This document shows, in pieces, positions 1-64,000 of a stretch of 64,000 bases of DNA. The stretch's first letter is position 1. Each line of letters opens with the position of its first letter. Source of the stretch: Acidovorax carolinensis (GTDB lineage: Bacteria > Pseudomonadota > Gammaproteobacteria > Burkholderiales > Burkholderiaceae_C); the NCBI RefSeq assembly GCF_002157145.1, contig NZ_CP021361.1:1178001-1242000 (forward strand), in the 5' to 3' direction. The notes under the pieces are model-generated. The model ran no database searches. It was not told the origin of the DNA and worked only from the letters and a program-made list of their open reading frames with translations. The position numbers were made by a program, and so were the translations under genes.

Positions 1-1135
1 GTGGCGCCAATCAGGATGAACATCACGAAGCTCGACAGCTTGGTGGTGGACGCGAGGGCCTGCTTGAGCAGCTTCATGTCCAGGCGCTTGCGTGCCCAGC
101 CCATGATCAAGGCCCCATGGCGCCCATGGCACCGCCTTCGGTGGGGGTGGCAATGCCCAAAAAGATCGTGCCCAGCACCAGAAAGATCAGCAGCAGGGGC
201 GGGATCAGCACAAAGGTCACGCGTTCTGCCAGGCGCGAGAGCAGGCCCAGCTTGAAACCCTTGTTGAGCAGTGCTATGACCAGCGCCACAGCCGTGCCGC
301 CGCACATGGCCACCACGACCTTTTCGTCTGTGGCCACGGACGTGACCAGTTCGCCCTGCCACCAGGTGTGCACTTCGGCCATGTGGCGCGCCAGGAAGAT
401 CGACACGGTGGCAGACAGCCCGGCCAGAATGGCCAGCGAGGTGTATCCGCCTCCGCCATTGGGTTCGCGGTAGGTGCGTGCTTCTGGCGGCAGGGCGGGC
501 ACCTGGTGGGGCTTGAACACTGCCAGGAACAGCACATACAGCACATACATGCCCATCAGCATGAAGCCGGGCATGAACGCGCCCTTGTACATGTCGCCCA
601 CGCTCTTGCCCAGCTGGTCGGCCATCAGGATCAGCACCAGCGATGGCGGAATGATCTGGGCCAGCGTGCCGGACGCGGCAATCACGCCACTGGTCAGCCG
701 GCGGTCATAGCCATAGCGCAGCATGATGGGCAGCGAGATCAGGCCCATGGAGATGACCGATGCCGCCACCACGCCGGTGGTGGCTGCCAGCAGGGCGCCG
801 ACAAAGATCACGGCCAGTGCCAGGCCGCCGCGCATCGGCCCAAAGACCTGGCCCACGGTGTCCAGCAAATCCTCGGCCATGCCGCTTCGCTCCAGTATCA
901 AACCCATGAGGGTGAAGAACGGAACGGCCAGCAAGGTGTCGTTGGCCATGATGCCAATGAGGCGCTGGGGCAGCCAGGACAGCACCGAGCTGGGGAAAAT
1001 GCCCATTTCGATGCCCACGAAGCCGAAAAACAGGCCGCAGGCGCCGAGGCTGAAGGCTACCGGGAAACCCAGCAGCAGGAACATGATCAGCCCCGCAAAC
1101 ATGAAGGGGGCGAAATTGGTCGCGAAGAATTCCAT
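1..1135 (-). CDS. dctM: TRAP transporter large permease (DctM), frameshifted as sequenced and cut by the window edge
   Basis: This is the large membrane subunit of a tripartite ATP-independent periplasmic transporter, which imports organic acids using a sodium or proton gradient. The start ATG at 1135 begins MEFFATNFAPFMFAGLIMF, follows a CGGAG-like ribosome site, and lies 20 bp after dctQ. About ten hydrophobic segments follow, with the family's conserved PTEGGAMGA stretch near the break. The reading frame then stops at 107-109. In the next frame the family sequence resumes (ALIMGWARKRLDMKLLKQA) and runs to base 1. One added C in the run at 113-116 restores the frame. No DctP binding protein is seen, so it may lie left of the window. 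Family assignment is secure; the substrate is unknown. Confidence 0.9.
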
Positions 1136-1155
1136 GATAAAGATGCTCCGTGGAC

Positions 1156-1788
1156 TCAGCGTGCGGGCGAGGCGGGTGGGGTGGTGCCCGCAGCAGCAGC
1201 GGCGGCTGCTTCCTGTTGCTGGCGCAGGATCTCGACCAGTTCCTCTTCGGACGATTTTTCGACGAGGCGGCCCATGGGGTCGGGACCCTGGCCGCGCAGG
1301 AACGCGATGCGCTTGATCAGCTCGGACCAGCCTTGCAGCATCAGCAGCGTGAAGCCCACGGGCAGCGCCGCCCACACGGGCCAGCGGATCAGGCCGCCGG
1401 GGTTGCCCGACATTTCGCCGGTCTGGTAGTTCTGGATGACCAGCGGCCAGCTCAGGTACAGCACCAGGATGCAAATCGGCGTGAGGAAGAATGCAAAGCC
1501 CACGATGTCGATCCACACCTGGACGCGCTTGGGTAGCCGGCTGTTGACCACGTCAATGCGTACATGCTCGCGGTGCAGCAAGGTAAACCCGGCTGCCACC
1601 AGGAAAGACCAGGCAAACAGGTACCACTGCGCTTCCAGGAAGGCATTGGAGCTGACCCCGAAAATCTTGCGTACCAGCGCGTTGACGGCGCTCACGGCGG
1701 TGGCCGCGAAAATGAGCCAGATGACGTACTTGCCGACAAAGGCGTTGAGTGCGTCTATGGCGCGTGAAAGTTTGAGTAAGGCCTGCAT
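1156..1788 (-). CDS. dctQ: TRAP transporter small permease (DctQ)
   Basis: This is the small membrane subunit of the TRAP transporter, about 210 residues with four predicted membrane helices. It includes the family-typical segment EAQWYLFAWSFLVAAGFTLL followed by HREHVRIDVV. I chose the ATG at 1788 over the upstream TTG at 1800 because a TTGGAGA ribosome site ends 5-6 bases before it. The C-terminal tail is low-complexity (glutamine, alanine, proline) and probably cytoplasmic. The gene is co-directional with dctM 20 bp downstream, and the two should be co-transcribed. The ModE-like gene ends 180 bp upstream on the same strand. Confidence 0.92.
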   Translation of the reverse strand: MQALLKLSRAIDALNAFVGKYVIWLIFAATAVSAVNALVRKIFGVSSNAFLEAQWYLFAWSFLVAAGFTLLHREHVRIDVVNSRLPKRVQVWIDIVGFAFFLTPICILVLYLSWPLVIQNYQTGEMSGNPGGLIRWPVWAALPVGFTLLMLQGWSELIKRIAFLRGQGPDPMGRLVEKSSEEELVEILRQQQEAAAAAAAGTTPPASPAR

Positions 1789-1970
1789 GGGCGTCTCCAA
1801 TCAGAAAGCTTTGCGTGCGACATGCCCGCCCGGTCGCCAAGGGGCGCACGGGATCAGCAAATTTTGACAACCGCGCGATTCTACGGAGCACTGTAGGCGG
1901 AGGCTGACGGCAGCGTGACGGTGTTATCCCTCGGCAGTGGCTTGTCTGGAAGCTTCCAAAAGCATAGCAA

Positions 1971-3097
1971 TCAGGGTTTCTGCCTAGCGCTGGCGCCCCG
2001 TTTGCGACCGCTGAATCGCCACCATGGCAGCACCGTGCTCATGGCCAGCACTTCGCCGCAATGCAAGGGGGTGTAGCCCGGCAGTGCCCGCATGTGCGCC
2101 AGCCACTCGGGTGTCTGCAGCAGGTTGCGCAATGCCAGCGTGGCGGGCTGGTCCAGCGTGGACTTGAGGCAGGCGAGGTGGTAGCGCTCATGCACCAGGG
2201 GCACAAAATCCAGCCCCGGACATGGGCAGCCAGCGCAATACCCATGCCCACGTCGGCCGCGCCGGCCGCCACGGCCTGCGCCACGGCGCCGTGTGATGGC
2301 TCGTTCAGGTCATAGCCGGTGATGTCTTCGGGCGTGAGCCCGGCCATGGCCAGCAGGTCGCCCAGCAGCACCCGTGTGCCGGTGCCCAGTGGCCGGTTGA
2401 CAAACCGGGCGCCGGTGCGCGCCACGTCGGCCAGGGTGTGCAGTTGCAGCGGATTGCCGCGCGCAACGATCAGCCCCTGGGTGCGCCGCGCAAAGCCAAT
2501 GATCTTGTGCCGTCCCGGTTGCAGCAGCGGGCGGTAGGTGCGCGCCGCCAGCGAATCGGCAGCGGGGTCTTCCAGCGTGTGGAATCCTGCCAGCGTGCAC
2601 CGGCCTTCGTTGAGCGCACGGATGGCGTCCACACTGCCGGTGAAGCGGATATCGAGGTGCAGCGCGCCGCCTTCGCCGGGCGTGGCGGCGTGGGCGCGCA
2701 GCGCGCCCAGGGCGTCGTCGTGGCTGGCATACATGGTGAGCACATGGGTGCTGTCGTCAAACGCCACGGCAAAGGCGCGCTCGAGGTCCGCGTGCAGCGC
2801 GGCAATCTGCGGTGCCAGGCGCGCCTGGGCCTGGCGCTCGGCCCACAGCAGCTTGGTGCCGAACTCGCTGAGCTGCGCCGACTGGCCCTTGCCCCAGGTG
2901 ACGAGCTCGCCGCCGAGCTGGTCTTCCCAGCGCTTGAGGGCGCCCCACACATGGCGATAGGACAGCCCCAGCGCGCGCGCGGCGGCCGAGATGGAGCCCT
3001 GCTGCGCCACCGCCTGCAGCATTTCGGGCAGCGGGTTGCGGATCAGGGCGTCGCCGGCATCGCGGCTGAGCGTGTAGTGAAGTTGGACCCTATGCAC
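1971..3097 (-). CDS. ModE-like HTH regulator with a periplasmic-binding-like sensor domain, frameshifted as sequenced
   Basis: The N-terminus (about residues 20-85) is a LysR/ModE-type winged helix with the recognition segment GSISAAARALGLSYRHVW. The rest resembles a PBP-type ligand domain as found in one-component molybdate/tungstate regulators. The frame breaks after AAHVRG. The downstream frame resumes as LDFVPLVHERYHLACLKS and ends at 1971. Adding one C to the run at 2214-2217 gives a single 375-residue protein. The GTG start at 3097 leaves 50 bp to the divergent tupB start, so the gene probably controls the tup operon and itself. Ligand sensing of tungstate or molybdate is inferred from context only. 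Confidence 0.8.
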
Positions 3098-3106
3098 AGG
3101 TGTTCA

Positions 3107-3146
3107 TATCGCTGGATATTGATTCGGTGCATACGATAGTCGAATC
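3107..3146. promoter_or_regulatory. Candidate operator between the ModE-like regulator and tupB
   Basis: Two inverted repeats overlap in the 50-bp divergent gap. GATTCG (3121-3126) pairs with CGAATC (3141-3146) across 14 bases, and TATCG (3107-3111) pairs with CGATA (3134-3138). Position and symmetry fit the binding site of the adjacent regulator. No experimental motif was used. Confidence 0.35.
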
Positions 3147-3147
3147 C

Positions 3148-3881
3148 ATGTCCACTCTCTCTGAAAGCGTCATCACGGCGCTGCATCTCACGGTTTCGGC
3201 CGACCCTGTCTTGTGGACCATCGTGGGCCGTTCTCTTTCTGTCAGCGGCACGGCCTGCCTGCTGGCCTGCGGTGCCGGCGTGGTGCTGGGCGCGTGGCTG
3301 GGCGTAGCCCGGTTTGCGGGCCGGGGCGCCGTGCTGGCCTGGCTCAACACCATGCTGGCCGTGCCTTCGGTGGTGGTCGGGCTGGTGGTTTATCTGCTGC
3401 TGTCGCGCAGCGGCCCGTTTGGCGCCCTGGGCTGGCTTTTCACGTTCAAGGCGATGGTGATTGCCCAGACCCTGCTGGTGCTGCCGGTGGTCACGGCCCT
3501 GACCTGTCAGCTGGTGGCCGATGCCGAGCGCGGCCATGGCGAGCAGTTGCAGTCGATCGGAGCCGGCCCCGTGATGCGCAGCCTGCTGCTGGCCTGGGAC
3601 GAGCGCTATGCCCTGCTGACGGTACTGATTGCATCGTTCGGGCGCGCCATTTCCGAGGTGGGCGCGGTGATGATCGTGGGCGGCAACATCGACGGCTTCA
3701 CGCGCGTGATGACCACCGCCATCGCCCTGGAAACGAGCAAGGGCGATCTGCCGCTGGCCCTGGCCCTGGGCATGGTGCTGCTGGCCGTGGTGCTGGCGTT
3801 CAATGTGCTGATCGCTGCGTTGCGGCGCTGGCGCGAAGGCGTGGATGGCACCTCGCAGGGCGCCCTGCCCGGGGTGCTGGC

Positions 3882-3885
<4 letters not shown>
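3148..3885 (+). CDS. tupB: Tungstate ABC transporter permease (TupB type)
   Basis: This is the inner-membrane permease of a TupABC-type importer, about 245 residues with five to six hydrophobic segments. The binding-protein-dependent transporter EAA-like loop is visible around EQLQSIGAGPVMRSLLLAW. Tungstate specificity is inferred from the downstream TupA-type binding protein with its TTST motif. I place the start at ATG 3148 (MSTLSESVITALHL); an upstream GTG at 3100 is possible but would run through the probable operator. The stop overlaps the tupC start in an ATGA, implying translational coupling. Confidence 0.88.
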
Positions 3886-4675
<790 letters not shown>

Positions 4676-4679
<4 letters not shown>

Positions 4680-5503
4680 AGAATATGAAGCATTTTTGGC
4701 CTCTGGCGCTTATTGGTAAAGCGCTTCCAGCTATCGTTTTTGTAGTTGGTGGGGTTGCCCATGCGCAATCCATCACCATGGCATCCACCACGTCCACAGA
4801 GCAGTCGGGCCTGTTCGGCTATCTGCTGCCCGAGTTCAAGAAAGCCAGCGGGCTGGATGTGAAGGTGGTGGCACTGGGCACGGGTCAGGCGCTCGACACG
4901 GCGCGCCGCGGCGATGCGGATGTGCTGTTTGTGCACGACCAGGTGGCCGAAGAAAAGTTTGTCGCCGACGGCTGGGGCGTGAAGCGCTACCCCGTGATGT
5001 ACAACGACTTCATCCTGGTGGGCCCCAAGAACGATCCCGCCGGTGTCAAGGGCAAGGACGTCGTTGAGGCGCTGAAAAAGCTGGCCGCTGGCAACGGGGA
5101 TTTTGTCTCGCGCGGTGACAAGAGCGGCACCCACGCCGCCGAGCTGCGCTACTGGAAGCTGGCCGGCGCCGATGCCGCCAAGGGCAGTGGCTACAAGGAA
5201 TGCGGCTGTGGCATGGGCCCGGCGCTCAACATTGCCGCATCCAGCGGCGCCTACGCGCTGGCCGACCGCGGCACCTGGCTCAACTTCAAGAACCGCGCCG
5301 ATCTGGCCGTGCTGGTGGAGGGCGATACGCGCCTGTTCAACCAGTATGGCGTGATGGTGGTGAACCCTGCAAAGCATCCGCATGTGAAGGTGCAGGACGC
5401 ACAGAAATTCGTGGACTGGGTGGTCTCGCCCGCCGGCCAGACGGTGATTGCCAATTACAAGATCGGTGGCGAGCAGCTGTTCTTTCCCAACGCGGCAAAG
5501 TGA
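4676..5503 (+). CDS. tupA: Tungstate ABC transporter substrate-binding protein (TupA type)
   Basis: This is a periplasmic oxyanion-binding protein of 275 residues. The mature part begins near AQSITMASTTSTEQSGLFG, which contains the TTST ligand loop typical of TupA. A conserved KECGCGMGPALN segment lies in the second lobe. The signal peptide runs from residue 1 to about 31 and ends at AHA. Residues 6-24 of it are encoded by one copy of the dispersed palindromic repeat, an unusual origin for a signal sequence. Together with tupB and tupC this forms a complete importer. Tungstate rather than molybdate is the family-based preference. Confidence 0.9.
4691..4745. repeat. Dispersed palindromic repeat inside tupA
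   Basis: The inner arms GGCGCTT and AAGCGCTT are separated by 7 bases and flanked by AT-rich boxes (TTTTTGGCC on the left, AGCTATCGTTTTTG on the right). The copy is fully in frame and encodes residues 6-24 of the TupA signal peptide. Confidence 0.8.
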
Positions 5504-5512
5504 GGCCTCGCC

Positions 5513-6343
5513 ATGGTTCGCCGCTCCCTGATGGCCGTTGCGGCCGCCGCAGCCTTGACAACGGTGTTGTCCGCGTGCTCCAGCAACACCAAGGCGCCTT
5601 CCATGGCTGACGTCGCGCCGGTACAGGTCTACGCCGCGGGCAGCTTGCGCGAAGCGTTGACCGAGATCGCGCGCCAGCACGAGGCCCGCACGGGGCAACC
5701 GGTGGCGCTGACCTTTGGCGCCTCGGGCCTGCTGCGCGAGCGCATCGAAAAAGGCGAGCCCGCGCAGGTGTTTGCTTCGGCCGACACCGACCATCCCCAG
5801 CGCCTGGCGGCGCGCGGCGGCTGGCAAACGCCCACGGTGTTCACGCGCAATGCCCTGTGTGCGCTGACCAGCGAGCAGATCAGCGCCACGCCCGAAACCT
5901 TGCTGGCCACCCTGCTGCGTGCCGATGTGCGCGTGGGCACTTCCACACCCCGGGCCGACCCGTCGGGGGACTACGCCTGGGCACTTTTTCGCAAGGCCGA
6001 CGGGGTGCGGCCGGGCGCCTTTGCGCAACTCGATGCCAAGGCCCTGAAGCTCACCGGTGGCGCCGACTCGCCCAAACCGCCGGCGGGCAGGGGAACCTAC
6101 GCCTGGGTGATGGACCAGCGCCAGGCGGATGTGTTTCTGACCTACTGCACCAATGCCGTGGCGGCGCAGGCCGAGGTGCCGCGCCTGCGCGTGGTGCAGT
6201 TGCCGGCTGCGCTGCAGGTAGGCGCGGCCTACGGACTCACGGTGCGCTCCGATGCACCAGCCCCTGCCGCAACGTTTGCGCAGACCTTGCTGCAGCCGTC
6301 CGCGCAGGCCGTGTTGCAGCGTCTGGGGTTTGGCAAGCCCTGA
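5513..6343 (+). CDS. ModA-like molybdate-binding lipoprotein
   Basis: This is a periplasmic oxyanion-binding protein of the ModA type, 276 residues. The signal peptide ends in a lipobox LSAC at about residues 19-22, so the protein is probably membrane-anchored. ModA hallmarks are AAGSLREAL at the start of the mature fold, FGASGLLRERI, and a FASAD loop. The gene starts 9 bp after the tupA stop and is evidently part of the tup operon. No second permease or ATPase accompanies it, so it may share TupBC or deliver its ligand elsewhere; that is inference. Confidence 0.82.
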   Translation: MVRRSLMAVAAAAALTTVLSACSSNTKAPSMADVAPVQVYAAGSLREALTEIARQHEARTGQPVALTFGASGLLRERIEKGEPAQVFASADTDHPQRLAARGGWQTPTVFTRNALCALTSEQISATPETLLATLLRADVRVGTSTPRADPSGDYAWALFRKADGVRPGAFAQLDAKALKLTGGADSPKPPAGRGTYAWVMDQRQADVFLTYCTNAVAAQAEVPRLRVVQLPAALQVGAAYGLTVRSDAPAPAATFAQTLLQPSAQAVLQRLGFGKP

Positions 6344-6392
6344 GCTGAAGGCAGCGGCGCAAAAAAGCGCGTTGCATGCATTGCATGCCTCA

Positions 6393-6431
6393 CACGCCGT
6401 GCCCGCCTGGTGGGGCACGGCGTGCTTTTTT
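6393..6431 (+). terminator. Rho-independent terminator of the tup operon
   Basis: A 12-bp perfect stem (6393-6404 with 6413-6424) with an 8-base loop is followed by CTTTTTT. It lies 50 bp after the ModA-like gene and before the convergent UbiB-family gene. Confidence 0.85.
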
Positions 6432-6452
6432 GTGAGGGGGCTGGCGTCGGGC

Positions 6453-8150
6453 TCAGTCGTCGTCGCGGTGGTGGCTGCTGCGCCAGATGGCGCGCACCAG
6501 CCACAGCCCGCAAACCACGGCGCCAAAGAAACCCAGGAAGCCAAAGGCCGGCAGTCCGAACAGCGTGGGCCCGCCCTGCACGGTCATCACGATGGACGAA
6601 CCGACGATGAGGGCGGCGATGATCAGCGCCATCGACAGCCGGTTGGCAGAGCGGTCGATCTGGTCGCCCACCCGCTTGAGGTGGGCCACTTCGATGCCGA
6701 CCTGCAGGCGACCCCGGCGCGCGTTGCGCAGCAGGCGCGCCAGGTCGTCGGGCAATTGCTCGATGGTGGCGAGTGCCCGGCCCAGGGTCTGCCAGGCGCG
6801 CCCGGCCAGTGCGCGGGGCTGGTAGCGGGCGCGCACCACCTGGCGCAGCAGTGGCAGGGCTTCGGAGGTCATGTGGAATTCGGGGTCCAGATTGCGGCCC
6901 ATGCCTTCCAGCGAAATGAAGGCCTTGATGAGCAGCGCCAGATCGGGCGGCAGGCCCAGGTGGTGCTCGCGCAGGATGGCGGTCACGTCGGCCAGCATCT
7001 GGCCCAGCTGCAGTTGGGCCAGGGGCACGCCGTGGTACTGGTCCACAAAGGCTTCCACCTCCGTTTCCAGTTGCCCGAGGTCCACCCCGTGGGCGTCGCC
7101 CGCCCAGTCCAGCAGCACCTCGGCCACCGCCTGCGGCTGGCGCTCCACCAGACCCAGCAGCATGTGTAGCAACTCGTCGCGCCGCCGCTGCGACAGGCGG
7201 CCCACCATGCCGAAGTCGATGAAGGCGATGCGGTTGCCTTCCAGGTAAAACACATTGCCGGGGTGCGGGTCGGCATGAAAGATGCCGTCTTGCACAATCA
7301 TCTTGAGCACGGCCTGCGCGCCGCGCTGGGCCAGCACGGTGCGGTCAAAGCCGGCTTCGGGTGTCAGCGCGTCAAGCTGCCCGCCTGGCACGCCCTGGAT
7401 GAGCTCCTGCACGTTGATGCGTTCACTGGTGTGTTCCCAGTACACGCGCGGCACCACGATGAAGGGCAGGCTGGTGAGGTTGCCGGCAATGCGCTCGGCG
7501 CTGCGGCATTCGCCCGCAAGGTCCAGTTCGCGCCGCAGGGATCGTGCGAACTCGCGCACCAGCTGCTGCGGCCGGTAGGGTTTGAGGGCGGGAAGCTCGG
7601 CTTCGGCCAGCGCGGCCAGCCGCTCCAGCAGGCGCAGATCGGCCTCGATCACCCCGCTGATGCCGGGGCGGCGTATCTTCACAATGACTGCGCTGCCGTC
7701 ATGCATCTGTGCGCGGTGCACCTGCGCAATCGATGCCGCGGCCAGCGGCTCGGTGTCAAAGCGTGCAAACACCTCCTCGGGCTCGCCGCCCAGGTCCTCG
7801 CACAACTGGGGGCGCAAAGTCTCCAGGGGCACGGCCGGGACATGGCTGTGAAGCTTTTCAAACTCGGCAATCCAGTCGGGGCCGAACAGGTCGGCGCGGC
7901 CTGCCAGGAGTTGCCCGAACTTGACGAACGTGGGCCCCAGTTCTTCCAGCGCCAGCCGCACCTGCACGGGTGGCTCGATGCGGGTCAGGTCGCCCGCCAG
8001 GTTCCAGTGCAGTGCCTGGCCTGCGCGCTCCAGCTTGTCGGCCAGGCCGAGGCGGCGCACGGTGTCGCCAAATCCGTGGCGCACCATCACGCCCAGAATT
8101 TCTTTCAGGCGGCCCAGATCGTGCGCGGCTCCCAGGGTCTCGATCAGCAT
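6453..8150 (-). CDS. ABC1/UbiB-family atypical kinase (AarF-like)
   Basis: This 565-residue protein belongs to the ABC1/ADCK/UbiB family, whose best-known bacterial member supports ubiquinone synthesis. The family motifs are visible: KFGQ (77-80), the Ala-rich loop AAASIAQVH (137-145), the VKI lysine (about 158), HADPHPGN (292-299) and DFG (312-314). Two C-terminal hydrophobic helices (about 515-560) anchor it in the membrane. The alternative N-terminal features of canonical UbiB are less clear here and no other ubi gene is nearby, so it could be a paralogue rather than the main UbiB. It converges on the tup operon. Confidence 0.88.
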   Translation of the reverse strand: MLIETLGAAHDLGRLKEILGVMVRHGFGDTVRRLGLADKLERAGQALHWNLAGDLTRIEPPVQVRLALEELGPTFVKFGQLLAGRADLFGPDWIAEFEKLHSHVPAVPLETLRPQLCEDLGGEPEEVFARFDTEPLAAASIAQVHRAQMHDGSAVIVKIRRPGISGVIEADLRLLERLAALAEAELPALKPYRPQQLVREFARSLRRELDLAGECRSAERIAGNLTSLPFIVVPRVYWEHTSERINVQELIQGVPGGQLDALTPEAGFDRTVLAQRGAQAVLKMIVQDGIFHADPHPGNVFYLEGNRIAFIDFGMVGRLSQRRRDELLHMLLGLVERQPQAVAEVLLDWAGDAHGVDLGQLETEVEAFVDQYHGVPLAQLQLGQMLADVTAILREHHLGLPPDLALLIKAFISLEGMGRNLDPEFHMTSEALPLLRQVVRARYQPRALAGRAWQTLGRALATIEQLPDDLARLLRNARRGRLQVGIEVAHLKRVGDQIDRSANRLSMALIIAALIVGSSIVMTVQGGPTLFGLPAFGFLGFFGAVVCGLWLVRAIWRSSHHRDDD

Positions 8151-8233
8151 GGGGGCATGATAGCCCGGCGCCTGACACGTTTGCCTGCAGCGAGGTCAGC
8201 CCGCTGGCGCCTGCGCGGGACTGCGCGGGGAAT

Positions 8234-9985
8234 TCAGGTCCAGCGGTAGCCGCCAGCCGCGTGCAGCGCCCAGCGGCCGTCGCCCGTGAGTTCCAGCACC
8301 TGGTGGTGGTAGCCCAGCACGCTCTGGTGGTGGCTGACGCTGACCGGCGTGATCGACAGGCCCGCCAGCTGGCCATACAGCAGCGCCTCGTTGGTGGCAT
8401 CGAGTGCGCTGGTGGCTTCGTCCAGCAGCAGGTAGCGGGGCTTGGCCAGCAGCGCGCGGGCAAAGGCCAGGCGCTGCTGCTCGCCAACCGACAGCACCTT
8501 GGCCCAGTCGAGGTGGGCGTTGAGTCCGCCGAAGCGCTCGGCCAGTGTGGGCAGGTTCACCCGTTCCAGCCATTGCTGCAGTTCTTCGTCGGAGATCTCG
8601 CGTTCCGTCTGCGGGTAGAGCAGCTGGCAGCGCAGGTCGCCCAGCGGCAGGTAAGGGTTCTGGGGCAGAAACAGCATGTCGGGGTCGGCGGGGCGCATGA
8701 CCTCGCCAGAGCCGGTGGTCCAGAGCCCCGCCACCACGCGCAGCAGCGAGCTTTTGCCCGCGCCGCTGGGCCCCACGATGAGCAGGCCCTTGCCCGGGGA
8801 CACGCTGAGCGTGAGCTCGCGCAGCAGCAGGTGTTCGCGGTTGGGGGTGAGCACGGTCAGCTGCGTCACCCCGAGCTCAAAGCCCGGCAGGGTATGGATC
8901 TGCGCCGCGGCCTCGAAGCGGGGCTCGCTGGCGCCGTCATCGTCGGCGCGGATGGCCCCCAGGGCCGGGTCGTCCAGCGTGGCGGAAAACGCATGCAGCC
9001 GGTCCACGCCGGCCGAGAAGCGGCTCAGGCTTTCGAAATGCTCGACGATCACCGTCAGCGCGCTCAGGATGGCGGCAAAGGCTCCGGCGGCCTGGATGGC
9101 CCGGCCGACCTCCAGCTCGCCCGAAAGCACCTGGTTGGCAATGATCACGCTGGGCAGCACGATGGTCAGAAAGCTGTGGGTGTACTGGAACAGGTTGAGC
9201 TTGAATTGCCAGCGCAGCACTTGCTGGTAGTTGGCGTACAGGGCATCAAAAATGCGGCGCAGGGTGGACATTTCGCGCTGCTCGCCGCTGTGAAAGGCGA
9301 TGGGCTCGGCATGCTCGCGCACCCGCACCAGGCTGAAGCGGAAATTGGCCTCGCGCTGCAGCTGGCGGTAGTTCAGCCCGATCAGGCGCTTGCCAAACAC
9401 CTTGGCGGTGAACACGGTGCTAAAGATGGCATAGCCGATCAAAAAATAGACCAGCCCTTGCGAAATGGTCCACAGCACGCTCGAAAACGCGATCAACTGG
9501 ATGACCGAGCCCAGCGCGATCATCGAAAAATACAGCGACTGCTGGGTGAATGCGTTGATGTCTTCCGCGATGCGCTGGTCGGGGTTGTCGATGCCCACGA
9601 TGGCGTTGAGCCGGTAGTAGGCCCGCTGGTCAAAATAACGCGCCAGAAAATGCTGCGTGAGCCAGCGCCGCCAGCGCAGGCCCAGCGTGTCGCGCACGTA
9701 GTAATACAGCGCGTAGATCGGCACGGCCGCCACCAGGATGAGGGTGTAGCGCCGGATCGACGCCCAGAAGCGGTCCGCATCGCCCGCCGCCAGGGCCGAG
9801 GTGAATTCGCCGGTTTCGTGGTTGAACCACACGTTGAAGGCGGTTTGCCCCAGCAGCAGCAGCACCAGCAGCGCCAGCAGCCCGCGCGAGCGCCAGCGCT
9901 CTTCGGATTGCCAGAAGGGCCGTGCGATCTGCACGAATCGGCGCCACAGGCGGGTGTTGAAGCCTGACGGATCTTCGTGGGACAT
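8234..9985 (-). CDS. SbmA/YddA-type ABC transporter, fused membrane and ATPase domains
   Basis: This half-transporter of 583 residues combines an SbmA/BacA-like membrane domain (about 1-330, including the typical NPDQRIAEDI loop near 134-143) with an ATPase domain. The ATPase has Walker A GPSGAGKS (405-412), signature LSVGEQQ (498-504), Walker B YLLLDEA (518-524) and a switch histidine in SVSHH. Relatives include YddA and vitamin B12/peptide transporters, so the substrate cannot be assigned. I chose ATG 9985 (MSHEDPSGFN) because the preceding in-frame stretch looks non-coding. The UbiB-like gene begins 83 bp downstream. Confidence 0.87.
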   Translation of the reverse strand: MSHEDPSGFNTRLWRRFVQIARPFWQSEERWRSRGLLALLVLLLLGQTAFNVWFNHETGEFTSALAAGDADRFWASIRRYTLILVAAVPIYALYYYVRDTLGLRWRRWLTQHFLARYFDQRAYYRLNAIVGIDNPDQRIAEDINAFTQQSLYFSMIALGSVIQLIAFSSVLWTISQGLVYFLIGYAIFSTVFTAKVFGKRLIGLNYRQLQREANFRFSLVRVREHAEPIAFHSGEQREMSTLRRIFDALYANYQQVLRWQFKLNLFQYTHSFLTIVLPSVIIANQVLSGELEVGRAIQAAGAFAAILSALTVIVEHFESLSRFSAGVDRLHAFSATLDDPALGAIRADDDGASEPRFEAAAQIHTLPGFELGVTQLTVLTPNREHLLLRELTLSVSPGKGLLIVGPSGAGKSSLLRVVAGLWTTGSGEVMRPADPDMLFLPQNPYLPLGDLRCQLLYPQTEREISDEELQQWLERVNLPTLAERFGGLNAHLDWAKVLSVGEQQRLAFARALLAKPRYLLLDEATSALDATNEALLYGQLAGLSITPVSVSHHQSVLGYHHQVLELTGDGRWALHAAGGYRWT

Positions 9986-10138
9986 GGAGTGTTCGGGTGG
10001 TGCGCGGCTTGCGGTCTGGATTGTCGCCGCAAGCACGAGCGCAGCAGCCCGATTGGACCGCTGGCGGGTCAAGTTTGCCCTGCGCACGCCGGGATTCGAG
10101 CGTTTTGCCAGCCTGAGAAATGAAGCAACAGAAGCAAA

Positions 10139-10195
10139 ATTGCTATTAAATTAGTAGCTGTTTGCGCTTATTTATAAAGGGCTCAATGCACTTTT
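10139..10195. repeat. Dispersed palindromic repeat at the 3' end of the AcoR-like gene
   Basis: TGCGCTT and AAGGGCT arms with a 7-base spacer are bordered by GCTATTAAATTAGTAGCTG. Most of the copy is translated: it supplies the stop codon and the last residues (about CIEPFINKRKQLLI) of the regulator. Confidence 0.7.
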
Positions 10196-11351
10196 TCTCA
10201 AGTTCTGCCGCACGGCGTTGCTTCGATGGACCGAGCTTGCGGTATACCGTGGCGCGGCTGATGCCCAGGGCGCGGGCGGCTTCGGCTACGTTGCCCCGGG
10301 CATCCTGCACGGCCTGGCGGATGAGGGCGGTTTCGGCCGCGCGCAGGGGTGCCGTGCCGCTGGCAACAGGCGCAGCCGGGGCTGCGTGGGTCGGGCGCGC
10401 AGGCCCACGGGCCCCATGGCTGCGCAGGGCCATGCCCTGCAGGCGCAGGCCCGACCACAGGGGCAGGTCCAGCGGTGCGGCAGGCTGGCGCTGCGCCGCA
10501 TCGAACAGCAGGGGCCAGGGCAGGGCCAGCAGATCGCTGCAATGCACCGGCATGCCGGGACGGCGCAGCGGCTGCGGCACCAGCTGGCGCGCCATGCTGT
10601 TGGTGCCCACCAGGGTGCCGTCGGCGTCCAGTGCCACCAGGCCGTCGCCTTCGCCACCCAGGGTGCTGCCCGGCCAGTTGATGCGCAGCAGCAGCGCATG
10701 TGGCCGTTGCAGCAGCAGGGCGTCTTCCATGGCGCGGGCCGAGCGGGCGACCAGGTGGCGCAGCTCGGGCCGCTCGGGCACATCCACGCCCGTCAGGTCC
10801 AGCATGCCCACGCACTGGCCCTGGGGGTCGAACAGGGGTGCACCGGCGCAGCTGTAGCCGCTGTTGGCATCAAAGAAATGCTCGCCCCGGTGCAGCCACA
10901 CCGGCTGCAACTCGGCCAGTGCTGCGCCGATGGCGGTGGTGCCAACGGCGGCCTCGGACAGGTCAATGCCCACGCGGCCGATGGCGCGGGCGCGGGGATC
11001 GCGGCGTTCCACCGCGCCCTGCACCTCGATCACCACGCCGCGCGCGTCGGTCAGCAAGGCGAAATAGTGCATGCCCGCAATGGCGCGGCTCAGTTGCGCC
11101 AGCACGGGCCGGGCGGCGCGCAACAGCGTGGCGTGCTGGTCGGCAGTGCGCTGCACGGTGGCGGCGCTGACGGTGTTGAACGCCACCGGCTGCGCGGGCC
11201 GGTGCCCATGGGCCAGGCAGCGCTGCCACGAGCGCACGATCCAGGGCTCGACCAGCGCAGCGGGCAGTGGCCGCTGGCTGAGCAGGGCGCTGCGCGCCTG
11301 GGCGATCAGCTGCTGGCGCTCGGCGGGCGGTGGCGGGGCAACGGCAAGCAT
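10146..11351 (-). CDS. AcoR-like GAF plus Fis-type HTH transcriptional regulator
   Basis: This 401-residue regulator is divergent from the cox cluster. An N-terminal AcoR-type segment (IVRSWQRCLAHG) and a GAF-like sensor (about 80-220) are followed by a C-terminal Fis-family helix-turn-helix, GNVAEAARALGISRATVYRK. The sigma-54 AAA+ domain of true AcoR proteins is absent, so it should act on ordinary promoters. The start at 11351 (MLAVAPPPPAERQQ) fits family starts. The final 14-17 residues come from the dispersed repeat and look like a recent, non-family tail. It most likely controls the coxS operon in response to an aromatic or small organic ligand; that is inference from position. Confidence 0.82.
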   Translation of the reverse strand: MLAVAPPPPAERQQLIAQARSALLSQRPLPAALVEPWIVRSWQRCLAHGHRPAQPVAFNTVSAATVQRTADQHATLLRAARPVLAQLSRAIAGMHYFALLTDARGVVIEVQGAVERRDPRARAIGRVGIDLSEAAVGTTAIGAALAELQPVWLHRGEHFFDANSGYSCAGAPLFDPQGQCVGMLDLTGVDVPERPELRHLVARSARAMEDALLLQRPHALLLRINWPGSTLGGEGDGLVALDADGTLVGTNSMARQLVPQPLRRPGMPVHCSDLLALPWPLLFDAAQRQPAAPLDLPLWSGLRLQGMALRSHGARGPARPTHAAPAAPVASGTAPLRAAETALIRQAVQDARGNVAEAARALGISRATVYRKLGPSKQRRAAELEKKCIEPFINKRKQLLI

Positions 11352-11411
11352 GGAGATTCCCGAAGAAGGTGTTGTGCTGGCCGCCCGGGATGGGGCCCAG
11401 CGCTGGGCGTG

Positions 11412-11461
11412 CACGTTGCACACGCAGTGCGCATGATGCTGCGGGTGTGCGCTGCAACATG
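11412..11461. promoter_or_regulatory. Candidate operator of the cox operon (widely spaced inverted repeat)
   Basis: CACGTTGCA (11412-11420) is mirrored by TGCAACATG (11453-11461) with one mismatch. The centres are 41 bp apart, close to four helical turns, in the divergent gap between the AcoR-like gene and coxS. Confidence 0.4.
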
Positions 11462-11586
11462 TTTCATTTTGAGAATATCCCGCGCAGCCTGCGGAGAATC
11501 TAGGGTTCTCCCTAGGGATCGGTGAATGTGCGCGGCCCAAGATGCGGATTGCAATTCCAGCCAACACCGATCCAGGAGACAGCCAG

Positions 11587-12057
11587 ATGCAAGTCCAGTT
11601 CACGGTCAACGGGCGCGCCGCCAGTGTTGACGTTCCTCCCAACACCCTGCTTGTCCATGCGCTGCGCGAGCACCTGCTGCTCACCGGCACCCATGTGGGT
11701 TGCGACACCAGCCAGTGCGGCGCGTGCACCGTGCTCGTCAACGGCCGGGCTGTCAAATCCTGCGCCATGCTGGCCGTGCAGGCGCAGGGCGCCGAGGTGC
11801 AGACCATCGAAGGCCTGGCCGCACCCGACGGCACCATGCACCCCATGCAGGCAGCGTTCAAGGAGTGCCACGGCCTGCAGTGCGGTTTTTGCACGCCCGG
11901 CATGGTGATGAGCGCGGTGGACCTGTGCAAGAACCACCCGGGCGCCAGCGAAGGCGAGATCCGCGAGCTGCTCGAAGGCAACATCTGCCGCTGCACGGGC
12001 TACCAGAACATCGTGCGTGCGGTGCAGGTCGGCCAAAAAGCCATGGCGTCGGCTTGA
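11587..12057 (+). CDS. coxS: Molybdo-flavoenzyme small subunit, two [2Fe-2S] clusters (CoxS type)
   Basis: This is the iron-sulfur subunit of a xanthine-oxidase-family enzyme, 156 residues. The plant-ferredoxin-like cluster cysteines are C39, C44, C47 and C59; the C-terminal helical cluster uses C99, C102, C134 and C136. All eight are present. The start ATG at 11587 has an AGGAGA ribosome site at 11574-11579. It transfers electrons from the molybdenum site to FAD in the partner subunits encoded next. First gene of the cox-like operon. Confidence 0.93.
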
Positions 12058-12097
12058 GCGCACGCCGATTCACACAAGAATCCAAGGAGACAAGACC

Positions 12098-14485
<2,388 letters not shown>

Positions 14486-14496
14486 GGAGGTTGAAC

Positions 14497-15288
14497 ATGT
14501 ACGCATTCACCTACGAAACCCCCGCCAGCGTGGCCGACGCCGCCAGGCTGGCCGCTGCGGGCGGCAAACCCATGGCCGGCGGGCAAAGCCTGCTGCCCTC
14601 CATGCGCCTGCGCCTGGCCAATCCGGGCCAGGTGATCGACCTCAACAACATCCCCGAACTGGCCGGCATCCGTCTCGACGGCAATGCGCTGGTGGTCGGC
14701 GCCATGGCGCGCCACATGGACGTGGCCGCGAGCAGCGAGGTCAAGGCCGCCATCCCGGCCCTGGCTGAGCTGGCCTCGCACATCGGCGACCGCCAGGTGC
14801 GCGCGCGCGGCACGCTGGGCGGCTCGGTGGCCAACAACGACCCCGCCGCCTGCTACCCCAGCGCCGTGCTGGGCCTCTCTGCCACCGTCATCACCAACCG
14901 GCGCGAGATCGCAGCCGACGACTTCTTTGTGGGCATGTTCACCACCGCCCTGGAAGAGGGCGAACTGATCACGGCCATCCGTTTCCCTATCCCGAAGCGC
15001 GCGGCCTACCTCAAGTTCAAGCAGGCGGCATCGCGCTTTTCGCTGGTGGGCGTGTTTGTGGCGCAGACGGATAGCGGCGTGCGCGTGGCCATCACGGGCG
15101 CGGCCAGCTGCGTGTTTCGGCACGCGGGGCTGGAGGCTGCGCTCAACCAGAGTTTCACGCCGCAGTCCGCTGCCGCCGTGAAGATTGACACCAGCGACTT
15201 GAACGCCGATATCCATGCCAGCGCCGCCTACCGCGCCAATCTGATCAGCGTACAAACCCAGCGGGCCGTGGCGCAGATGCTGGGCTGA
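14497..15288 (+). CDS. coxM: Molybdo-flavoenzyme FAD-binding medium subunit (CoxM type)
   Basis: This is the FAD subunit, 263 residues. FAD-binding signatures are AGGQSLLPSMRLR (about 27-39) and GTLGGSVANNDPAA (about 109-122). The start ATG at 14497 is preceded by a strong AAGGAGG site, 11 bp after coxL. The S-L-M gene order differs from the M-S-L order of true CO dehydrogenase operons, in line with the form II large subunit. Confidence 0.92.
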   Translation: MYAFTYETPASVADAARLAAAGGKPMAGGQSLLPSMRLRLANPGQVIDLNNIPELAGIRLDGNALVVGAMARHMDVAASSEVKAAIPALAELASHIGDRQVRARGTLGGSVANNDPAACYPSAVLGLSATVITNRREIAADDFFVGMFTTALEEGELITAIRFPIPKRAAYLKFKQAASRFSLVGVFVAQTDSGVRVAITGAASCVFRHAGLEAALNQSFTPQSAAAVKIDTSDLNADIHASAAYRANLISVQTQRAVAQMLG

Positions 15289-15300
15289 CGGGCGGTAGAG

Positions 15301-15339
15301 CACCCGCCGCCACCGTACTGCATCCAGGGGCGGGTGTTT
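15301..15339 (+). terminator. Weak terminator-like hairpin after coxM
   Basis: CACCCGCC (15301-15308) pairs with GGCGGGTG (15329-15336), with a 20-base loop and a short TTT. It could attenuate transcription into the accessory genes, but the loop is long and the T-tract poor. Confidence 0.3.
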
Positions 15340-15342
15340 GAA

Positions 15343-15396
15343 TGAAATTGGCCTCTTGCGCTTTTCAATCAAGCGCTGGTAGCTATTAAAAATATA
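15343..15396. repeat. Dispersed palindromic repeat between coxM and the MoxR gene
   Basis: TGCGCTT and AAGCGCT arms with a 7-base spacer are flanked by GAAATTGGCCTC and GGTAGCTATTAAAAATA. The copy ends directly at the start of the next gene and displaces any ordinary ribosome site. Confidence 0.8.
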
Positions 15397-15399
15397 GTG

Positions 15400-16338
15400 A
15401 TGAACGTGTCCCTTCCTGCAGCCATGACCGCACCCGCGCTGACCTCCATCGATGCCCTGGTGCAGGCTTTGCAGGGCGTGGGCTACTTTGCCGACCGGCG
15501 CCTGGCCACCGCCGTGTTCCTGGCGCTCAAGCTGCAGCGCCCGCTGCTGCTGGAGGGTGAGCCGGGCGTAGGCAAGACGGCGCTGGCCCAGGCGCTGGCC
15601 AAAGTGCTCACACGCACCCTGATCCGCCTGCAGTGCTACGACGGGCTGGAGCAGCGCGAGGCGCTGTACGAGTGGAACTACGCCGCCCAGCTGCTGCACA
15701 TGCGGGCTGCAGAAGGCAAAGGCAGTGCCGACATGGCGCAGCTGGAACGCGAGGTGTACCAGGACCGCTACCTCATCCGCCGCCCCCTGCTGCAGGCGCT
15801 GCAGGCTCCGGCGCCCGGTGCGGTGCTGCTGATCGACGAGGTGGACCGCGCTGACGAGCCGTTCGAGGCCTTTTTGCTCGAATACCTGGGCGAGTACCAG
15901 GTCAGCATTCCCGAGATCGGCACCGTGCGGGCCACGGCCACGCCGGTCACCATACTCACCAGCAACCGCACGCGCGACCTGCACGACGCCGTCAAGCGCC
16001 GCTGCCTTTATCACTGGCTGGACTACCCCGAACGCGAGCGCGAGCTGGCCATCGTGCGCGCCCAGGTGCCGGGTGCCAGCGAGGCGCTGGCGCAGCAGGT
16101 GGCGGATTTTGTGGGCCGGCTGCGCAGCCAGCCGTTTGCCAACGCATTTCAGCGCGCACCCGGCATTGCCGAGAGCGTGGAGTGGGCCAAGGCGCTGGTC
16201 GCGCTCGACACCATCGTGGTGGATCCCGAAGTGGTGTCCGACACCGCAGGCATTCTGTTCAAGCAGCGCGAGGATGTGGCGGCGCTCACGCGCGACATGG
16301 CGGTGCAGTTGCTGCAGCCCGTGCCGGAGCCGTCTTGA
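15400..16338 (+). CDS. coxD: MoxR-type AAA+ ATPase (CoxD-like)
   Basis: This 312-residue AAA+ protein has Walker A GEPGVGKT (53-60), Walker B VLLIDEVD and a sensor-1 segment ILTSNRTRDL. CoxD-type MoxR proteins act with a VWA partner to mature the sulfurated molybdenum centre of cox enzymes. Start choice is uncertain: GTG 15397, ATG 15400 and ATG 15424 are all in frame, and the dispersed repeat immediately upstream leaves no clear ribosome site. The stop at 16336-16338 abuts the VWA gene start at 16340. Confidence 0.88.
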   Translation: MNVSLPAAMTAPALTSIDALVQALQGVGYFADRRLATAVFLALKLQRPLLLEGEPGVGKTALAQALAKVLTRTLIRLQCYDGLEQREALYEWNYAAQLLHMRAAEGKGSADMAQLEREVYQDRYLIRRPLLQALQAPAPGAVLLIDEVDRADEPFEAFLLEYLGEYQVSIPEIGTVRATATPVTILTSNRTRDLHDAVKRRCLYHWLDYPERERELAIVRAQVPGASEALAQQVADFVGRLRSQPFANAFQRAPGIAESVEWAKALVALDTIVVDPEVVSDTAGILFKQREDVAALTRDMAVQLLQPVPEPS

Positions 16339-16339
16339 G

Positions 16340-17654
16340 ATGAGCCGCTTGAGCGCCGCCGGGCCGCCCCAAGGCGCGAGGACCCCACGGACCAGCGAAG
16401 CGCAGGCTGCGCCTGCGAAGGGGGGCGGCGAGGACACGGCAGTGCCGGGCGTGGGGGTTATCTCCCAGCTGGGCGACGCCCGCACCGGCAATCTGGCCGA
16501 TAACCTGAGCGGCTTTGGCCGCACCCTGCGCCGCGCCGGTGTGCGGGTAGACGCCGCGCGCATGGCGCTGGCCCAGCAGGCGGTGCTGCTGGTGGGCCTG
16601 CGGCGCGAGGATTTCAGCGCCGCGCTAGAGGCTGTGCTGGTCAGCCGCGAGCAGGACCGCCTGGTGTTCCGCGAGCTGTTCGACGCGTACTTTCGCAACC
16701 CGAATGTGGCGCAGAAGCTGCTGGCGCAGATGCTGCCCAGTGCCGAGTCCAGGGCCGAGCCCATCAAGCGCCGCCCCGCGTGAGCGAGGCGCTGGCCCCG
16801 TGCGCGCCGCCCGCAACGCGCCAAGGCCGCGCGAGAACGACAAGGTGGATTTCGACGCCGCTATGACGGCCAGCGACCTGCAGCGCCTGCGGCAGGCCGA
16901 CTTCAACCAGCTCTCGGCGAGCGAATACCTGCTGGTGGAGCGCCTGGCGCGTGATGTGCCCTTGCCTGTGCCGCGCTATGCGGCCCGACGCACCCGGCCG
17001 GGCGTGCGCGGCAGCCGCCCGCACTGGCCGGGCGCCATGCAACAGGCCGCGCGCAATGGCGGTGAGGTGTTTCGCGTACCGCTGCTGCAGCGGCGCCAGC
17101 AGCCCCTGCCGCTGTTGGTGCTGGTGGACGTGTCCGGCTCGATGGAGCGCTACGCGCGGCTGTTGCTGGCCTTTTTGCACGCCGCCACTGCGCCGCGCCA
17201 CACGGGCGTTGCCGTGCGCCGCGATGTGTTTGCCTTTGGCACGGGGCTGACCGACCTCACGCCCGCCTTTCGCCTGGCCGACACCGATGCCCTGCTGCAG
17301 ATGGCCAGCCATGCGATCACCGACTTTGCCGGTGGCACCCGCATGGGCGACAGCCTCGCGCAACTGCGCCTGCGCCATGCGCGGCGGCTGGTCGGGCGGC
17401 GCACGCTGGTGCTGCTGATCAGCGACGGGCTGGACACGGGCGCGCCCGAGGTGCTGGCGCAGGAACTGGGCTGGCTGCGCCGCCACTGTGGCCGGCTTTT
17501 GTGGCTCAATCCCTTGCTGCGCTTCGAGGGCTACGCGCCCACGGCGCGGGGCGCGGCCGCGTTGCAGCGCCAGTCCCATGGCACGGTGGCCGTGCACAAC
17601 CTGAGTCGCCTGCAGGAACTGGCGGGCAGCCTGGCCGCGGTGATGCGCCAGTAG
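16340..17654 (+). CDS. coxE: VWA-domain protein (CoxE-like), two apparent base losses
   Basis: This is the usual partner of the MoxR ATPase in cox maturation. As sequenced the frame stops at 16783 (RAEPIKRRPA) and resumes in another frame at about 16800. Adding one C to each of the runs 16774-16777 and 16796-16799 gives the continuous junction KRRPRVSEALAPVRAARNAP and a 438-residue protein. The C-terminal VWA domain has the metal-site motif DVSGSME and later ISDGLDTG. Residues 4-40 are Gly/Pro/Arg-rich and look like an inserted intergenic repeat rather than family sequence. Function is inferred from family and position. Confidence 0.82.
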
Positions 17655-17710
17655 CCGCGCTGCTTTGTGGACCCACAGAATCGTTCAGAACCACGAGAGA
17701 GGAAATCCCC

Positions 17711-18337
17711 ATGGAAATGCAAGCCACCCGCACCCTTGCCGTCAGCCAGCAACAGGCCTGGGATGCGCTCAACGACCCCGAGGTGCTCAAGCTGTGCATT
17801 CCCGGCTGTGACAAGGTCGAGCCCACGGGCGAGAACCAGTATGCCGTGGCCATGGCCGTCAAGATCGGGCCGGTGTCTGCCAAGTTCGCGGGCAAGATCA
17901 CGCTGGCCGACATCGTTGCGCCCAAGAGCTACACCATCGCCTTTGATGGTTCGGGCGGCGTGGCCGGCTTTGGCAAGGGCCATGCTCAGGTCTTGCTGGT
18001 GCCGCTGCCTGTTGACGCGGCGGGGCAGGAGGGTTGTGAACTGAACTACACCGTGCAAGCCAGCGTGGGCGGCAAGATCGCCCAGCTGGGCCAACGCCTG
18101 ATTGACGGTGCCGCCAAGGGCATGGCCGAAGATTTTTTCAAGCGTTTTGACAACGAGATGCAGCGCCGTTACCCGCGCGATGACGATGCGCTGGACACGG
18201 TGCCGTCGGAATATGACCAATTGCGCGGTGCGCCCGATGCCGCGGCGGGTGATGGCAATTCCCCCGGTGGCATCCCGGTATGGGTGTGGGTGGCTGGCGC
18301 GGCGGCGCTGGTGCTGGTAGCGTGGTGGTGGACTTGA
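17711..18337 (+). CDS. coxG: CoxG-family SRPBCC protein with C-terminal membrane anchor
   Basis: This 208-residue protein has the CoxG START-like fold: the N-terminal VSQQQAWDALNDPEVLKLCIPG and a central SVGGKIAQLGQRLIDGAAKG are characteristic. A Gly/Pro linker leads to a single hydrophobic helix, VWVWVAGAAALVLVAWWW, at the extreme C-terminus. CoxG is thought to recruit the cox enzyme to the membrane. The start at 17711 follows GAGAGGAAA. Confidence 0.9.
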   Translation: MEMQATRTLAVSQQQAWDALNDPEVLKLCIPGCDKVEPTGENQYAVAMAVKIGPVSAKFAGKITLADIVAPKSYTIAFDGSGGVAGFGKGHAQVLLVPLPVDAAGQEGCELNYTVQASVGGKIAQLGQRLIDGAAKGMAEDFFKRFDNEMQRRYPRDDDALDTVPSEYDQLRGAPDAAAGDGNSPGGIPVWVWVAGAAALVLVAWWWT

Positions 18338-18381
18338 GCTAACTTTGCGCCGCTTGGCGTCTTGCCTCAGCGGGGAACGCC

Positions 18382-18415
18382 ACCCGTGGTCCGGCAAAGC
18401 CGGTTCCACGGGGGT
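18382..18415. other. Intercistronic hairpin between coxG and the xdhC-like gene
   Basis: ACCCGTGG-CCGGC pairs with GCCGG-CCACGGG(G)GT around an AAA loop, with one small internal bulge. There is no T-tract, so RNA stabilisation or processing is more likely than termination. Confidence 0.5.
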
Positions 18416-18505
18416 ACGCGCAGGGGCGCGCCAGTTTCATCGGGAATGGGTGTGGCGGCGCAGGGTGCTGTTGGAAACCGTGCAAATAGATTTGGTGAAG
18501 AAGCC

Positions 18506-19588
18506 ATGGAAAACCTGGATGTGATGGTGTTGCGCACCCTGCACGGCTGGCGTGCTAGCGGCCGGCGCGCGTTGCTGGCCACGGTGGTGCGCACCTGGGG
18601 CTCGTCGCCCCGACCGGTGGGCTCCATCATGGCGTTGTGTGACGACGGCGCGGTGGTGGGGTCGGTGTCTGGTGGCTGCATTGAGGACGACCTGATTGAC
18701 CGGCACACCCGGGCCTATGCGCAGAGTGCGCCGGCAGGCGATGCCCGCCCCGGTGCGGACCACCGCATTCCCAGTGGCCCGCCATCGTTCGTGAAATATG
18801 GCGTGTCTGCCGATGAGGCGCACCGCTTTGGCCTGCCCTGCGGCGGCACGCTGGAGCTGCTGCTGGAGTACGACCCCGATCCGGGCAGTCTGGCCGAGCT
18901 CATCGCGGCGCTCGAAGCCGGCCGGCTGATGCAGCGCAGCGTGCGCCTGGCCGACGGCCGGGTCACCCTGTCGTTGGCCAACACCCCCGGCGATCTGGTG
19001 GTGGATGCGGTTCAGCTCACCAACACCTTCGGGCCGGAGTACCGCATGCTGCTGATCGGGGCGGGCCAGCTGGCCGAATACCTGGCCACCATGGCGCTGT
19101 TCAGCGGTTTTGCGGTCACGGTGTGCGATCCGCGCGAGGAATACCGGGGCAACTGGAGCGTGCCCGGCGCCACCGTGGTGAGTGACATGCCCGACGACGT
19201 GGTGCGGGCCTTCAAGCCCGACCGCCGCAGTTGCGTGGTGGCGCTGACGCATGACCCCAAGCTGGACGACCTGGCGCTGCTGGAGGCCTTGTCCACCGAG
19301 GCGTTCTATGTGGGCGGCATTGGCTCGCGCCGCAACAATGAAGCACGCCGCGCCCGCATGATCGAGCATTTTGACCAGACGCCCGAGAGCCTGGCGCACT
19401 TGCGTGGACCGATTGGCATCTACATCGGCAGCAAGACGCCACCCGAGATCGCAGTGAGCGTGATGGCGGAAATCCTCGCCGTGAAGAACGGCGTGACCTT
19501 GCCGCGCGACATGGAAGTGGCCCAGGCCAAGAACGACCGGGAGCTTGCGCACAACGGTCCGGGGGCCTTGGTGTGTGGCGTGCGCTAG
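18506..19588 (+). CDS. XdhC/CoxI-family molybdenum-cofactor maturation protein
   Basis: This 360-residue XdhC/CoxI protein is expected to bind and sulfurate the molybdenum cofactor before insertion into CoxL. The XdhC N-terminal domain shows TWGSSPRPVGSIMAL and GSVSGGCIEDDL. The C-terminal Rossmann-like domain begins LLIGAGQLAEYL and includes YVGGIGSRRN. The start is at ATG 18506 (MENLDVMVLRTLHGW), 168 bp after coxG. It closes the cox cluster. Confidence 0.9.
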   Translation: MENLDVMVLRTLHGWRASGRRALLATVVRTWGSSPRPVGSIMALCDDGAVVGSVSGGCIEDDLIDRHTRAYAQSAPAGDARPGADHRIPSGPPSFVKYGVSADEAHRFGLPCGGTLELLLEYDPDPGSLAELIAALEAGRLMQRSVRLADGRVTLSLANTPGDLVVDAVQLTNTFGPEYRMLLIGAGQLAEYLATMALFSGFAVTVCDPREEYRGNWSVPGATVVSDMPDDVVRAFKPDRRSCVVALTHDPKLDDLALLEALSTEAFYVGGIGSRRNNEARRARMIEHFDQTPESLAHLRGPIGIYIGSKTPPEIAVSVMAEILAVKNGVTLPRDMEVAQAKNDRELAHNGPGALVCGVR

Positions 19589-19644
19589 GCCGAACACCAC
19601 ACGATTGCATTGAAGCCTGTTCGGGGGCGCGTTCTGGTCACGCT

Positions 19645-20412
19645 TCAGGTGGTCTGGTGGCGCCTGCTGCCAACCGAGCGTTGCATCCATTGCACATACA
19701 AGTCCAGTGAGATGAGCATGGCCATGGCAAAGGCGCAGGCCGCCACAACGGAGCCCAGGCCGAGCGAACTCACCAGACCGGTGCCCTGCACGGTGGCGTA
19801 GCGGTTGGGCGTAGTGCAGATGAACTCGGCGGCGCCCATGCCGGTGTAGTGCATGGCGCACACGGCCGTGGCCATGAGCAGCGCAGCACCGATGCGGCTG
19901 GCGAAGCTGCGGGTGTTGAAGGCGAGCCACAGCGCGGCGGTGCCCGCCGCCACGGCGATCAGCACCGACAGTGCCACGGTGCGCATGTCCCAGTTGATGT
20001 AGCCGCCAATTTTCATGCCGTACATGCCCAGGTAGTGCATGCCTGTCACGCCCAGGCCGAGCAGCAAACCGGCGGTCAGGATGCGGGGCAGCTCCTTGGG
20101 TGCCTTGGACACGACGATAAGCGCCGCCGACGTGCAGACCACGGCGGCGATCAGCGACACGGCGCTTTCGACAATCCCGTAGCTGCTGGCCACGTCCAGC
20201 TTGAGCGCCACCATGCCGACAAAGTGCATGGACCATACACCGATGCCACCGAGCGCCACACCCGCCGTCAACGCAGCCGTGCGGTGCACGGAGCCGTCTT
20301 TATGGCGAATTCGCCGCGTGACCATCAGGGCAATCAATGAACCAATGAACGCCAGCGCGAACGAGATGGCAACAAGGTGGGGGCGGTATTCGGAGACGAC
20401 GACGGGATCCAT
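19645..20412 (-). CDS. MHYT-domain integral membrane sensor
   Basis: This 255-residue protein has seven predicted membrane helices and three copies of the MHYT motif (SMHFVGM, GMHYLGM, AMHYTGM), thought to bind a metal such as copper and sense a diatomic gas. No output domain (GGDEF, EAL or kinase) is attached, so signalling would need a partner. It converges on the xdhC-like gene with a 56-bp gap. Confidence 0.85.
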   Translation of the reverse strand: MDPVVVSEYRPHLVAISFALAFIGSLIALMVTRRIRHKDGSVHRTAALTAGVALGGIGVWSMHFVGMVALKLDVASSYGIVESAVSLIAAVVCTSAALIVVSKAPKELPRILTAGLLLGLGVTGMHYLGMYGMKIGGYINWDMRTVALSVLIAVAAGTAALWLAFNTRSFASRIGAALLMATAVCAMHYTGMGAAEFICTTPNRYATVQGTGLVSSLGLGSVVAACAFAMAMLISLDLYVQWMQRSVGSRRHQTT

Positions 20413-20760
20413 AGGGCTGCCTTATTTCAGTGGTTGAAGTGGACTTGCGTTGCACCAGGGGTGATTGAAACCATTTGTTTTTATATTAAACCAATTGGTA
20501 ACAGTGTGTTGTTTGTGGTTATTTTTTGGTTTGCATGGTGATGCCTGATGCCGGACTGGCACATGGCCCGGGTTTTGGACGGTTGACGGGATGGGTGGGC
20601 GCAGCCACTGGCACTGCTGCTGCGTGGGCGGAAAGTGATGCGCGCGCAGGTCGGACGGTGCGTTCGGATCCGAATACCCAAGGGGTGGTGGTGGGTTGCA
20701 GGCGCGATCTGCCAGAGACCGGTCAGGCGATCGTGCCGGTGGCATCGGCAGCGGATGTCG
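20413..20760. other. Noncoding gap upstream of the MHYT gene
   Basis: About 350 bp without a convincing gene. Bases 20478-20532 are strikingly AT-rich for this genome and probably contain the MHYT promoter. Open frames here have non-family composition and I did not accept them. Confidence 0.5.
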
Positions 20761-20798
20761 CCAATAACAAAGCCCTCGATCGAGGGCTTTGTTATTGG
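20761..20798. terminator. Perfect 38-bp palindrome, probable bidirectional terminator
   Basis: The two 19-base arms are exactly complementary with no extra loop bases, GC-rich at the centre (AGCCCTCGATCGAGGGCT) and AT-rich at the ends (AACAAAG and CTTTGTT). It lies 33 bp downstream of the small basic protein gene. Confidence 0.6.
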
Positions 20799-20831
20799 TG
20801 CGTGGGGCGTTGTGGCGCCCCGGGGGGCGAA

Positions 20832-21002
20832 TCAGCCGCCCTTCTTGGAGCGCTTGCCGGGGTTCTTCTTGCTGCGGGTAGCGACACCGCGCTCCAGGCT
20901 CACGCGCTGGCCACGGCCAGACGTTGGCAGGCTCACTCCGGGCATGGGCTTGGGTTGGGGGGTGCGCTTGCGGTCTGCTTCGGTGACGATCTTGTTGCCC
21001 AT
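20832..21002 (-). CDS. Small highly basic conserved protein
   Basis: This 56-residue protein starts MGNKIVTEADRKRTPQPKP and ends NPGKRSKKGG. It is very rich in Lys, Arg, Pro and Gly, without membrane or signal segments, which suggests nucleic-acid contact. It resembles short hypothetical proteins of related bacteria as I recall, but no function is known. The ATG start is at 21002 and the palindromic terminator follows the stop. Confidence 0.6.
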   Translation of the reverse strand: MGNKIVTEADRKRTPQPKPMPGVSLPTSGRGQRVSLERGVATRSKKNPGKRSKKGG

Positions 21003-21157
21003 GGTAGGTCTCTGTGATGGTGGAAAAGGGGTGATTTTAGGCCACAGCTGCCCTCGCGGGCGAACAGCAGGCCTTTGCCGAGCCGTCGCCTGATGGTGTG
21101 TGCGGGGAAAGCGTGGGTGCAAATCGGCGTGAGGCACGCGCGCCGAGTGATGTGTGC

Positions 21158-21784
21158 TCAGACCGCGATGGACAGTTTTGCCAGCACCTGGGGCCCTGCA
21201 TTGCGATGGGCCCGCACAATGAGTGCTTCGCCCGACCGGGTGCTGTCGCTGGCCAGATCGGACTGCACGAACATGTGGGTGAACCACACCTCGAACTGGC
21301 CGCTGCGCGCCGACGCGGCTGCCAGTGCCTGGCGCAACTCGCGCAGGTGGGCCGCTCCCGTTGTCTCGGGGTAACCAAGGGGAGAGCCCAGTGCGGCCCA
21401 TACCTGCGGTGCACCAAAGGCCAGTGAGGCGCTGTCGATGCAGCGGCACCAGGGGCTGGAGAGCACTTTATGGGGTTGCAACTGCCGCTGCTGGAACCAT
21501 TCACCGATGCGCCGGGCCTGGGCCCGGCCTTCGTCGTTCAGGTTGCGCTGGGTGCTGCAGTCGCCAAGGCGAAAACCCGGCGGATCAAAAGTGCCGGGAG
21601 CGAGCGCGTGGCGGAATACGGCTACCACGCCACCGTGGCGCAGCAGTGTCTCGGCATCCGCGTCCTGTGCGGCCCAGGCCTGCAGTGCCATGAGTGCCAG
21701 GCCGCCGCCCAGCGCACCGGCCGCACCGGTGCCAAGCAGAGCGCGCCGGGTAACCAGGGCTTCAGTCCGCCGGCTGGAAGGCAT
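21158..21784 (-). CDS. Exported histidine phosphatase superfamily protein
   Basis: This 208-residue protein begins MPSSRRTEALVTRRALLGTG, a probable Tat-type signal followed by a hydrophobic stretch to about residue 40. The phosphatase fold shows VFRHALAPG in place of the canonical RHG loop and a distal SSPWCRC motif, followed by a late WFTHM segment. The alanine after the catalytic histidine is seen in several family members. The start overlaps the end of the metallo-hydrolase gene by 23 bp, so the two are co-transcribed. The substrate is unknown. Confidence 0.8.
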   Translation of the reverse strand: MPSSRRTEALVTRRALLGTGAAGALGGGLALMALQAWAAQDADAETLLRHGGVVAVFRHALAPGTFDPPGFRLGDCSTQRNLNDEGRAQARRIGEWFQQRQLQPHKVLSSPWCRCIDSASLAFGAPQVWAALGSPLGYPETTGAAHLRELRQALAAASARSGQFEVWFTHMFVQSDLASDSTRSGEALIVRAHRNAGPQVLAKLSIAV

Positions 21785-22730
21785 AGCCGTTGCCCGAAGC
21801 CGCCAAGCGGCCAAAGGCCGGGAACGGGAAGTGGAAACCGCCCAGCATGGCATTGCTGGCGGTGATGCGCTGGAACACCTCGCGGCGCACCTTGCGGGCG
21901 GCTTCGGCATCCATGTCAAAGGTCACGGCCCAGTCGGGGTTGCGCGCGAACAGGGCGGGCACATTGGTGAGGTCGGCCACGTAAAAGAAGTTCTGGCCCG
22001 CAGAGTGGAGCTCGAACAACGTGTGGCCGGGCGTGTGGCCATAGGCCGCCACCGACTGGATGCCCGGTGCGACTTCGGTGCCCGCGGCAAACTGCACCAG
22101 CGTGTCGGCGGGCATGGTGGCAAAGGTACGTCGCACGTTCTCGAATGCACCCTTCATGCCTGCGGGGGCAGCGGCCATGCGGGCGTCGTCCATCCAGAAG
22201 GCGTGCTCGGCGGCGGGCACCATCACCTTGGCCTTGGGGAACATGAGCTCTCCTGCCTTGTTGCGCAGGCCGTTGATGTGATCGCCATGGAAGTGGCTGA
22301 TCAGCACCGTGTCGATGTCGGCGGCCTGCAGGCCCGCTGCGCGCAGGTTCTCCAGCAGCTTGCCCGTGGTGGGGCCACCAAACTCGCCCAGGCCGGTGTC
22401 GATGAGGATCCTGCGCGCGCCCGCCACCACCAGGAAGGGTGTGTACGGCACATCGATGTAATCGGTGGGCAGGCCCTGGGACGCCAGCAGCGCACGCACT
22501 TCTGCCAGCGGCGCGTTCTTCACAAACTCTTCCCCCAGCGGGCGGCGCGTGATGCCGTCATTCAACGCAATCAGCTCCACATTGCCCAGCTTCATGCGGC
22601 TAAAGCCGGGGCGGGGCAGAGTGGGTGTTCCGAAGTTGGGCGCGTTCTGGGCCCATACGGGCACGAACGAGCCCGCTGCGTAAACGGTGGTGGCCAGGCT
22701 TGCGCCCAGGAAGTGGCGGCGTGACAGCAT
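21762..22730 (-). CDS. Tat-exported metallo-beta-lactamase-fold hydrolase
   Basis: This 322-residue protein has a twin-arginine signal (SRRHFLGAS, cleavage near VWAQ) and the zinc motif HFHGDH at 146-151. A distal GHTPGHT and VADLTN supply further ligands. The fold matches periplasmic lactonase/arylsulfatase-like MBL hydrolases, but the substrate cannot be read from sequence. It precedes the histidine phosphatase gene in the same transcript. Confidence 0.85.
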   Translation of the reverse strand: MLSRRHFLGASLATTVYAAGSFVPVWAQNAPNFGTPTLPRPGFSRMKLGNVELIALNDGITRRPLGEEFVKNAPLAEVRALLASQGLPTDYIDVPYTPFLVVAGARRILIDTGLGEFGGPTTGKLLENLRAAGLQAADIDTVLISHFHGDHINGLRNKAGELMFPKAKVMVPAAEHAFWMDDARMAAAPAGMKGAFENVRRTFATMPADTLVQFAAGTEVAPGIQSVAAYGHTPGHTLFELHSAGQNFFYVADLTNVPALFARNPDWAVTFDMDAEAARKVRREVFQRITASNAMLGGFHFPFPAFGRLAASGNGYAFQPAD

Positions 22731-22867
22731 GAGACTCTCCAGTTTTGTGTTGAACCAAGGAGTCGCGACTGTAGCGCCAAGCGCATGACGGGTGCAGCCC
22801 CACGCATTAACCTGTTTGCAACGTGGGGCTTTGTGCGAGTAACGGGGGTTAACCCGATGCGACCTGC

Positions 22868-23235
22868 TTATTCAATGCCAAAGGCTTCGCGCAGTGCCGC
22901 ACAGAAATCGGCGTTGCCGCTGATCGTCAGGGTCATGGTGGTTCGTGGTGGTGCGGGGCTGCCCGCCACGCTGCGGAGTTGTCCCGCGGTTTTATCAAAT
23001 TCGAGCACCAGTGGCGTGCTGACCTCCTGCACGCCCCGCAGGTCGTACTGCCATGCACCACCTTCTTCCGAGGGGCCGCAGGCATCGGGCCAGTGCTGGT
23101 GCGCCCATGCGAGCACGGCGCTTATTTCTGCCTGCAAGGGGGAACCTGCGCTGGCGCAACGCTCGCCATGGCATCAAAGGTGCCTGTGCCTTCGGCGTCT
23201 TCACTGAAATCGAAATCAAGGTAGCGCAGGGGCAT
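22868..23235 (-). CDS. Conserved hypothetical protein, frameshifted as sequenced
   Basis: Two overlapping pieces make one plausible 122-residue protein: an N-terminal piece starting at ATG 23235 (MPLRYLDFDFSEDAEGTG) and a C-terminal piece ending AALREAFGIE. The join needs one extra base in the G-run 23138-23142 (a C-run on the coding strand). The repaired product is acidic, soluble and has a WAHQHWPDACGPSEEGG centre. I recognise no domain. The neighbours (ABC ATPase divergent, metallo-hydrolase downstream) give no functional clue. Confidence 0.6.
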
Positions 23236-23351
23236 GGCGGTAAAAGGGCAGCGGGGTGTTGCGGGATTGTCGTGGAGCGTGGCAGGGTTTTTAGAATGCC
23301 AGCATTTGCCGACCCCGTTGCGGCGCTTACCGGGCGTTATCGCCGAACTTC

Positions 23352-23983
23352 ATGACCCACCCATCGCCTGACCTGCAGGTGCACGGCCTGTCTTTTGGCT
23401 ACCCGCAATGCGCAGTGTTGGACAATTTTCACGCCACCTTGTCTGCGGGGCTGACGCTGGTGCGCGGGGACGAAAGCTGTGGCAAGACCACGCTGCTGCG
23501 GCTGCTGGCCGGTGAACTGGCGCCGCAGGCGGGCCGGTTGGTGCTGGCGGGGCTGGACGCGCGGACGGACCCCGATGCGTATCGGGCGCGGGTGTTCTGG
23601 GCCGACCCGCGCTCGGATGCGCTCAACGATCTGACGCCGCGCGGCTGGTTCACCGGTTTGTCGCAGCAGCACGGCGCCTGGGACGCGGCGGCACTTCAGG
23701 CGCACCTCGCCGGGTTTTTGCTGCAAACCCATCTGGACAAGCCGCTGCATGCGCTGTCCGCAGGCAGCCGGCGCAAGGTTCTGATGGCAGGGCGTTGGCC
23801 TCTGGAGCGCCGCTTACGCTCATTGATGAGCCCGTTGCGGGGCTGGACAAGTCGTCCGTGGCGTACCTGGCACGGGCGCTGGCCCATCACGGCACCCAGC
23901 CTGGTCGCATGGTTGTGGTGGCCCACTACGAAGCGCTGGCAGGTGTGCCGTGGGATCAGGTGGTGGATTTGCCCGGCGTGTGA
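23352..23983 (+). CDS. Orphan ABC-type ATPase, frameshifted as sequenced
   Basis: This small ATP-binding protein is 210 residues after repair. Walker A is GDESCGKTT, the signature region is degenerate (LSAGSRRKV) and Walker B (LTLIDEP) is in the second frame. One extra G in the run 23790-23792 joins LMAG to ALASGAPLTLIDEPVAG. No permease is adjacent. The compact size resembles CcmA-like or house-cleaning ATPases. The degenerate signature leaves activity uncertain. Confidence 0.7.
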
Positions 23984-24042
23984 CGCTGCCGCTCTGCCCC
24001 GGTAGACTGGCGCTTTCCTCGTTTCGTCCCACAGGATCTGCA

Positions 24043-24675
24043 ATGGACGCTCTCTTATTTGTGCCCGTGGCTGTGGCCATTTCGCTGACGCCCGGCCCGA
24101 ACAATTTCTGCGGGCTGAACAACGGCATCCGTGCGGGTGTGGGCGCGGCGCTGATTGCCACCCTCGGACGCGTGGCCACCTTTGCCATTTTTCTCGTGGT
24201 GTCAGCGGTGGGACTGGGTGCCATGCTGCTGGCGTCCGAAGCGGCTTTCACGGTGGTGAAATGGGCAGGTGCCCTTTACCTCTTCTGGCTGGGCTGGCGG
24301 GCCTGGCGAAGCCGCGCGTTCAGCGGGCTGAGCATGGTGGAGGGCGAGGGCGCTTGGGTGGCTGGATCGTCTGTCAATCTGCGCGCCATGATCGCGCAGG
24401 AATTTCTGCTGGGCATCACCAACCCCAAGGCCATCATCCTGTTTGCCGCGATCTTTCCGCAATTCATCGACCCGGGCCAGCCTGCCGCACGGCAGTTTCT
24501 GGTGCTGGGCTCGATCTATCTGGCGGGCGAGTTTGTGTCGACCGCCGTTTATGCCACTGGCGGCAGGCAGATTCGCCGATTCATCCGCACCTCGCGTGGG
24601 GTGGTGCGCCTGAACAAGGCCACGGGCGGTTTTTTCATGGGGGCGGGCGGCCTGTTGCTGGCCACCAACCGCTGA
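24043..24675 (+). CDS. LysE/RhtB-family amino acid exporter
   Basis: This 210-residue inner-membrane exporter has six hydrophobic segments. LysE-family signs are the N-terminal SLTPGPNNF motif, GITNPKAIILFAAIFPQF in the middle, and a final hydrophobic helix ending LLLATNR. It is likely to export amino acids or analogues by proton antiport. The start is at ATG 24043. It stands alone between the orphan ATPase and the efflux operon. Confidence 0.9.
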   Translation: MDALLFVPVAVAISLTPGPNNFCGLNNGIRAGVGAALIATLGRVATFAIFLVVSAVGLGAMLLASEAAFTVVKWAGALYLFWLGWRAWRSRAFSGLSMVEGEGAWVAGSSVNLRAMIAQEFLLGITNPKAIILFAAIFPQFIDPGQPAARQFLVLGSIYLAGEFVSTAVYATGGRQIRRFIRTSRGVVRLNKATGGFFMGAGGLLLATNR

Positions 24676-24786
24676 AATCGCGGGCACGTTCTAAAGCCCG
24701 GCCACGGCGGCCGTCCATTGCCAGATGCAACCGGGGCGTGACGGTGGGTGGCTACCATTGCCCGACTTCACTTTGCCGCGCTTTCC

Positions 24787-26207
24787 ATGCTACCCCACCG
24801 TTTTTCCTGCCCCCCGTTGCGGTCCAACCTGCGCCAGAGCGGGCGTGCGTGGTGGTGGGGGTTGCTGGTGGTGTTGGCGCTCGCAGCGGTCGGGGGCTGG
24901 TGGTGGACGCAGCGCCAGGCGGGCTCGGAGGGCGCTGCGGCACCCGTGGGCGTAACAGCGCCGGGCACGCGCGCGCCGGGGCGTTTCAGCGCCGGCGGCA
25001 GGTGCAGCCGGTGTCGGTGGGCCTGGTGCGGCGCCAGGATGTGCGCGTGATGGTCCAGGCCATCGGCACCATGAACGCGCGTGCCACGGCGGTGGTGCGG
25101 GCCAAGGTCAGCGGCGAGCTGACGGCGCTGCATTTCAAGGAAGGCCAACAGGTCAAGGCAGGCCAGCTGCTGGCCGAGATCGATGCGCGCAGCTACCAGG
25201 CCGCGCTGAGCCAGGTGCAGGGCAATCTGCAGCGCGACCAGGCGTTGCTGAAAAACGCGCAACTCGATCTGCAGCGCTACAAAGACCTGCTGGCACAGGA
25301 TTCGATAGCGACCCAGCAGGTGGATACGCAGGCAGCGCTGGTACGCCAGCTCGAAGGCACCGTGGCCGCCGGCCAGGCGCAGGTGGACGCCGCCCGCCTG
25401 CAGCTGGGCTACACGCGCATCACGGCGCCCATTGCCGGGCGCCTGGGCCTGCGCCAGGCCGACCGGGGCAATGTGGTCGGCCCCGCCGATGGGAACGGCA
25501 TCGTCACCATCAACCTCGTCCAGCCCATCGACGCGGCGTTTTCAGTGCCCGAGGCGTATCTGGCGCAAATCAGCCAGCGCCTGGCCGACGGTGCCGAGCT
25601 GCCCGTCGAGCTGTGGGACCGCGAGCAAAAGCACCGTTTGGCGCGCGGGCGCCTGGGCGCGCTCGACAATGCCATCGACCCGACCACCGGCACCATCAAG
25701 GTCAAGGCCGCGTTTGCCAATGAGGACGGCGGGCTGTTCCCCAACCAGTTTGTCAACGTGCGGCTGCAGCTCAACCGGTTGCCAAACGCGCTCACCGTGC
25801 CCGGCACGGCGGTGCAGAACAACTACGTCTATCTGGTGCAGCCCGATGGCACCGTGACGCAGCGGCGCATCCGTGTGGGCGCGGCCGACGGCGACCGGGT
25901 CAGCGTGGAGGGCGACCTCAAAGACGGCGACCAGGTCGTGACCGACGGCCTCGACCGCCTGCGCGAAGGCGCCAAGGTGGCGGTGATTGATGCCGGAGCG
26001 GCCACCCGTGCCGACGAGGCCGCGCAAGACGCCGGTGCGCGGCGCGCGGCCCTTATGCGCAGCCTCACCCAGCCCGAGCGCGACAAGCTGGCCACCATGG
26101 CGCCCGACGAGCGCCGTGCCTTCCTGCGCGCTCGCCGCACGCAGCAGGCCGACGGGGCCGCTGCGCCGGCATCGGCCGCTGCCTCTGCCGCGGTCGATGC
26201 GCGCTGA
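24787..26207 (+). CDS. mdtA: RND efflux membrane-fusion protein (MdtA-like), frameshifted as sequenced
   Basis: This is the periplasmic adaptor of a tripartite multidrug efflux pump, 473 residues when repaired. It has an N-terminal anchor (WWWGLLVVLALAAVGGWWW), a lipoyl half-motif with KEGQQVKAGQLLAEID, coiled-coil hairpin helices and a C-terminal barrel (VSVEGDLKDGDQVVTDGL). The start frame and main frame differ. Adding one G to the run 24978-24981 joins TRAPG to AFQRRRQVQPVSVG. The start is ATG 24787; an in-frame GTG at 24748 is possible. The low-complexity Ala-rich tail is unusual for MdtA. Confidence 0.85.
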
Positions 26208-26240
26208 AACCATGCACCGCGCCGTGCGGCCCCTGCTGCC

Positions 26241-29200
26241 ATGAATCTGTCGCGCATCTTCATCCTGCGCCCCATCGCCACGTCGCTGCTGATGGTGGCG
26301 CTGCTGATATCCGGCGTGCTGGCCTACCGGCTTCTGCCCATCTCGGCCCTGCCCGAGGTGGATTACCCGACCATCCAGGTCACCACGCTGTACCCCGGCG
26401 CCAGCCCCGATGTGATGACATCGAATGTCACCGCGCCGCTGGAGCGCCAGCTGGGCCAGATGCCGGGCCTGGCGCAGATGTCGTCCACCAGCTCGGGCGG
26501 GGCCTCGGTCATCACGCTGCGCTTTGCGCTCGACATGGCGATGGACGTGGCCGAGCAGCAGGTGCAGGCCGCCATCAACGCGGGCAGCAACCTGCTGCCG
26601 GGCGACCTGCCCATGCCGCCGATCTACAGCAAGGTCAACCCGGCGGACGCGCCCATCCTCACGCTGGCCATCACGTCGCCCTCGTTGCCGGTGATCCGCC
26701 TCAATGATCTGGTGGAGAACCGACTGGCGCCCAAGCTCTCGCAAGTTACCGGCGTGGGGCTGGTGGCGATTGCGGGCGGGCGCCGGCCAGCGGTGCGCAT
26801 CCAGGCCAATCCCACGGCACTGGCCAGCCTGGGCCTGACGCTGGAGGATGTGCGCACCGTCATCGCGGCCGCCAACGTCAAGCAGGCCAAGGGCGGCTTT
26901 GACGGGCCCGCGCGGGCTTCCACCATTGATGCCAACGACCAGCTGCAGTCCGCACAGGAATACCGCGACCTGATCCTGGCCTTCAAGAACGGCAACCCCA
27001 TCCGACTGCGCGATGTGGCGCAGACGGTGGACGATGCCGAGAACACCCGCCTGGCCGCCTGGGCGGGCACGCCCGAAACAGGGTCCAGGGCCGGCGTCAT
27101 CCTCAACATCCGCCGCCAGCCTGGCGCCAACGTCATCGAGACGGTGGACCGCATCAAGGCCCTGCTCCCGCAGCTGCAAAGCACGCTGCCCGCATCGCTG
27201 GATGTGCAGGTGCTGACCGACCGCACCACCACCATCCGCGCTTCGGTCAAGGACATGCAGGTCGAACTGGCGCTGGCCATCGGCCTGGTGGTGGCCGTGA
27301 TCTTTGTTTTTTTGCGCAGCGCCTCGGCCACGCTCATCCCCAGCGTGGCGGTGCCGCTGTCGCTGGTGGGTACCCTGGGGGTGATGTATCTGGCGGGCTT
27401 TTCCATCAACAACCTCACGCTGATGGCGCTGACCATTTCCACCGGTTTTGTGGTCGATGACGCGATTGTCATGATCGAAAACATCGCCCGCCATGTGGAA
27501 CAGGGTGAGCTACCCTTGCAGGCTGCGCTCAAGGGCGCAAGGCAGATCGGGTTCACCATCATCTCGCTCACCATTTCGCTGATTGCGGTGCTGATTCCGC
27601 TGTTGTTCATGGGCGATGTGGTGGGCAGGTTGTTCCACGAGTTCGCCATCACCATGGCGGTGGCCATCTTGCTGTCGGCGGTGGTGTCGCTCACGCTCAC
27701 GCCCATGCTGTGCGCCCGCCTGCTGCGCCACACACCCGAAGAAAGCCACGGACGCATTTACCAGGCCACGGGCCGGTTTTTTGACCACACCATCGCGCAC
27801 TATGGCCGGGCGCTGCAGTGGGTGCTCAACCGCCGGGGCATGACCTGGCTGGTGTTTGCGGCCACGCTGGGGCTGACGGTGCTGCTCTATGTGCTGGTGC
27901 CCAAGGGATTTTTCCCGGTGCAGGACACGGGCACGCTGCAGGCCACCACCGAGGCCGACCAGTCCATCTCGTTTGCCGCCATGGCCGAGCGCCAGCAGCA
28001 GCTGGCCGAGCGCATCCTGAAAGACCCGGCGGTGAAAAGCGTGTCCTCGTTCATCGGGGTCGATGGGGCCAACACCACGCTCAACACCGGCCGCCTGCTC
28101 ATCGACTTGAAGTCCCACGCCGAACGCGACCGCGCCCCCGTTGTGCTGCGTCGCTTGGCGGAATCGACCCAGGACATTGCGGGCATCCTTCTGTATGCCC
28201 AGCCGGTGCAGGACCTCACCATCGAAGACCGCGTGGCGCGCACGCTATACCAGCTGCTGGTTTCTTCGCCCGACATGGCCCAGCTGCAGACCAGCACCGC
28301 CGATCTGGTGCAGCGCATGCGCGCCCTGCCGCAGCTGGCCGACGTGGCGAGCGACCTGCAAAGCCAGGGCCTGCAGGCCTTTGTGCAGATCGACCGCGCC
28401 CAGGCCAGCCGCCTGGGCGTGACGGTGGCGGGCATCGACACCGCGCTGTACAACGCCTTTGGCCAGCGGCTGATTTCCACCATCTTCACGCAGTCGAACC
28501 AGTACCGCGTGGTGCTGGAAGTGGCGCCCCCGTTCAAGCTGGGCCCGCAGGCATTGAATGCCATCTACGTCACGTCGAGCACGGGCAAACCGGTGGCGCT
28601 GTCGTCGGTGGCGCGCATCGAAGAGCGCAGCATGCCCCTGGCCGTGAACCATGTGGGCCAGCTGCCCGCAGCCACCATTTCGTTCAACACCGCGCCCGGT
28701 GTTTCGCTGGGCGACGCGGTCAAGGCCATCCAGGCCGAACAGGCGACGGCGCGCGCGGCGGGCTTGATGCCGCTGTCGGTGGACAGCAGCTTCCAGGGCG
28801 CGGCGCTGGCGTTTCAGGCCTCGCTGTCGAACACGCTGCTGCTCATCCTGGCGGCGGTGGCCACCATGTACATCGTGCTCGGCGTGCTGTACGAGAGCAC
28901 CATCCACCCAGTCACCATCCTGTCCACGCTGCCGTCGGCCGGGGTGGGGGCGCTGCTGGCGCTGTGGCTGGCGGGGCTGGATGTGGACATCGTGGCGGTG
29001 ATCGGGATCGTGCTGCTGATCGGCATCGTCAAGAAGAACGCAATCATGATGATCGACTTCGCGCTGGAAGCGCAGCGCGACCAGGGGCTGCCGGCGCGGG
29101 AGGCCATCTTTCAGGCTTGCCTGCTGCGCTTTCGACCGATTTTGATGACCACGATGGCGGCTTTGCTGGGGGCGTTGCCGTTGATGCTGGGCACGGGGGT

Positions 29201-29348
29201 GGGCAGTGAGTTGCGGCAGCCGCTGGGGGTGACGATGGTGGGGGGGCTGATCGTGAGCCAGTTGCTGACGCTGTTTACCACGCCGGTGATTTACCTGACG
29301 TTTGAGGGGTGGGCGCAGCGGTGGCGGGCTCGGCGGGGGGCTGTGTGA
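26241..29348 (+). CDS. mdtB: RND multidrug efflux pump subunit (MdtB-like)
   Basis: This 1035-residue inner-membrane proton-drug antiporter follows the usual two-fold RND layout: TM1, a large periplasmic loop, TM2-6, a second loop and TM8-12. The proton-relay pair lies in TM4 ([14 protein letters not shown]). The C-terminal [14 protein letters not shown] segment is typical. MdtB and MdtC form a heterotrimer in E. coli and this gene is paired with mdtC downstream. It starts 33 bp after mdtA. Base usage becomes G-run-rich near the 3' end, just before the palindromic element. Confidence 0.93.
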
Positions 29349-29356
29349 TGAATGCT

Positions 29357-29415
29357 CCTGTTTTTGTAGCTGGTTGCGTTTTTTGCTCGGGCGTTAGGGG
29401 CTTATTTGGCTATAT
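29357..29415. repeat. Degenerate dispersed repeat left of the palindromic element
   Basis: TTTTTGTAGCTGGTTGCG, GGGCGTTAGGGGC and an ending GGCTATA match the outer boxes of the repeat, but the inner arms are decayed. It begins just after the mdtB stop. Confidence 0.5.
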
Positions 29416-29434
29416 GCCCCTGCTGAGGCTGTCT

Positions 29435-30094
29435 GCCGGGATGTGCCCCCGGCGGGGCACCTTCTTTTCTTGCGTCGCCAAGAAAAGAAGGCAAAAGAAG
29501 GCGACCCTGCTGTCTGCGACCCCTTCGCTTCGCTGCGGGGCAACCTGGGGTGCTCGTGCGCGGGGTGCGCCGTGGAACTCGCTACGCGCTGGCGCGCTGC
29601 GCTCGGACAACCACGGCGAGTCAGATGACGATGCGGGTGTGTCCTGCGGCACACCCGCCACCCCGCGCCCTGCGCGCCCCAGGCGCATCCAGAAGGGGTT
29701 GGGGGCAAACAGCCGCACGGGCCATCGCTTTGCTCGGCCCCATTTCGCGGGCGCAAGCGCTTCGCGCTGCGCAGGCGCGGCCGAGCGAAGCGATGGCCCG
29801 TATGGCTGTTTGGATGTTCGGCTGTCCAACTCCTGCTGGCTGCGCCTGCGGCGCGGCGGTTGCGGGGTGGGCATGGGCGTCGAAGCGCCCATGCTTCGTC
29901 AACTGACTCGCCGCGGTTGTCCGATTGGAGCGCCGCAGGCGCGGAGTGAGTTCTGCGGCGCACCCCGCAACCGCCCCGACGCAGGTTTGCCCCTTCGCAC
30001 AGCGAAGGGGTCGCAGACTGGGGGTCGCCTTCTTTTGCCTTCTTTTCTTGGCGACGCAAGAAAAGAAGGTGCGCCGCCGGGCGCACATCCCGGC
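29435..30094. repeat. Giant imperfect palindrome of about 660 bp between mdtB and mdtC
   Basis: The left arm (from GCCGGGATGTGC at 29435) and the reverse complement of the right arm (ending at 30094) align along nearly their whole length of about 325 bp. The centre is near 29760-29765 (GCGCAAGCGCTTCGCGC). The outer 70 bp, containing TTCTTTTCTTGCGTCGCCAAG, are almost identical, and so are the innermost 80 bp. Intermediate stretches carry substitutions and small indels. Open frames run across it, but they reflect the symmetric GC-rich composition and match no family. No transposase is present, so it is a non-autonomous or structural element. Its RNA would fold into a very long hairpin inside the mdtB-mdtC transcript. 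Confidence 0.85.
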
Positions 30095-30136
30095 ACCCGC
30101 CCTCCAACTGAGCACACCGCTCGATCGGGTCCCTGG

Positions 30137-30203
30137 CTTCGACAGGCTCAGCCCGAACGGGTTGGGGTGGTGCCCCGCCTTCGACCAGTTCAGCCCGAAC
30201 GGG
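30137..30203. repeat. Two tandem copies of a short CTTCGACAGGCTCAGCCCGAACGG-type repeat
   Basis: The first copy at 30137-30161 reads CTTCGACAGGCTCAGCC then CGAACGG. The second at 30178-30203 differs by CAGTTC in place of AGGCTC. I recall this short motif as widely dispersed in several proteobacterial genomes. It sits directly right of the giant palindrome. Confidence 0.65.
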
Positions 30204-30232
30204 TGGTTGGCCAACAAAACATCCCTGCGCAA

Positions 30233-30290
30233 ACTATCAATTTCATAGCTTCTAGCGCTTATCCCATAAGCGCTAGAGCAAAAAAATACC
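30233..30290. repeat. Dispersed palindromic repeat upstream of mdtC
   Basis: AGCGCTT and AAGCGCT arms with a 7-base spacer (ATCCCAT) are flanked by CTATCAATTTCATAGCTTCT and AGAGCAAAAAAATAC. This is one of the least decayed copies, ending about 20 bp before the mdtC start. Confidence 0.85.
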
Positions 30291-30312
30291 AGAAACCCAA
30301 GAGGCCCACCCC

Positions 30313-33300
30313 ATGAGCCTCTCCACCCCCTTCATCCACCGCCCCATCGCCACCACGCTCCTCACCCTGGGCCTGGCCCTGGTGGGCGCCGTGTCCTATT
30401 TCCTGCTCCCCGTCGCCCCGCTGCCGCAGGTCGACTACCCCACCATCTCGGTCAGCGCCAGCCTACCCGGCGCCAGCCCCGACACCATGGCCGCCACCGT
30501 GGCCACGCCACTCGAGCGCTCGCTGGGGGCCATTGCCGGCGTCAACGAGATCACCTCGCGCTCCATCCTGGGCAGCACCTCCATCACGCTGCAGTTCGAC
30601 CTCAACCGCAACGTGGACAGCGCCGCGCGCGACGTGCAGGCCGCCATCAACGCCGCGCGCACGCTGCTGCCCACGGGCATGCCCAGCAACCCCAGCTACC
30701 GCAAGGTGAACCCGGCCGATTCGCCCATCATGATTCTGGCGCTCACGTCCAGTGCGCTCACGCGCGGGCAGATGTACGACGCGGCGTCCACCGTGCTGGC
30801 GCAAAAGCTTTCGCAGGTCGAAGGGGTGGGGCAGGCCACCGTAAGCGGCGGGGCGCTGCCGGCGGTGCGCGTGTCGCTCGACCCGGTGCGGCTGGCGGCC
30901 AACGGCGTGTCGCTGGAGCAGGTGCGCGGCGCCATCAGCAGCACCAATGCCAACCGCCCCCTGGGCGCGGTGGAGCGTGAAGACCACTACTGGCAGATCG
31001 CCGCCAACGACCAGGCCCGCGTGGCGGCGGATTACGCCCCGCTGGTGCTGCGCTGGCAAAACGGCAACGCGATTCGCCTGGCCGATGTGGCCGAGGTGAC
31101 CGACTCGGTGCAGGATGTGCGCAACTTCGGTGTGGCCAACGGCAAGCCGGCTGTGCTGCTGCAGGTGTACAAGCAGCCCGGCGCCAACATCCTGGAGGCA
31201 GTGGACCGCGTGCGCGCGCTGCTGCCGCAGCTCAAGGCGTCGATCCCGGCGGCCATCGATGTGGAGATCGTCTCAGACCGCACGCCCACGCTGCGCGCCT
31301 CGGTCAAAGAGGTAGAGCGCGCCTTGCTGATCGCCGTGGCGCTGGTCATCCTGGTGGTGTTCCTGTTCTTGCGCAACGGGCGCGCCACGCTCATTCCGGC
31401 GGTGGCGGTGCCGGTGTCGTTGGCGGGCACGTTTGGCGTGATGTATCTGGCGGGCTACACGCTCGACAACCTCTCGCTGATGGCGCTGACCATTGCCACC
31501 GGCTTTGTGGTGGATGACGCCATCGTGGTACTGGAAAACATCATGCGCCACATGGAGCGCGGCAAAACGGCGCTGCAGGCATCGCTGGACGGCGCGCGCG
31601 AGATTGGCTTTACGGTGGTGTCGATGAGCCTGTCGCTCATTGCCGTGTTCGTGCCCATCTTGTTCATGGGCGGCATTGTGGGGCGGTTTTTCCATGAGTT
31701 CGCCATCGTCATGTCGGCCGCCATTCTGGTGTCGCTGCTGGTGTCGCTCACCACCACGCCCATGATGTGCGCGGCGCTGCTCAAGCAGCCGCACCGGCCG
31801 CCCGATCGCGCGCCCAGCCTGGCATGGTGGGCGCGCCTTTCGCGGCGGCTGGACGCCCTGCAGGCCCGGGGTTTGCGTGGCTACCGGCGCAGCCTGGCCT
31901 GGTGCCTGCGCCACCAGCCCTTGGTGCTGCTGGTGCTGGCCGCGGTGGTGGGGCTCAATGTGTACCTGTACACCGCCATCGAAAAAGGCTTCATGCCCGA
32001 GCAGGACACGGGCCGCATCTCGGGCTTCATCCGTGCCGACCAGGCCACGTCCTACCAGGCCATGGAGCAGCGGCTGCAGCGCTTTCTGGCCATCGTGCAG
32101 GTTGATCCTGCCGTGGAAAACGTGACCGGCTTCACCGGTGGCTGGCAGCGCAATGCGGCGCAGATGTTCATGACGCTCAAGCGCGGGCCGGGGCAGGAGC
32201 GGTCCGAGGCCGTCATCACCCGCCTGCGTGCGCAGCTGAAAGACGAGCCCGGCGCCCGCCTGTTCATGGTGCCCCAGCGCGACATCCGCATCGGCGGGCG
32301 GCAAAGCAGTGCGTCATACGACTACACGCTGCAGGCCGATGACATTGCCGAGCTGCGCACCTGGGAGCCGCGCATCCGCCAGGCCCTGGCGCAGCTGCCC
32401 GAACTCGAAGACGTGAACAGCGATGTGTCCGACTACGGCCTGCAAACCACGCTGGTCATTGACCGCGATGCCGCCACGCGCGCGGGCCTGACCATGGCGC
32501 AGATCGACGCCACGCTGAACGACGCCTTCGGCCAGCGCCAGGTGGGTGTGATCTACAACCCGCTCAACCAATACCGCGTGGTGATGGAAGCCGCACCGCG
32601 CTACCTGCAAAGCCCCGAAACGCTGCGCGGCTTCTTCTTCGTCAACAGTGCGGGCCAGCAGGTGCCACTCACGGCGTTTGCGCGCATCACCACCACCAAC
32701 ACGCCGCTGTCGGTCAGCCACGAGCGCGGCACGCCGGCCAGCACCGTGAGCTTCAGCCTGGCGCCGGGCGTTTCGCTGTCACAGGCCACCGATGCCGTGC
32801 ACAACGCGGTGGCCGAGCTGGGCGTGCCCGTGGGAATCCGTGGCACCTTTGGCGGCACGGCGGGCGCGTTCCAGGACGCACTGGCGGGCCAGCCGCTGCT
32901 GATCCTGGCCGCCATCATCACCATCTACCTGGTGCTGGGCATGCTGTATGAAAACCTGCTGCACCCGCTCACCATCCTCTCCACCCTGCCATCGGCCGGG
33001 GTGGGGGCGTTGCTGGCGCTGATGCTGTTCAAGACCGAGTTCTCGCTGATCGCGCTGATCGGCGTCATCCTGCTGATCGGCATCGTCAAGAAGAACGCCA
33101 TCATGATGATTGACTTCGCACTGGTGCGGCAGCGCGCCGGGCACATCACGGCCGCGCAGTCCATCTACCGCGCCTGCAGCCTGCGCCTGCGGCCCATCCT
33201 CATGACCACGCTGGCTGCCATCTTTGGCGCGCTGCCGCTGGCGCTGAACCGGGCCGATGGCGCCGAGCTGCGTCAGCCCCTGGGCATTGCCGTGGTGGGC

Positions 33301-33450
33301 GGGCTGCTGCTGAGCCAGTTGCTCACGCTGTACACCACGCCCGTGGTCTATGTGGCGCTGGACCGGCTGCGCGCCCGTGTGCCGCGATGGGCCCGCTGGC
33401 GCCGCCACCCGGCCGCCGGCCCGAAGCCTGCGCTGCAAGGAGATTCCTGA
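30313..33450 (+). CDS. mdtC: RND multidrug efflux pump subunit (MdtC-like)
   Basis: This 1045-residue RND antiporter is paralogous to the mdtB product. The TM4 acid pair is in [15 protein letters not shown], and the C-terminal [14 protein letters not shown] segment is shared. As in E. coli, MdtB and MdtC probably assemble together. The gene is separated from mdtB by 964 bp of repeats, instead of the usual close spacing, so co-transcription must pass through the giant palindrome. The start at 30313 follows AAGAGG. The stop TGA overlaps the next ATG by one base. Confidence 0.93.
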
Positions 33451-34910
33451 TGCACCCTCGTTACTCTATTTTTGATAGCTGCTTGCGCTTATCCAGTAAG
33501 CGCTGGAAGGTATTTTTGCTTATGATTTCGGCGCTGCTCACGGCCTGCAGCACCCCGCCGCCCCACGAGCGACCGGCGCTCGACGTGCCCACCACCTACA
33601 AGCAAGGCGTGCAAGGCAGCGCCGTGTGGCAAACCGCCCAACCGCAGGACAGCGTGCCCGGCGCGTGGTGGACGCTGTTCGCCGACCCTGCGCTCGATGC
33701 GCTGCAAGAACGCGCCGCCAGCGGCAACCAGAACGTAGCTTTGGCCGTGGCCCGGCTGCGCGCTGCGCGCGCCGCACTCGACAGCGCTGGCGCCGCCGGC
33801 CTGCCCAGCCTGGGCGCCACGGCCAGCAGCACGCGCGCGCGCAGCGGCACCACCGCCGACAACACCACCCAGGCCCGCACCCGCAACAGTCAGGCCCTGG
33901 GCCTGAACGCCAGCTGGGAGCTGGACCTGTGGGGGCGCCTGTCGGGCGGTGTGGATGCCGCGCGCGCCAGCGCCCAGGCCAGCGCCGACGACCTGGCCGC
34001 CGCGCGCCTGTCGGTGCAGGCCACGGTGGCGCAAACCTATTTCGCCCTGCGCGCCGCCGAGGCGCAGGTGCTTTTGCTGGATGACACCCTGACCGCCTAC
34101 GAGCGCAGCTGGCAACTCACGCGCAACCGCCAGCGCGCGGGCGTGGCCTCGGCGGCCGACGTGGCGCAGGCCGAGGCGCAATACAAATCCACCCAGGTGC
34201 AACGGCTCGAAGCGCAGACCAGCCGCGCCCAGCTCGAACACGCGCTGGCCGCGCTCACCGGCCAGGCACCGGCCGCGCTCAGCGTGCCCGCTACGGCCTC
34301 GCTGCCCGCACCCCCCACCGTGCCGGCGCAACTGCCCTCGCGTCTGCTCGAGCGCCGGCCCGACATCGCTGCCGCACAGCAGCGCGTGGCAGCGGCCAAC
34401 GCGCAGATCGGCGTGGCGCAGGCGGCTTTCTTTCCGGCGATCACGCTGTCGGGCGCGGCGGGCTATCGGGGCACAGAGCTGTCCAGTTTGCTGAACGCCC
34501 CCAACCTGTTCTGGTCGCTGGGCCCTGCGTTGGCTGTATCCCTTTTCGACGGCGGTGCCCGCAGCGCCGCCGTCGAATCGGCCCGCGCCACGCACGACCA
34601 GGCCGTGGCCAGCTACCGCCAGACCGTGCTGACCGCGCTGCAGGAAGTGGAGGACAACCTCGCCGCCGCCACCGCGCTGGAGCGCGAACAGCAACTGCAG
34701 GCCGAGGCCGTGGCCGCCGCGCAGCGCGCGCTGGATGTGGTGGGCAACCAGTACCGTGCGGGCACCGTGGGCTATCTGAATGTGCTGACCGCGCAGACCA
34801 CCGTGTTGTCAGCCCAGCGCAACCTGATTGATGTGCGCTCCCGCAGGCTGGCAGCGGTGAACATGCTGCTCAAGAATGTGGCGGGAAGCTGGGCTGCCGA
34901 GAGGCTTTAG
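33450..34910 (+). CDS. Outer-membrane efflux lipoprotein (NodT/OprM family)
   Basis: This is the TolC-like outer-membrane channel of the efflux pump, 486 residues. It has two OEP repeats rich in heptad coiled coil, the NodT-type WWTLFADPALDAL, and a lipobox LLTAC with lipidated cysteine at about residue 34. The start ATG 33450 overlaps the mdtC stop and has an AAGGAG site inside mdtC. Residues 6-24, which provide the positive n-region and part of the hydrophobic core of the signal peptide, are encoded by a near-perfect copy of the dispersed repeat. An internal ATG at 33522 would leave no n-region. Confidence 0.9.
   Translation: MHPRYSIFDSCLRLSSKRWKVFLLMISALLTACSTPPPHERPALDVPTTYKQGVQGSAVWQTAQPQDSVPGAWWTLFADPALDALQERAASGNQNVALAVARLRAARAALDSAGAAGLPSLGATASSTRARSGTTADNTTQARTRNSQALGLNASWELDLWGRLSGGVDAARASAQASADDLAAARLSVQATVAQTYFALRAAEAQVLLLDDTLTAYERSWQLTRNRQRAGVASAADVAQAEAQYKSTQVQRLEAQTSRAQLEHALAALTGQAPAALSVPATASLPAPPTVPAQLPSRLLERRPDIAAAQQRVAAANAQIGVAQAAFFPAITLSGAAGYRGTELSSLLNAPNLFWSLGPALAVSLFDGGARSAAVESARATHDQAVASYRQTVLTALQEVEDNLAAATALEREQQLQAEAVAAAQRALDVVGNQYRAGTVGYLNVLTAQTTVLSAQRNLIDVRSRRLAAVNMLLKNVAGSWAAERL
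33465..33520. repeat. Dispersed palindromic repeat inside the efflux lipoprotein gene
   Basis: TGCGCTT and AAGCGCT arms with a 7-base spacer (ATCCAGT) are flanked by CTATTTTTGATAGCTGC and GGAAGGTATTTTTGC. The copy is translated as residues 6-24, the same position as in TupA. Confidence 0.85.
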
Positions 34911-34938
34911 CGGGGGGCGCGCGGAAGCCACGCTGTGC

Positions 34939-36507
34939 TCAGGTCACCGGGGCCGGATTGAACAGCACCAGCGCGTTCTGGAGCTTCCAGTGCTCGGCCC
35001 AGGTGCGGCGGCCGCTGGCCACGTCGAGCAGCAGGCGAAACAGTTCCCAGCCCGCCTCTTCGATGGTGATTTTGCCATCGGCGATGCGACCGGCGTTCAG
35101 GTCCATCAGGTCGTGCCAGCGGTGGGCCAGGTCGGTGCGGGTGGCCACCTTGACCACAGGGCAGGCGGCCAGGCCGTAGGGCGTGCCACGCCCCGTAGTG
35201 AACACATGCAGATTCATGCCTGCCGCCAGCTGCAGCGTGCCGCAGATGAAATCGCTGGCGGGTGTGGCTGCGAAGACCAGGCCCTTCTGCCCCGGCGCCA
35301 GCTTCTCGCCGGGCGCCAGCACGCTGCCGATGGCCGCGCTACCGCTCTTGACGATCGAGCCCATGGCCTTCTCAACAATGTTGGACAGGCCTCCGGCCTT
35401 GTTGCCTGGCGTGGTGTTGGCGCTGCGGTCCACACGGCCGCGATCGAGGTAGCGGTCGTACCAGTCGAGTTCGCGCACGATGGCTTCGGCCACTTCGGGT
35501 GTGGCCGCGCGGCTGGTGAGCTGGTCCACGCCGTCGCGCACCTCGGTGTTCTCGCTGAACATCACGGTGGCGCCGGCGCGCACCAGCAGGTCGGCGGCAA
35601 AGCCGACCGCCGGATTGGCCGTGGCGCCCGAAAACGCGTCGCTGCCGCCGCACTGCACGCCCACCACCAGCTCGCTGGCCGGCACGGTTTCGCGTCGGCG
35701 TGCGTTCAGGCGCGCGAGGTGCGGGCGGGCGCGCTCCACGATGTCGTCGAGCATGGACATGAAACCGACATGGGCTGCGTCCTGCAGGCAGACCACATCC
35801 AGGCCGCTGTCCCGCTCGTCCGCGATCGGGAAGCTGCCCGGCGGCAGCAGGCGCTCGGGCTGCAGCTTTTCGCAGCCCAGGCTGACCACCATCACCTCGC
35901 CGCCGAAGTTCGGGTTCAGGCTGATGTTCTTCAGCGTGCGGATGGGTATTACCGCGTCGGGCGCGTCAATCGCCACGCCGCAGCCGTAGCTGTGCTCCAG
36001 CCCGACCACATCGTCCACGTTCGGGAACAAGGGCAGCAACTCGGTCTTGATGCGGCTCACCGCGTGTGCCACTACGCCGGCCACGCATTGCACGGTGGTG
36101 GTGATGGCCAGGATGTTGCGCGTGCCGACCGAGCCGTCGGCGTTGCGGTAGCCCTCGAAGCTGTAGCCGTCCAGCGGCGCCAGCGCTGGTGCCGGGCGGG
36201 TTGCCATGGGCAGGCCCTGCAGCGCGCGCGCCGCTGGCATCTGCAGCAGTCGCTCGTGCACCCAGCTGCCGGCGGGGATGGCCTGGCGCGCGTAGCCGAT
36301 CGGCACGTTGTAGCGGCGCACGGTTTCGCCCTCGGCGAGGTCGGCCAGCGCGACCTTGTGGCCTTGCGGCACCTTGTCGGCCAGTACCAGTCCCGACGGC
36401 AGCACGGTGCCTGCCGGCAGGCCGCCATCGTTGGCGACGATGGCCACGTTGTCGGCCGCGTGCATGCGGATCAGCACCGGAGCCGGCGCAGGCGTGGAAG
36501 AGCTCAT
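34939..36507 (-). CDS. garD: Galactarate dehydratase
   Basis: This enzyme dehydrates D-galactarate to 5-dehydro-4-deoxy-D-glucarate. Its length of 522 residues matches the family (E. coli GarD 523), and many blocks are conserved. These include [11 protein letters not shown] near the N-terminus, [47 protein letters not shown] and the terminal FNPAPVT. The iron-binding [12 protein letters not shown] is intact. The start is ATG 36507. Last gene of the minus-strand aldarate operon, 28 bp after the dehydrogenase. Confidence 0.93.
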
Positions 36508-36535
36508 GATCAGCCTTTGTGGATGGGCGGCGCGT

Positions 36536-37480
36536 TCAGGCCGCAGCCGAGACCAGTCGGCCTTCGGCAAAGAAGGCGGCCAGGTTGTCCAGCACGCGCT
36601 GGGCCATGGCCTGGCGCGTCTCTTCGGTGCCGCTGGCAATATGCGGCAGCAGCACCACGTTGTCCAGCGCCAGCAACTCGGCCGGCACCTGCGGTTCGCG
36701 CTCGAATACGTCGAGGCCCGCGCCGGCGATGCGTCGCTCGACCAGCGCGCGCACCAGCGCCGCCTCGTCGATCACCGAGCCGCGGGCGACATTGATGAGA
36801 AATCCGCGCGGACCTAGCGCGTCGAGCACCGCAGTGTCGATCAGGTGGCGGGTCTCCACCCCGCCGGCGGTGATGATGACCAGATAGTCGGCCCAGCGCG
36901 CCAGTTCGCGCAGCGCCGGCTCGTGCGGCCAGGGCACGCCGGCCACCGGGCGGCGGCTGTGGTAGCGCACGTCCATGTCAAAGCCGCCGGCGCGGCGTGC
37001 GATGGTCTGGCCGATCCGGCCCAGGCCGACGATGCCCAGCCGCGCGCCACTGACCTTGCGCCCCAGTCCGAAAGATTGACCTGCGGCCCAGCGGCCGGCG
37101 CGCACGAAGCGGTCCGCCTCGGCGGTGCGGCGCGCCACATCCAGCAGCAGCGCGAACGCGGTGTCGGCCACACAGTCGTTGAGCACATCGGGCGTGTAGC
37201 CGACTGCGATGCCGCGTTCGCGCGCCGCAGCCAGGTCGATCTTGTCCAGGCCGACGCCGAAGCTGGAGATCACGCGCAGCTGCGGCAGCGCGGCGATCAG
37301 CGCGGTCGGGGCGCCGGCGCCGCCGGCCGAGGTCACCAGACCGGTGAATTCGGCGCCGTGGCGCGCGAGAAAGGCATTGGGATCGGCCTCTTCAGAGAGC
37401 CGGTGCAGGTCGTAGTCTGCCGCCAGACGCTGCTCAAGGGCGGGGAGTAGGCGGCCAGCCTGGAGGATGCGTGGTTTCAT
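36536..37480 (-). CDS. D-isomer-specific 2-hydroxyacid dehydrogenase
   Basis: This NAD(P)-dependent dehydrogenase of 314 residues has the Rossmann fingerprint GLGRIGQ, the catalytic histidine in [11 protein letters not shown], and the catalytic arginine in VARGSVIDE. It resembles glyoxylate/hydroxypyruvate reductases (GhrB/GyaR-like). In this aldarate operon it might reduce a C2-C3 oxoacid such as tartronate semialdehyde or glyoxylate, but the main route through KdgD does not require it, so its role is open. Confidence 0.85.
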
Positions 37481-37570
37481 GGTTTGGCGTTCTTCCGTCG
37501 GTGGTGATGGCGCGCTTGCGGCTAGCGCTGGCCTTTTCGCTGGAGCGGGACGGTTCCGGCCCCGAACACA

Positions 37571-38533
37571 TCATTCCACCGTCACCTTGCCATCCTTGAC
37601 CACCTTGGCCATGGACTTGACCTCGGACGCCAGCCACTCCTTGAACTGCGGCGGCGACATCTCGTAAGGCTCGGCCCCCAGGGTTTGCAGGCGCGCCTTG
37701 ATATCGGGCAGGGCCATGATGCGCTTGACCTCGCCGTTGAGCTTGTCCACCACCGGCTGCGGGGTGCCGGCCGGCGCCAGCAGGCCCTGCCAGCTGCCCG
37801 TCATGAAGCCCGGCAGCGTTTCAGCCACGGTGGGCACCTCTCCCAGTGTGGGGTTGCGCTTGGCGCTCGATACAGCGATCAGTTTGATCTTGCCGGACTT
37901 GACGTGCGGATAGGTGGCCACCATGCCGTTGAAAGTCAAGTCCACCTGTCCGCCGATCAGGTCGGTCATTGCCTGCGCGCCGCCCTTGTAAGGCACGTAG
38001 CCCCAGTCCAGGCCGGCGCGCTGCGCAAACAGAACGCCCGCCAGATGCGTGGCCGAGCCCATGCCCGCCGCGGCGGCAAAGTTCGCCTTGCCCTTCTGGG
38101 ACTTGACCCACTCGATGAGTTCCTGGGTGGTGTTGGCCGGCACCTGGTTGCTGGTGACCAGCAGGTGGGGTGAGTACGCCACCATGGCAACCGGCGAGAA
38201 GTCAACACCGAGGTTGAACGGCAGCTTGTACAGCGACGGGCTGATGGAAAGGTTCCCCACGTCCGTCAGCAACAGGGTGTGGCCATCGGGTGCCGCCTTG
38301 GCCACCATGTCGGCTCCCAGATTGCCGCTCGATCCGGGCTTGTTGTCCACCACCACGGGCTGGCCCAGTGATTCGGACAGCTTCAGTCCGACCAGTCGGG
38401 CCAGCACGTCGGACGTGCCCCCGGCGGGAAATGGCACCACGATCCGTAGCGGCTTGGTGGGCCAGGCCTGAGCCTGGGCGAGTCCGGCCGTGGCGGCCAG
38501 TGTGAGGGCATAGAGGGTGCGCTTGATGAACAT
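37571..38533 (-). CDS. Bug/TctC-family periplasmic binding protein (first)
   Basis: This 320-residue tripartite tricarboxylate transporter binding protein has a signal peptide ending AQAQA and the ligand loop PFPAGGTSDVLAR. The second-lobe segment YKGGAQAMTDLIGGQVD is typical. No TctA or TctB membrane genes are nearby, as is common for the expanded Bug family. Placement in the operon suggests that it binds an aldarate or its lactone. That is inference. Confidence 0.88.
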   Translation of the reverse strand: MFIKRTLYALTLAATAGLAQAQAWPTKPLRIVVPFPAGGTSDVLARLVGLKLSESLGQPVVVDNKPGSSGNLGADMVAKAAPDGHTLLLTDVGNLSISPSLYKLPFNLGVDFSPVAMVAYSPHLLVTSNQVPANTTQELIEWVKSQKGKANFAAAAGMGSATHLAGVLFAQRAGLDWGYVPYKGGAQAMTDLIGGQVDLTFNGMVATYPHVKSGKIKLIAVSSAKRNPTLGEVPTVAETLPGFMTGSWQGLLAPAGTPQPVVDKLNGEVKRIMALPDIKARLQTLGAEPYEMSPPQFKEWLASEVKSMAKVVKDGKVTVE

Positions 38534-38566
38534 CGTTGTCTCCTGATGGGTGTCGATGGGGCGGGC

Positions 38567-39685
38567 TCAGACCGCGCCGTGGGATTCCACATACAAGGCG
38601 TACAGCGAATGGGAGCTCGCCATGTAGAGCCGGTTGTTCTTCGGGCCGCCAAAGGTCAGGTTGGCGCAGCGCTCGGGCAGGCGGATGAAACCGATGGCCT
38701 TGCCTTGCGGGTTGAACACCATCACGCCATCGAGATCCTCGGACCTGCCGCGCAGCGGATAGACCTGGCGGCCACCCACGTCGAGCGGTTCCGCAGCCAG
38801 GGCGCCGTTGCTGCCCCAGCCGCACCACAGGTTGCCGTCACGGTCCACCTTGAAACCGTCCAGCGCGCCCTGGTCGGCCGCGTCGATCAGTTTCGTCTTG
38901 TTGGCCAGGCGACCGTCGGGCTGGAGGTCAAAGCTCCAGATGCTGCGGTTGGGCGTGCCCTTCCATTCGACCACGTACAGCTTCGTCTCGTCCGGCGAAA
39001 AGGCCAGACCATTGGGATTGACGAGGTCGGTGATCACCGCGGTGAGCTGGCCGTCGGCGCCGAGGCGGTAAACGTTGGTGGACGCCTGCTCTGGCTTGGC
39101 GCGCGCCCCCTCCCATTCACCGTTGATACCAAACAACGGGTCGGTGAACCAGATGCTGTCGTCGGACTTCACCACGATGTCGTTCGGCGCGTTCAGGCGC
39201 TTGCCTTCGAAGCGATCCGCCAGCACGGTGATCTGGCCGTCGCGCTCGGTGCGCGTCACCCGGCGCGTGACCGAGTGCTCGCAAGTGAGCAGGCGGCCCT
39301 GGCGGTCGCGGGTGTTGCCGTTCGAGAAGTTCGCGTTGGAGCGCCAGACGGTGAAGGCGCCGGTCTTCTCGTCGAACTTCATGATGCGGTTGTTCGGGAT
39401 GTCGCTCAGCAGCACATGGCCCGGCTCGCCCGCCTTGCTGCCCGGGAAATAGACCGGACCCTCGGCCCAGCGCATGCCGGTGGCCACCTGTTCGACGGTG
39501 CTGCTGTAGATGCGGTAACGGGCGAAGCTGGGGTCCAGGATCTGCACTGCCGGGTCTGGGTAGCGCTGGCTTGGCGCGAAGGAAAACGCCTGGGCCAGCG
39601 CCGGGGCACCGACCACCGCCAGCGCCGAGCCCGCCCCTATTTTTTTTAGCAACTGGCGACGCCCCAACGTGATCGGGTTGTTCAT
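38567..39685 (-). CDS. Tat-exported SMP-30/gluconolactonase-family lactonase
   Basis: This six-bladed propeller lactonase has 372 residues. The N-terminus GRRQLLKKIGAGSAL is a twin-arginine signal, so the enzyme should act in the periplasm. Metal-site segments EGPVYF, APNDIVV and NPNGLAFSPDE match the family. In this operon it could open glucaro- or galactaro-lactones (products of uronate oxidation) before uptake. The start ATG 39685 was chosen because it gives the signal peptide directly. Confidence 0.85.
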   Translation of the reverse strand: MNNPITLGRRQLLKKIGAGSALAVVGAPALAQAFSFAPSQRYPDPAVQILDPSFARYRIYSSTVEQVATGMRWAEGPVYFPGSKAGEPGHVLLSDIPNNRIMKFDEKTGAFTVWRSNANFSNGNTRDRQGRLLTCEHSVTRRVTRTERDGQITVLADRFEGKRLNAPNDIVVKSDDSIWFTDPLFGINGEWEGARAKPEQASTNVYRLGADGQLTAVITDLVNPNGLAFSPDETKLYVVEWKGTPNRSIWSFDLQPDGRLANKTKLIDAADQGALDGFKVDRDGNLWCGWGSNGALAAEPLDVGGRQVYPLRGRSEDLDGVMVFNPQGKAIGFIRLPERCANLTFGGPKNNRLYMASSHSLYALYVESHGAV

Positions 39686-39752
39686 GCTTGTCTCCTGTGA
39701 TGGCTTCTGGTGATGGAAGGCCAGGGCGCTGCCAGGGCGCCCTGGTGCGAGG

Positions 39753-41183
39753 TCAGCAGGGCTGGCCCTGCCGCGCGGCCAGCCAGCCGGGTGCATCCTG
39801 CAGCGCCACCGGGCGCAGGAAGCGGTCCATCGCGGCCCAGCCCACCGACGTGCTGCCCGGCTGCGTGGAGGAAGGGAAGGGGCCGCCATGCTGTTGGCCG
39901 GCCGAGACGGCCACGCCGGTGGGATAGCCCGAGAACAGCACCCGCCCGGCCACCTGCGAGGCGGCGCGCACCAGGGCAACCACTTCCTCGGAAGGTTCGT
40001 CGGCACCCCAGATCGTCACCGTGAGCGAGCCGCCAATGGCTTGCAGCACCTGGATCGCCTCGGCCGTGCCGGCCACGCGCACGACCAGGGCGGCAGGGCC
40101 AAACACTTCCTCGTGCAAGGCCGGGTCGGCAAGGAAACCGGCGGCGTTGATCTGAGCCAGGAAGGGGCGTGGCGGCTGGCTTTCGGCGGCGGTCTCGCCC
40201 AGCACCGTCGTTAGACCGGGGTGTGCGGCCCAGGCCGCGCGGCCGGCGTCGAAGCCCGCGCGCATCTGCGCCGTGAGCATGTGGTGCGGGGTGCTGGCTT
40301 TCAGTGCGTCGGCCAACTGCGCGACGAAGGCGTCGCCTGGCGCGCCCTGCGGCACGACGATGACGCCGGGGCTGGTGCAAAACTGGCCGCAGCCCATGGT
40401 GATGGAGCCGGCCAGGCCCTGGGCCAGTTCGGCGCCCTTGGCGGCCAGGGCCGACGGCAGGGCGACCAGCGGGTTGACCGAGCCCAGCTCGCCGAAGAAC
40501 GGAATCGGCCGCGGACGCGACTGCGCCGCCTTCTCCAACGCCAGGCCACCGCGCACCGAGCCGGTGAAGGCGGCGGCCGCGATCAGCGGATGCTGCACGA
40601 GCGACACGCCCACTTCCGTACCACGGCCGTCGACCATGCCAAACACGCCGGTTGGCAGGCCTTGCGCGGCGACCACGCCGCGCGCCACGTCGGCCACGGC
40701 ATGCGACAAGGCGCGGTGCCCGCGATGTGCCTTGACCACCACCGGGCAACCGGCGGCCAGCGCCGCAGCGGTATCGCCGCCCAGCACCGAGAAGGCAAAC
40801 GGAAAGTTGCTGGCGCTGAACATGGCCACCGGACCCAGCGGCACGCGCACGCGCATCAGGCTCGGGTGGCCCACCGGCGGCGCACCCGCCACAGCCGGGT
40901 CATCCGTGAAGGCGAAAGGCACCCCCTGTTCCACCTGGGTGGCAAAGCCGCGCAGCTGGAAGCTTGTGCGATCGAGCTCGCCATTGAGCCGGGCCGTGCC
41001 GAGGTGGGTTTCCTGGTCGGCCAGCGCCACCAGCGCTGTGCGCTGGGATTCCAGTGCGTCGGCGAGGCCACGCAACAGTGCGGCCCGGGTTGCCGCCGGG
41101 GAGGCGCCATAGGTGGTGAACGCGTTGCTGGCAGCGTTGACAATGGCGTCAAGCTGGCTGACGGTGGTGTCCTGGAAGGTCAT
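39753..41183 (-). CDS. 2,5-dioxovalerate (2-oxoglutarate semialdehyde) dehydrogenase
   Basis: This aldehyde dehydrogenase of 476 residues has the catalytic cysteine in GCGQFCTSPG and the general-base glutamate in FFGELGSVNP. The overall pattern (MFSASNFPFAFSVLGGDTA) is that of the KGSADH class that oxidises 2,5-dioxovalerate to 2-oxoglutarate. It forms the last step of the aldarate route, directly after KdgD. The start ATG at 41183 was chosen because the upstream in-frame extension runs through an intercistronic hairpin. Confidence 0.88.
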   Translation of the reverse strand: MTFQDTTVSQLDAIVNAASNAFTTYGASPAATRAALLRGLADALESQRTALVALADQETHLGTARLNGELDRTSFQLRGFATQVEQGVPFAFTDDPAVAGAPPVGHPSLMRVRVPLGPVAMFSASNFPFAFSVLGGDTAAALAAGCPVVVKAHRGHRALSHAVADVARGVVAAQGLPTGVFGMVDGRGTEVGVSLVQHPLIAAAAFTGSVRGGLALEKAAQSRPRPIPFFGELGSVNPLVALPSALAAKGAELAQGLAGSITMGCGQFCTSPGVIVVPQGAPGDAFVAQLADALKASTPHHMLTAQMRAGFDAGRAAWAAHPGLTTVLGETAAESQPPRPFLAQINAAGFLADPALHEEVFGPAALVVRVAGTAEAIQVLQAIGGSLTVTIWGADEPSEEVVALVRAASQVAGRVLFSGYPTGVAVSAGQQHGGPFPSSTQPGSTSVGWAAMDRFLRPVALQDAPGWLAARQGQPC

Positions 41184-41234
41184 GGTGTCGGAGGAGAAGG
41201 GGTAGAAATTCAGTGCTGGCAATCCGCTCGCATG

Positions 41235-41281
41235 CCGTCGAAACGCTGAGCACCCATGCAATGGGTGCGGCGATTCGACGG
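41235..41281. other. Nested intercistronic stem-loop in the aldarate operon
   Basis: An outer stem CCGTCGAA (41235-41242) with TTCGACGG (41274-41281) encloses an inner stem GCACCCAT (41250-41257) with ATGGGTGC (41261-41268) and a 3-base loop. There is no T-tract. It lies between the second Bug gene and the dehydrogenase gene. Confidence 0.6.
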
Positions 41282-41291
41282 GGCGATAGCG

Positions 41292-42251
41292 TCAGTCCGC
41301 GGTGATCTTGCGAGCCACGATGAGCTTTGCCCAGCGGGCGTATTCGGCGGCCTGGAAGGCGGCGAACTGCTCGGGGGTGTTCAGCACCATCTCGAAGCCG
41401 AGTTCCTGCAGCTTGGCCTTGGTTTGCGGCTCGTTCAGGATCGAGGCGATGGCGCTGTTGAGCTTTGCCTTGACGTCGGCGGGCAGCCCCTTGGGGCCGG
41501 CGACGGCCTGCCATGAGTACACGTTCGCGTCCTTGATGCCGCTTTCTTCCAGCGTGGGCACGTTGGGCAGCAAGCTGGAGCGCTTGGCGCTGGTGATGGC
41601 CAGAGCCTTGAGCTTGCCCGCCTGGATTTGCGGCATGGCGGTGTTGATGTTCATGAACGATGCATCCACCTGGTTGCCCAGCAGATCGGTCATGACCGGG
41701 CCGCCGCCCCGGTAGGGCACATGGATGCCGCTGGTGCCGGTCTGCTGCCAGAACAGTTCGGCTGTCAGGTGGTCGCTGCTGCCGTTGCCCGAGGAGGCGA
41801 AGGTCATCTTGTCGGGGTTTGCCTTGATGAAGGCAATCACATCGCCCAGCGCGTTGTGCCGGGATGCGGCGGGCACCACCAGCACGTTCGGGGCCTGCAC
41901 GGCTACGGTGATCGGATCCAGATCCTTGAGTGCGTCATACGGCACCTTGATCAGGTGCGGTGCAATCACGAAGGGACCGAGCGACGCTACCAGCAAGGTA
42001 TGGCCGTCGGCGGGGCTGCGCGCCACCTGGGCCGTGCCGATGGTGCCCGTGGCACCGGGTTTGTTGTCCACGATCACCGTGCCGCCTAGCTTCTCGGGCA
42101 ACTTGCTCGACAGGGTGCGGGCGATCATGTCGGTGGACCCTCCGGGCGGGAATGGCACCACCAGCGTGATCGGCTTGGTGGGCCAGGCGAGGGCGCTGGT
42201 GGACGCGAGCGCGCCGAGTGCCACGGCGCAAAGCATTTTCTTGATCATCAT
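41292..42251 (-). CDS. Bug/TctC-family periplasmic binding protein (second)
   Basis: This 319-residue periplasmic binding protein has a signal peptide ending TSALA and the Bug motifs PFPPGGSTDMIAR and YRGGGPVMTDLLGNQVD. It is clearly paralogous to the first Bug protein of the same operon but divergent, which suggests different ligands such as glucarate versus galactarate or a lactone. No membrane partner is encoded nearby. It starts 27 bp after kdgD. Confidence 0.88.
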   Translation of the reverse strand: MMIKKMLCAVALGALASTSALAWPTKPITLVVPFPPGGSTDMIARTLSSKLPEKLGGTVIVDNKPGATGTIGTAQVARSPADGHTLLVASLGPFVIAPHLIKVPYDALKDLDPITVAVQAPNVLVVPAASRHNALGDVIAFIKANPDKMTFASSGNGSSDHLTAELFWQQTGTSGIHVPYRGGGPVMTDLLGNQVDASFMNINTAMPQIQAGKLKALAITSAKRSSLLPNVPTLEESGIKDANVYSWQAVAGPKGLPADVKAKLNSAIASILNEPQTKAKLQELGFEMVLNTPEQFAAFQAAEYARWAKLIVARKITAD

Positions 42252-42278
42252 GTGTCTCCTCTGGATGGATGGTGTCTG

Positions 42279-43190
42279 TTACTGGGGGCCCAGTTTGGCA
42301 ATCAGCGCTGCGAGTTCATCGCACTCGTGCGGCGCCAGTTCGGACAGCGGCGCTCGCACCGGTCCGGCATCGTGGCCCACGATGCGGGCGCCGGCCTTGA
42401 TCATCGAGACGGCGTAGCCTTGCTTGCGGTTGCGGATATTGAGCAGTGGGTGGAAGAACTCGCGCAGCAGGTGGTGCTGGGTTGCCATGTCGTCGGTACG
42501 CACCGCCTCATAGAACTGCATGGCGGTTTTGGGGATGAAGTTGAAGACCGCAGACGAGTACACCGGTGTGCCCAGAGCCTTGTAGGCGGCGGCATAGACC
42601 TCGGCGGTCGGCAAACCGCCCAGGTAGGAGAAGCGGTCGCCCATCTTCATGAAGATGGCGCTCATCCGCTCGATGTCGCCCACGCCGTCCTTGAAACCGA
42701 TCAGGTTGGGGCAGCGTTCGGCCAAAATGGCCAGGGACTCGGGGGTGAACTTGCTGACGCTGCGGCTGTAGACGATCACGCCAAATTTCACGCTCTTGCA
42801 GACTTGCTCGACGTGGTTGATCAGGCCTTCCTGGCTGGCTTCAGTCAGGTAGTGGGGCAGCAACAGGATGCCGTGTGCGCCTTGGCGCTCGGCTTCCTGG
42901 GCGCATTCGATCGCAAAGCGCGTTGGGCCGCCAGCGCCCGCGATGATGGGCACCTTGCCCCGGCAGGTCTGCACCGCCGTCTTGATGACCTCGGCATATT
43001 CGCTGCCCGTCAGGGAAAAGAACTCGCCCGTGCCGCCTGCGGCGAAAAGCGCTTTTGCGCCATAGGGCGCCAGCCATTCAAGGCGTGCGGCGTAACCCTT
43101 GGCGTTGAAGTCGCCGTTGGCGTCGAAGTCCGTCAGCGGGAACGACAGCAGACCGCTGGACATGATTTGCTTGAGGTCTTGGGGATTCAT
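42279..43190 (-). CDS. kdgD: 5-dehydro-4-deoxyglucarate dehydratase
   Basis: This is a 303-residue class I aldolase-fold dehydratase. It converts 5-dehydro-4-deoxy-D-glucarate to 2,5-dioxovalerate with loss of water and CO2. Key family segments are [12 protein letters not shown], the tyrosine in VIVYSRSV and the Schiff-base lysine in IGFKDGVGD. It is the first gene of the minus-strand operon and lies opposite the GntR regulator. Confidence 0.93.
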
Positions 43191-43362
43191 CGAAAGGGTT
43201 CCTCTGGTTGGGGATTAAAAATGGGCGAACAGGTTGGTGTGAACGGTGGTCAGACGAACGCGCATGGCAACGGCCTGGAGGGCATCTGCAGCGATCGCGA
43301 TGGGTGCTTGTCGCCATCGCTTGCGTGTTAAAGTCGCTGCAGTCATTGAGTTACGTTATCAG

Positions 43363-43373
43363 TTGTCGTACAA
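43363..43373. promoter_or_regulatory. Candidate GntR operator in the kdgD-regulator divergent gap
   Basis: TTGTCGTACAA is near-palindromic, and its reverse strand contains the core TTGTACGA that recurs at 44210-44217 in front of gudD. FadR-type regulators commonly bind sites of this shape. Confidence 0.5.
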
Positions 43374-43425
43374 GTTGAGTCGGATTATTGCGTGAAACCA
43401 TCTTTTTGAGGCTAGGGATTTCCCT

Positions 43426-44154
43426 ATGAATGTTCCCATCCTGCCCCGTCGCAAACCACGCAGCCTTGCCATCGAAGTGGTGGAAAAGCTGACGGAAGAC
43501 ATCCTTGCCGAGCGCCTGCCCGCTGGCAGCAAGCTGCCCACCGAGGCTTCCTTCATGGAGACCTTTGGCGTGAGCCGCACGGTGGTGCGCGAGGCCATCT
43601 CGCGCCTTCAGGCGGCCGGGCTGGTCGAGACCCGGCATGGAATCGGCACCTTTGTGCTGGCCCAGGAAAACGGCCCCTCGTTTCGCATCAGCCCTGACCA
43701 GCTGGGAACCTTGCGCGACGTCATCGCCCTGCTGGAATTTCGCATCAGCGTCGAGACAGAAGCCGCCGCCCTGGCCGCCATTCGGCGCAGTGAAGACAAC
43801 CTGCGGGATATGCGGGCTGCTCTATCGGCATTCACCGGCGCCATGGAAGAGGGGCGCGATGCCGCCAGTGCCGACCTGCAGTTCCACCAGGAAATTGCCC
43901 GCGCCACCCAGAATCACCACTTTCTGGATCTGATGAAATCGCTGGGGCTGGGTGTCATACCGCGCACGCGGCTGGAGGCGCCGGCCATGATGCAGCCTGA
44001 GCGCATGGCCTATCTGCGCCGCGTCCACCAGGAGCATGAGACCATCTACAACGCGATTGCGGCACAGGATTTCGAGGCGGCTCGCGCGGCGATGCGCACC
44101 CATCTTTCCAACAGTCGGGATCGGCATCGGCGCAGTGAGGCAGGGAGTCACTGA
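43426..44154 (+). CDS. FadR-subfamily GntR transcriptional regulator
   Basis: This 242-residue regulator has an N-terminal winged helix ([15 protein letters not shown], then TRHGIGTFV) and a C-terminal FCD ligand domain with metal-ligand-like residues ([10 protein letters not shown] and late HLSN). It is divergent from the kdgD operon and 95 bp upstream of gudD, so it most likely represses both in the absence of an aldarate or its dehydration product. Confidence 0.88.
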
Positions 44155-44209
44155 ACAGGGCGTTGGGGGATTCCAAGGGTTTTCCCTTGAGGTTCTGGGT
44201 ATGTAGTAG

Positions 44210-44217
44210 TTGTACGA
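44210..44217. promoter_or_regulatory. Candidate GntR operator upstream of gudD
   Basis: The 8-base core TTGTACGA matches the core of the site at 43363-43373. It lies 33 bp before the gudD start, a position suited to repression. Confidence 0.4.
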
Positions 44218-44249
44218 TGTCGGTCAACATTTTGTGCTCTGTCAATCCC

Positions 44250-45587
44250 ATGCCTACATCCAACCCAACCCCCGTCGTAACCCGCATGCAGGTGGTCCCC
44301 GTCGCTGGCCGCGACAGTATGCTGCTCAACCTCAGTGGCGCCCACGGCCCCTACTTCACGCGCAACCTGGTGATCCTGACGGACTCCAGCGGCCACACCG
44401 GCGTGGGCGAGGTGCCCGGGGGCGAAAAGATCCGGCAAACCCTGGAAGATGCCCGCGCCCTGATCGAGGGGCAACCCATCGGAGATTACAACCGTCTGCT
44501 CAACAGCCTGCGCCAGCGCTTTGCCGACCGCGACAGTGGTGGGCGCGGTCTGCAGACCTTTGATTTGCGGATCACCATCCATGCGGTCACGGCGGTCGAG
44601 AGCGCTCTGCTGGACCTGCTGGGCCAGCATCTGAATGTCCCGGTGGCGGCGCTGCTGGGCGAAGGCCAGCAGCGCGACCGTGTGCAGATGCTGGGCTACT
44701 TGTTCTACATCGCGGATCGCCGCAAGACCGATCTGGCCTACAACAGTGAGCCCGACGCTGCCGATGACTGGCTGCGCCTGCGCCACGAGGAGGTCATGAC
44801 CCCTGAAGCCGTGGTGCGCCTTGCCGAGGCGGCCCAGGCGCGCTACGGGTTCCAGGACTTCAAGCTCAAAGGCGGCGTGCTGCGCGGCGAAGAAGAGGTC
44901 GAGGCCGTCACGGCCCTGCACGAGCGGTTTCCCCAGGCCCGCATTACGCTCGACCCCAATGGCGGCTGGCTGCTCAAGGACGCGGTGCGCCTGATGCGCA
45001 ACATGCACAACGTCGTTGCCTATGCCGAAGACCCCTGCGGCGGCGAAGGGGTGTTCTCCGGTCGCGAGGTGATGGCCGAGTTCCGCCGTGCAACCGGCTT
45101 GCCCACCGCCACCAACATGGTCGCTACCGACTGGCGCGAAATGGCCCACAGCATCCAGTTGCAATCGGTCGATATTCCGCTGGCCGACCCGCATTTCTGG
45201 ACACTGCAGGGATCGGTGCGCGTGGCGCAGCTCTGCCAGATGTACGACCTGACCTGGGGCTCGCATTCCAACAACCATTTCGACGTGTCGCTGGCGATGT
45301 TCACCCATTGCGCCGCGGCCGCGCCCGGCAAGGTCACAGCCATCGATACCCACTGGATCTGGCAAGACGGCCAGTTCCTGACCAAAGAGCCGCTGCAGAT
45401 CCGGGGTGGCTATGTGGACGTGCCGACCAAGCCCGGCCTGGGCGTTGAACTTGACATGGACGCCGTGAACAAGGCCCATCAGCTGTATCTGCAGCACGGC
45501 CTGGGCGCCCGCGACGACGCCGCTGCGATGCAGCACCTGATTCCGGGCTGGAAGTTCAACAACAAGATGCCGTGCATGGTGCGCTGA
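44250..45587 (+). CDS. gudD: Glucarate dehydratase
   Basis: This 445-residue enolase-superfamily enzyme dehydrates D-glucarate (and L-idarate) to 5-dehydro-4-deoxyglucarate. It is very close in sequence and length to E. coli GudD (446) as I recall it: [13 protein letters not shown], the catalytic FKLKGG, DPNGGW metal region, GSHSNNHFD with the catalytic histidine, and the terminal MPCMVR. The start ATG 44250 ([15 protein letters not shown]) matches family starts. Separate transcription from the kdgD operon under the same regulator is likely. Confidence 0.95.
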
Positions 45588-45680
45588 CCCACAAGGGCGC
45601 GCGCGGGCCCGCTGGAGGGCTGCTTTGAAAGAGCACGCGCCCCGGTCACAACGCTGGACGGGCGTTTGCTATAGGCGGGG

Positions 45681-46943
45681 TCAGAGTAGCAAAAAAGACG
45701 CCGCCGCCACCGCCGTCGGCATCAGCGCTCCCAGCAGCAACCCGCCCGCGCCAATGGTTTCGTCGGCAAAGCCGCGCTTGAGCAAGGCGACGCCGGCCGG
45801 ATTGGGCGCGTTGGCAATCACCGTGAGGCCGCCCCCGGCCACTGCACCCGCCACCAGCATGTATTTGGCGGGGTCGGACATCCCCTCGATCAGCGATCCC
45901 AGGTAAGTGAGTGCCGCGTTGTCGGTGATGGCCGTCAGGCCCAGGGCGCCCGCGAACAGGGCCAGCGGCTGCAGGCTGGAGACGATGGGCTGCAGCCACC
46001 ATTGCTGCATGCCACCCAGCACCACCAGCCCGGCAAGGAAGAAACCCACGAGCAGCGCTTCTTTGAGGATCAGCGGGCTCTGGTGGCGTTCGTAGGCCTG
46101 CGTGAACGCCAGAAACAGCAGGAACAGCCCGACAAAAACCACCGGGTGGTGTGCAAACAGCACCACGCCGGCCAACAGCGCCAGGTGCACGGCTGCCACC
46201 GTGGCGGACACGGGCGCTCGCGCCTGCTGGCCTGCCGCGAGGGCGCTGGCGTGGGGCAAGTGCTTGCGCAGGATGAAGGTGCAGACCGTGGCGTTGAGCA
46301 GCACCGCCAGCGCGGCTTTCCACCCGAAGGTGGCCAGCATGAAGGCGCTGTCCCATTGCCAGGTGGCGGCCACCATCAGCACAGGTGGCGCGGCATACGA
46401 GGTGAGCGTGCCGCCGATCGACACGTTGACGAACAGCACCCCCAGCGCCAGGTACTTGCGGCCTTCAGGCACATCGGCACGAAAGACTTGCGGCGCCAGC
46501 ATGAGGGCGGCAATGGTCATGGCGGCTGGCTCGGTGATGAGCGAACCCAGCAGGGGCACGGCGGCCAGCCCCAGCCAGGCGGTGGCCATCGGGGTGGGCA
46601 GGGGCATGAGGCGCGCCATGGCATCCACCAGGGCCACCACGGTGCGCAGCACCGGGCGCGAGGCGGCAATCACCATCACCACGAAGACAAACAGCGGCTC
46701 GGTGTAGTTGCGCGACTCGGCGTAGTGCAGGGCCTGCGCGCCGCCACCCACCAGGGCCATGACCACAATCAGCACCATGGCCCAGAAGCCAAACACCACT
46801 TCGACTTCGCCCAGCAGATGGAACAGGCCCGCGTGGCGCGGAAAGCGGTGCGAGAGCCGTTCGAACTGTTTGGCGGAAAAGGTGTGAATCAGCGCGATGC
46901 CGAACAGGGCGGCGGCAATCCATTGGAGGGTGGTGGGTGTCAT
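45681..46943 (-). CDS. Putative Na+/H+ antiporter family membrane protein
   Basis: This 420-residue membrane protein has about 11 hydrophobic segments and belongs to the ion-transporter superfamily of putative Na+/H+ antiporters. Conserved features are GEVEVVFGFWAM, SLITEPAAMTIAALML, TSYAAPPVLMVA and a late AITDNAALTYLG followed by NAPNPAG, the helix-break motifs of this fold. Ion specificity cannot be read. The ATG start is at 46943. It converges on gudD. Confidence 0.8.
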   Translation of the reverse strand: MTPTTLQWIAAALFGIALIHTFSAKQFERLSHRFPRHAGLFHLLGEVEVVFGFWAMVLIVVMALVGGGAQALHYAESRNYTEPLFVFVVMVIAASRPVLRTVVALVDAMARLMPLPTPMATAWLGLAAVPLLGSLITEPAAMTIAALMLAPQVFRADVPEGRKYLALGVLFVNVSIGGTLTSYAAPPVLMVAATWQWDSAFMLATFGWKAALAVLLNATVCTFILRKHLPHASALAAGQQARAPVSATVAAVHLALLAGVVLFAHHPVVFVGLFLLFLAFTQAYERHQSPLILKEALLVGFFLAGLVVLGGMQQWWLQPIVSSLQPLALFAGALGLTAITDNAALTYLGSLIEGMSDPAKYMLVAGAVAGGGLTVIANAPNPAGVALLKRGFADETIGAGGLLLGALMPTAVAAASFLLL

Positions 46944-47285
46944 GTGGGGGCGGTCGTAAAAAAGCCGCGTGGCGGCCCGACCAGCGCATGAACCTGCCGC
47001 GCCTGCTGGCGCGTACACCCGGAGAGCAGTTTACCAGCAGCGCTTGTGGCGGCCAGATAGCGCAATAGGATCGCGATTTGCTCCTGAAAACATAGCTATT
47101 AGCGCTACTTGGATCCACTTCATGGGCATTTTTTGTGCATGTCCTTGCAGGATCGTGGACTGCGCAGACTCGCGAAGAAACAACCCGACAAAGGCCGATA
47201 GCCGTCGCTACAGGTGCCCGTGGTGTCACGCTGCCAGACGATAATTTGATTTTTTGCCAGCCCGAAGGGCTTGAAGGACGAACGC
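46944..47285. other. Gap between the antiporter and uppP genes
   Basis: About 340 bp without a gene. It holds a partial dispersed repeat at 47085-47110 and presumably the uppP promoter near the AT-rich GATAATTTGATTTTTTG at about 47240-47256. Confidence 0.4.
47085..47110. repeat. Half copy of the dispersed repeat
   Basis: GAAAACATAGCTATTAGCGCT matches one outer box and one inner arm; the other half is missing or decayed. Confidence 0.35.
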
Positions 47286-48110
47286 GTGGACATTGTTTTG
47301 CTGGTCAAGGCCGCCATCATGGGCGTGGTCGAGGGCCTGACCGAGTTTCTTCCCATCTCATCCACCGGTCACCTGATTCTTGCGGGCTCGCTGCTGGGCT
47401 TTGATGACGCGAAGGCCCAGGTGTTTGACATTGCCATCCAGACGGGCGCCATCTTTGCCGTCATCCTGGTGTATTGGCAAAAGATCCGCGCCACGCTGGC
47501 GGCCCTTCCCACGCAGCGCCAGGCACAGCGTTTTGCGCTCAATGTGCTGATTGCCTTTGTGCCGGCGGTGGTGCTGGGGCTGCTGTTTGGCAAGGCCATC
47601 AAGGCCCATCTGTTCACCCCCGTGGTAGTGGCCAGCACCTTCATCATTGGTGGTTTCATCATCCTGTGGGCCGAACGACGCCCCGCTGCGGCCACCCGCA
47701 TCCACGAGGTGGAAGACATGACGGGACTCGATGCCCTCAAGGTGGGCCTCGTGCAGTGCCTGGCCATGGTGCCGGGCACCAGCCGCAGCGGCGCCACCAT
47801 CATCGGCGGCATGCTGCTGGGCCTGTCGCGCAAGGCGGCCACGGATTTTTCCTTTTTTCTGGCCATTCCCACGCTCATCGGCGCGGGCGCATACAGCCTG
47901 TACAAGGAACGGGCCCTGCTGTCGGCGGCGGACATTCCGCTGTTTGCCGTGGGGCTGGTGTTTTCATTCATCAGCGCCTGGCTCTGCGTGCGCTGGCTGC
48001 TGCGCTACATCAGCACCCACAGCTTCGTGCCGTTCGCCTATTACCGGATCGTGTTCGGGGTGGTGGTGCTGGTTTCGGCTTGGACTGGCCTGGTGCAGTG
48101 GGCCGGCTGA
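47286..48110 (+). CDS. uppP: Undecaprenyl-diphosphate phosphatase
   Basis: This 274-residue membrane enzyme recycles the lipid carrier of peptidoglycan synthesis and confers bacitracin tolerance. Family motifs [17 protein letters not shown] near the N-terminus and [10 protein letters not shown] are intact. I chose the GTG at 47286 ([13 protein letters not shown]) because it aligns with the usual family start and has GAAGGACG about 8 bases upstream; a TTG at 47271 is also in frame. Confidence 0.93.
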
Positions 48111-48120
48111 TAATGGCGCC

Positions 48121-48981
48121 ATGACCTACCAACCGCGCATTTTTCGGGGCCTTTGGGGCTGCACTGTGTTGTGGGGCCTGTGCGCAGGCCTGCCCGCCAT
48201 GGCCGAAGAAGCGCCCCCCTCGGTCCATGCGGATGGATCGCCCAAACTCAACTATGTGCTGGGCGCCGTTGTGAGCAACGGCCCGGACTATGCTGGCGGC
48301 GATGGCCGTTCGTCCCATTTAAGCCCGTCATGGGCGCTGGAATACGGACGGTTTCGCCTGAGCACATCGCGCGGCAGCACCCTCATGGGCCATGGGCTGG
48401 AGCAGCGCGAATCGGGCGCCACCGCCATCCTGGCCGAAAGCGACCGGTTCAGCCTGAGTGCGTCGCTGCGTCTGGACAATGGTCGCAAAAACAGTGATTC
48501 ACCGCGGCTGGCCGGCCTGCCCGAGGTGCGGTCCACCGTGCGCGCCCGTGTCAGCGCAGGCTATGCCATCACGCCCCGGTGGTCGGTGGGCGCAGGGCTT
48601 TCGCAAGACATCCTGGGGCGCGACGGGGGTGCGCAGCTGAATACCAGCGTTTCCTACACCCTGCCCGTCACGCAGCAGACCCGCATGGTTTTTGGTGCTG
48701 GCGCCAGTTTTGGCGACCGCACCTACCTGCGCGCCCGGTTTGGCGTGCCCGCCGTGGCGGGCGGTGCGGGGGCTGCCCGCCTGCCTGCGTTCGAGCCTGG
48801 TGGCGGTCTGTACAGCGTGGACCTGGGGGTGGACGTCATGACGGCGCTCAATCGCCATTGGGTGGTGTGGGGCGGCGTGGGTGTTTCGCAGGTCCAGGGT
48901 GACGCGCGCCGCAGCCCCTTGACTGTGCGTCCTACGGGCTATTCCGCCTCGCTGGGGCTGGCCTACCGCTGCTGCCGTTGA
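48121..48981 (+). CDS. MipA/OmpV-family outer-membrane protein
   Basis: This 286-residue protein has a signal peptide ending LPAMA and alternating beta-strand patterns typical of MipA/OmpV scaffolding porins (GAVVSNGPDYAGGDGR, the late VGVSQVQGDARRSPL). MipA-type proteins are linked to murein synthesis complexes. The position 10 bp after uppP, another peptidoglycan-related gene, is suggestive. The protein ends YRCCR rather than the usual terminal aromatic residue. Confidence 0.82.
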   Translation: MTYQPRIFRGLWGCTVLWGLCAGLPAMAEEAPPSVHADGSPKLNYVLGAVVSNGPDYAGGDGRSSHLSPSWALEYGRFRLSTSRGSTLMGHGLEQRESGATAILAESDRFSLSASLRLDNGRKNSDSPRLAGLPEVRSTVRARVSAGYAITPRWSVGAGLSQDILGRDGGAQLNTSVSYTLPVTQQTRMVFGAGASFGDRTYLRARFGVPAVAGGAGAARLPAFEPGGGLYSVDLGVDVMTALNRHWVVWGGVGVSQVQGDARRSPLTVRPTGYSASLGLAYRCCR

Positions 48982-48999
48982 GCCGGGTCTGGCGCGGAT

Positions 49000-50832
49000 T
49001 CACGCTGGTTCCACGAATCGGGCGGAACCCAGTGCGAGGTCGCCGGTGTTGCGCCGCAGGCAGAACTTGCCGGCCTGCTTGCCGCTGTACATGGCGGCGT
49101 CGGCCAGTCTGAGCAAACCCATGGCGTCTGTGCCGTCCTCGGGGGCGAGGGCGTAGCCGATCGTCAGGCCCACGCGGATCTGCCGATGGCCCAGAACGAA
49201 GGGCGAGCGAAACGAATCGAGCAGCTTCATTCCCAGGTCGTGCGCCTGCTCTGGCGGGTTGAGCAGGTGGGCAATGACCACGAACTCGTCGCCGCCCAGC
49301 CGAGCCACCACGTCCGATTCGCGCAGATGGCCGCGCAGGCGTTGCGCCACGGCGATCAGCAGTTCGTCGCCCACATCGTGGCCGTATTGATCGTTGACCG
49401 GCTTGAAGCCGTCCAGGTCGAGCAGGTAAACCGCCACCAGATGCTGGCGGTCGCAACGAAGCAGGCTGCTGGCCAGCGTTACATACAGGCCACGGCGGTT
49501 GGTGAGGCCGGTGAGCGGGTCAGTGTGCGCGAGCGAGTGCAGGGCGTCACGCTCGCGGTGTGCATCAAGGGCGGCAAGGTGCAATACCTTGCTGCGCAGG
49601 CCCATCACACGCATGAACAGCAGCATGTCGATGGTTGCGCCGAACTGGAACGAGTGCAGCGTCCAGAAGTTCGTGGGCACCCAGCCTTGCACCAGGCACA
49701 CCATCACCGCTGCGGCTATGCCATAGGCAAGCCACGCGAACAGCAGGGTGGTGCCAATCGGGTCTTTTTTGCGCACCCGCCGAAGCGCTGCGGGAATGCT
49801 GAGCAGCGATGGCATCGGTCCTGCCAGGCTCATGAAGATTGTCGCAATGCGGGGCGTCAGTATGTCCAAAACGAAGGCTACGCAGACCAACGCGGTGACG
49901 GCGGCTCCCGCATGCATCACGCGCTGGTACCCGCCCCGCGTGGACGGCCCTACCAGGGCGTAGTTCAGAAATAGGAATGATCCCGCCAGAGCGATGAGCC
50001 CCGCCATGATGCCCGCGTGGCTCGCCATCCACACATTGCCCGGCCACAGGAACTGCGCGCCAATACCAAAAAACTGGATGGAAAAACCCGTGCTGCCGAG
50101 GACGACCAGCGCATAGTAGGCAAACAGTCGCTCGCGCTGGCTGGCCCACTGGATCAGGCTGTACACCAGCAGGCAGAGCGCCAGCCCGATAAGCAGGCCC
50201 TGCAGCATCTGTTCGCGCTGGGCCAGGAACAACCCATGGGGCAGCTCGGTGACACTGATCGGCAAAATCATCGGCCCCAGCGTGCGTATGCGGATCAGCA
50301 CATCGTAGGTTTGCCCTGCCTGCAGATTCAGCAGCATTGCCGGTACACGGCTCTGCAATGTTTCCTTGCCGGGCGGGCGCTGGTAGCCCACCAAGGCTTG
50401 TTGAAGCACCCGGCCTGCGCTGGTGAGATAAATGTCCACTTCCTGCAGGGAGCTGTAGCCGATGTGGATGACCCAGGGGCTTTCTGGGGTCTGAGATATC
50501 TCCAACGGAACGCGCAGCCATATCGCCTGCTTGTCGCGCACGCCCAGCGATCCGTTCAGGTTTGCGGGCGCTTCGAATTGCTCCAGCCGCCCCAGCATCT
50601 CCTGCACATTGCGTCCGAGGGTGCCATCGGCCTGTAGGGTGATGGCGGGCCAGGCGTTCGGGACCTGGCTACCGGGTTGGAGCTGCAGGGGTGGGGCGGC
50701 ATGGACTGCCGCCGACCAGCTCAGCAAACCCAGCACGCCCAGCAGAAACAGCGCCGCCAGCCTGATGCCCGCGCTGCGCGCTGCGCGCCAATGTCGCACC
50801 CATGCCATGAGAACGCGGTCGAGGACGATCAT
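49000..50832 (-). CDS. 7TMR-DISM membrane diguanylate cyclase (first of tandem pair)
   Basis: This 610-residue protein has a signal-like N-terminal helix, a periplasmic 7TMR-DISMED2-type sensor (about 50-190), seven membrane helices, and a C-terminal GGDEF domain. The active site RLGGDEF is intact, and the feedback-inhibition site RESD lies five residues before it. It should synthesise cyclic di-GMP in response to an extracellular ligand. Start choice (ATG 50832 versus 50808) is uncertain. It is paralogous to the next upstream gene over its whole length. Confidence 0.88.
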   Translation of the reverse strand: MIVLDRVLMAWVRHWRAARSAGIRLAALFLLGVLGLLSWSAAVHAAPPLQLQPGSQVPNAWPAITLQADGTLGRNVQEMLGRLEQFEAPANLNGSLGVRDKQAIWLRVPLEISQTPESPWVIHIGYSSLQEVDIYLTSAGRVLQQALVGYQRPPGKETLQSRVPAMLLNLQAGQTYDVLIRIRTLGPMILPISVTELPHGLFLAQREQMLQGLLIGLALCLLVYSLIQWASQRERLFAYYALVVLGSTGFSIQFFGIGAQFLWPGNVWMASHAGIMAGLIALAGSFLFLNYALVGPSTRGGYQRVMHAGAAVTALVCVAFVLDILTPRIATIFMSLAGPMPSLLSIPAALRRVRKKDPIGTTLLFAWLAYGIAAAVMVCLVQGWVPTNFWTLHSFQFGATIDMLLFMRVMGLRSKVLHLAALDAHRERDALHSLAHTDPLTGLTNRRGLYVTLASSLLRCDRQHLVAVYLLDLDGFKPVNDQYGHDVGDELLIAVAQRLRGHLRESDVVARLGGDEFVVIAHLLNPPEQAHDLGMKLLDSFRSPFVLGHRQIRVGLTIGYALAPEDGTDAMGLLRLADAAMYSGKQAGKFCLRRNTGDLALGSARFVEPA

Positions 50833-51102
50833 CGGCGCGTGGATGAACGCTTCATCGCGATGCGCTTGCACTGCGGGGCATCGTCACCGGGCCCGCCCTG
50901 TGCAGGCCAGTCGCCCAGGATTCGGGCGATGGTGCCGTCGCCCAGGGGGGCGGCGTGCCGCCGCATGTCCTGTAACTGGATGTCCGGGGCTGAGAGAGCG
51001 GCGTCATGGACCGTGCGTATCGTTTTGTAACTTGTCAGTGTAGCGGACGCGCTAGCAGTTGGTGTGTCAGATTTTTGGAACCGACCGCCGTTCGGACAGG
51101 GG
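50833..51102. other. Noncoding gap between the tandem cyclase genes
   Basis: Apart from the promoter of the first cyclase I see no gene. The right end merges into the hydrolase remnant. Confidence 0.4.
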
Positions 51103-51179
51103 CTGGGCGGGATCGAAGCCAGGTTCAGCAAGGCTGCCTCTGTGGCCGGCGGCTGCCCCATCGCAACCCGGTGGCTGCC
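51103..51179 (-). pseudogene. Remnant of an alpha/beta hydrolase 3' end
   Basis: The stretch reads GSHRVAMGQPPATEAALLNLAS on the minus strand, matching the end of the intact hydrolase gene at 53213-54031 (GSHLFPMEQPLATAAAIEAALLNLAS) apart from a 12-base deletion and a few changes. DNA identity is high across CCAGGTTCAGCAAGG and CGGCTGC-CCATCG. It is best explained as the left behind end of a duplicated segment. Confidence 0.75.
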
Positions 51180-51268
51180 AGCCTGCTCCACAAACAAGGG
51201 CCACTGGAGTGGCGCACCGCAACCATTTGTGTTGTGCCCGTGGCGCAAATGCAATCGGGCGTTGCCCG

Positions 51269-53050
51269 CTATGCCGAGGACAGCGCCAGCTCGCCCGCAT
51301 TGCGCCGTACGCAGAACTTGCCGCTTTGCTTGCCGCTGTACATGGCGGCGTCGGCCCGCTTGAGCAGGGTGCCGGGGTCGCTGCCGTCGTGGGGGGCGAT
51401 GGCATAGCCGATCGTCAGGCCCACAGCCACCTCGATGTTGCCCAGCACAAACGGGGTGCGAAACGCCTCCAGCAGCTTGAGCCCGAGGTCCTGGGCCTGC
51501 TCTGGGGTGCCCAGGCCGCTGGTCATCAGCACGAACTCATCGCCGCCCAGGCGCGCCACCACATCGTTGTGCCGCACCTGGGCCAGCAGACGGCGTGTTG
51601 CGGCCACCAGCAAGGCATCGCCCACATCGTGGCCATGCTGGTCGTTAATGGGCTTGAAGCCATCCAGGTCCATCACATACACCGCCAGCAATGACTGGGA
51701 ATCGCAGCGCCCCAGGGCTAAGGACAGCGCTGCGTGGAGCCCCCGGCGGTTGGGCAGGCCCGTGAGGGGATCGGTATGCGCCAGCGAGCGCATGGCATCG
51801 CGCTCCTCGGTGGCAACCTGCGCCGCCGTGTGCAACCGCTGCGCCTGCTGGCCCAGCAAACGCATGAACAGCAGCATGTCGATGGTGGACCCGAACTGGA
51901 ACGAGTGCAGCGTCCAGAAGTTCACCGGCAACCAGCCGCGTATCACCCCAACCATGGTGGCGGTTGCCCCAAAATAGACGACCCAGGCCAGCAGCAACGT
52001 GGTGCCAATGCTGTCGCCGCGGCGCGCGCGCTGCAGGGCGCCAGGAATCCCCATCAGCGCAGGCACCAGCCCCAGCAGGCTGACGATGCCGGTGATGACG
52101 TGTGAAGAGAGCAGTTCGAGCACGTAAACCAGTGCCAGTACCCCACACAACACGGCACCGGACCGCATGGCCCACAAAAGCCGGCTGCGCGGCAAATGAC
52201 CAACCAGCACCTGGCTGATGAACAGGAACGAGCCACAGGTGGCTGTGAGGGCGGCCAGCGAGGCTGCACGCACTTCAAACCATATGGCGTTGATCCAGAG
52301 ATACTGCTTGCCCACACCAAAAAGATGCAGCGAAAACAGCAGGCTGCCCGTCAGCAGCAGCGCGTATTGCGCAAACAGCGGGTCTCTCAGGCTGGCCCAC
52401 TGCGCCAGGCTGTACACCAGCAGGCACAGCGCCAGGCCGGTCAGGACGCCTTGCAGCATCTGTTCGTCCACGGCACGGCGCAGTTGCGTGGCCGGCTTGT
52501 TGAGGGTGATGGGCAAGACCATGGCCCCCGCGGTTTCCACGCGCAGCCACAACTCATACGGTTGCCCCGGCACCAGGTCCAGCACCAGCGTGTGCGAGCG
52601 TGTGTACAGGGGGCGCTGGGAATAGGGCTGCAGATTGCCCAGGGTGGCATGCTGCGCGACTTGTCCGCCCTGGGTGAGGAACACGTCAATGCGGTTGAGA
52701 GGGGGATAGTCGATGTCCAGCACCCACCGGCCATCGGACATATGTTCCGCCATCAGGCCCATGCGCAGCCACATGGGCTCGGGGCGTACCCCCAGCGTGC
52801 CACTGGTGCCCGCAGGGGCTTGGAACCGGGACGCCTGTGCCTGCATGTCTGCGAGCGTACGCTGCCGCGATGCGTCGGCCAGCACCGTCACGGCGGGCCA
52901 GGCCGGCACAGTGCCCGCCGCATCCCGCAGAACGAGCGCTGCGGGCGCAGGCGCGGCGTGCACCCCGGCGCACATGCACAGCCACAGCAACCAGCACAGG
53001 GCCCACCGCAGGGTGGGCAGCGGTGGTGTCAGGGCAATAAAGGGCGGCAT
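51269..53050 (-). CDS. 7TMR-DISM membrane diguanylate cyclase (second of tandem pair)
   Basis: This 593-residue protein has the same plan as the first cyclase: signal helix ending VHAAPA, DISM periplasmic domain, seven membrane helices and GGDEF. The active site RLGGDEF and the I-site RHND five residues upstream are intact. Shared segments such as NFWTLHSFQFG, LLFMR and SLAHTDPLTGL show recent common origin, while the sensor domains have diverged, suggesting different ligands. The start is ATG 53050. Confidence 0.88.
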   Translation of the reverse strand: MPPFIALTPPLPTLRWALCWLLWLCMCAGVHAAPAPAALVLRDAAGTVPAWPAVTVLADASRQRTLADMQAQASRFQAPAGTSGTLGVRPEPMWLRMGLMAEHMSDGRWVLDIDYPPLNRIDVFLTQGGQVAQHATLGNLQPYSQRPLYTRSHTLVLDLVPGQPYELWLRVETAGAMVLPITLNKPATQLRRAVDEQMLQGVLTGLALCLLVYSLAQWASLRDPLFAQYALLLTGSLLFSLHLFGVGKQYLWINAIWFEVRAASLAALTATCGSFLFISQVLVGHLPRSRLLWAMRSGAVLCGVLALVYVLELLSSHVITGIVSLLGLVPALMGIPGALQRARRGDSIGTTLLLAWVVYFGATATMVGVIRGWLPVNFWTLHSFQFGSTIDMLLFMRLLGQQAQRLHTAAQVATEERDAMRSLAHTDPLTGLPNRRGLHAALSLALGRCDSQSLLAVYVMDLDGFKPINDQHGHDVGDALLVAATRRLLAQVRHNDVVARLGGDEFVLMTSGLGTPEQAQDLGLKLLEAFRTPFVLGNIEVAVGLTIGYAIAPHDGSDPGTLLKRADAAMYSGKQSGKFCVRRNAGELALSSA

Positions 53051-53212
53051 GGCAAACAGGGTGTGGGGAGGGGTGCGATCAATGTGTCTGTGAATTTGTA
53101 TCACAGTGTAATTGGATCGCCAGAGAGCGCCATGCCCGAATCGCGCCTCCTGCGCATGGCGCCGCCGCCGGCTGAATCCCGCTGCCGCAGCGCGGTGAGC
53201 GGTTTTACCCTT

Positions 53213-54031
53213 TCACGCAGCGTTCGGCAGCGACGCCAGGTTCAGCAAGGCCGCCTCGATGGCGGCAGCGGTGGCCAGCGGCTGCTCCATCGGAAACAGG
53301 TGGCTGCCATCGAGCATCATGATGCGCCCGCCCGTCACCCGCCGCGTCAAAGCCATGCCCACCTGGCGCATCTCCACCGATGCCAGCCCGCCGATGAATG
53401 CGGCCGGGCAGCGCAGCGGGTGGCGGCGCAGCAGGCGGTCCAGGTTGTGCGGCAGGGTGTTGTAGATGGCGGTTTCCACCGCCCGGTCAAAGCCCAGCAC
53501 CCGGCGCCCGTCCTCGTCGTGCAGGCCGTGCGTGACATAGTCGCGCAGCACCTGCGGGTCCCACTGCGCAAACACCTTCTTCTTGCCAAAGTGGTCCAGC
53601 GCCTCGTCGGTGCTGGCCCAGCTCATGCGGCGCTGGCGGCTCACGCGGCCGGGCGACACGGCGCTCACCACCTGTGTGCGCTTGGCCACGCCCACGGTGG
53701 TGGCGCGCCAGCCGCTAATCAGTGGCGAGTCGAGCATCAACACGCCGCGCGCCAGCTCGGGGTGCTGGGCCGCCGCCATCACGCTCAGAATGCCGCCCAG
53801 CGAATGCCCCACCAGAAACACGCGCTCGCCCGAGGCCTCCACCTGCTGCGCCGCAAAGTCGGCCAGCTGCTGCACCAGATGCGGCCAGTTGCTGGTGACC
53901 GGGTATTGCGCATCGTGGCCAAAACGGTCGATGGCAGCCACCTCAAAGCCGCGCTGGCGCAATTGCCCAAACAGCACGTTGTAGGTGCCCGCCGGAAAGC
54001 TGTTGCCGTGCGAAAAAACGATCTTGGTCAT
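53213..54031 (-). CDS. Alpha/beta hydrolase
   Basis: This 272-residue serine hydrolase has the nucleophile elbow GHSLGG, an oxyanion region FSHGNSFPAGTY at the N-terminus and a late histidine in LDGSHLFPMEQP. No signal peptide. The substrate is unknown. It lies upstream of the second cyclase on the same strand, and its 3' end is also present as a remnant upstream of the first cyclase. Confidence 0.85.
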   Translation of the reverse strand: MTKIVFSHGNSFPAGTYNVLFGQLRQRGFEVAAIDRFGHDAQYPVTSNWPHLVQQLADFAAQQVEASGERVFLVGHSLGGILSVMAAAQHPELARGVLMLDSPLISGWRATTVGVAKRTQVVSAVSPGRVSRQRRMSWASTDEALDHFGKKKVFAQWDPQVLRDYVTHGLHDEDGRRVLGFDRAVETAIYNTLPHNLDRLLRRHPLRCPAAFIGGLASVEMRQVGMALTRRVTGGRIMMLDGSHLFPMEQPLATAAAIEAALLNLASLPNAA

Positions 54032-54069
54032 CAATCAGTCAGTGTGCGGGGGGCGGGATGCGTGCGAAC

Positions 54070-54897
54070 TCAGATCAGCTTTTCGCGGAAGTTGGTGATC
54101 TTCTTGAGCGGCTTGCTGCGCGCCGGATTCACCAGAATGGGCGCATCGGTCGAGCCGCCGTCCCAGGCCGGGTCCTCGATGCTGTCGAATACCGCGCGCA
54201 GCTTTTGCCCCCAGCTGTCGTGCAGCATGCGAAAGTAAGGGTTGTGCTCGTCAATGCACACGATCTTGTCGGTGGTGAAGCGGTCCACCTCATACACCAC
54301 CAGGTCCATGGGCAGGCCTACCGAAAGGTTGGACTTGAGCGTGCTGTCCATCGACACCAGCGCGCACTTGGCGGCCTCGTTGAGCGGCGTGTCGGGCGTC
54401 AGCACGCGGTCGAGCACCGGTTTGCCGTATTTCGACTCGCCCACCTGGAAATATGGCGTCTCGGCCGTCGATTCGATGAAATTGCCCGCCGAATACACCT
54501 GGAACAGGCGCATGCCCTCGCCCTTGATCTGGCCGCCAAATACCATCGATACATTGAAATCCACCCCCGCGCGCTTGAGCGCCGCGCCATCGCGCTCATG
54601 CACATGGCGCACGGCGGCGCCCAGCACGCGGGCGGCGTCGAACATGCTCTTGGCGTTCCAGATGGTGATGGGCTCGCCGTCGGCATCGTCCTTGATCTGC
54701 GTGGTCTGCAAAATCTCGCGCACCGACTGCGAAATGCTCAAGTTGCCCGCCGACAGCAGCACCATGAAGCGATCGCCCGTCTTTTCATAGACCATGATCT
54801 TGCGAAACGAGCTGATCTGGTCCAGGCCCGCATTGGTGCGCGAATCGGACAGGAACACCAGCCCGGCATTGAGTTTGATGGCGACGCAATACGTCAT
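54070..54897 (-). CDS. Anbu (ancestral beta-subunit) proteasome-like peptidase
   Basis: This 275-residue protein is a 20S-proteasome/HslV-fold hydrolase of the Anbu (BPH) type. The N-terminus MTYCVAI exposes Thr1 after Met removal; Asp17 (FLSDSR) and Lys32 (FRKIMVY) complete the catalytic set. Usual operon partners (alpha-E helical protein, ATP-grasp protein and a transglutaminase-like protein) are not next to it here. The start at 54897 is fixed by the need for the N-terminal threonine. Confidence 0.88.
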   Translation of the reverse strand: MTYCVAIKLNAGLVFLSDSRTNAGLDQISSFRKIMVYEKTGDRFMVLLSAGNLSISQSVREILQTTQIKDDADGEPITIWNAKSMFDAARVLGAAVRHVHERDGAALKRAGVDFNVSMVFGGQIKGEGMRLFQVYSAGNFIESTAETPYFQVGESKYGKPVLDRVLTPDTPLNEAAKCALVSMDSTLKSNLSVGLPMDLVVYEVDRFTTDKIVCIDEHNPYFRMLHDSWGQKLRAVFDSIEDPAWDGGSTDAPILVNPARSKPLKKITNFREKLI

Positions 54898-54991
54898 GGG
54901 GAATGCGAGAAAGAGGAAAGGCACAGAGTGTAGTGCGATGCCGCAACGCGCCTGCAGCACCGAAACCACCCGCCGACAGATTGCGGACAGC

Positions 54992-55055
54992 TGCTATTAA
55001 ATAAATAGCTTCTCGCGCTTTTTCCGTAAGCGATACAGGTTGATTTGTGTCAAAT
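54992..55055. repeat. Dispersed palindromic repeat between Anbu and mutS
   Basis: CGCGCTT and AAGCGAT arms with a 7-base spacer are flanked by GCTATTAAATAAATAGCTTCT and CAGGTTGATTTGTGTCAAATTTT. It is intergenic, upstream of the Anbu gene and downstream of mutS. Confidence 0.75.
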
Positions 55056-55087
55056 TTTCAGGCTGCGCTGATCGTCTGCCGTGCGCG

Positions 55088-57742
55088 TCATTGCCCCGAA
55101 AGCTTTTTGAGCTGGTACAGCGCATCGAGCGCCTCGCGCGGGGTCAGCGCATCGGGGTTGATGCCGGCCAGCGCCGCTTCCACGGGGCTGGCGCCTGCGC
55201 TTTCGGGGGCGGCCGGGGTGGCGAACAGGTCCACCTGCAATTGCCCTTCGCCGGCGCGTTCTTCGAGCGCCGCCAGCGTGTGGCGCGCATGGTGCAGCAC
55301 CGGCGCGGGCACGCCGGCTAATTTTGCAACCTGGATGCCGTAGCTGCGGCTGGCGGGGCCGGGTTGCAGCTCGTGCAGAAACACGATGTCGGTGCCCGCC
55401 TCGGCGGCGGCCACATGCATGTTGACGGCGTGGCGGGCCTTGGCGGGCAGCTCGGTCAGCTCAAAGTAATGCGTGGCGAACAGCGTGAAGGCGCGGGTCT
55501 TGTCGTGCAGGTGCGTGGCGATGCCGCTGGCCAGCGCCAGGCCGTCGAAGGTGCTGGTGCCGCGGCCGATCTCGTCCATCAGCACCAGGCTGTGCGGCGT
55601 GGCGGCGTGCAGTATCTGCGCGGCTTCCACCATCTCCAGCATGAAGGTCGACTGCGCGTTGGCCAGGTCGTCGGCCGCGCCGATGCGGGTGTGGATGGCG
55701 TCGATGGGCCCCAGGCGGCAGCTGGCGGCGGGCACATGGCTGCCCATGCTGGCCAGCAGAGCTATGAGCGCCACCTGCCGCATGTAGGTCGATTTACCGC
55801 CCATGTTGGGGCCGGTGATGATCTGCATGCGCGTGTTGGCGTTCAGGCGCGTGTGGTTGGCGATGAAGGCGCCGCTCGATGTTTCAGCCAGGCGTGCCTC
55901 CACCACGGGGTGGCGGCCGGCCTCGATCTCGATGCAGGGTTCGGGCACGAACTGCGGCGCGCACCAGTTCAGCGTGAGCGAGCGCTCGGCCAGCGTGCAC
56001 AGCACATCCAGCGTGGCCAGGGCGTGCGCCAGGCGGGTGAGCTGGGGGATGTGGGGCTGGAGCTGGTCGAGCACCTGCTCATACAGCCATTTCTCGCGCG
56101 ACAGGGCACGCTCGTTGGCCGACAGGGCCTTGTCTTCAAACGTCTTGAGCTCGGGCGTAATGAAGCGCTCGGCGTTTTTCAGCGTCTGGCGGCGGCGGTA
56201 GTCGTCGGGAACCTTGTCGAGGTGGCTGCCGGTCACTTCAAAATAAAAGCCGTGTACCTTGTTGAACTGCACGCGCAAATTCGGAATGCCGGTGCGCGCT
56301 TTTTCGCGCGTTTCCAGGTCGAGCAGGAAGTCGTCGCAGTGGGTCTGGATGGCGCGCAGCTCGTCGAGTTCGGCATCAAAGCCGCTGGCGATCACACCGC
56401 CGTCGCGCACCAGTGCGGCGGGCTCTTGTGCAATGGCGCGGTGCAGCAGGTTGGTGCAACCCTCGGGCGGCCGCAGATGACCAAAAATTTGAGCCAAATA
56501 AGGCTCTGGCGCTTGTCCATTCAGCGCAAGCAGCTCTGCTTTTTGTAGCGTTTTGCCCAGGCCCACCAACTCGCGCGGGCGCACCTGACGCAGCGCAATG
56601 CGGGCGGTGATGCGCTCTACATCGCTCACACCCTTCAGTTCCGCCCGCAGCGTGGCCCAGGGGCCCGAGCCACCACCGGCGCCGCCCGCACCGCGCAGGG
56701 CGGTGGTGGCCGACAGGCGCTGGCGCGCCCCGGTGCGGTCGCGGCGGGGTTCGAGCAGCCAGGTTTTCAGCAGGCGGCTGCCCATGCCGGTCATGCAGGT
56801 GTCGAGCAGCGAGAAGAGCGTGGGTGCATCGTCGCCGCGCAGGGTCTTGACGAGTTCGAGATTGCGGCGCGTGCTGGCGGGCAGGTCGATCAGGTCGTCG
56901 CCGCGCTGCACCTGCACGCTGTGCACATGGGTGAGCTGGCGGCCCTGGGTGTGCTCGGCGTATTGCAGCAGCGCGGCGGCGGCGGCGTGGGCCTCGCCCA
57001 GGTCGTGCGCACCCCAGGCCTGCAGGCTGGCGGCGCCCAGGTGTTCGAGCAGCTTGCGCGCGCCGAGGGCGCTATCAAACTGCCAGTCGGGCCGTGGGCT
57101 CATGGGGCAGGTGAAGGCACCGCCCTGGCGCAGCCGCTGCAACTGCTGCTCAAAGCGCTCGGTCACGCCGGCGCTGTAGATCAGCTCGCTGGGCGCCACG
57201 CGCGCCAGCCAGGCGCCCAGTTCGTCCTGCGCGCATTCGGCCAGGAACACGCGGCCCTGCGTGACGCTGAGCCACGCCAGGCCACAGCGCGCGCGCGGCG
57301 CCTGGTGCACAGCCAGCAACAGCGATTCGGATTTGTCGGACAGCAGCTCGGTATCGGTCAGCGTGCCGGGCGTGACCACGCGCACCACCTTGCGCTCCAC
57401 CGGGCCCTTGCTGGCGCCGACCTCGCCCACCTGTTCGGCAATGGCCACCGATTCGCCCATCTTGATGAGGCGCGCCAGGTAGTTCTCGAGGGCATGAAAC
57501 GGCACGCCGGCCATCACGACCGGTTGCCCGCCCGACTGGCCGCGCTGCGTGAGCGTGATGTCGAGCAGGCGCGCGGCCTTTTCGGCGTCTTGCCAGAAGA
57601 CCTCGTAGAAGTCGCCCATGCGGTAGAACAGGAGCGTTTCGGGGTACCCGGCCTTCAGGGCCAGATACTGCGCCATCATCGGCGTATGCGCACTAATCAA
57701 CGCATCCACAAGCTGTTGATTTTGTTCGGTCTTGTCCTGCAT
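55088..57742 (-). CDS. mutS: DNA mismatch repair ATPase MutS
   Basis: This 884-residue mismatch sensor has the mismatch-contacting Phe-X-Glu in GDFYEVF (44-50), core and clamp domains, Walker [10 protein letters not shown] (644-652), [14 protein letters not shown] for Walker B, and FATHYFEL. A short C-terminal helix motif closes the protein. Residues about 398-422 in the lever/core region ([20 protein letters not shown]) are encoded by a dispersed repeat copy, read in frame. The family normally has non-repeat sequence there. A Gly/Ala-rich insert (about 350-361) is also visible. Confidence 0.95.
56481..56548. repeat. Dispersed palindromic repeat inside mutS
   Basis: GGCGCTT and CAGCGCA arms with a 7-base spacer are flanked by AAAAATTTGAGCC and AGCTCTGCTTTTTGTAG. 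It is translated without disturbing the frame. Confidence 0.75.
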
Positions 57743-57810
57743 GTGCTGGATGTGATTCAGGAAAATTGCAACGGGCTATTTTCCCAGCGCCGTGAATCAG
57801 GTACAGCAGT

Positions 57811-58740
57811 TCAGAACGGTGCGTCTTCGCTGGCAGCGGCGGGGCTGTCGGGCGTTTCGCTGGCTGCGGGGGCTTCTGGCGCGGCGGCATCGTTACCGGC
57901 GGCCTGGCGCACGGCGGCCTTGTCGCCCGCGCTGGCGAACTTGCTGTATTTGCCCAGAAGGGGCACCAGCTGGCCGTAGATGCGTGGACTGCCGGCCAGG
58001 CATTCGCGCTGTTCCAGGAAGTCGGCCTCGCCGGTGAAATTGCCCACCAGGCCACCGGCCTCGGTGATCAGCAGCGAGCCCGCCGCCACGTCCCAGATCG
58101 ACAGCCCGGTTTCAAAGAAACCATCGGTAAAACCTGCGGCGACGTAGGCCAGGTCGAGCGCGGCGGCGCCGGGGCGGCGCAGGCCGGCCGTGCGCTGCAT
58201 CACGTCGCTCATCATGTTCAGGTAGTTCTTGAAGTTGTCGCCCGGCCGGAAGGGGAAGCCGGTGGAAATCAGGCAGTCCTTGAGCTGGGTGCGCTTGCTC
58301 ACGCGGATGCGGCGCTCGTTCATGTAGGCACCGCGGCCCTTGGTGGACGTGAACAGGTCGTTGCGCGAAGGGTCGTAAATGACGGCCTGCTCGATCTTGC
58401 CCCGCACGGCCAGCGCAATGCTCACGCAATACACGGGAAAGCCGTGGATGAAGTTGGTGGTGCCGTCCAGCGGGTCGATGATCCAGACGAATTCCGAATC
58501 TTTTGCGCCGTATTCGCTGCCCGATTCTTCGGCCAGGATGCCGTGGCCGGGGTAGGCTGTGAGCAGCGTCTCGATGATGACTTTTTCGGACGCGTGGTCC
58601 ACCTCGGTCACGAAGTCGTTGATCTGCTTTTGCGAGATCCGCACCGATTCCACGTCAAGGGCCGCGCGGTTGATGATGGCGCCGGCGGCGCGTGCGGCCT
58701 TGATGGCCACGTTGAGCATGGGGTGCAGGTTGGACGACAT
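57811..58740 (-). CDS. suhB: Inositol-1-monophosphatase family protein (SuhB)
   Basis: This 309-residue magnesium-dependent phosphatase has the metal motif EESGSEYG followed by [12 protein letters not shown] and the second motif [17 protein letters not shown]. SuhB also assists rRNA transcription antitermination in proteobacteria. The Ala/Pro/Glu/Ser-rich tail after about residue 265 is an extension beyond the fold. The ATG is at 58740; mutS begins 68 bp downstream. Confidence 0.92.
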
Positions 58741-58891
58741 AAATTGTGAGAGAAGGACAGGGGCCTCAGTACAAGGCCTGAACCGACGATGCGGCGACAA
58801 GGGGAGAGATTCTACCCGCTGTGCCCAAAAAGCGCCTGGTGGCTGGCATTGCGGCGGGTCGGGGGCATGGTTTGTGCCTAATCCGCTTGCG

Positions 58892-59839
58892 TCAGGGCAG
58901 TCGCAGCCACTGGCCTTCGTGCGCCGTGGTTTGCTGCACTGGCCCGTTGCCCAGGCTGAATTCCACCGTCAGGCGCTTGCGTGCGCCGGGGGCAGGGTCG
59001 ATGCCGGCGAGGTTATTGTTCACCGGCACTTTCAGCCGGCCATCGCGTACCTGGCTGCGCAGGCGCGCGGTGATGTCCACCTGTCGATAGCCGTCGCCAT
59101 AGAGGGCACGCTGGACGTTCACCCGCCCGTAGCCGTCGTCGTTGCGCCGACCGCCTTGGTCCCACTGGTCGGCGCGGGCTCCCGTGAGGCGCGATCCGTC
59201 GATCCAGCTGCCTTCGGCGAATTCGAGGATCTGGGGCTGGCCACCATATCCACCCATGTGGATCTGCAGGGTTTTTCTCTGGCCGGGGGCCGGATCGCCA
59301 TTGAACAGATCGTTGTTCAACTGGAATCGCTGATGGCGCTGTGCCAGCTGGCGGATGCGTTGCGTCACATCGAAACGGGATTCCGGCGTGCCGTAGGTGG
59401 CCTGCAGGATGGCGTCATGGTCCCGGTCCGCGTTGCCGTATCCGCCGGACTGCCAGCCGGGATTGCCGACGCCGCGGCCCCAGCGGCCGCTGCTCCAGCC
59501 CGAGAACTGGGCGCCGTCCACCCAGTTGTACTCGCCGAAATCGAAGGTGTGTGGCTGACCGTCTGGTCCGCGGGCAAAAATGCGCAGTGTTTTGCGCTGG
59601 CCAGGGGCCGGGTCGGCATCGAACAGGTCATTGGTAAGCCGGAAGCGCTGGTCTCGGCGTGCCAGTTGCCGCAGGCGGTCGGTCACGTCGATGCTGTACT
59701 GGTCGGTGCCATAGACGGCCCGCTGGATCTGGTAGGGGCCTTCGTCGCGCTGGGCCCATGCGGTGGATGACAGCAGCAGAGTAAACACCAGCAGTAGCCA
59801 GCTGCCGAATGTTCTGGCGATGGGGTTGGGAGCGTGCAT
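58892..59839 (-). CDS. Secreted protein with three DUF3395-like repeats
   Basis: This 315-residue exported protein has a signal peptide ending TAWAQ. Three tandem units follow, each with a YGT/YGD opening, a DVT-R-L core, [15 protein letters not shown] and an ending that includes E-W-DG or EGQWLRL. Units start at roughly residues 40, 145 and 240, with a Gly/Trp/Arg-rich linker after the first. I recall the unit as the DUF3395 family, function unknown. The start at 59839 gives the signal peptide directly. Confidence 0.75.
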
Positions 59840-60101
59840 GCGGACTTTGTCGGAGGTGTTGATGGAGAGCGTAAACGCCGTGCCTTGTGTTTCGCCATGA
59901 CACTGCTGCTGCCTTAACGCCTGAAGCGAGTGGCCAGTGCACCCGATTGAGCGCCGGGAACAGAGTTTTACACCGCCGCAGTTGGTGGGGCAATGTGGAC
60001 GGCATACATCCACACGGGAGCGGTCCCTGCGCCAGGCCCTCGCGGCCAGCGGCGACAATGGCGCATGCCCCGGTGGCCCGCCGTTCCTCTCTGATTTCGC
60101 C

Positions 60102-60893
60102 ATGCGTACCCGTTTCATCCTTATTCAGACCAGCCATGCCGGCAATGTGGGCGCCGCCGCGCGCGCCATGAAAACCATGGGTTTTGACGACCTGGTGCTG
60201 GTGGCGCCGCGCTGGCCCAACGTGCTGCGGCGCGAGGAAACCATCCAGCGCGCCAGCGGCGCCCTGGATGTGCTGGAGAACGCACGCATCGTCGCCACCC
60301 TGGATGAAGCCCTCGACGGCATGAGCCATCTGTGCGCCACGGCGATGACGCCGCGCGACTTTGGTCCGCCCGCCGCCAGCCCCCGGGCGCATTTTGAAAT
60401 GCTATTGAAAAAAGAGCGACTAGCGCCAGATGGACAAGCGCTGGAGGCCAAAAATGCTTCAAACCCGGATGCTGCGGCGGCACAATCGGGCGTGGCCTTT
60501 CTGTTTGGCTCCGAGCGCTTTGGCATGGCCAACGAGGACGTGTACCGCTGCCATGTGGCGCTTTCCATCCCCACCAACCCCCGGTTTGGTTCGCTCAACC
60601 TGGGCGCCGCCATCCAGGTGATTGCCTACGAGTGGCGCCAGGCGCTGGGTGGTTTTGCAGTGCAGGATGCCACGCCCGCCCGCGTGCAGGCCGATGCCGC
60701 CCAGGTGGCTGGCATGCTGGCCCACTGGGAACAGGCGCTCACCGGCATCGGATTTCTCGACCCCGCCGCGCCCAAGAAACTCATGCCGCGCCTGAACCAG
60801 CTTTTCAACCGCGCGCAATTGAGCCCGGAAGAAATCCACATCCTGCGTGGTGTCGCCAAAGCCATGCTCGAGACGGCACAGGCAAAGCGCTAG
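60102..60893 (+). CDS. trmJ: tRNA/rRNA 2'-O-methyltransferase (TrmJ type)
   Basis: This 263-residue SPOUT methyltransferase probably forms Cm32/Um32 in tRNA. SAM-binding knot motifs are SHAGNVGAAARAMKTMGF (11-28), LFGSERFGMAN (134-144) and NLGAAIQVIAYE. The C-terminal helical extension is typical of TrmJ. Residues about 97-121 (MLLKKERLAPDGQALEAK) are encoded by the dispersed repeat, adding a surface loop before the second motif. Confidence 0.9.
   Translation: MRTRFILIQTSHAGNVGAAARAMKTMGFDDLVLVAPRWPNVLRREETIQRASGALDVLENARIVATLDEALDGMSHLCATAMTPRDFGPPAASPRAHFEMLLKKERLAPDGQALEAKNASNPDAAAAQSGVAFLFGSERFGMANEDVYRCHVALSIPTNPRFGSLNLGAAIQVIAYEWRQALGGFAVQDATPARVQADAAQVAGMLAHWEQALTGIGFLDPAAPKKLMPRLNQLFNRAQLSPEEIHILRGVAKAMLETAQAKR
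60391..60462. repeat. Dispersed palindromic repeat inside trmJ
   Basis: AGCGCCA and AAGCGCT arms with a 7-base spacer are flanked by GAAATGCTATTGAAAAAAG and GGAGGCCAAAAATGC. It is translated in frame, in the opposite orientation to the mutS copy. Confidence 0.75.
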
Positions 60894-60926
60894 ACTGCAT
60901 TTCCATATTCCAAAAACAACCAAGCC

Positions 60927-61706
60927 ATGTTTGCCCGCCTGCGTTCCGACATCCAGTGCATTCTTGATCGCGACCCTGCGGCGCGCAGCACCTGGGAGGT
61001 CATCACCTGCTACCCCGGCCTGCACGCCGTGTGGCTGCACCGGCCGGCGCACTGGTGCTGGGGCCATGGCTTCAAGTGGCTGGGGCGCTTTATCTCGCAT
61101 TGCGCGCGCTGGTTCACGGGCATCGAGATCCATCCTGGAGCCAAGCTGGGTGAGCGCGTTTTCTTCGACCACGCCATGGGCGTGGTGGTGGGCGAGACGG
61201 CCGAGATTGGCGACGGCTGCACCATCTACCAGGGCGTCACGCTGGGCGGCACCTCGCTCTACAAGGGCACCAAGCGCCACCCCACGCTGGGCCGCGATGT
61301 GGTGGTGAGCGCGGGTGCCAAGGTGCTGGGTGGTTTCGAGGTGGGCGACGGCGCCAAAATAGGCAGCAACGCCGTGGTCATCAAGCCCGTGCCGGCTGGC
61401 GCCACGGCGGTGGGCATTCCAGCGCGCATCATCCCGTCCAAGGAAGGCCAGAGCGCCGACGTGACCGAGCCGCACCAGGCGCGCAAGTTCGAGGCCTATG
61501 GCATCACGCAGGAGGACGACCCGCTGTCGCAGGCCATGCGCGGCCTGATCAACAACGCATCTTCGCAAGAGCACCAGATCGCGCTGCTGTGGCAGGCCAT
61601 CGAGAAGCTGTCCGAGTGCGTCAAGACGGGCGATTGCGTGCCCGATGGCGCGGCGCTCAAGGAGCAGTTCGAGGCGGGCAAGCTCAACGACCTGGTGGGC
61701 AAATAA
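60927..61706 (+). CDS. cysE: Serine O-acetyltransferase
   Basis: This 259-residue enzyme transfers acetyl from acetyl-CoA to L-serine, the first step of cysteine synthesis. The left-handed beta-helix is marked by hexapeptide repeats from [18 protein letters not shown] to [15 protein letters not shown]. The active-site segment [20 protein letters not shown] is intact. It has a longer C-terminal tail (ending LNDLVGK) than the E. coli enzyme. It starts 33 bp after trmJ. Confidence 0.93.
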
Positions 61707-61729
61707 GCCGCAGCCCGTTGTCCAAAAAA

Positions 61730-61759
61730 GAAGCACGCCAGGGGCGTGCTTCTTTTTTT
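61730..61759. terminator. Bidirectional rho-independent terminator after cysE
   Basis: GAAGCACGCC (61730-61739) pairs with GGCGTGCTTC (61743-61752) around a 3-base loop, followed by TTTTTTT; an A-run precedes it. It therefore serves both cysE and the convergent alcohol dehydrogenase gene. Confidence 0.9.
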
Positions 61760-61812
61760 ATAGCTGCACACGCTTGATACGCAAGCGCTATCGGCCGGTT
61801 TGATTAAAAATG
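61753..61812. repeat. Dispersed palindromic repeat overlapping the cysE terminator
   Basis: The T-run of the terminator forms the left outer box (TTTTTATAGCTGC). Inner arms CACGCTT and AAGCGCT have a 7-base spacer, with TTTGATTAAAAATGC on the right. Confidence 0.75.
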
Positions 61813-61832
61813 CAGGTCGCAGGCCGGTCCGT

Positions 61833-62933
61833 TCAGAACGGCTTGATGGCCACTTTCAGCACGCCGTCGCGCTGGTTGGAGAACAGGTCGTAGGCCGCGA
61901 CGATGTCGTTGAGCTTGTAGTGGTGCGTGACCAGCACGCCCAGGTCCAGGCGGCTTGATGCCACCACGTTCATCAGGCGGCGCATGCGCTCCTTGCCGCC
62001 GGGGCACAGCGCGGTGCGGATGGTGTGGTCGCCCAGGCCCGCGGCAAACTGGGCCAGCGGGATGGTGAGGTCTTCGGAATACACGCCCAGGCTCGATAGC
62101 GTGCCACCGGGCTTGAGCACTTTCATGGCCTGCGCGAACGTGGTCTGGGTGCCCAGCGCCTCGATGGAGCTGTCCGCGCCCTTGCCGCCGGTGAGCTTCA
62201 TCACTTCCTCGATCACGTCCACGTTGCGGAAGTTCAGTGTCACGTCGGCGCCCATCTTCTTGGCAATGCCCAGGCGGTGGTCGTTGCCATCGACGGCGAT
62301 GATGGTGGTGGCCCCCAGCAGGCGCGCGCCCGCCGTGGCGCACAGGCCAATGGGGCCCTGCGCAAACACCACCACGGTGTCGCCGATCTTGATGTTGGCG
62401 TTTTCAGCGCCCTTGAAGCCGGTGGACATGATGTCGGGGCACATCAGCACCTGCTCGTCGGTCAGGCCGTCGGGGATGGGGGCCAGGTTGGCCTGCGCGT
62501 CGGGCACCAGCACATATTCGGCCTGGGTGCCGTCAATCAGGTTGCCAAAGCGCCAGCCGGCGGTGGCCTTATAGCCATGGCAGCCGCACAGGCCGCGCGC
62601 CACCAGGTAGCTGCCGTCTTGTGACGGCGCGCCATCCTGGGCGGCATACGAGTTGAAGTTGGGGCAAATGGCACCCGCAATCACGCGCTGGCCTTCGGTG
62701 TAGCCCTGCACGGCACTGCCCAGCTTTTCGATCACGCCCACGGGTTCGTGCCCCACGGTCAGGCCCTTGGCCACGGGGTATTCGCCCTTGAGGATGTGCA
62801 CGTCCGTGCCGCAGATGGTGGTGGTGGTGATGCGCACCAGCGCGTCGTTCGGGCCTACGTCAGGAATCGGCTTGTCGGCCAGCTCGATGCGGCCTTTTTC
62901 AACAAAAACAGCGGCTTTCATCATGGCGGTCAT
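61833..62933 (-). CDS. Zinc-dependent alcohol dehydrogenase family protein
   Basis: This 366-residue medium-chain dehydrogenase has a catalytic-zinc cysteine and histidine in ICGTDVH and GHEPVGV, and a Rossmann segment VVVFAQGPIGLCATAGARL. The four-cysteine structural-zinc lobe of classical ADHs is replaced by GAICPNFNSYAAQDG and GLCGCHGYK. This resembles secondary-alcohol dehydrogenases. The substrate is not assignable. ATG 62933, or the ATG three residues later, could be the start. Confidence 0.85.
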   Translation of the reverse strand: MTAMMKAAVFVEKGRIELADKPIPDVGPNDALVRITTTTICGTDVHILKGEYPVAKGLTVGHEPVGVIEKLGSAVQGYTEGQRVIAGAICPNFNSYAAQDGAPSQDGSYLVARGLCGCHGYKATAGWRFGNLIDGTQAEYVLVPDAQANLAPIPDGLTDEQVLMCPDIMSTGFKGAENANIKIGDTVVVFAQGPIGLCATAGARLLGATTIIAVDGNDHRLGIAKKMGADVTLNFRNVDVIEEVMKLTGGKGADSSIEALGTQTTFAQAMKVLKPGGTLSSLGVYSEDLTIPLAQFAAGLGDHTIRTALCPGGKERMRRLMNVVASSRLDLGVLVTHHYKLNDIVAAYDLFSNQRDGVLKVAIKPF

Positions 62934-63040
62934 GGTCGTGCTCTCCTTGCGTGTGAAAGTGTCACCTTACGCTGTCCGCATGTCCGTGGCGTGGCGGCGC
63001 CTGAGTGGGCTGCTCGGGTATCTGAAAAACGCTTGCGGCC

Positions 63041-63634
63041 TTAGCGGGCGCGCACCGCTGATTTGGGCCGGAAGGCCTTGCAGACCTCGTCGCGCGTTTC
63101 GAGGTAAGGCCCGCCGATCAGGTCGATGCAATAGGGCACAGCCGCAAAGATGCCGGGCACCAGTTGCACGCCGGTCGCATCCTTGAGGCCTTCCAGCGTT
63201 TCCGCGATGGCCTTGGGCTGGCCGGGCAGGTTGATGATGAGGCTCTGGTCGCGCACCACGGCCACCTGGCGCGAGAGGATGGCGGTGGGCACGAAGCGCA
63301 ACGATATCTGGCGCATCTGTTCGCCAAAGCCCGGCATCTCCTTGTGCGCCACGGCCAGCGTGGCCTCGGGTGTCACATCGCGCAGGGCAGGGCCCGTGCC
63401 GCCGGTGGTCAGCACCAGGTTGCAGCCCTCGTTGACCAGGGCGATCAGCGTGGCGCTGATGCGGTCCTGTTCGTCGGGAATCAGGCGGGGCTCGAACGTG
63501 ACGGGGTTGAGCAGGGCGCGGGTGAGCCAGTCCTGCAGGGCGGGCAGGCCCTTGTCTTCATACACGCCGGTGCTGGCGCGATCGCTGATTGAGACGATTC
63601 CGATCTTGACCGGGTCGTGGAGCGTTTCACTCAT
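63041..63634 (-). CDS. mogA: Molybdopterin adenylyltransferase
   Basis: This 197-residue enzyme adenylates molybdopterin before metal insertion in molybdenum cofactor synthesis. It shows the MoeA/MogA-fold motif LTTGGTGPALRDVTPEAT and the N-terminal IGIVSISDRASTGVYEDKG. It follows darP with an 8-bp overlap, so the two are co-transcribed. Functionally it complements the cox molybdoenzyme and the oxyanion transporters elsewhere in the window. Confidence 0.93.
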   Translation of the reverse strand: MSETLHDPVKIGIVSISDRASTGVYEDKGLPALQDWLTRALLNPVTFEPRLIPDEQDRISATLIALVNEGCNLVLTTGGTGPALRDVTPEATLAVAHKEMPGFGEQMRQISLRFVPTAILSRQVAVVRDQSLIINLPGQPKAIAETLEGLKDATGVQLVPGIFAAVPYCIDLIGGPYLETRDEVCKAFRPKSAVRAR

Positions 63635-64000
63635 CGTGATCCTCGTTGTCGTCCTCGGGCATTTCTTCTTCTGCACCGGCCGCGCTGCCCAGGTGTTCGC
63701 GCACCAGCTGGAACAGCTCGCGGTAGGCCCGGCCCTTGCGCGGGGCCAGGCCCTGCGAGACCTGCACATTGGCGGTCTTGCCCGCCGGCGTTGCATCCTT
63801 GCGCGCCTGGCGGATCAGGGCGCGCAGTTGCTGGGTGTCGGTGTCGGGGTGCTCGGCCATCCAGGGGGCCAGGGCTTCGTCGTCGGCAATCAGCCGGTCG
63901 CGCCAGTGCTCGGCCAGGTGCAGCGAGAGCTTTTCACTGGCCGAGCCCTTGTGCTGCTCTTCCAGGGCCTGGCGCGCGGACTGCACCAGCTCGGGCTCCA
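63627..64000 (-). CDS. darP: Ribosome biogenesis factor DarP (YjgA/DUF615 family), N-terminus outside the window
   Basis: This is the C-terminal 120 or so residues of a YjgA/DarP family protein, which associates with 50S ribosomal precursors. The conserved HWRDRLIADDEALAPWM and DTQQLRALIRQARKD, then RAYRELFQLVRE, match the family. The frame stays open to base 64000, so the start lies beyond the window. An acidic tail (PEDDNEDHDE) follows. It overlaps mogA by 8 bp. Confidence 0.85.
   Translation of the reverse strand, partial: EPELVQSARQALEEQHKGSASEKLSLHLAEHWRDRLIADDEALAPWMAEHPDTDTQQLRALIRQARKDATPAGKTANVQVSQGLAPRKGRAYRELFQLVREHLGSAAGAEEEMPEDDNEDHDE

Follow-up and report, generated by a model that had tools for sequence, protein, structure and literature searches.

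Repeat DNA at the start of nodT

The efflux lipoprotein gene nodT of this Acidovorax genome opens with a copy of a dispersed repeat. The locus raises the question of whether repeat DNA builds the export signal of NodT, and whether the repeat is kept at such gene starts for its translation or for its DNA. The window, meaning the whole 64,000-nucleotide stretch analysed, is positions 1178001-1242000 of a 4.12-Mb single-contig genome, and its features are collected in Table 1. Two RND permease genes precede nodT, and the ATG at 33450 overlaps the TGA stop of the second. The repeat was described by a model of 71 positions, R1, built from 43 genome copies. At E<=1.1e-4 R1 gives 17 rows for the window, 7 of which echo a hit on the opposite strand, leaving ten distinct places. 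The nodT copy is the best match among the ten and ranks 7th among the 150 genome matches listed, 150 of 2469 candidates having been scored. It was left out of the 43 copies used for the model, so the near-intact copy proposed in the original prediction for this N-terminus is borne out independently of the model set, over codons 3-27 and with 75.1 bits.

Table 1. Repeat copies and associated features in the window (positions numbered from its first nucleotide)
Feature	Position	Strand	Evidence
TupA-like binding protein, signal peptide MKNMKHFWPLALIGKALPAIVFVVGGVAHA	4676..5503	+	PF12849 (PBP_like_2) in reading frame 4238-5503
Repeat copy read in antisense as TupA residues 4-24	4681..4751	-	R1 54.0 bits; one of 43 copies building R1
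Repeat copy at 3' end of gene called 10146-11351 (-)	10137..10207	+	R1 51.6 bits
Repeat copy just upstream of gene called from 15424 (+)	15333..15403	-	R1 60.0 bits
Repeat copy directly after stop of first RND gene (26241-29348)	29349..29419	+	R1 41.8 bits
Repeat copy just before second RND gene (30313)	30228..30298	+	R1 60.4 bits
RND permease gene (MdtC-like) upstream of nodT	30313..33450	+	profile match and sequence
nodT ribosome-binding site AAGGAG, ahead of ATG 33450	33437..33442	+	sequence
NodT/OprM-type outer-membrane efflux lipoprotein gene, 486 aa	33450..34910	+	TIGR01845 425.6 bits; OEP PF02321
Repeat copy in nodT, sense orientation, codons 3-27 (core 5-25), read as ..FDSCLRLSSKRWKVFLL	33458..33528	+	R1 75.1 bits, E=2.1e-14 (window); consensus alignment
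nodT lipobox LLTAC, residues 29-33, Cys33	33534..33548	+	sequence
Intergenic repeat copy adjoining mutS	54988..55058	+	R1 58.0 bits
Repeat-like stretch in frame inside mutS (55088-57742 -), residues ~397-420	56484..56554	-	R1 50.7 bits
Weak repeat-like stretch inside SpoU-type methylase gene (called 60102-60893)	60396..60466	+	R1 33.0 bits
Repeat copy between convergent genes	61743..61813	+	R1 49.5 bits

The NodT N-terminus shows the charged n-region, hydrophobic core and lipobox with Cys that are the criteria of a lipoprotein signal peptide. The predicted peptide, read from sequence only, has Arg or Lys at positions 4, 13, 17, 18 and 20, then VFLLMISALLTA, with LLTAC at 29-33. The copy contributes mainly the charged n-region (R13, K17, R18 and K20) and VFLL, while the rest of the hydrophobic core and the lipobox are the gene's own and lie outside the repeat. 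The proposal that repeat DNA supplies the n-region and the first hydrophobic residues ahead of the lipobox LLTAC thus stands, and NodT is probably exported by a peptide built in part from the repeat.

The letters AAGGAG upstream of the start recur in five related loci (L140-L143 and L039). Other starts were considered and rejected. The ATG at 33387 has no ribosome-binding site in the start scan, and the ATG at 33522 (Met25), the gene caller's pick, leaves only 8 uncharged residues before the Cys. RNA-level explanations of the nodT start fared no better: the fold of 33430-33540 is unremarkable (z=-0.05), no Rfam family reaches its gathering score there, and the one terminator pattern match (33492-33507) compares with an average of 0.7 in shuffles. 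Chance likeness due to amino-acid or codon bias was also rejected; in one synonymous-codon randomisation none of 1711 gene N-termini exceeded 30 bits, against 11 observed.

A dispersed repeat family

Conservation spans about 63 of the 71 model positions, giving a repeat unit of ~63 bp. The family is dispersed and has many copies, with 144 and 86 rows at E<=1e-4 in 2.064 Mb and ~460 copies by extrapolation to 4.12 Mb. For half of the genome 234 copies were classified, namely the best 150 of 192 rows (1.264 Mb, E<=0.01) and 84 of 86 rows (0.8 Mb, E<=1e-4), two short or overlapping rows being dropped. Placed against codon-based gene calls made in this analysis, 150 of the 234 lie clear of every called gene, 36 are internal to genes and 48 overlap gene ends or open 5' extensions. 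Convergent gaps hold 47 copies in 42 kb, divergent gaps only 11 in 66 kb, and the 92 copies between tandem genes lie at a median of 11 bp downstream of the upstream stop. This placement outside genes and close to their 3' ends, with few copies in divergent gaps, is REP-like. In the hairpin AGCGCTT..AAGCGCT 82% of cells are paired, and its covariation in 150 copies is barely above that of shuffles (0.152 versus 0.133; 8 of 500 shuffles as high). With strict filters at E<=1e-6, R1 detects the family in 22 of 80 Comamonadaceae genomes, our own included. In an order-wide draw of 60 genomes it was found at E<=1e-6 in our own only and in none of the 59 others, one of which belongs to the same family.

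The window holds further features beside these copies. The ~965-bp gap between the RND permease genes (29349-30298) contains several long inverted repeats, among them a pair with arms 29425-29507 and 30022-30104, which are 93% complementary. They apparently form a second repeat family, with a copy of the ~63-bp repeat on either side. An nhaA-I riboswitch motif (46968-47020, minus strand; Rfam RF03057, 48.1 bits) precedes the gene called at 45681-46943 (-). At 49000-52909 two neighbouring minus-strand genes share long stretches of 74-84% identity at a constant spacing of 2251 bp, and are likely a tandem duplication.

NodT in related species

R1 was run over 80 named NodT loci and 29 of 30 further loci (L162 was excluded, its N-terminus being absent); the 30 came from 47 genomes, 17 of which yielded no locus. 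The best-matching named NodT is that of Comamonas granuli, with 83%. A copy overlaps the nodT coding start in seven distinct genomes, namely our own, L140, L141, L142 (the same contig as L040), L143, L039 and the distant L075. In the first six the copy is in frame and Cys33 is retained (6 of 6 species). These six species form one clade (support 93/86) nested among repeat-less congeners. The N-terminus scores fall apart into two groups, +48 to +88 in the seven carriers and -26 to -71 in seven scored non-carriers. Sister NodT genes carry no trace of the repeat and start, for example, with MLSTPSSPFPARLALSLAVLALLGAC, with the lipobox Cys at 26. The original prediction named as its refutation orthologues that lack the repeat and share the same N-terminus. 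None was found for NodT; the N-termini of repeat-less relatives are unrelated to those of the carriers, and NodT thus passes this check.

L075 holds its copy in the same codon register, on a long branch. It lies outside the six-species clade, so on the tree the repeat must have been gained twice, or else gained once and lost twice, and a single origin of the NodT copy is one of two possible histories. Weak R1 matches were also seen beside nodT in L046 and L052, and a further match elsewhere in the locus of L141. A more distant nodT group (L164-L168) has the repeat just past the gene end in five congeners. Another NodT-type gene has one in-frame TAG in two species of the clade (G000:C1:1276664-1278034 and G024:C1:2734381-2735655).

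Reading frames of the repeat

The repeat could be a ready-made export signal that owes its retention or spread to a translation functioning as a signal peptide. One frame speaks for this. Sense frame 3 has an open, hydrophobic translation in 25% of 150 intergenic copies compared with 5.3% in shuffles, SCO1 and the M16 peptidase read the repeat in this frame, and an ABC-auxiliary lipoprotein and a cupredoxin have the same LIAASA-type peptide. However, NodT and TupA are read in other frames. In the NodT frame there are TAG triplets in the consensus, and the two within the core are replaced by TTG and TGG in the nodT copy. All seven nodT carriers have this frame open, compared with only 21% of the 150 intergenic copies, and it is hydrophobic in none of the intergenic copies, which does not support a ready-made hydrophobic signal in the case of NodT. 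The antisense frame of TupA is hydrophobic in ~1% of the same copies. Taken over any frame, the excess of open and hydrophobic copies is modest (29% versus 20% in shuffles, sd 3%). In addition, 150 of the 234 copies overlap no called gene. The idea of a ready-made signal is therefore supported by one unusually open and hydrophobic frame but not by the two proteins on which it was based, and we consider it distinctly improbable as the general explanation.

TupA was cited in the original prediction as having the same residue range derived from the repeat. The range does agree (residues 4-24), but the copy lies in the opposite orientation and is read in another frame, giving a different peptide.

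Recurrence at signal-peptide gene starts

Signal peptides were marked by a rule of our own, which combines charge, a 9-residue hydrophobic window and an AxA-like site or lipobox. Applied to the 1711 called genes of >=100 aa in 2.06 Mb, with any plausible start admitted, it marked 336. When every plausible start is counted, a copy above 30 bits lies in the first 120 bases of 10 of the 336 predicted signal-peptide genes and 5 of the 1375 others (p=8.8e-5). The rule wrongly marked at least two proteins, both among the ten: a PabB-like protein and S2:157758. Moving these two gives 8/334 versus 7/1377 (p=0.0035), and removing nodT and tupA as well gives 6/332 versus 7/1377 (p=0.026). An earlier figure of 9/315 versus 2/1396 (p=8.5e-6) was replaced by the all-starts count; it overstates the effect because genes without a signal peptide were scored from the called start alone, and that start tends to be past a repeat.

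Counted by translation, 9 of the 15 genes with an N-terminally translated copy are marked (p=6e-4), or 8 of 15 with PabB moved (p=0.0035); outside the window the figure is 7 of 13 (p=0.006). Genes with an untranslated copy <=150 bp upstream are marked, by called start, in 12 of 106 cases, and genes with an internal copy in 2 of 35. The exported proteins with a translated copy are NodT, TupA, the M16 peptidase, SCO1, the ABC-auxiliary lipoprotein, a TPM-domain protein, the cupredoxin and LolA, the last six of these other than NodT and TupA being assigned by Pfam. The highest-scoring N-terminal copy (90.8 bits) stands at the start of a cytosolic oligopeptide-type ABC ATPase (L225:14050-14991, MNTTNATDLIAASAYSKSAKGQF..) as an N-terminal extension, and it counts against the reading preferred below as well as against a ready-made export signal.

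Strong copies at gene starts are thus modestly commoner in predicted signal-peptide genes than elsewhere. The expectation of a recurring mechanism rather than chance is supported by the enrichment (p=8.8e-5) and weakened by its small size, with p=0.026 after the removals.

Possible constraint on the repeat DNA

The tupA, sco1 and M16 genes were matched in 44, 46 and 44 of 46 genus genomes, and R1 finds the gene-start copy in 21, 25 and 24 of 30 congener loci, respectively (E<=0.01). All four genes used in the argument on DNA constraint (these three and nodT) were chosen for matching the repeat. Third codon positions are A or T in 51-64% of the signal-peptide codons of tupA, sco1 and M16 versus 12-15% in the mature part. 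Over whole signal peptides, codon identity at the same residue is no higher than in the mature part (0.67-0.69 versus 0.69-0.72). The pattern appears column by column. The more strongly a repeat column is conserved in intergenic copies, the less diverse is the third position that falls on it, with rho of -0.43, -0.48 and -0.58 for the three genes and -0.49 when pooled over 70 columns (p=1.8e-5; 30 genus loci each, genus sets unfiltered and register fixed). A filtered version with genus and family sets agrees for third positions. In NodT, all 75 same-residue pairs at codons 9-13 (GAT AGC TGC TTG CGC) share the codon, versus 145 of 186 at codons 34-60, the pairs being not independent.

Since the copies are retained in 21-25 of 30 congeners and the third positions follow the conservation of the repeat, constraint on the repeat DNA itself is suggested at the starts of tupA, sco1 and M16. 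Shared ancestry or 5' codon preference could be behind part of the pattern. Because third-position conservation tracks the DNA profile of the repeat, selection for an export peptide alone is not a sufficient explanation, a further point against the ready-made signal.

In other genera (29 loci per gene) the signal peptides of repeat-bearing genomes often still score high, although repeat-bearing G048 gives -43.7 for SCO1. Among genera with no copies detected under strict filters (E<=1e-6), 31 of 43 loci score below -20, the positive exceptions being G110 (31.5 and 21.0) and G114 (21.8). SCO1-like N-termini occur in genera without detected copies, such as G090 (MRKRDALRFIALSAVTAGTAGLLAAC, -34.8) and G114. 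They count against the ready-made signal as well. The refuting observation named in the original prediction, absent for NodT, is thus found in part for SCO1, where the N-termini are similar. The G090-type N-termini could result from loss of the repeat family followed by codon drift.

Internal copies and the origin of the nodT signal

The repeat may instead be a selfish RPE- or MITE-like insertion that is tolerated at protein ends. On this view signal peptides belong to the coding regions under least constraint, and the likeness in DNA is due to shared descent. Copies are indeed translated inside unrelated genes. Of the 234, 36 are internal to called genes, including those of the conserved cytosolic proteins MutS, HrpA, AroE and TruB. 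Nine of these 36, a non-random set of five expected to have solved homologues and four among the highest-scoring, were compared with solved homologues. HrpA, FdhA and a KdtA-like protein are longer by ~17 to 50 residues in the region of the copy (for HrpA taken from the alignment's table of stretches), as insertion would predict, and the bimodal NodT N-terminus scores also make gains look discrete. In contrast, MutS, AroE, OTC, TruB, IleRS and a DnaE-type protein show no gain of more than 5 residues, IleRS being shorter there. Six of nine copies without such a gain fit plain insertion poorly, and so do the tupA, sco1 and M16 copies still matched by the model across congeners. We find tolerated insertion rather doubtful as the whole account.

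The third-position pattern and the coding copies without length gain would both fit a DNA motif that molecular drive or a binding protein preserves throughout the genome, in the manner of an uptake sequence or of a chromosome-organising element, with the coding copies as by-products. Orientation is consistent with such a motif. Of the 150 intergenic copies, which come from L119-L138, L169-L248 and the window, 95 are oriented with replication as judged by local GC skew (p=0.0014), and copies between tandem genes do not follow the direction of transcription (48 of 92). However, the strand bias is weak over all 234 copies (136, p=0.015), intermediate scores are few, and known uptake sequences are far shorter than ~63 bp. 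This explanation by itself seems unlikely.

Our preferred reading, to which we give a probability of roughly 55%, is a REP/MITE-like element under DNA-level constraint, which the starts of signal-peptide genes are able to accommodate and put to use. A hairpin-containing ~63-bp element, dispersed in part of the Comamonadaceae, would be preserved as DNA, chiefly in intergenic positions and frequently right behind the end of a gene. A share of the copies would come to stand immediately after a start codon and be translated. In nodT, a variant without the in-frame TAG triplets of the consensus would have been present at codons 3-27 before the six species diverged, and would read as a positive n-region and the start of a hydrophobic core ahead of the gene's own lipobox. 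It is possible, though we do not favor it, that the DNA motif is under its own selection and has repeatedly been made the signal-peptide code of conserved exported proteins (NodT, TupA, SCO1, M16 peptidase, LolA and others), with a genome-level role and export both keeping it over genus and partly family time.

On the preferred reading of an accommodated element, nodT would be a testable example of a dispersed repeat becoming a working protein targeting signal, and a DNA motif appears to shape codon choice inside export signals. There is also a consequence for annotation. The codon-based gene caller missed the likely starts of nodT and tupA because the AT-rich repeat looks non-coding.

Comparison with known repeats

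The repeat resembles REP and BIME elements in its many copies with a GC hairpin, its position at gene 3' ends and its preference for convergent over divergent gaps, but it is longer and asymmetric. A REP unit has 20-40 nt, and the ~63-bp repeat falls outside this range. The DNA uptake sequences of Neisseriaceae and Pasteurellaceae are likewise high-copy motifs conserved at the DNA level inside genes. The Acidovorax motif appears to share these features but is much longer.

Among the open-licence papers listed for a Comamonadaceae repeat like this one, the paper on BRE was the one found relevant. BRE occurs in Betaproteobacteria including Acidovorax, Delftia and Polaromonas, mostly between genes with some copies at gene ends or in genes; as given in the available text, it has ~90 bp, 69% GC in Bordetella, a frequent tandem arrangement and 1-4 copies in Acidovorax genomes (Hot 2011, PMC3110155). 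The present repeat is AT-rich, single and far more numerous. Compared by the description of BRE rather than by its letters, it misfits in size, GC content and copy number.

Rickettsia palindromic elements are dispersed and translated in frame inside unrelated proteins, according to the accessible parts of two papers (PMC2229807, PMC10969869), and in this they are like the Acidovorax repeat. They differ in being 105-146 bp long and clear inserts, whereas here 6 of 9 coding copies bring no gain of more than 5 residues and signal-peptide starts are enriched.

A signal peptide built from a repeat has already been described in Yersinia; for this family, the way it recurs at signal peptides and the pattern in third positions, no description was found among the open-licence papers listed. 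In the portion of the Yersinia study available, the 168-bp RU-2/YPAL forms part of the predicted signal peptide of YPO1552, relatives of this protein elsewhere have unrelated signal sequences, and enterobacterial repeats are described as having hydrophobic frames (Delihas 2007, PMC2759123). RU-2, as presented there, belongs to another family, is 168 bp long and accounts for few cases, whereas the Acidovorax repeat is ~63 bp, is found in eight exported genes in half of the genome, and is retained across species.
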